Source: Candidatus Thorarchaeota archaeon
GTDB taxonomy: Archaea; Asgardarchaeota; Thorarchaeia; Thorarchaeales; Thorarchaeaceae
Reading direction: 5' to 3'
NCBI GenBank assembly: GCA_016841005.1
Contig: JAEORG010000215.1
Location: 1-13,845, forward strand
DNA: 13,845 bases
Each line of letters opens with the position of its first letter. Position 1 is the first letter of the stretch. The notes below the pieces were generated by a model. It saw only the letters and a list, made by a program, of their open reading frames with translations. It was not told the origin of the DNA and searched no databases. This document shows, one piece after another, positions 1 through 13,845 of this stretch. The position numbers and the translations under genes are program-made.

Positions 1-1
1 A

Positions 2-73
2 AATGGAAGCATCGCGATTGTTTCACAGCTTGGATATGGAGTGCGTATGAAGGGAGAAATAGATGCGGAATAG
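2..73 (+). CDS. Possible 3' end of an upstream gene (partial)
   Basis: From the window edge the second frame is open for 23 codons and ends at TAG (71-73). It reads NGSIAIVSQLGYGVRMKGEI followed by DAE, with an ordinary amino-acid mix. The first frame over the same bases is rich in Trp and Cys and looks non-coding. No family can be assigned from so short a tail, and an entirely non-coding edge is also possible. Confidence 0.25.
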   Translation, partial: NGSIAIVSQLGYGVRMKGEIDAE

Positions 74-234
74 AAGATATCATTGTGCTGCGATTTGAGG
101 ATAATGTCTGTTGATAACATCAACCACATCTTGTATGGAACAAGTACCAGCTCTAAGTGCATATTTGATGGTCAAATCATACGTTGGCAGAACACATATC
201 AGGTTTCACTCATGTGCCCTATGGGGGTTAGAGA
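74..234. other. Leader region with two small hairpins
   Basis: No convincing gene. Two short inverted repeats sit in tandem: GTTGAT-AAC-ATCAAC (110-124) and CTTGT-ATGGA-ACAAG (130-144). They could end an upstream transcript or form a structured leader. A purine-rich GGGGG (223-227) lies 7 bases before the GTG start at 235 and may act as its ribosome binding site. The propeller frame is closed just upstream by a TAG at 229-231 and a TGA at 166-168. Confidence 0.35.
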
Positions 235-1218
235 GTGCCCGGATTAGTAGTGAGAAAGGACAATGGAGACCTGAGATGGTATCCCTTCTTCAAACAGGAT
301 GAAAAGTATACTTTTTACCCATCCAAGGATTATGGACAGAGAGAAACTGGTACAAAGGTTGGACGCGGATTCAATTTCGAAATGTACCTTCCAGGATATT
401 GGATGCCTGGAGGACCTCCAGGAAGACGAAGAATAGGAGGAGGTAACTCCCTAGTCGTTCTTGAAGGAGATGGAGACCTCAAGTTCTACAGATTTGAAGA
501 TGAAACATTTCTCGTCGGTGGGACTGGAAAGAAAGTTGGAAGAGGATTCAAACCAGAATGGGAATACTATGTTGCTGAGTGGACAGGTAATGGAACCTCG
601 GATCTTCTAGTCAGAGACGATAAGGGTGAGCTTAGACTCTTTCCATGGGATGGAAAGGAGTTTAGAGACCTCGGCCGTGATGAGGATGTTGGTGTAGGGT
701 TTGATAAAGAAAAATACCCTGACCTCATTCCAGGATATTGGCGAGGAGAAGAATACCCAGATTTAGTTGTTCGGGAAGAAAACGGTTCATTGTGGTTGTA
801 TCCATTCAATGGTAGAGATTTCAGAAAATCAGGAGACCGTGACCGAATAGGCAGGGGATTTGGTGATGATTTCACTCATTATCTAGTAGGAGAATGGATG
901 CAAAATGGAACACCAGACTTGATTGTTAGACATAAAAGTGGTCAACTTAAGAGATATATCTTCATTCAAGAGGGTTCTGAATTCAAATTCGCAGATGGCC
1001 CATATGAAACTGTAGGCAAAGGATTTCATGAAGATTGGACCTATTTAGTAGGACACTGGCGAGAACCAGGAAAACCTGATCTCATTCTTCGTGATGACGA
1101 TAATAACATGAGATTCTATCCGTTTGATGAGGGTGAATTCACAGATCTTCCTCGTGGAGACAAGAATGTAGGTAAAGGATGGAAATTTACACACATGTGG
1201 GACTTCTATCCAGTGTGA
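235..1218 (+). CDS. Six-repeat FG-GAP/VCBS-like beta-propeller protein
   Basis: The 327-aa product is almost wholly built of a roughly 50-residue unit, repeated six times, starting near residues 2, 71, 122, 174, 227 and 280. Each unit has a core like PDLVVRxxNGxLxxYPF, then Gly/Asp-rich loops, a VGxGF box and an aromatic GxW strand (for example YLVGEW). This matches the FG-GAP/VCBS-type repeats that fold into beta-propellers; the Asp-rich loops of such repeats often bind calcium. The last unit ends in a short aromatic strand (MWDFYPV) that could close the ring. No signal peptide or membrane segment is present, which is unusual because relatives are mostly exported. The GTG start at 235 is the first possible one, since in-frame stops lie just upstream at 229 and 166. 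It cuts directly into repeat 1, so the N-terminus may have been lost. The family is clear; the ligand and cellular location are unknown. Confidence 0.8.
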   Translation: MPGLVVRKDNGDLRWYPFFKQDEKYTFYPSKDYGQRETGTKVGRGFNFEMYLPGYWMPGGPPGRRRIGGGNSLVVLEGDGDLKFYRFEDETFLVGGTGKKVGRGFKPEWEYYVAEWTGNGTSDLLVRDDKGELRLFPWDGKEFRDLGRDEDVGVGFDKEKYPDLIPGYWRGEEYPDLVVREENGSLWLYPFNGRDFRKSGDRDRIGRGFGDDFTHYLVGEWMQNGTPDLIVRHKSGQLKRYIFIQEGSEFKFADGPYETVGKGFHEDWTYLVGHWREPGKPDLILRDDDNNMRFYPFDEGEFTDLPRGDKNVGKGWKFTHMWDFYPV

Positions 1219-1240
1219 GGATATCATACTACTTATCAAG

Positions 1241-1340
1241 AAAAAAAAGAATGGAAAGGTGGAAGCTTTAGATCAAAATGATGCGCGACGGCGTATCTTG
1301 ATTCTGTTCCGAGAATTCGATTGGTCTATGCTTCCACCTT
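1241..1340 (-). terminator. Long inverted repeat plus U-tract ending the PadR operon
   Basis: AAGGTGGAAGC (1256-1266) is perfectly inverted at 1330-1340. The pairing continues inward as TAGATCAA (1269-1276) with TTGGTCTA (1321-1328), allowing one G-U pair, around a loop of about 44 bases. Read leftward, the stem is followed within a few bases by eight U (1248-1241). The right arm includes the last codons of the small-protein gene. A U-tract alone can terminate archaeal RNA polymerase, so the stem may add protection or efficiency. The same structure could also affect the incoming transcript of the propeller gene. Confidence 0.5.
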
Positions 1341-1547
1341 CTCAGCTGTTTCTAGTTCATTGATTTTCTCATCAATACTATTGATATGATCCTGAAGTTG
1401 AGACTTCAGTGCTTCTAGCTGCTTAATTCGAGTTTCTTTGCTCTGGTCACTTGGATTACAACACATCCCACCAAATTTCATTGGTCCATGATGCATACCT
1501 CGAAATAGCATTGGCAAGAATAAGCCCATATTTCTTTCATCACACAT
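1326..1547 (-). CDS. Small Met/Cys/His-rich coiled-coil protein
   Basis: This 73-aa protein has two parts. Residues 1-30 are rich in possible metal ligands: Cys2, His19, His20, Cys29, Cys30 and Met at 1, 7, 13, 18, 23 and 28. Residues 35-70 form an amphipathic, charged heptad-like helix (KQLEALKSQLQDHINSIDEK). The layout resembles the small Gly/Met-rich plus coiled-coil proteins grouped as DUF5320, but I would not assign it there firmly. It starts 19 bases after the PadR stop and has a full AGGAGGTGA ribosome binding site (1566-1558) 10 bases before ATG, so the two are surely co-transcribed. A metal-binding or PadR-partner role is inference from composition and neighbourhood. Confidence 0.75.
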   Translation of the reverse strand: MCDERNMGLFLPMLFRGMHHGPMKFGGMCCNPSDQSKETRIKQLEALKSQLQDHINSIDEKINELETAEKVEA

Positions 1548-1557
1548 ACTGTATTCT

Positions 1558-1566
1558 TCACCTCCT
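1558..1566 (-). promoter_or_regulatory. Full-length Shine-Dalgarno for the small protein
   Basis: AGGAGGTGA on the minus strand is a full match to the expected archaeal anti-Shine-Dalgarno sequence. It begins right after the PadR TGA stop (1569-1567). It predicts strong translation of the 73-aa protein and fixes its start at 1547. Confidence 0.75.
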
Positions 1567-2139
1567 TCATTCCATTTTCTTAGAGTCCTTCATCTCAGTT
1601 AGTTGGGTATCAACCCATTCTAGCTCTTGATGGAGATATTCTCGATATTTCTTTAAGAAGTCTAAATGCTTGGAGTTACAACCGCCATGAGGTCCTCTAC
1701 AATGACGTTTCATGAAGGCAAATCCCATAGGACTTCTCTCACGAACAGACCATTGTAGTATTGTGTCACTAACATCGCGAGGAGCTGTAGCCCCGAGAAA
1801 TCTCCAGAAACTGTCTTGAACTCTGAATTCAGACCCAAGACTGTGTAGTGCTTCTTTCAAGATGCGTTGCCCTTTTGGTGTCAGCTGGTATTCAATAGCA
1901 TCAGTGCGATCATCCTGTTCTACTTCTTCACCAACTATTAGATCTAACTCTACTAATCTATGAAGAGCAGGGTATACTGTACCGCTCTTTATCGTCCATC
2001 CTTCGAGATTTTGACGCAATCCTTGGATAATCATGTATCCATGCGATGGCTTTCTATGTAGTATTGAGAGGATAAGAAGATGAACGGGGCTTAGCTTTAT
2101 AGTATCTGTTTGGATACCGCCCTTGATTCTGAACGCCAT
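1567..2139 (-). CDS. PadR-family transcriptional regulator
   Basis: The 190-aa protein shows the PadR winged helix in residues 16-100. Hallmarks are LSPVHLLILSILHRKPSHGY, a recognition-helix region with SGTVYPALHRL, and a wing containing YQLTPKGQRIL. The C-terminal part (about 105-188) is helical and likely dimerises through the helix after residue 160. Between them lies C147-x3-H151-x2-C154-x3-H158, a compact possible metal site not standard in PadR. The reading frame stays open far upstream, but that part lies antisense to the membrane-protein gene. The ATG at 2139 begins six residues before the conserved domain region and follows the operator. It most likely represses its own operon and the divergent ECF-S-like gene. 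The inducer is unknown; the Cys/His cluster suggests a metal or thiol-reactive signal. Confidence 0.88.
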   Translation of the reverse strand: MAFRIKGGIQTDTIKLSPVHLLILSILHRKPSHGYMIIQGLRQNLEGWTIKSGTVYPALHRLVELDLIVGEEVEQDDRTDAIEYQLTPKGQRILKEALHSLGSEFRVQDSFWRFLGATAPRDVSDTILQWSVRERSPMGFAFMKRHCRGPHGGCNSKHLDFLKKYREYLHQELEWVDTQLTEMKDSKKME

Positions 2140-2156
2140 AGGTAGACACCGACTTA

Positions 2157-2170
2157 TGTAGAGCTCTACA
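2157..2170. promoter_or_regulatory. PadR-type operator 1 (perfect palindrome)
   Basis: TGTAGAGCTCTACA is a perfect 14-bp palindrome, 17 bp upstream of the PadR start. With one flanking base on each side it fits the ATGT-N8-ACAT pattern typical of PadR sites except for the last base. Its centre is exactly 20 bp from that of operator 2, so dimers on the two sites would sit on the same DNA face. It falls near where the PadR transcript should begin. Confidence 0.65.
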
Positions 2171-2172
2171 CA

Positions 2173-2194
2173 TATATGTAGATGTCTACATATA
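2173..2194. promoter_or_regulatory. PadR-type operator 2 (22-bp inverted repeat)
   Basis: The inverted repeat TATATGTAGA-TG-TCTACATATA is perfect over 10 bp per arm. Its core ATGT-N8-ACAT (2176-2191) is the classical PadR box. It overlaps the TATA-like element at 2191-2196, so bound PadR should block promoter recognition. It shares the ATGTAGA/TCTACA half-site with operator 1. Confidence 0.7.
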
Positions 2195-2196
2195 AA
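2191..2196 (+). promoter_or_regulatory. TATA-like box between PadR and the ECF-S-like gene
   Basis: TATAAA sits about 118 bp upstream of the rightward ATG at 2309; a start about 25 bp downstream would give a leader of about 90 bases. Read the other way, TTTATA could serve PadR. Placement beside operator 2 supports a shared, repressible promoter region. Confidence 0.45.
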
Positions 2197-2290
2197 GGTC
2201 TCTAAATCACAAGTTGTTTTTCTAGAATCATTTTTCAAACACCAAATCAAAATGATATTAAGGGAAACATGTCGGGCATGCTTGACCCCA

Positions 2291-2298
2291 TATGTAGA
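2291..2298 (+). promoter_or_regulatory. PadR half-site overlapping a ribosome binding site
   Basis: TATGTAGA repeats one arm of operator 2 exactly. It runs into the GAGGT Shine-Dalgarno (2297-2301) of the ECF-S-like gene. It may be an extra weak PadR contact or a roadblock, or a chance match of eight bases. Confidence 0.35.
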
Positions 2299-2308
2299 GG
2301 TAGCGATA

Positions 2309-3091
2309 ATGAGTGATACTAACAAGATAGATCTCACATATGTTGAGGGTCGGACAGATACGAAATTTTGGGCTATTGGAGCAATTTTGGCTGCATTATA
2401 CGGAGTTGGTTCATTAATTCCAGTTAGTGGATTCATTATTGGTGGTGGGATTGCTGCGAATATCAGTTTCACATTACTAGTTGCACCACTCTTTGGGATA
2501 TTACTTGGTCCATGGCGTGGAGGTGCATTTGGTCTTGTAGGTGGACTGATTGCAATGTTACTGGGTGGATCTGGAGGTCTATTCCTTGCAATTCCATTCC
2601 TATTCTTATCACCAGCAATCTCTGGGTTTCTCACAGGATTATGTACAACTTCGCAAGTACGTGGAAAATGGGTACCAGCTGCTGGCATAACAGCACTATA
2701 TCTCTGGGCTATAATGGCATTGTACTTGATAGTAAACGGTCAAGCATGGTGGTTTATGGCATATTATGCTCTGGCAATGGTTGTTACCTTTGGTCTTCAA
2801 TTGACCTATTCAACACTTGACTTTGAGAAAGTAAAGGAAAATAAGATTTGGACTCTAATTCCATATCTTATCATTGGAACGGTCACAGATTTCTCCATGA
2901 TGACTATGGGAGCAGTATACATTTTCCAGATTCCAGCAGTAGTGTTTGGTTTTGTCATCTTCCCTGCGATGTTAATTGAACGAACTGCAGCAATCGCAGT
3001 CAGTCTCATCATAGTGATTGCAGTTGTGAAGGCATTTCCTGATATCTGGGGAGTTGCAACAGAACAGAAGGTCATTGAAGATTCTCTATGA
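2309..3091 (+). CDS. ECF-transporter S-component-like membrane protein
   Basis: The 260-aa protein has about six hydrophobic segments (near 21-45, 51-68, 73-110, 122-142, 146-165, 180-240). The N-terminal half reads like substrate-binding S components of energy-coupling-factor importers: AALYGVGSLIPV, then LLVAPLFGILLGPWRGGAFG, then GGLIAMLLGG. S components capture vitamins or metals and are powered by separate T and A subunits, none of which is encoded here. The substrate cannot be read from sequence. Start 2309 has a GAGGT ribosome binding site 7 bases upstream; the alternative ATG at 2252 would add 19 polar and Cys-rich residues before MSDTNK and is less likely. It is divergent from PadR across two operators, so PadR very likely controls it. 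Its end overlaps the 3' end of the peptidase gene by 20 bases. Confidence 0.72.
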   Translation: MSDTNKIDLTYVEGRTDTKFWAIGAILAALYGVGSLIPVSGFIIGGGIAANISFTLLVAPLFGILLGPWRGGAFGLVGGLIAMLLGGSGGLFLAIPFLFLSPAISGFLTGLCTTSQVRGKWVPAAGITALYLWAIMALYLIVNGQAWWFMAYYALAMVVTFGLQLTYSTLDFEKVKENKIWTLIPYLIIGTVTDFSMMTMGAVYIFQIPAVVFGFVIFPAMLIERTAAIAVSLIIVIAVVKAFPDIWGVATEQKVIEDSL

Positions 3092-3680
3092 TTATTCGCA
3101 AAGCATCAACAATAACACCGAGAGGCATTGTTGCAAGAGTCATCGTGTCCTTCTCTATTGCTTGTTCTGGCAACGGAGGTATATGTACAAAGAGTCCCTC
3201 TGTACTTACTTCTTTCAAGTTAATCCAGTGTAGGAGATTAAACAGAATCCAATTACAACCATAAGTTCCCGCATGATAACTCACATCTGCTGGTATCCCT
3301 TTTGTTCTGAGGGCTTCAACAAGTGGATGTACATCTATTGTTGAGAAGTACGCTGCAGGAGCTTCATCAATTATTTTGTACGATGATGGTGTGTTTCCAT
3401 AATTATCCTCACGTCTAGTATTTTGTATATTCAACCCAACTTGTTCAATCGTGATGGCACTTCGATTTGCCTGACCGCAACAGAGAACATGTGAAGGTTT
3501 GTAGTTGTGGATTGCTTTTTTGAGGATGTCTGCCGCATTACTGTAATCAAGAGGAAGTACTTCTCCTACAATCTTAGATCCTGCTATGATATTTCCTTTG
3601 AGGAGTTTAACTAGCTCTTCAGAGGGATTAATTGAATATCCGTCGAAGGGTTCGAATCCTGTTAGTAGAATCGAATTCAT
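3072..3680 (-). CDS. pcp: Pyrrolidone-carboxylate (pyroglutamyl) peptidase, family C15
   Basis: This enzyme removes N-terminal pyroglutamate from peptides and acts in the cytoplasm. All family marks are present in 202 aa (usual length about 200-220): LLTGFEPFDG at 5-14 with NPS at 18-20, catalytic Glu79 in ITIEQVGLN, catalytic Cys142 in HAGTYGCN and catalytic His166 in FVHIPPLPEQ. The start at 3680 puts the first strand two residues from the N-terminus, as in relatives, and has GGAAG 8 bases upstream. An ATG at 3701 overlaps the exporter's TGA as ATGA and would add seven residues (MSVEEYN), so translational coupling to the upstream exporter gene is likely with either start. The pair suggests peptide or amino-acid salvage linked to export. 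Confidence 0.93.
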   Translation of the reverse strand: MNSILLTGFEPFDGYSINPSEELVKLLKGNIIAGSKIVGEVLPLDYSNAADILKKAIHNYKPSHVLCCGQANRSAITIEQVGLNIQNTRREDNYGNTPSSYKIIDEAPAAYFSTIDVHPLVEALRTKGIPADVSYHAGTYGCNWILFNLLHWINLKEVSTEGLFVHIPPLPEQAIEKDTMTLATMPLGVIVDALRIIIENLQ

Positions 3681-3697
3681 GTTATATTCTTCCACGC

Positions 3698-4357
3698 TCA
3701 TATGATCACACTTAGGATGAAGTATCCACCTAGTGCAATTTGAACGACACCAATTATGATATTGACCCAATTTAAACTTCCATAATCTGCTTTCTTCGCT
3801 GTAGCGTCAGCTCCCACGGAGAGAAACGCACCATAGATGAAATCAGTAGAAATGTGCGTAAAATACAGAAGAACACCTGCAAGGAAAACTGTTCCGACGC
3901 CCACTTGGAGTTCTCCGATGAGAAGAGATATGCTACTCAGACCTAAACCAGCCCACCAGATCAAGAAATAAGGTGAGAGAATGCTTACTGCCGCACCTTG
4001 AGTTGTTGCCTCAACAACACTCGATACTGAAGGCTCTTCTTTGACCTCATTTTCTGCGAATGATGATTTATGACGATAGTCCTTCAGTGCGAGGAATCCG
4101 AAAGCAATGATCACAATTCCTCCAAGCCCAACCATCAAGCTAATCATGAATGAATCAAAGGCGAATAGTTCAGCTCCAATAATAATTAACACAACTATTC
4201 CAAGTTCAACAATAGCATGACCAACCATGGGAAGAATTCCATGGAGACGACCATGTCTACTAGATTGCATTACAACTGCTGCAGATAATGGACCTGGTGC
4301 TAACGCTCCACTAAGAGAGGCGATGAACCAAATTGCTAAGATTTCTAAGATTCCCAT
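3698..4357 (-). CDS. LysE/RhtB-family exporter
   Basis: This 219-aa membrane protein has about six hydrophobic segments. It carries LysE-superfamily marks: SGALAPGPLS at 16-25, the GHAIVE box (46-51) after an amphipathic turn, and the SPYFLIWWAGLG motif (128-139) opening the second half. A charged cytoplasmic loop (about 91-119) splits the two halves. The family exports amino acids or related small metabolites by proton exchange; the substrate is not predictable here. It is the first gene of a two-gene leftward operon with pyroglutamyl peptidase. The start is preceded by GGTGCGAG about 6 bases upstream. An A/T-rich stretch near 4395-4415, the intergenic region shared with the DUF389 gene, may hold the promoter. 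Confidence 0.88.
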   Translation of the reverse strand: MGILEILAIWFIASLSGALAPGPLSAAVVMQSSRHGRLHGILPMVGHAIVELGIVVLIIIGAELFAFDSFMISLMVGLGGIVIIAFGFLALKDYRHKSSFAENEVKEEPSVSSVVEATTQGAAVSILSPYFLIWWAGLGLSSISLLIGELQVGVGTVFLAGVLLYFTHISTDFIYGAFLSVGADATAKKADYGSLNWVNIIIGVVQIALGGYFILSVII

Positions 4358-4471
4358 GATCTCGCACCGATTTTACATTACGAAACAGTTGAAATTGCAA
4401 AAAAGTATAATGCTAGCTACATCTGGATATGCCTCTCGGTAATATCTGTATTACAAAGTCGAGTTTTGGCT

Positions 4472-4480
4472 AAATTAAAA
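4472..4480 (+). promoter_or_regulatory. TATA-like box for the DUF389 gene
   Basis: AAATTAAAA lies about 54-62 bp upstream of the GTG at 4534, so a start near 4505 would give a short leader. It is the best TATA candidate in the intergenic stretch; the assignment is by spacing and composition only. Confidence 0.35.
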
Positions 4481-4533
4481 ACCCTTAATAGACCTCTGAA
4501 AAAAGTCGGTGTAATTCTACGGATGGTAACTCT

Positions 4534-5670
4534 GTGAAGCAAGTACAGATCACTGTTCCTTATGAGAAGACTGAAACAGTCGAAGATTTTCTTGTTGATG
4601 TTCTTGATATCAAGAATGTCGTAAGATTCACAGCTGACAATGCACACTTACTCCAATTCAGAATTCCCGATGATGCAGTTACTGATACTATGGAAGGTCT
4701 CAAAAGTAGAGGAGTAGGTGTGGAATTTGGTTTCATAGATATTCTTGATCTCAAAGCGTCTTTACCTAGGGAGGCAGAGGAAACAAGCGAGAAGAAACTA
4801 CAACGAGAGGCAGACTTAGCTGTTGAAGAGATTTATGAGAACGTGAAGAAATCAGCATCACTAAGCTTTGATTTCATTGCTTTTGTCATCTTTGCAGCTG
4901 TCATGGCAGGATTCGGTTTAATCCAGAATAACGTCACAATTATTGTCGCCTCTATGTTGCTATCACCCTTAATGGGACCTATGTTGGGTGTAGCGGTTGG
5001 ACATGTTGTAGGAGATAACAAACTCTTCATCAAAGGTACTATGAATGAGCTAATAGCATTAGGACTCTCCTTTGCCGTAGGTGCAATAATGGCAATCATG
5101 ATGCCTGTATTATATCCAGGTACTGGAGATTTCATGACAGTAATTGAAGGAGAGTGGGATGCAACGAGATGGACCTATGTAGTAATTAATGAAATTACTC
5201 GAAGAGGGACTTTCTTCTCAGTCTTAGATATTGGGATTGCAGTGTTTTCAGGGACAGCCATAGCAGTTTCTGTAACAAAGGGAGATATGTCAACCCTTGT
5301 AGGAGTAGCCATATCTGCGGCTCTAATGCCCCCAGCAGTGAACGTTGGTATGATGATCACCTTAGGTTTAATTCACAGCTCGCTTGCAGGTATTCAGATT
5401 GGTGTTGGGTCCTTAATCTTACTCACGATGAACATTATCCTCATCGACATCGCAGCTGTAATAATGTTCAGAATCAAGAAGTTAGGTATCATTGAGGATA
5501 AATCCGCAACTTGGACGGCAGTAACACAATATCGACAAAAAAGATCAGCAAGCCTTTATCATCGTCCAAGTTCTGAGGCAGCAACATTCACTCCAGCTCC
5601 GACTCCTAAAACTGATGCATCTTCTGAAGTAAAAGAACCTAATAATGGAGATTCGACTAACAATCGATAG
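4534..5670 (+). CDS. DUF389 (TIGR00341-type) membrane protein
   Basis: The 378-aa protein begins with a soluble alpha/beta domain (1-75) and a charged helix (76-108). About six membrane segments follow, near 112-131, 134-156, 172-193, 228-248, 254-279 and 287-312. Family marks are IIVASMLLSPLMGPMLG (136-152) and VGVAISAALMPPAVNVG (256-272). The tail from about 325 is polar and Pro/Ser/Thr-rich. The biochemical role of DUF389 proteins is not established to my knowledge, so none is assigned. It uses a GTG start with GGATGGT 6 bases before it; no in-frame ATG is nearby. It is monocistronic or leads into the small gene at 5764 after a 93-base gap. Confidence 0.9.
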   Translation: MKQVQITVPYEKTETVEDFLVDVLDIKNVVRFTADNAHLLQFRIPDDAVTDTMEGLKSRGVGVEFGFIDILDLKASLPREAEETSEKKLQREADLAVEEIYENVKKSASLSFDFIAFVIFAAVMAGFGLIQNNVTIIVASMLLSPLMGPMLGVAVGHVVGDNKLFIKGTMNELIALGLSFAVGAIMAIMMPVLYPGTGDFMTVIEGEWDATRWTYVVINEITRRGTFFSVLDIGIAVFSGTAIAVSVTKGDMSTLVGVAISAALMPPAVNVGMMITLGLIHSSLAGIQIGVGSLILLTMNIILIDIAAVIMFRIKKLGIIEDKSATWTAVTQYRQKRSASLYHRPSSEAATFTPAPTPKTDASSEVKEPNNGDSTNNR

Positions 5671-5763
5671 CATTGCGTCAACTACTGGGTAATACTCCAG
5701 TGACACATCCAGTTATAGTGGAGAGAGGGTTAACTTTCTTAGATTAGTTAGAGAGTGTAGCAT

Positions 5764-6084
5764 ATGACAGAGGATCCTATTCTGAAGAATAAGTTGTTCA
5801 AGGGCTTGACTGAACATGATATACTAACTTGGGAAGAGGAGAAGATGCGATATCAAAGGAGAATGGGAAAGAAGGTTACAGACTTAGCCTTTCTTAGACA
5901 TCTTCTCATGCATGCCTCAAGACCGGTTATTACCACAAAGGATGGGGTTTCTTCTGGATTTATCACAGGGCGCGGACCAATCTATGAGAAAGGAGACACA
6001 CTATTAGAAAGATATAGAGCGAAAAGAGAGGACATACATCCCGAGCTTGTAGAGAAAAAGAAACTCTCTACCCTTAGAACATGA
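5764..6084 (+). CDS. Hypothetical 106-aa basic protein
   Basis: I do not recognise this protein. It is charged and mostly helical at the N-terminus (TWEEEKMRYQRRMGKK, 22-37). A Gly-containing middle follows (DGVSSGFITGRGPIYEKGD, 60-78), then a Lys/Glu/Arg-rich end. There is no membrane segment, Cys cluster or known motif. Codon choice matches its neighbours and there is no competing frame. The start is ATG with a GAGAGTG purine run 6 bases upstream. It follows the DUF389 gene on the same strand and is followed by a TATA box for the next unit, so it probably ends one transcript. Confidence 0.65.
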   Translation: MTEDPILKNKLFKGLTEHDILTWEEEKMRYQRRMGKKVTDLAFLRHLLMHASRPVITTKDGVSSGFITGRGPIYEKGDTLLERYRAKREDIHPELVEKKKLSTLRT

Positions 6085-6104
6085 TTAGCATACACCCTTA
6101 TGCT

Positions 6105-6110
6105 TATATA
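6105..6110 (+). promoter_or_regulatory. TATA box of the ArsR-type regulator unit
   Basis: TATATA, in the context GCTTATATACC, lies about 85 bp before the 50-aa ORF and just after the previous gene ends. Its expected start point, about 25 bp downstream, falls inside the repeat cluster at 6121-6181. Confidence 0.5.
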
Positions 6111-6120
6111 CCAATAAGTC

Positions 6121-6181
6121 CCTAGTGAACTAGTGACTATTTGTACACTAGTTGATTATCAGTTGAGTACACAATAGTTGA
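6121..6181. promoter_or_regulatory. Repeat cluster, probable operator at the start point
   Basis: AACTAGTG (6128-6135) and CACTAGTT (6146-6153) are perfect inverted arms with a 10-base spacer. CTAGTGA occurs twice in tandem (6122-6128 and 6130-6136). GTACACTAGTTGA (6143-6155) recurs as GTACACAATAGTTGA (6167-6181). Position just downstream of the TATA box fits a repressor site, most simply autoregulation by the winged-helix protein encoded next. Confidence 0.5.
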
Positions 6182-6193
6182 AGAGTGATAAAC

Positions 6194-6346
6194 ATGTTCG
6201 AAATAACACGATTCGATGAGGAAGAGCCTCAATCAGAACAGAGATCTCCCGCAGATATGCAACAGGAAATCTGGTTTGATAATGGGATCTATAAGGAATG
6301 GTTAATCTTCCTTTATAGAATCTGGAACTCGATAGAGTATTTGTAG
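6194..6346 (+). CDS. Small 50-aa ORF ahead of the ArsR-type regulator
   Basis: It starts at ATG 6194 with GAGTGAT five bases before it, the same ribosome binding site form used by the receiver gene at 8198. The product opens with an acidic stretch (FDEEEPQSEQ) and ends in an aromatic, amphipathic helix (GIYKEWLIFLYRIWNSIEYL). No family is recognised. The frame of the downstream regulator is also open from 6319 with a protein-like reading (LELDRVFVDKILENPHPLRE) but no start codon before 6388. The two could therefore be halves of one gene broken or shifted near 6319-6340. Otherwise this is a separate small protein or leader peptide. Confidence 0.45.
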   Translation: MFEITRFDEEEPQSEQRSPADMQQEIWFDNGIYKEWLIFLYRIWNSIEYL

Positions 6347-6387
6347 ATAAAATACTTGAAAACCCACATCCTCTTAGGGAGGAGGGA

Positions 6388-7116
6388 TTGGATATTAGTA
6401 AAAGGATACCGGATAAACAAACACAGCATGAAAAGGAACAACCAGACAATCTTGACCTAGTGTTCAAGGCACTTGGGCATTCTACAAGAAGAAGGATTCT
6501 AAGATTACTTACTCAGAAGCCACGATATCCATATGAATTAAGTAAGATACTCGGATTAACCTCACGAGTTGTAATTAAACATCTCGAGGTACTTCAAAAC
6601 GTAGGAATTGTTTCTCGAGAAGTTGGAGAAAGTGATCTCGGTCCTGAGCGGACATATTATCGATTAAACCAGGGATTTGGTCTATCTACAACTATCCTTC
6701 CTAATTCATTTATTGTTCAAATGATGCCTCAGGTAACTAGAATAAAAGTACACCATGGATTTGTTTTTCCAACAGAACGGTCAGATGTTAGAGCGGTAAA
6801 ACAACTCTTGAGAGAGCTAACAAAGGTAAACAAGCGGATATCTGAAATACAGGACGAGAGCATGGAGCTGGCTCATATACGAGGGCAAATCATACAGAGA
6901 GTAGAAGTAATAATGCAGAAATATAATTGGGATGAAGAGAGTTGCAGAGCTGTTCGTTCGAGACTAAATCCAATCAGAATAGAAGGTAGCCTTCACAAAC
7001 AAAAATCACCTCAAGACCTCATGGAAGAGGCACTCGACATATTTGAAAGACTTCTGGGTAGTCCAAGGAAGCAGAAAGATGATGATCAAGAAGTAACTCT
7101 TGATATCGAGGATTGA
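6388..7116 (+). CDS. ArsR-type winged-helix transcriptional regulator
   Basis: The 242-aa protein has an ArsR-like winged helix in residues 21-95. It includes LVFKALGHSTRRRILRLL, a recognition region LGLTSRVVIKHLEVLQNVG, and a wing ending in RTYYRLNQ. A beta segment (99-127) and a long coiled-coil-like helix (133-180) follow, then an acidic tail. No Cys pair typical of metal-sensing ArsR proteins is seen; a lone Cys186 is present. The start is TTG with GGGAGG (6377-6382) five bases upstream. The frame is open further 5' but lacks any ATG, GTG or TTG there. It is probably co-transcribed with the 50-aa ORF and autoregulated through the repeats at 6121-6181. Its stop abuts the next gene's stop with no gap. 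Confidence 0.85.
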   Translation: MDISKRIPDKQTQHEKEQPDNLDLVFKALGHSTRRRILRLLTQKPRYPYELSKILGLTSRVVIKHLEVLQNVGIVSREVGESDLGPERTYYRLNQGFGLSTTILPNSFIVQMMPQVTRIKVHHGFVFPTERSDVRAVKQLLRELTKVNKRISEIQDESMELAHIRGQIIQRVEVIMQKYNWDEESCRAVRSRLNPIRIEGSLHKQKSPQDLMEEALDIFERLLGSPRKQKDDDQEVTLDIED

Positions 7117-7800
7117 TTACCAATTTAGCTCTATTTTCCATTCAGTTCGATCTGAACCGAGCATACTCGGGACATATTCTATTGGGTTATACGGTAATTC
7201 AACACCAGTAGATTTCTTGATGGTCAGATAGTTCTTACCTTGAGCTGTTGTCAGTGTGATTATCCCCTGAGCCAGCGAGAAGAGCTGGTTTATTGTAACA
7301 GGATCTGCTGTATCTGCATGTATGAGGTAGAATTCTACAGATCCAACTTTAATACTCTCCTCAACGCTTTCCTTGAAGAATTGCACAACATCCCTGGCAG
7401 AGAAATCAATCAATAGAGGTGTCAATGCCTCAAATGTGACAACTCGAGGGTGTATCACATTTCGTAAACTTCTCATCATGATATTGATTTCATGCAGGTG
7501 TGGTGAACATGTATGATTTCCAATGGTTTCTTGGCCATAGTTTACCTCCAAGATGTGATATCCGTCATCCTGTTTCTTGGCCATATCCTGCATCATCTGA
7601 CGATTACGAGCTTCAGTGACTACATTGAGTGTTTTCATTTCATGCGTGATTGCTTTTCTTGCCAACGTAGTCATAAAGAGGTCATAATGGCTCTCTTGAG
7701 CAGCCATAACCAAGAAAACATAGCCTCCAGGGGGTTTAGTAAGTAGACTATCTATGACATTGGGACGAATGTAATTGTTATTTTGTCCTCCACTGACCAT
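7117..7800 (-). CDS. Degenerate RecA/KaiC-fold protein without a P-loop
   Basis: The 227-aa protein appears to keep the KaiC-like strand order. It has a first hydrophobic strand GGYVFLVMAA (25-34) where a P-loop would follow but reads QESHYDLFMTT. A Walker-B-like strand comes next with a Ser/Thr-rich turn (RVVTFEALTPLLIDFS, 119-134), then strands VEFYLIHAD (155-163) and GIITLTTAQG (179-188). Glu124 stands where Walker B Asp is expected. It is therefore probably a non-catalytic partner of the ATPases beside it. ATG 7800 is preceded by GAGAGGT about 9 bases upstream. A GTG at 7818 overlapping the receiver's TGA is an alternative start. It is last in the run TPR, two-domain KaiC, receiver, this gene. 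The fold call is inference from spacing and neighbours. Confidence 0.68.
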   Translation of the reverse strand: MVSGGQNNNYIRPNVIDSLLTKPPGGYVFLVMAAQESHYDLFMTTLARKAITHEMKTLNVVTEARNRQMMQDMAKKQDDGYHILEVNYGQETIGNHTCSPHLHEINIMMRSLRNVIHPRVVTFEALTPLLIDFSARDVVQFFKESVEESIKVGSVEFYLIHADTADPVTINQLFSLAQGIITLTTAQGKNYLTIKKSTGVELPYNPIEYVPSMLGSDRTEWKIELNW

Positions 7801-7814
7801 GATAGACTTACCTC

Positions 7815-8198
7815 TCACTCCTCTATACCCAAATGTTTCCTAATGGTAGCAACCAATGCCCTCCCTGAAAAGGGCTTTACAATATATTCATCAGCACCAA
7901 CCTCTTTTCCTCTCTCAATGTCCTTGCTCAACCCCTTAGCTGTAAACATGAGAATTGGTACTGACTTGAATGAATCTTCACTCTTCAGTTGTTCACAGAC
8001 CTCAAATCCATCAAGCTTTGGTAGCATCACATCCAAAAGAATTAGATCTGGACTTTCAGAGTGCGCAAGTTCTAATGCAGCTTCTCCGTCGAATGCGCAG
8101 ACTACATCAAATCCATGTCGTTCAAGAAATTTCTTTGCCAATTCGGTCGTTATTTCTTCATCATCCACAACCAGAATCTTTGGTTTATTCTCAGTCAT
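7815..8198 (-). CDS. Stand-alone CheY-like receiver protein
   Basis: This 127-aa protein is a complete receiver domain with no output domain. It has the acidic pair Asp12-Asp13 (VVDDEE), phosphoacceptor Asp56 (LILLDVMLP), Thr86 (MFTAKG) and Lys108 (IVKPF), so it should accept phosphate. The start has GAGTGAT five bases upstream. It lies 11 bases after the KaiC-like gene and touches the degenerate RecA gene, so the three are surely one operon. No kinase is encoded nearby. Its likely role is to pass a phosphorylation signal to the RecA-type proteins by binding. Confidence 0.93.
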   Translation of the reverse strand: MTENKPKILVVDDEEITTELAKKFLERHGFDVVCAFDGEAALELAHSESPDLILLDVMLPKLDGFEVCEQLKSEDSFKSVPILMFTAKGLSKDIERGKEVGADEYIVKPFSGRALVATIRKHLGIEE

Positions 8199-8209
8199 AA
8201 TCTATCACT

Positions 8210-9628
8210 CTATACAATTGGCATTAGTTCGTAATCTAGGAATCCTCCTGAAAGAATCGGTCTGACTGCAAGAAAGTTGGTTCTTGGGTTCTCTCCAGAA
8301 ACTCCCATGACACCACAGATCTCCTGAACTCTGAGATGTACATGATGAGATATTGACTCACTCTTTACCTCCTGTTGTCTGCTCAGAATAGTCAATGTAG
8401 TTCGTTTTGCTCGAGGAAGTGATGCTGAGATTTCTGCAACCATGCCCCTTACCTCAGTGGGTCCGTACATATTCTCTAAAGTGTCAAGCGAGAATAGTTC
8501 AGAAACTTCATGGTTGAATTTTCGTTCCAACTCACTTGATTCATATCGAATTTCCTGCAAAGTTTTCCTAGGATCTGCATCAAGTCCTCTGACATTTTCG
8601 TATTGTCCTGGAGCATGCCTACCAAAGAACACGACTTGTGAATCAATTTTTTTCTTATCTACAAAGTGTGCAAGGCTCTCTGTGAAGAACTCTGGAGACC
8701 AACCTTCAGGAAGAATAATTACCGCAGGGCGTCCAAGTCCTAGGTGGTTAGAAAGGAATGGAATGTAAATTGTTTCTAGATAGGGAACACCCAGATTATC
8801 AACTTCAATAAGGCTGATTTGCCCTTTCATGAACCCTCCACCTAATATAACATCCAGACTAAGATTTCCAGTTGACATTCTATCAGGTGATGGGTCATGA
8901 ATAGGGTCTCGACCTACTGTTATTGCAGGATACTGATGCACATACCATGGTATGTATGTGAACCTTCCTTCATGCAGTGTAAACAGAAACGAATCCTGTT
9001 TAATCAAGTGGGCACGCATTTTCTCTAATACAATCTGTCTATACATCCGTTGATTTTCACGGATTTTCTCTAGTGTAACTACACCATCAGCTGAATGGTG
9101 TAATGTATCATTCATGTTAGAGTCCCATTGGCCTTCAGTAACAAGAATGAGTTTTCTACCCTCATTCCTCGCAGCATGTATCAATGCTTGTTGAATTTCA
9201 TATCGATTCTCAGGATTGATTGGTTCAATGAAATCAGTCCAAGAATCAATGATAACCACATCTGCGCTTCCTTGATCTTCAGAGGCTCCAACTAGGCGAG
9301 ATAGTTGGGTCTCGAGACTTGATTCATGAGATATTTTCTCTACTAATGGCCTCCAGTACTGTGTCAGGACATGTCTGTCACCCCAGTGAGGAACAGCATC
9401 GGATAATGACATGACTGTAGCCATATGATTCTCAGTGCTTGTAATTATCATGAAGGAGTTCTCAAATGTTCTGAAGATTTCTTGAACGAATAGCGATTTA
9501 CCTGTACCGGGTTTTCCAGTAACAACGAGTACAAATCCAGTCCTAGAAGAAAGAGCTTCTCTAATACTGGGTGGTACTCCGCCAATTTCGTTCATGCGGT
9601 CTAGCCTCTTGCGGGGACTATTTTGCAT
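8210..9628 (-). CDS. Two-domain KaiC-like ATPase with inactive second domain
   Basis: This 472-aa protein is built of two RecA-type domains. Domain 1 (about 10-225) has an intact Walker A GKPGTGKS (38-45) and Walker B VVIIDSW with Asp128, so it should bind and hydrolyse ATP. Domain 2 (about 250-472) keeps the KaiC entry signature STGNLSLDVILGGGFMKG (252-269). Its P-loop place reads IEVDNLGVPY (274-283), with no Gly-Lys-Thr/Ser, so it cannot bind ATP in the normal way. That pattern, LGGG followed by LIE-D, also recalls Elp4 of Elongator, a P-loop-less RecA fold. The start has AGGTGG three bases upstream, buried in a hairpin. It heads a tight operon with a receiver and a degenerate RecA protein. 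KaiC-like proteins of archaea are thought to act as signalling hubs. Confidence 0.85.
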   Translation of the reverse strand: MQNSPRKRLDRMNEIGGVPPSIREALSSRTGFVLVVTGKPGTGKSLFVQEIFRTFENSFMIITSTENHMATVMSLSDAVPHWGDRHVLTQYWRPLVEKISHESSLETQLSRLVGASEDQGSADVVIIDSWTDFIEPINPENRYEIQQALIHAARNEGRKLILVTEGQWDSNMNDTLHHSADGVVTLEKIRENQRMYRQIVLEKMRAHLIKQDSFLFTLHEGRFTYIPWYVHQYPAITVGRDPIHDPSPDRMSTGNLSLDVILGGGFMKGQISLIEVDNLGVPYLETIYIPFLSNHLGLGRPAVIILPEGWSPEFFTESLAHFVDKKKIDSQVVFFGRHAPGQYENVRGLDADPRKTLQEIRYESSELERKFNHEVSELFSLDTLENMYGPTEVRGMVAEISASLPRAKRTTLTILSRQQEVKSESISHHVHLRVQEICGVMGVSGENPRTNFLAVRPILSGGFLDYELMPIV

Positions 9629-9629
9629 T

Positions 9630-9655
9630 ACCCACCTTATTAAGATAAGTGGGGT
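9630..9655 (-). promoter_or_regulatory. Hairpin hiding the ribosome binding site of the KaiC-like operon
   Basis: Read leftward, ACCCCACTTAT (9655-9645) pairs with ATAAGGTGGGT (9640-9630) around the loop CTTA. The pairing has one bulged base on each side. The 3' arm holds the AGGTGG Shine-Dalgarno and ends one base before the ATG at 9628. Closed, the hairpin should block translation; a ligand, protein or temperature change could open it. It could instead be a DNA operator or a weak terminator for the TPR transcript. Confidence 0.5.
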
Positions 9656-9705
9656 TTAATCCATCTGTAAAAGATCAATGAGCAAGAGAATCAAATCTAC
9701 TAATA

Positions 9706-11286
9706 TCACTCATCAAGTTTGTCTAAGAATTCCAAAAGATGTGGGCAGACAGAAGCTTGCCAATAGAGATTCCCCATGCATCCTTTCCTCGCAGATTTCC
9801 GCTCAAATCTACAATCATAGTTTTTCTCACGATCATACAAGACACAAAGATCACTTTCCATAGCAGGATCTTCGTAAATCATTGCTCTAACATCTCGCAT
9901 TCTTTTAGTTCCAGATTCGTTTTCCCATATGGCTTTTTGACCTAGGATAGCTTTTACTTCCTCAATCATTCCTTTCGGAACAGTTTTTTCCAATTCCCAG
10001 TTTGTGACTATTTCACTAACAACAGAGTGAAAATGAACTAGAGGATATCCATACTCAACTGCTGCTTTATTCATCTCGCGATATATTTTGAGAGCTTTGT
10101 CGTACTCTTGTTGCATGAAATATGCATCAGCAATCAGGAATGGAATAAAGACCATAAGGTCTCTCATACCTGAACATTCAGCAACTTCTAGACTCTCTTT
10201 GTAGAGTTTTATGGCATCTTCAAACTCTCCCCTTCGTAGAAGAATGTCGCCGATGTTAATCTTAGAAGTGGATATCCCTCGCATGTATTCAGCTTCTTGA
10301 CTTATCTCTAGTGCTCGTCTATTGTAAATCTCCATTTGGTTGAGTTGTTCGAGGTCACGATCCACCTCACCTACATTAATCAGTGTTTTAGCTAATCCAA
10401 CCTGATCGTTCAGTTGCTGTTGTATAACTAAGAGTTCCTCAAATTGATCCCTGGCATCCTGACTCTCTCCCCTATCCATATGGATAACTCCAACAAGATT
10501 CCTGGACCTCGATACACCATGAAGGTATCCCATTAGTTCATATTGTTGCAGCGCTGATTTTGCTAATTCAAGCGCGCGATCATATTCATGCGAATCCTCA
10601 AGAATTAAAGCCCTATAATAGCTGATATCTGTGAGAGCAAGTTGGTGATCTAAAATACGGGCGGTTTCATCAGCAGAATCAAGTAACACATGTGCTTCAT
10701 CGCGATTTCTTGCCTGTAAATCAATAGGAGCCATTAGAATTCTTGTCCTTAGTAATGCGGCTTGAACACGATTACGAATCTTCTCGTTTTTAACAGTCGC
10801 TTTCGTCACCTTATCGATGCTTTCTGAAGCGATTGTTTTTGCCCTTTCTGCATATCCTAAGTCAACAAGGATTGAAGCTAACTGACCTGATAGTTCAGCA
10901 AACACAACATAGTCCTTTGCTTGCCATGCTTGATTTACATAAGTCTGTAGATTATTTAGCCAGCGTGGATCAAGACTTTGTCTGCAATATGCAGCTGCAG
11001 CATAACCTTTGCATGCAATGTTTGTGGTATGCTTGGCAAGAATCTGATTATATCCGTAGAGACCTCTCAGGAACGATGCTTTAGCACATAATGTAAGAAA
11101 CCCTTCACTTCTGTTCCTCCATTCTCCACTTCCAACATATTCCGTCACAACATCAGTGAAATGCATGAATCTATCTTTACCAGAGCGAATTCCTGCAGAT
11201 ACTCGAGTTGCTATATCAGATAATTCAGATTGCTCTAGATTGTTCTCGAACATAGCAAATTCCGGGATTACAGGACTCTCTGACAA
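9706..11286 (-). CDS. TPR-repeat protein with a C-terminal four-cysteine tail
   Basis: The 526-aa protein is a helical repeat solenoid. Clear TPR units lie near residues 121-160, 215-252, 257-292, 297-332, 337-372 and 377-412, with motifs such as GEFEDAIKLYKESLEVAE and EYDKALKIYREMNKAA. TPR arrays bind partner proteins and often scaffold signalling complexes. After residue 470 come Cys481, Cys492, Cys503 and Cys514, exactly 11 residues apart, then His516; this may be a zinc or Fe-S site. The start is taken as TTG 11286 with GAGAGG 9 bases upstream; an internal ATG at 11253 (MFENN) is possible but has a poor ribosome binding site. It precedes the two-domain KaiC gene by 77 bases on the same strand and is divergent from the single-domain KaiC gene. 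It probably links these ATPases to receivers. Confidence 0.85.
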   Translation of the reverse strand: MSESPVIPEFAMFENNLEQSELSDIATRVSAGIRSGKDRFMHFTDVVTEYVGSGEWRNRSEGFLTLCAKASFLRGLYGYNQILAKHTTNIACKGYAAAAYCRQSLDPRWLNNLQTYVNQAWQAKDYVVFAELSGQLASILVDLGYAERAKTIASESIDKVTKATVKNEKIRNRVQAALLRTRILMAPIDLQARNRDEAHVLLDSADETARILDHQLALTDISYYRALILEDSHEYDRALELAKSALQQYELMGYLHGVSRSRNLVGVIHMDRGESQDARDQFEELLVIQQQLNDQVGLAKTLINVGEVDRDLEQLNQMEIYNRRALEISQEAEYMRGISTSKINIGDILLRRGEFEDAIKLYKESLEVAECSGMRDLMVFIPFLIADAYFMQQEYDKALKIYREMNKAAVEYGYPLVHFHSVVSEIVTNWELEKTVPKGMIEEVKAILGQKAIWENESGTKRMRDVRAMIYEDPAMESDLCVLYDREKNYDCRFERKSARKGCMGNLYWQASVCPHLLEFLDKLDE

Positions 11287-11378
11287 AGTACTCGTCCTCT
11301 CTCTCTTTCTTGAGTCTAAATGCGTTTCGCTGATGGACCTAAAAGTCGCATCAAAAGGATTCTAGTGATTCTCTCCGC

Positions 11379-11388
11379 AAATAAAAAT
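11379..11388 (+). promoter_or_regulatory. TATA-like box for the single-domain KaiC gene
   Basis: AAATAAAAAT lies 56-65 bp before ATG 11444, giving a likely start near 11412 and a leader of about 30 bases. The 157-bp divergent spacer must also hold the TPR gene's promoter, but no separate box is clear. A short direct repeat, ATTGAT-AAC-ATTGAT, lies at about 11409-11423. Confidence 0.4.
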
Positions 11389-11443
11389 CTACGCAAACAA
11401 AGGTTATTATTGATAACATTGATTGTGCCCATGAGAGGATGCA

Positions 11444-12199
11444 ATGTCTAAAGGTAGAGTGAGCAGTGGTGTTGAAGGATTTGACCAATTGTTAAATGGA
11501 GGGTATATACAGGGTCGTTCGATGCTTCTCGCAGGTGGCCCTGGAACAGGTAAGAGTATTCTCACTTGGCACTTTCTTTTCGATGGGATTGAAAAAGGAG
11601 AAAGTGTTATTCTTCTCTCTCTTGATGAATCATCGGAAATTCTTATTGAAGATATGAAAACATTTGGATGGAATCCGGAATCTTCAATCGAATCACAAAA
11701 ATTGACGATACTGAGTGGAACACTTAGATTAGTACCTACCGAAACAGGATATGATTATGTTATTGGGTTCGATCATCCTCTGTTCAGAGAAAAACCATTT
11801 ACAGTACCTAGGCTTGCTGACCTAGTCAAGAAACGTGCAAAAGAAACAAATGCAAGCAGAATAGTTGTAGATGGCCTTGGACCTCTACTCGAATTAGCTG
11901 GAAACCGTTTTGAAGTTCGGCAGATGGTATATGGATTTATGAAAGAATTAGTAGAACAGAAAGCCACAGTCTTATTGACACATGAATTAAGATCGCTTAC
12001 AGGTGCTCAAAATGATGAGATGCCATATTTCATTTCAGATGGTGTTGTAAAATTAGATATGGTCTACACAACCGGCGATTATGTTCGAACAATGAGAATT
12101 GTCAAGCTCCGGGGGACAAATCACGTGATGCGACCCGCAATGTTTAGAATTGAGGATAAAGGTGTAGTTGTTTATCCTGATGCAAGACTACCTGAATAG
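11444..12199 (+). CDS. Single-domain KaiC-like ATPase
   Basis: The 251-aa protein is one complete KaiC/RadA-type RecA domain. It opens with the family entry motif SSGVEGFDQLLNGGYIQG (7-24), then Walker A GGPGTGKS (31-38). An acidic DESSE follows strand 2 (61-65), where KaiC has its catalytic glutamate pair. Walker B is RIVVDGL with Asp143, and a late THELRS strand end also fits. It should bind and hydrolyse ATP, probably as a ring-forming oligomer. The start is fixed by GAGAGGAT a few bases before ATG. It is divergent from the TPR gene and its stop abuts the receiver gene's stop. A regulatory rather than DNA-repair role is inferred from the receivers around it; it may bind the TPR protein or the receivers. 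Confidence 0.9.
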   Translation: MSKGRVSSGVEGFDQLLNGGYIQGRSMLLAGGPGTGKSILTWHFLFDGIEKGESVILLSLDESSEILIEDMKTFGWNPESSIESQKLTILSGTLRLVPTETGYDYVIGFDHPLFREKPFTVPRLADLVKKRAKETNASRIVVDGLGPLLELAGNRFEVRQMVYGFMKELVEQKATVLLTHELRSLTGAQNDEMPYFISDGVVKLDMVYTTGDYVRTMRIVKLRGTNHVMRPAMFRIEDKGVVVYPDARLPE

Positions 12200-12565
12200 T
12201 CAAAGTATAGGTTCAACTTTTTTCATCATATCTAGCAAATCATACATGGAAAATGGTTTTTGTAGAAATGCTCTTGCCCCAGCTACTAGAGCCTGATCTC
12301 CAAATCCCTCAACAATATCAGCAACAGCAATAATTGATGTATCCGAGTCTATGTCAAGAATTTTCTCAATAAGTCGCATCCTTTCATCATCAGGGAGAAG
12401 TAAGTCTAAAACAATGATAGATATCTTAGTTGAACTGCAAATAGCGAGTAGTTCCTCCGGACTTTCTGGTTCACCAATTACTAGATACCCAGCTTCTTCT
12501 ACAGCCATTCGTACAAGCGATCTCAGAAGAGGGACATCTCCCGCAATCACTACTTTCAATAACAT
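12200..12565 (-). CDS. Atypical stand-alone receiver domain
   Basis: The 121-aa protein has a receiver fold with the expected phosphoacceptor Asp54 (IIVLDLLLP) and Lys103 (LQKPF). Two conserved features are altered. The N-terminal acidic pair is reduced to a single Asp10 (VIAGDVP), and the Thr/Ser after strand 4 is replaced in AVADI, with Val81 in that place. Magnesium binding and phospho-switching may therefore be weak. The listed ATG sits directly against GAGGT with no spacer. A TTG two codons later (12559) has ideal spacing and would give MKVVIAGD, a usual receiver N-terminus, so that may be the true start. It is 44 bases downstream of the next receiver on the same strand and is likely co-transcribed. 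Confidence 0.85.
   Translation of the reverse strand: MLLKVVIAGDVPLLRSLVRMAVEEAGYLVIGEPESPEELLAICSSTKISIIVLDLLLPDDERMRLIEKILDIDSDTSIIAVADIVEGFGDQALVAGARAFLQKPFSMYDLLDMMKKVEPIL
12218..12223 (+). terminator. U-tract that may end the single-domain KaiC transcript
   Basis: Six T lie 19 bases after the KaiC stop, inside the 3' end of the opposing receiver gene. Archaeal polymerase can stop at such U-tracts without a hairpin. A short T run is common by chance in this composition. Confidence 0.25.
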
Positions 12566-12609
12566 ACCTCATTTTCGGATGCTCGTCCAATGTATGAATG
12601 ACAGAGAGA

Positions 12610-12972
12610 TTAGTTTGTCACTGCAGTTTCGACTAAGTCTAGCATATGTCTGATAGTAACAGGCTTTAAACCAAAACTAATGGCTCCATTTTTCATCGCC
12701 TGCTCTCGAACATTAGCGTCGGCACTGATGAAAACTATTTTCGCTGAGGGTTCAATGCCTAGGATTTCTTTCATGGCCTCTAGACCATCTTTATTGGGCA
12801 TCCTGTGGTCAAGAATGACAACATCAGGTTTAGGAATCATATCAGAGTACTTTTGAACTGCTTCTTCACCGTCAAAAGCATCAGCAACGACCTCATGCCC
12901 CTTAATCGCAAATACATCCTTGTATAATCGATGAAGGATCGGTTCGTCGTCGATAATGAAGATTGTTACCAT
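12610..12972 (-). CDS. Stand-alone CheY-like receiver protein
   Basis: This 120-aa protein is a full, canonical receiver: acidic pair Asp8-Asp9 (FIIDDEP), phosphoacceptor Asp55 (VVILDHRMP), Ser83 (FISADA) and Lys103 (GLKPV). No output domain is attached. The reading frame opens at a GTG (13011), but that adds a basic His/Arg-rich 13-residue lead. The ATG at 12972 begins directly at the first beta strand and has GGGGA 9 bases upstream, so I take it. It is first of two receivers read leftward toward the KaiC-like gene. The second receiver is unusual and this one normal, which suggests a division between a phosphorylated input protein and a binding partner. Confidence 0.9.
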   Translation of the reverse strand: MVTIFIIDDEPILHRLYKDVFAIKGHEVVADAFDGEEAVQKYSDMIPKPDVVILDHRMPNKDGLEAMKEILGIEPSAKIVFISADANVREQAMKNGAISFGLKPVTIRHMLDLVETAVTN

Positions 12973-13845
12973 TCTGTTGCGTCCCCTATGACCTCTGTGT
13001 TCATTTCTCACATTAGTATTGCGCGCTGAGCATCTATTAGTACTTGAAGAAGTACCAGTTAAATTTAGTGTGTCCCAGTCGCTTTGTACCTAAATCGATG
13101 TATGGTATAAAAATGAAACTGGATTGTATTCTTTAACCATTTACTTCTAGATTTTTCACTCTCATTTTACTCTTCTATAGTTTAGTTCTTGGGTTAAAAA
13201 CCACAGTGTCGATAAATGGTAAGAGTTCTCTATTTTTCGAATTGTAATTACCTTAATTTTGGATAAATATATAATAATTAGCTATTCTTTTATTCTATAT
13301 TCCTAATATTATTTTATATTAGTTACTATCTAAAGACAGCATTTATTTCGCTACCGATTTAAGTAATCGCAACTTCATAGGCCACATTTCAATTATCCCT
13401 CATAATATTCAAAAATGCTGTATTCCAAGGAATATATCTCGAAAAATATTGTATTCGCTAATTGAGTACATATAACTATCTGATCTCAATAGACTGAATT
13501 ATTTCATACTCAATTACTGTGTACTACTACCTTTTTTCGAGGATAATCAGGGTCATTTAGGTAAAAAATAGATGGATAGACCATATGATACGAAAAGTGT
13601 GTATGAGTAATCTCTGCAATCGAATTATCGTTATGTAAATGGTGATCCATGTTAGGATATGATATATCAAATATCAGAAAATGACAGATATAATATAACA
13701 TTTAATGAACAATTATTTATTATTAGTAAATGTATGATTTGGTATAATACTGTACCATATAAAGCATTTTAATTTAACTAAAATGATAATCAATATAAAT
13801 AGAAGAAAGTAAAAATTGAGGGATAGAAATAATACCTATAATAGA
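12973..13845. other. A+T-rich region without a convincing gene
   Basis: Nothing here reads as a protein. The longest open frame (63 codons, 13701-13510 on the minus strand) has an erratic His/Tyr/Asn-rich translation and no ribosome binding site. The first 100 bases must hold the promoter of the receiver operon, possibly CTAAATTTAACTGG read leftward near 13070-13057. Structures seen are the hairpin GTACTT-GAAG-AAGTAC (13040-13055), the inverted repeat TATTCC-AA-GGAATA (13421-13434), perfect 10-bp arms TAATTGAGTA (13459-13468) and TACTCAATTA (13507-13516), and TGGTA/TACCA (13740-13757). No tRNA-like cloverleaf was recognised. Confidence 0.5.
13106..13113 (+). promoter_or_regulatory. Strong TATA-like box without a following gene
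   Basis: TATAAAAA in the context TGGTATAAAAATG is one of the clearest archaeal-type TATA boxes in the window when read rightward. No reading frame of useful length follows within several hundred bases. It could drive a non-coding RNA or be chance in A+T-rich DNA. Confidence 0.3.

Follow-up and report, generated by a model that had tools for sequence, protein, structure and literature searches.

The gene cluster at 7117..12972 of a Candidatus Thorarchaeota archaeon (GCA_016841005.1, contig JAEORG010000215.1; the window, i.e., the whole stretch analysed, comprises the 13,845 nt from positions 1 to 13,845 of the forward strand) is built of two nested layers, and is not one seven-part machine. 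The core layer consists of two stand-alone receivers, RRc and RRb, and a TPR protein, while the second layer (the set) consists of a KaiC-like ATPase (KaiC), a GvpD-like two-domain protein and a pseudo-KaiC. As a whole explanation, we lean slightly towards an archaeal signalling module in which this core is combined with a KaiC-type set gated by the third receiver, RRa. Profile matches and alignments confirmed the initial observation of three KaiC-type proteins, three stand-alone receivers and one TPR protein (Table 1). No description of this gene set was found in a literature search.

Table 1. Features of the cluster and its flanks, in window coordinates
Feature	Position	Strand	Match or remark
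ArsR-type winged-helix protein	6388..7116	+	HTH_5 E 5e-9
Pseudo-KaiC	7117..7800	-	predicted KaiC/FlaH fold; start placed by homology (ORF opens at 7818)
RRa, stand-alone receiver	7815..8198	-	PF00072 E 7e-30
GvpD-like two-domain RecA protein	8210..9595	-	PF06745, PF07088; start placed by homology (ORF opens at 9628)
TPR protein	9706..11286	-	TPR families
KaiC-like one-domain ATPase	11444..12199	+	PF06745 E 3e-50
RRb, stand-alone receiver	12200..12565	-	PF00072 E 1e-14
RRc, stand-alone receiver	12610..12972	-	PF00072 E 4e-20
Conserved non-coding element, 102 nt	13504..13605	-	about 530 nt upstream of RRc

The synteny check asked for by the earlier note showed that gene order is kept across Thorarchaeota. 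The whole run is present in 13 of the 20 loci bearing ATPase genes (window included), six further loci end at contig ends inside the run, and one, L122, is without a recognised RRb; the genomes compared are drafts without completeness values. The interleaved order, with RRa between two set members and the TPR gene between two others, is likewise kept across the class. Flanking gene families (2252-6084 of the window) also keep their order in many loci, showing that the whole region is stable, as expected if the cluster were only a conserved neighbourhood of slowly rearranging genomes with no functional linkage. However, stability explains neither the joint absence of three non-contiguous genes around kept intervening genes nor the finding of their orthologues close together in other lineages (both described below), and we regard this reading as highly improbable.

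The TPR protein carries a C-terminal motif, C481-x10-C492-x10-C503-x10-C514, whose four cysteines are invariant in 37/37 rows. This four-cysteine domain was found in 37 of the 47 genomes of the class, and it probably binds a metal or an Fe-S cluster. In 17 genomes the TPR gene is kept although the ATPase set is absent; RRc and RRb adjoin it in 16 of these 17 set-less loci, and L120, the 17th, has an assembly gap there. Thus, the TPR protein and these receivers have a function independent of the set, and the earlier proposal of one assembly of all seven proteins on a TPR scaffold is not supported as it stood. All three receivers qualify as CheY-like stand-alone receivers, with a single PF00072 domain and the phospho-Asp and Lys, RRb being without the first acid-pair residue. 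RRc is the best-conserved protein of the cluster (relatives 73-92% identical to the window copy), and its acid pair, phospho-Asp and Lys are kept in all aligned rows covering them. In RRb, the acid pair begins with G, C, S or N in 25/25 rows covering this residue, and the phospho-Asp and Lys are found in 31/31 rows. The active site of RRa is complete.

The three ATPase-type genes are all present in 16 of the 47 genomes (some genes as pieces at contig ends, and one KaiC with a stop), present in part in three, where the missing genes lie beyond contig ends, and absent from 28. Of the 19 genomes with the set or part of it, 18 also have the TPR gene, and the remaining one, G026, is cut inside the GvpD-like gene. 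KaiC lies on one side of the TPR gene, divergent from it and with its stop abutting that of RRb, and the GvpD-like and pseudo-KaiC genes lie on the other, with RRa between them. The three genes are non-contiguous, yet they are absent together while the TPR gene between their places is kept; given these positions, one loss of the set needs two or three deletions in colinear loci. A tree of TPR, RRc and RRb with 37 rows (20 with and 17 without the set) contains at least eight set changes, five of them forced by starred branches, although tree changes do not separate gain from loss. Scars at the expected places, i.e., of all three genes in L099, of KaiC and pseudo-KaiC in L107 and of KaiC in L110, demonstrate loss at three loci, although L107 and L110 belong to one clade. 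Since the set-less loci compared had been found through their TPR gene, retention of the TPR gene is established for 17 of the 28 set-less genomes. Among the remaining 11, nine lack any match to the four-cysteine domain, and two retain just a C-terminal piece of the TPR gene. Because they are missing together around kept genes, with scars of three losses, KaiC, GvpD-like protein and pseudo-KaiC probably work together. KaiC may be dispensable first among them, since its copies are interrupted in G016 (one stop) and G002:C166 (three stops), where the other two genes are whole. Several weak matches were set aside: a pseudo-KaiC trace of 55 residues in L096 (E 4e-4) was not scored as a scar, since it overlaps the winged-helix gene, and neither the GvpD-like match in G032, a weak remnant, nor that in G047 (E 6e-12), which is weak and part of another 484-aa ORF, was counted as a gene.

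The three set proteins differ in their relation to known KaiC-type families. KaiC (171 bits), with an intact P-loop GGPGTGKS, and the GvpD-like protein (42.5 bits) exceed the PF06745 (KaiC family) cut-off of 26.6 bits, and the pseudo-KaiC falls below it. KaiC has one domain only and fails the circadian KaiC equivalog profile, which has two active domains (circ_KaiC, 92.6 bits vs. 546). The NCBIfam ArlH equivalog cut-off of 215 bits is reached by neither KaiC (56.7) nor the GvpD-like protein (30.9), and the pseudo-KaiC has no match to that profile. In the GvpD-like protein, the P-loop, Glu66 and Asp128 of the N half are invariant in 19 rows, and the C half is without a P-loop. The P-loop motif GxxxxGK[ST] is absent from 14/14 aligned pseudo-KaiC members and from four far relatives. 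The pseudo-KaiC matches no Pfam family, and its profile found nothing meaningful in the PDB by sequence; the best Foldseek match of its model is ArlH/FlaH, from which it differs by the missing P-loop. Thus, it combines both features of an iKaiC, a predicted KaiC/RecA fold and a lost P-loop. In the comparison with Elongator Elp456, KaiC chains gave equally good or better alignments, and a mixed ring here is what we infer.

RRa is present in 18/18 readable loci with the ATPase set vs. 8/16 without it (Fisher p 7e-4, uncorrected for kinship). One of the eight set-less loci that retain RRa is cut by a contig end, and RRa has moved in the set-less loci L094, L096 and L097. Since it is kept in only half of the readable set-less loci, RRa probably works mainly with the set. 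Its gene lies between those of the GvpD-like protein and the pseudo-KaiC and largely shares their fate, and RRa is the likely gate of the set. In the module that we favor, histidine kinases encoded elsewhere would phosphorylate the receivers, and KaiC, GvpD-like protein and pseudo-KaiC would probably form a mixed active/inactive KaiC-type assembly. Phosphorylated RRa would then bind an inactive RecA domain and set the ATPase activity or the assembly of the set, and the set may act by altering a partner protein, for which the adjacent winged-helix protein is one candidate by analogy with the action of GvpD on GvpE. The loss pattern makes RRa and the three KaiC-type proteins the first candidates for joint purification.

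KaiC-like ATPases, including inactivated forms of the domain (iKaiC), are described as signalling hubs of archaea (Galperin et al. 2018, PMC5847659; Makarova et al. 2017, as cited in other papers), and receiver-KaiC fusions have been reported in Methanosarcinaceae (PMC5847659). The present cluster resembles these hubs in linking active and inactivated KaiC-type proteins with receiver domains. However, the links described in that source are narrow-range protein fusions (iKaiC-REC, REC-DUF835, MEDS-REC), whereas in the Thorarchaeota the partners are encoded individually within a conserved cluster that also includes a two-domain GvpD-like protein and a TPR protein with four cysteines. The 2018 archaeal two-component census states, in a passage on receiver-only regulators that gives thaumarchaeal examples, that most of these regulators lack a conserved gene neighbourhood, which prevented any inference of function (PMC5847659). 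The three receivers here do have one, giving a short, testable partner list, which is rare in archaea, where the targets of receivers are seldom known.

Orthologous KaiC and pseudo-KaiC genes also occur together, beside GTPase genes, in Freyarchaeota/Jordarchaeaceae-type genomes and a Helarchaeote. The far and Thorarchaeota KaiC proteins form one clade (98/98*) against 13 paralogues; KaiC lies within 2.5 kb of a pseudo-KaiC relative in G124, G126 and G127, and all three set genes lie within 5.5 kb in G126. This co-localisation, with the joint absence and its scars, supports a link among the three ATPase-type proteins. The far loci examined yielded no receiver, which, like the persistence of TPR, RRc and RRb without the set, would fit a set that works alone and merely shares the locus, the receivers and TPR protein being a separate pathway. 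However, the class-wide interleaved order and the tendency of RRa to follow the set argue against such separation, which we consider rather unlikely.

A Ras-family gene is next to the far pseudo-KaiC in six of the 12 loci examined (L146, L147, L153-L156) and none is next to it in L144, L145, L148 and L157-L159. Since GTPase-like ORFs are dense in these regions (12 more in 13 far stretches, none touching a pseudo-KaiC gene), this adjacency is only moderate evidence, and the Ras-type neighbourhood was not taken as decisive. The pseudo-KaiC relatives of L153-L156 are longer (422-443 aa; merged-profile E 3e-23 to 1e-27), L157 and L158 carry tandem proteins, one with a V4R domain, and the proteins of both groups may not be orthologues. 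A Longin-type protein joins the Ras-type small GTPases in two far loci; in set-less Thorarchaeota loci, an ORF of 435 aa that neighbours a Ras-family gene was rejected as Longin, BLASTP with the L146 protein giving no similarity. We tentatively raise the possibility that the set represents an old signalling core of the Asgard archaea whose input is exchangeable, i.e., receivers in Thorarchaeota vs. Ras-type small GTPases in Freyarchaeota/Jordarchaeaceae and Helarchaeota. If the GTPase link holds, one effector would be fed by two signalling worlds, a direct genetic bridge between bacterial-type two-component and eukaryote-type small-GTPase signalling.

The earlier statement that there is no DNA-binding output overlooked the ArsR-type winged-helix gene, which is convergent with the cluster and abuts it, and whose family occurs in 28 of the 40 stretches compared. 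The GvpD-like protein and its partners could repress or destabilise this regulator, as haloarchaeal GvpD requires its Walker motif for the breakdown of the activator GvpE, according to the study cited (PMC4390858). The GvpD-like protein passes the cut-off of the GvpD P-loop domain PF07088 (34.8 vs. 24 bits) and is near the length of archaeal proteins named GvpD (466-476 aa). However, it is only 25-29% identical to four matches named GvpD and stays below the cut-off of PF20440, GvpD basic region 2 (GvpD_bR2; 12.8 vs. 27.9 bits), and the winged-helix gene also occurs in set-less loci. Such control is thus unlikely as the main explanation. A search with anti-phage models returned just two TPR matches, one weak and the other generic.

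The 102-nt element upstream of RRc ends in an inverted repeat, CATACTCA/TGAGTATG, which in the window copy has one mismatch. Of 27 initial matches to the element, five were discarded as chance (E 4 or more: L100, L111, L115, L118, L124), and L112, which is cut, was excluded from the alignment; the length is 102 nt in 20 of 21 rows and 101 in L099. The end repeat suggested a structured RNA, but Rfam at the gathering score found nothing in nine sources, and the upstream region gave only four matches, none with E below 2. RNAalifold on the 21 rows likewise gave 6 pairs with no compensatory change (-1.1 kcal/mol), and on the antisense strand the end helix alone (-4.5). The constant length suggested a small protein, but changes at the three codon positions are about equal (2385/2322/2459). 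The element is left as a putative DNA-level element. Separately, one genome (G002) has two copies of the module with both flanks doubled, which point to a mixed bin rather than a duplication.

All seven genes described in the earlier note, i.e., three stand-alone receivers (RRa, RRb and RRc), a TPR protein with a C-terminal four-cysteine motif, and an ATPase set consisting of a KaiC with an intact P-loop, a GvpD-like two-domain RecA protein and a P-loop-less pseudo-KaiC, are real: each was found open and in place in the window. In a database search, the GvpD-like protein and pseudo-KaiC were 97% and 99% identical, respectively, to proteins of Candidatus Thorarchaeota MAGs, indicating that the window comes from a Thorarchaeota genome.

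Positions of the genes and other features in the window
Feature	Position	Strand	Remark
Small gene, 106 aa	5764-6084	plus	no Pfam family
ArsR-type winged-helix gene	6388-7116	plus	stop to stop with pseudo-KaiC
pseudo-KaiC	7117-7800	minus	open, in place
RRa	7815-8198	minus	open, in place
GvpD-like ATPase	8210-9595	minus	open, in place
TPR	9706-11286	minus	open, in place
KaiC	11444-12199	plus	open, in place
RRb	12200-12565	minus	open, in place
RRc	12610-12972	minus	open, in place
Region upstream of RRc	12973-13845	minus
Conserved 102-nt element	13504-13605	minus	upstream of RRc

The earlier note would have been contradicted by a scattering of these genes in relatives. We searched 47 Thorarchaeota genomes with four components (pseudo-KaiC, TPR, GvpD-like and KaiC) and fetched 40 stretches, to which the receiver search was confined. 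The whole run RRc-RRb-KaiC-TPR-GvpD-like-RRa-pseudo-KaiC was present in 13 of 20 set-bearing loci, counting the window (KaiC is interrupted in 2 of the 13), and a further six are cut by contig ends, which shows that the genes are not scattered and that their synteny is conserved. At one set-bearing locus, L122, no RRb was recognised. Among ten genes lying beyond RRc in relatives, no histidine kinase was recognised; all 47 genomes have matches to HATPase_c, a family that also takes in gyrase-type proteins. The small gene lies near the cluster in 27 of the 40 stretches, with 65-84% identity. Genome G002 carries two copies of the cluster (L091 and L092) with both flanks doubled, for which a mixed bin is more likely than a duplication. 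A literature search of mostly freely accessible papers found no description of this gene set, which does not imply its absence from print; within the same scope, nothing was found on Thorarchaeota and GvpD or on Asgard archaea, KaiC and small GTPases, and a single paper, a census (PMC5847659), was found for Thorarchaeota and KaiC.

The three ATPase genes are largely present or absent together. Pseudo-KaiC matches occur in 18 of the 47 genomes, KaiC (E 1e-40 or better) in 17, and the GvpD-like gene in 19 (raw tally 21, with a remnant in G032 and a weak match in G047), represented in G020 only by a 138-residue fragment at the end of a contig. All three are found in 16 genomes, some as contig-end pieces and with a stop in the KaiC of G016; three genomes (G001, G008 and G026) have part of the set, the place of the absent gene falling beyond the contig end, and 28 have none. 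TPR accompanies the set in 18 of the 19 genomes that carry it; the remaining one is cut. Of the 28 genomes without the set, 17 have a full-length TPR gene (E 1e-160 or better) and two a C-terminal piece only. Among loci chosen via TPR, 16 of the 17 that lack the set have both RRc and RRb, an assembly gap partly hiding RRc in L116; neither was found in L120, where a gap adjoins TPR. RRa is intact in seven of these 17, cut by a contig end in one (L098), truncated in one (L106), not found in seven and unreadable in one (L095). RRa is present in 18/18 readable loci with the set vs. 8/16 without it (Fisher p 7e-4, kinship ignored).

On a TPR+RRc+RRb tree of 37 rows (20 with and 17 without the set), a quick tree with long end branches in seven rows, the set changes state at least 8 times, with five changes forced by starred branches, vs. 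a mean of 12.6 for shuffled labels. Because TPR separates KaiC from the GvpD-like gene and pseudo-KaiC, and RRa sits between the latter two, a single deletion cannot remove the set while sparing TPR (and RRa); two or three deletions are needed in colinear loci. This argument is weaker for L094, L096 and L097, where the locus is rearranged. Remnants lie at the expected places in L099 (all three set genes; 80, 32 and 29 residues), L107 (KaiC, 26 residues; pseudo-KaiC, 29) and L110 (KaiC, 52 residues). KaiC contains one TAG stop in L113 (G016) and three TGA stops in L092 (G002:C166), with the neighbouring set genes whole; these copies are possibly intermediates of decay, or else assembly errors.

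Beyond gene content and conservation, the mechanism that we consider most likely is inferred. Kinases encoded elsewhere would phosphorylate the receivers; RRc and RRb would work with the four-cysteine TPR protein as a core able to do without the ATPases. RRa would couple to the ATPase set, in which inactive RecA domains offer natural places to dock; receivers fused to inactivated KaiC are reported for Methanosarcinaceae (PMC5847659). In this model, the set would serve as an ATP-dependent switch, and a partner would read its state. One candidate for this partner is the winged-helix protein whose gene abuts the cluster, by analogy with GvpD acting on GvpE (PMC4390858); in thaumarchaea, ArsR-type genes are reported to adjoin receiver genes (PMC5847659).

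The pseudo-KaiC profile, run on 227 genomes, found relatives outside the Thorarchaeota at E 0.001 or better in four genomes, G124, G126, G127 and G060 (database naming gives the protein of G126 as Freyarchaeota, that of G127 as Helarchaeota, and close kin as Jordarchaeaceae), and a merged profile found further, weaker ones. Profile-profile comparison linked the two families with a probability of 99.2% (E 5e-20, 193 columns). In G126, pseudo-KaiC, a Ras-family GTPase, a Longin-like protein (below cut-off), KaiC and a GvpD-like gene lie within 5.5 kb. On one contig of G124, KaiC, a Longin-type protein and a Ras-family GTPase accompany a pseudo-KaiC that is split over two frames, and another contig has two GvpD-like genes with pseudo-KaiC. 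In G127, pseudo-KaiC is convergent with KaiC, which an Arf/Rag-type GTPase precedes; G125 has three GvpD-like genes with KaiC on a contig without pseudo-KaiC, and G060 has neither KaiC nor a GvpD-like gene beside its weak relative. The KaiC at these loci is in G124-G127 the one match per genome at 185-196 bits to the Thorarchaeota profile (next best at most 129). In a 29-row tree, these four group with 12 Thorarchaeota module KaiCs in a single clade (98/98*) vs. 13 paralogues drawn from 29 other profile matches, on a long Thorarchaeota stem (3.4 changes per column). No receivers were found in the far Asgard loci searched; thus, the ATPase set is older than the receiver link, or has been re-wired since. 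In L157 (G125) and L158 (G124), four proteins of 422-427 aa with weak pseudo-KaiC similarity lie in tandem, with a V4R domain in the one scanned.

A Ras-family gene (PF00071) adjoins the pseudo-KaiC relative in 6 of 12 far loci (L146, L147 and L153-L156). However, L153-L156 are weaker relatives, and 12 other GTPase-like ORFs in 13 far stretches show how common such genes are in these regions, which tempers this adjacency. Five set-less Thorarchaeota loci (L094, L096, L097, L118 and L120), representing two or three lineages, also have a Ras-type gene (the four scanned match PF00071 at E about 1e-45), placed between a homologue of the small gene and a winged-helix gene and accompanied in four of the five by an untyped ORF of 427-435 aa; the same queries found no GTPase in the other 35 fetched stretches. 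That the same ATPase set takes its input from receivers in Thorarchaeota and from small GTPases in other Asgard lineages is a tentative reading, which we consider rather improbable.

Upstream of RRc lies a long stretch devoid of other ORFs of at least 150 aa; it spans at least 870 nt in 20 of the 25 loci measured, and it contains RRa in L094 and L097. The 102-nt element located there has no Rfam family match, codon periodicity or supported RNA fold, and matches at E 0.01 or better in 22 of 31 upstream regions, five of which were seeds. A search of five genomes missed it in G016, though it is present at the G016 locus L113, and found it in G002 and G038 with one occurrence for each copy of the module.
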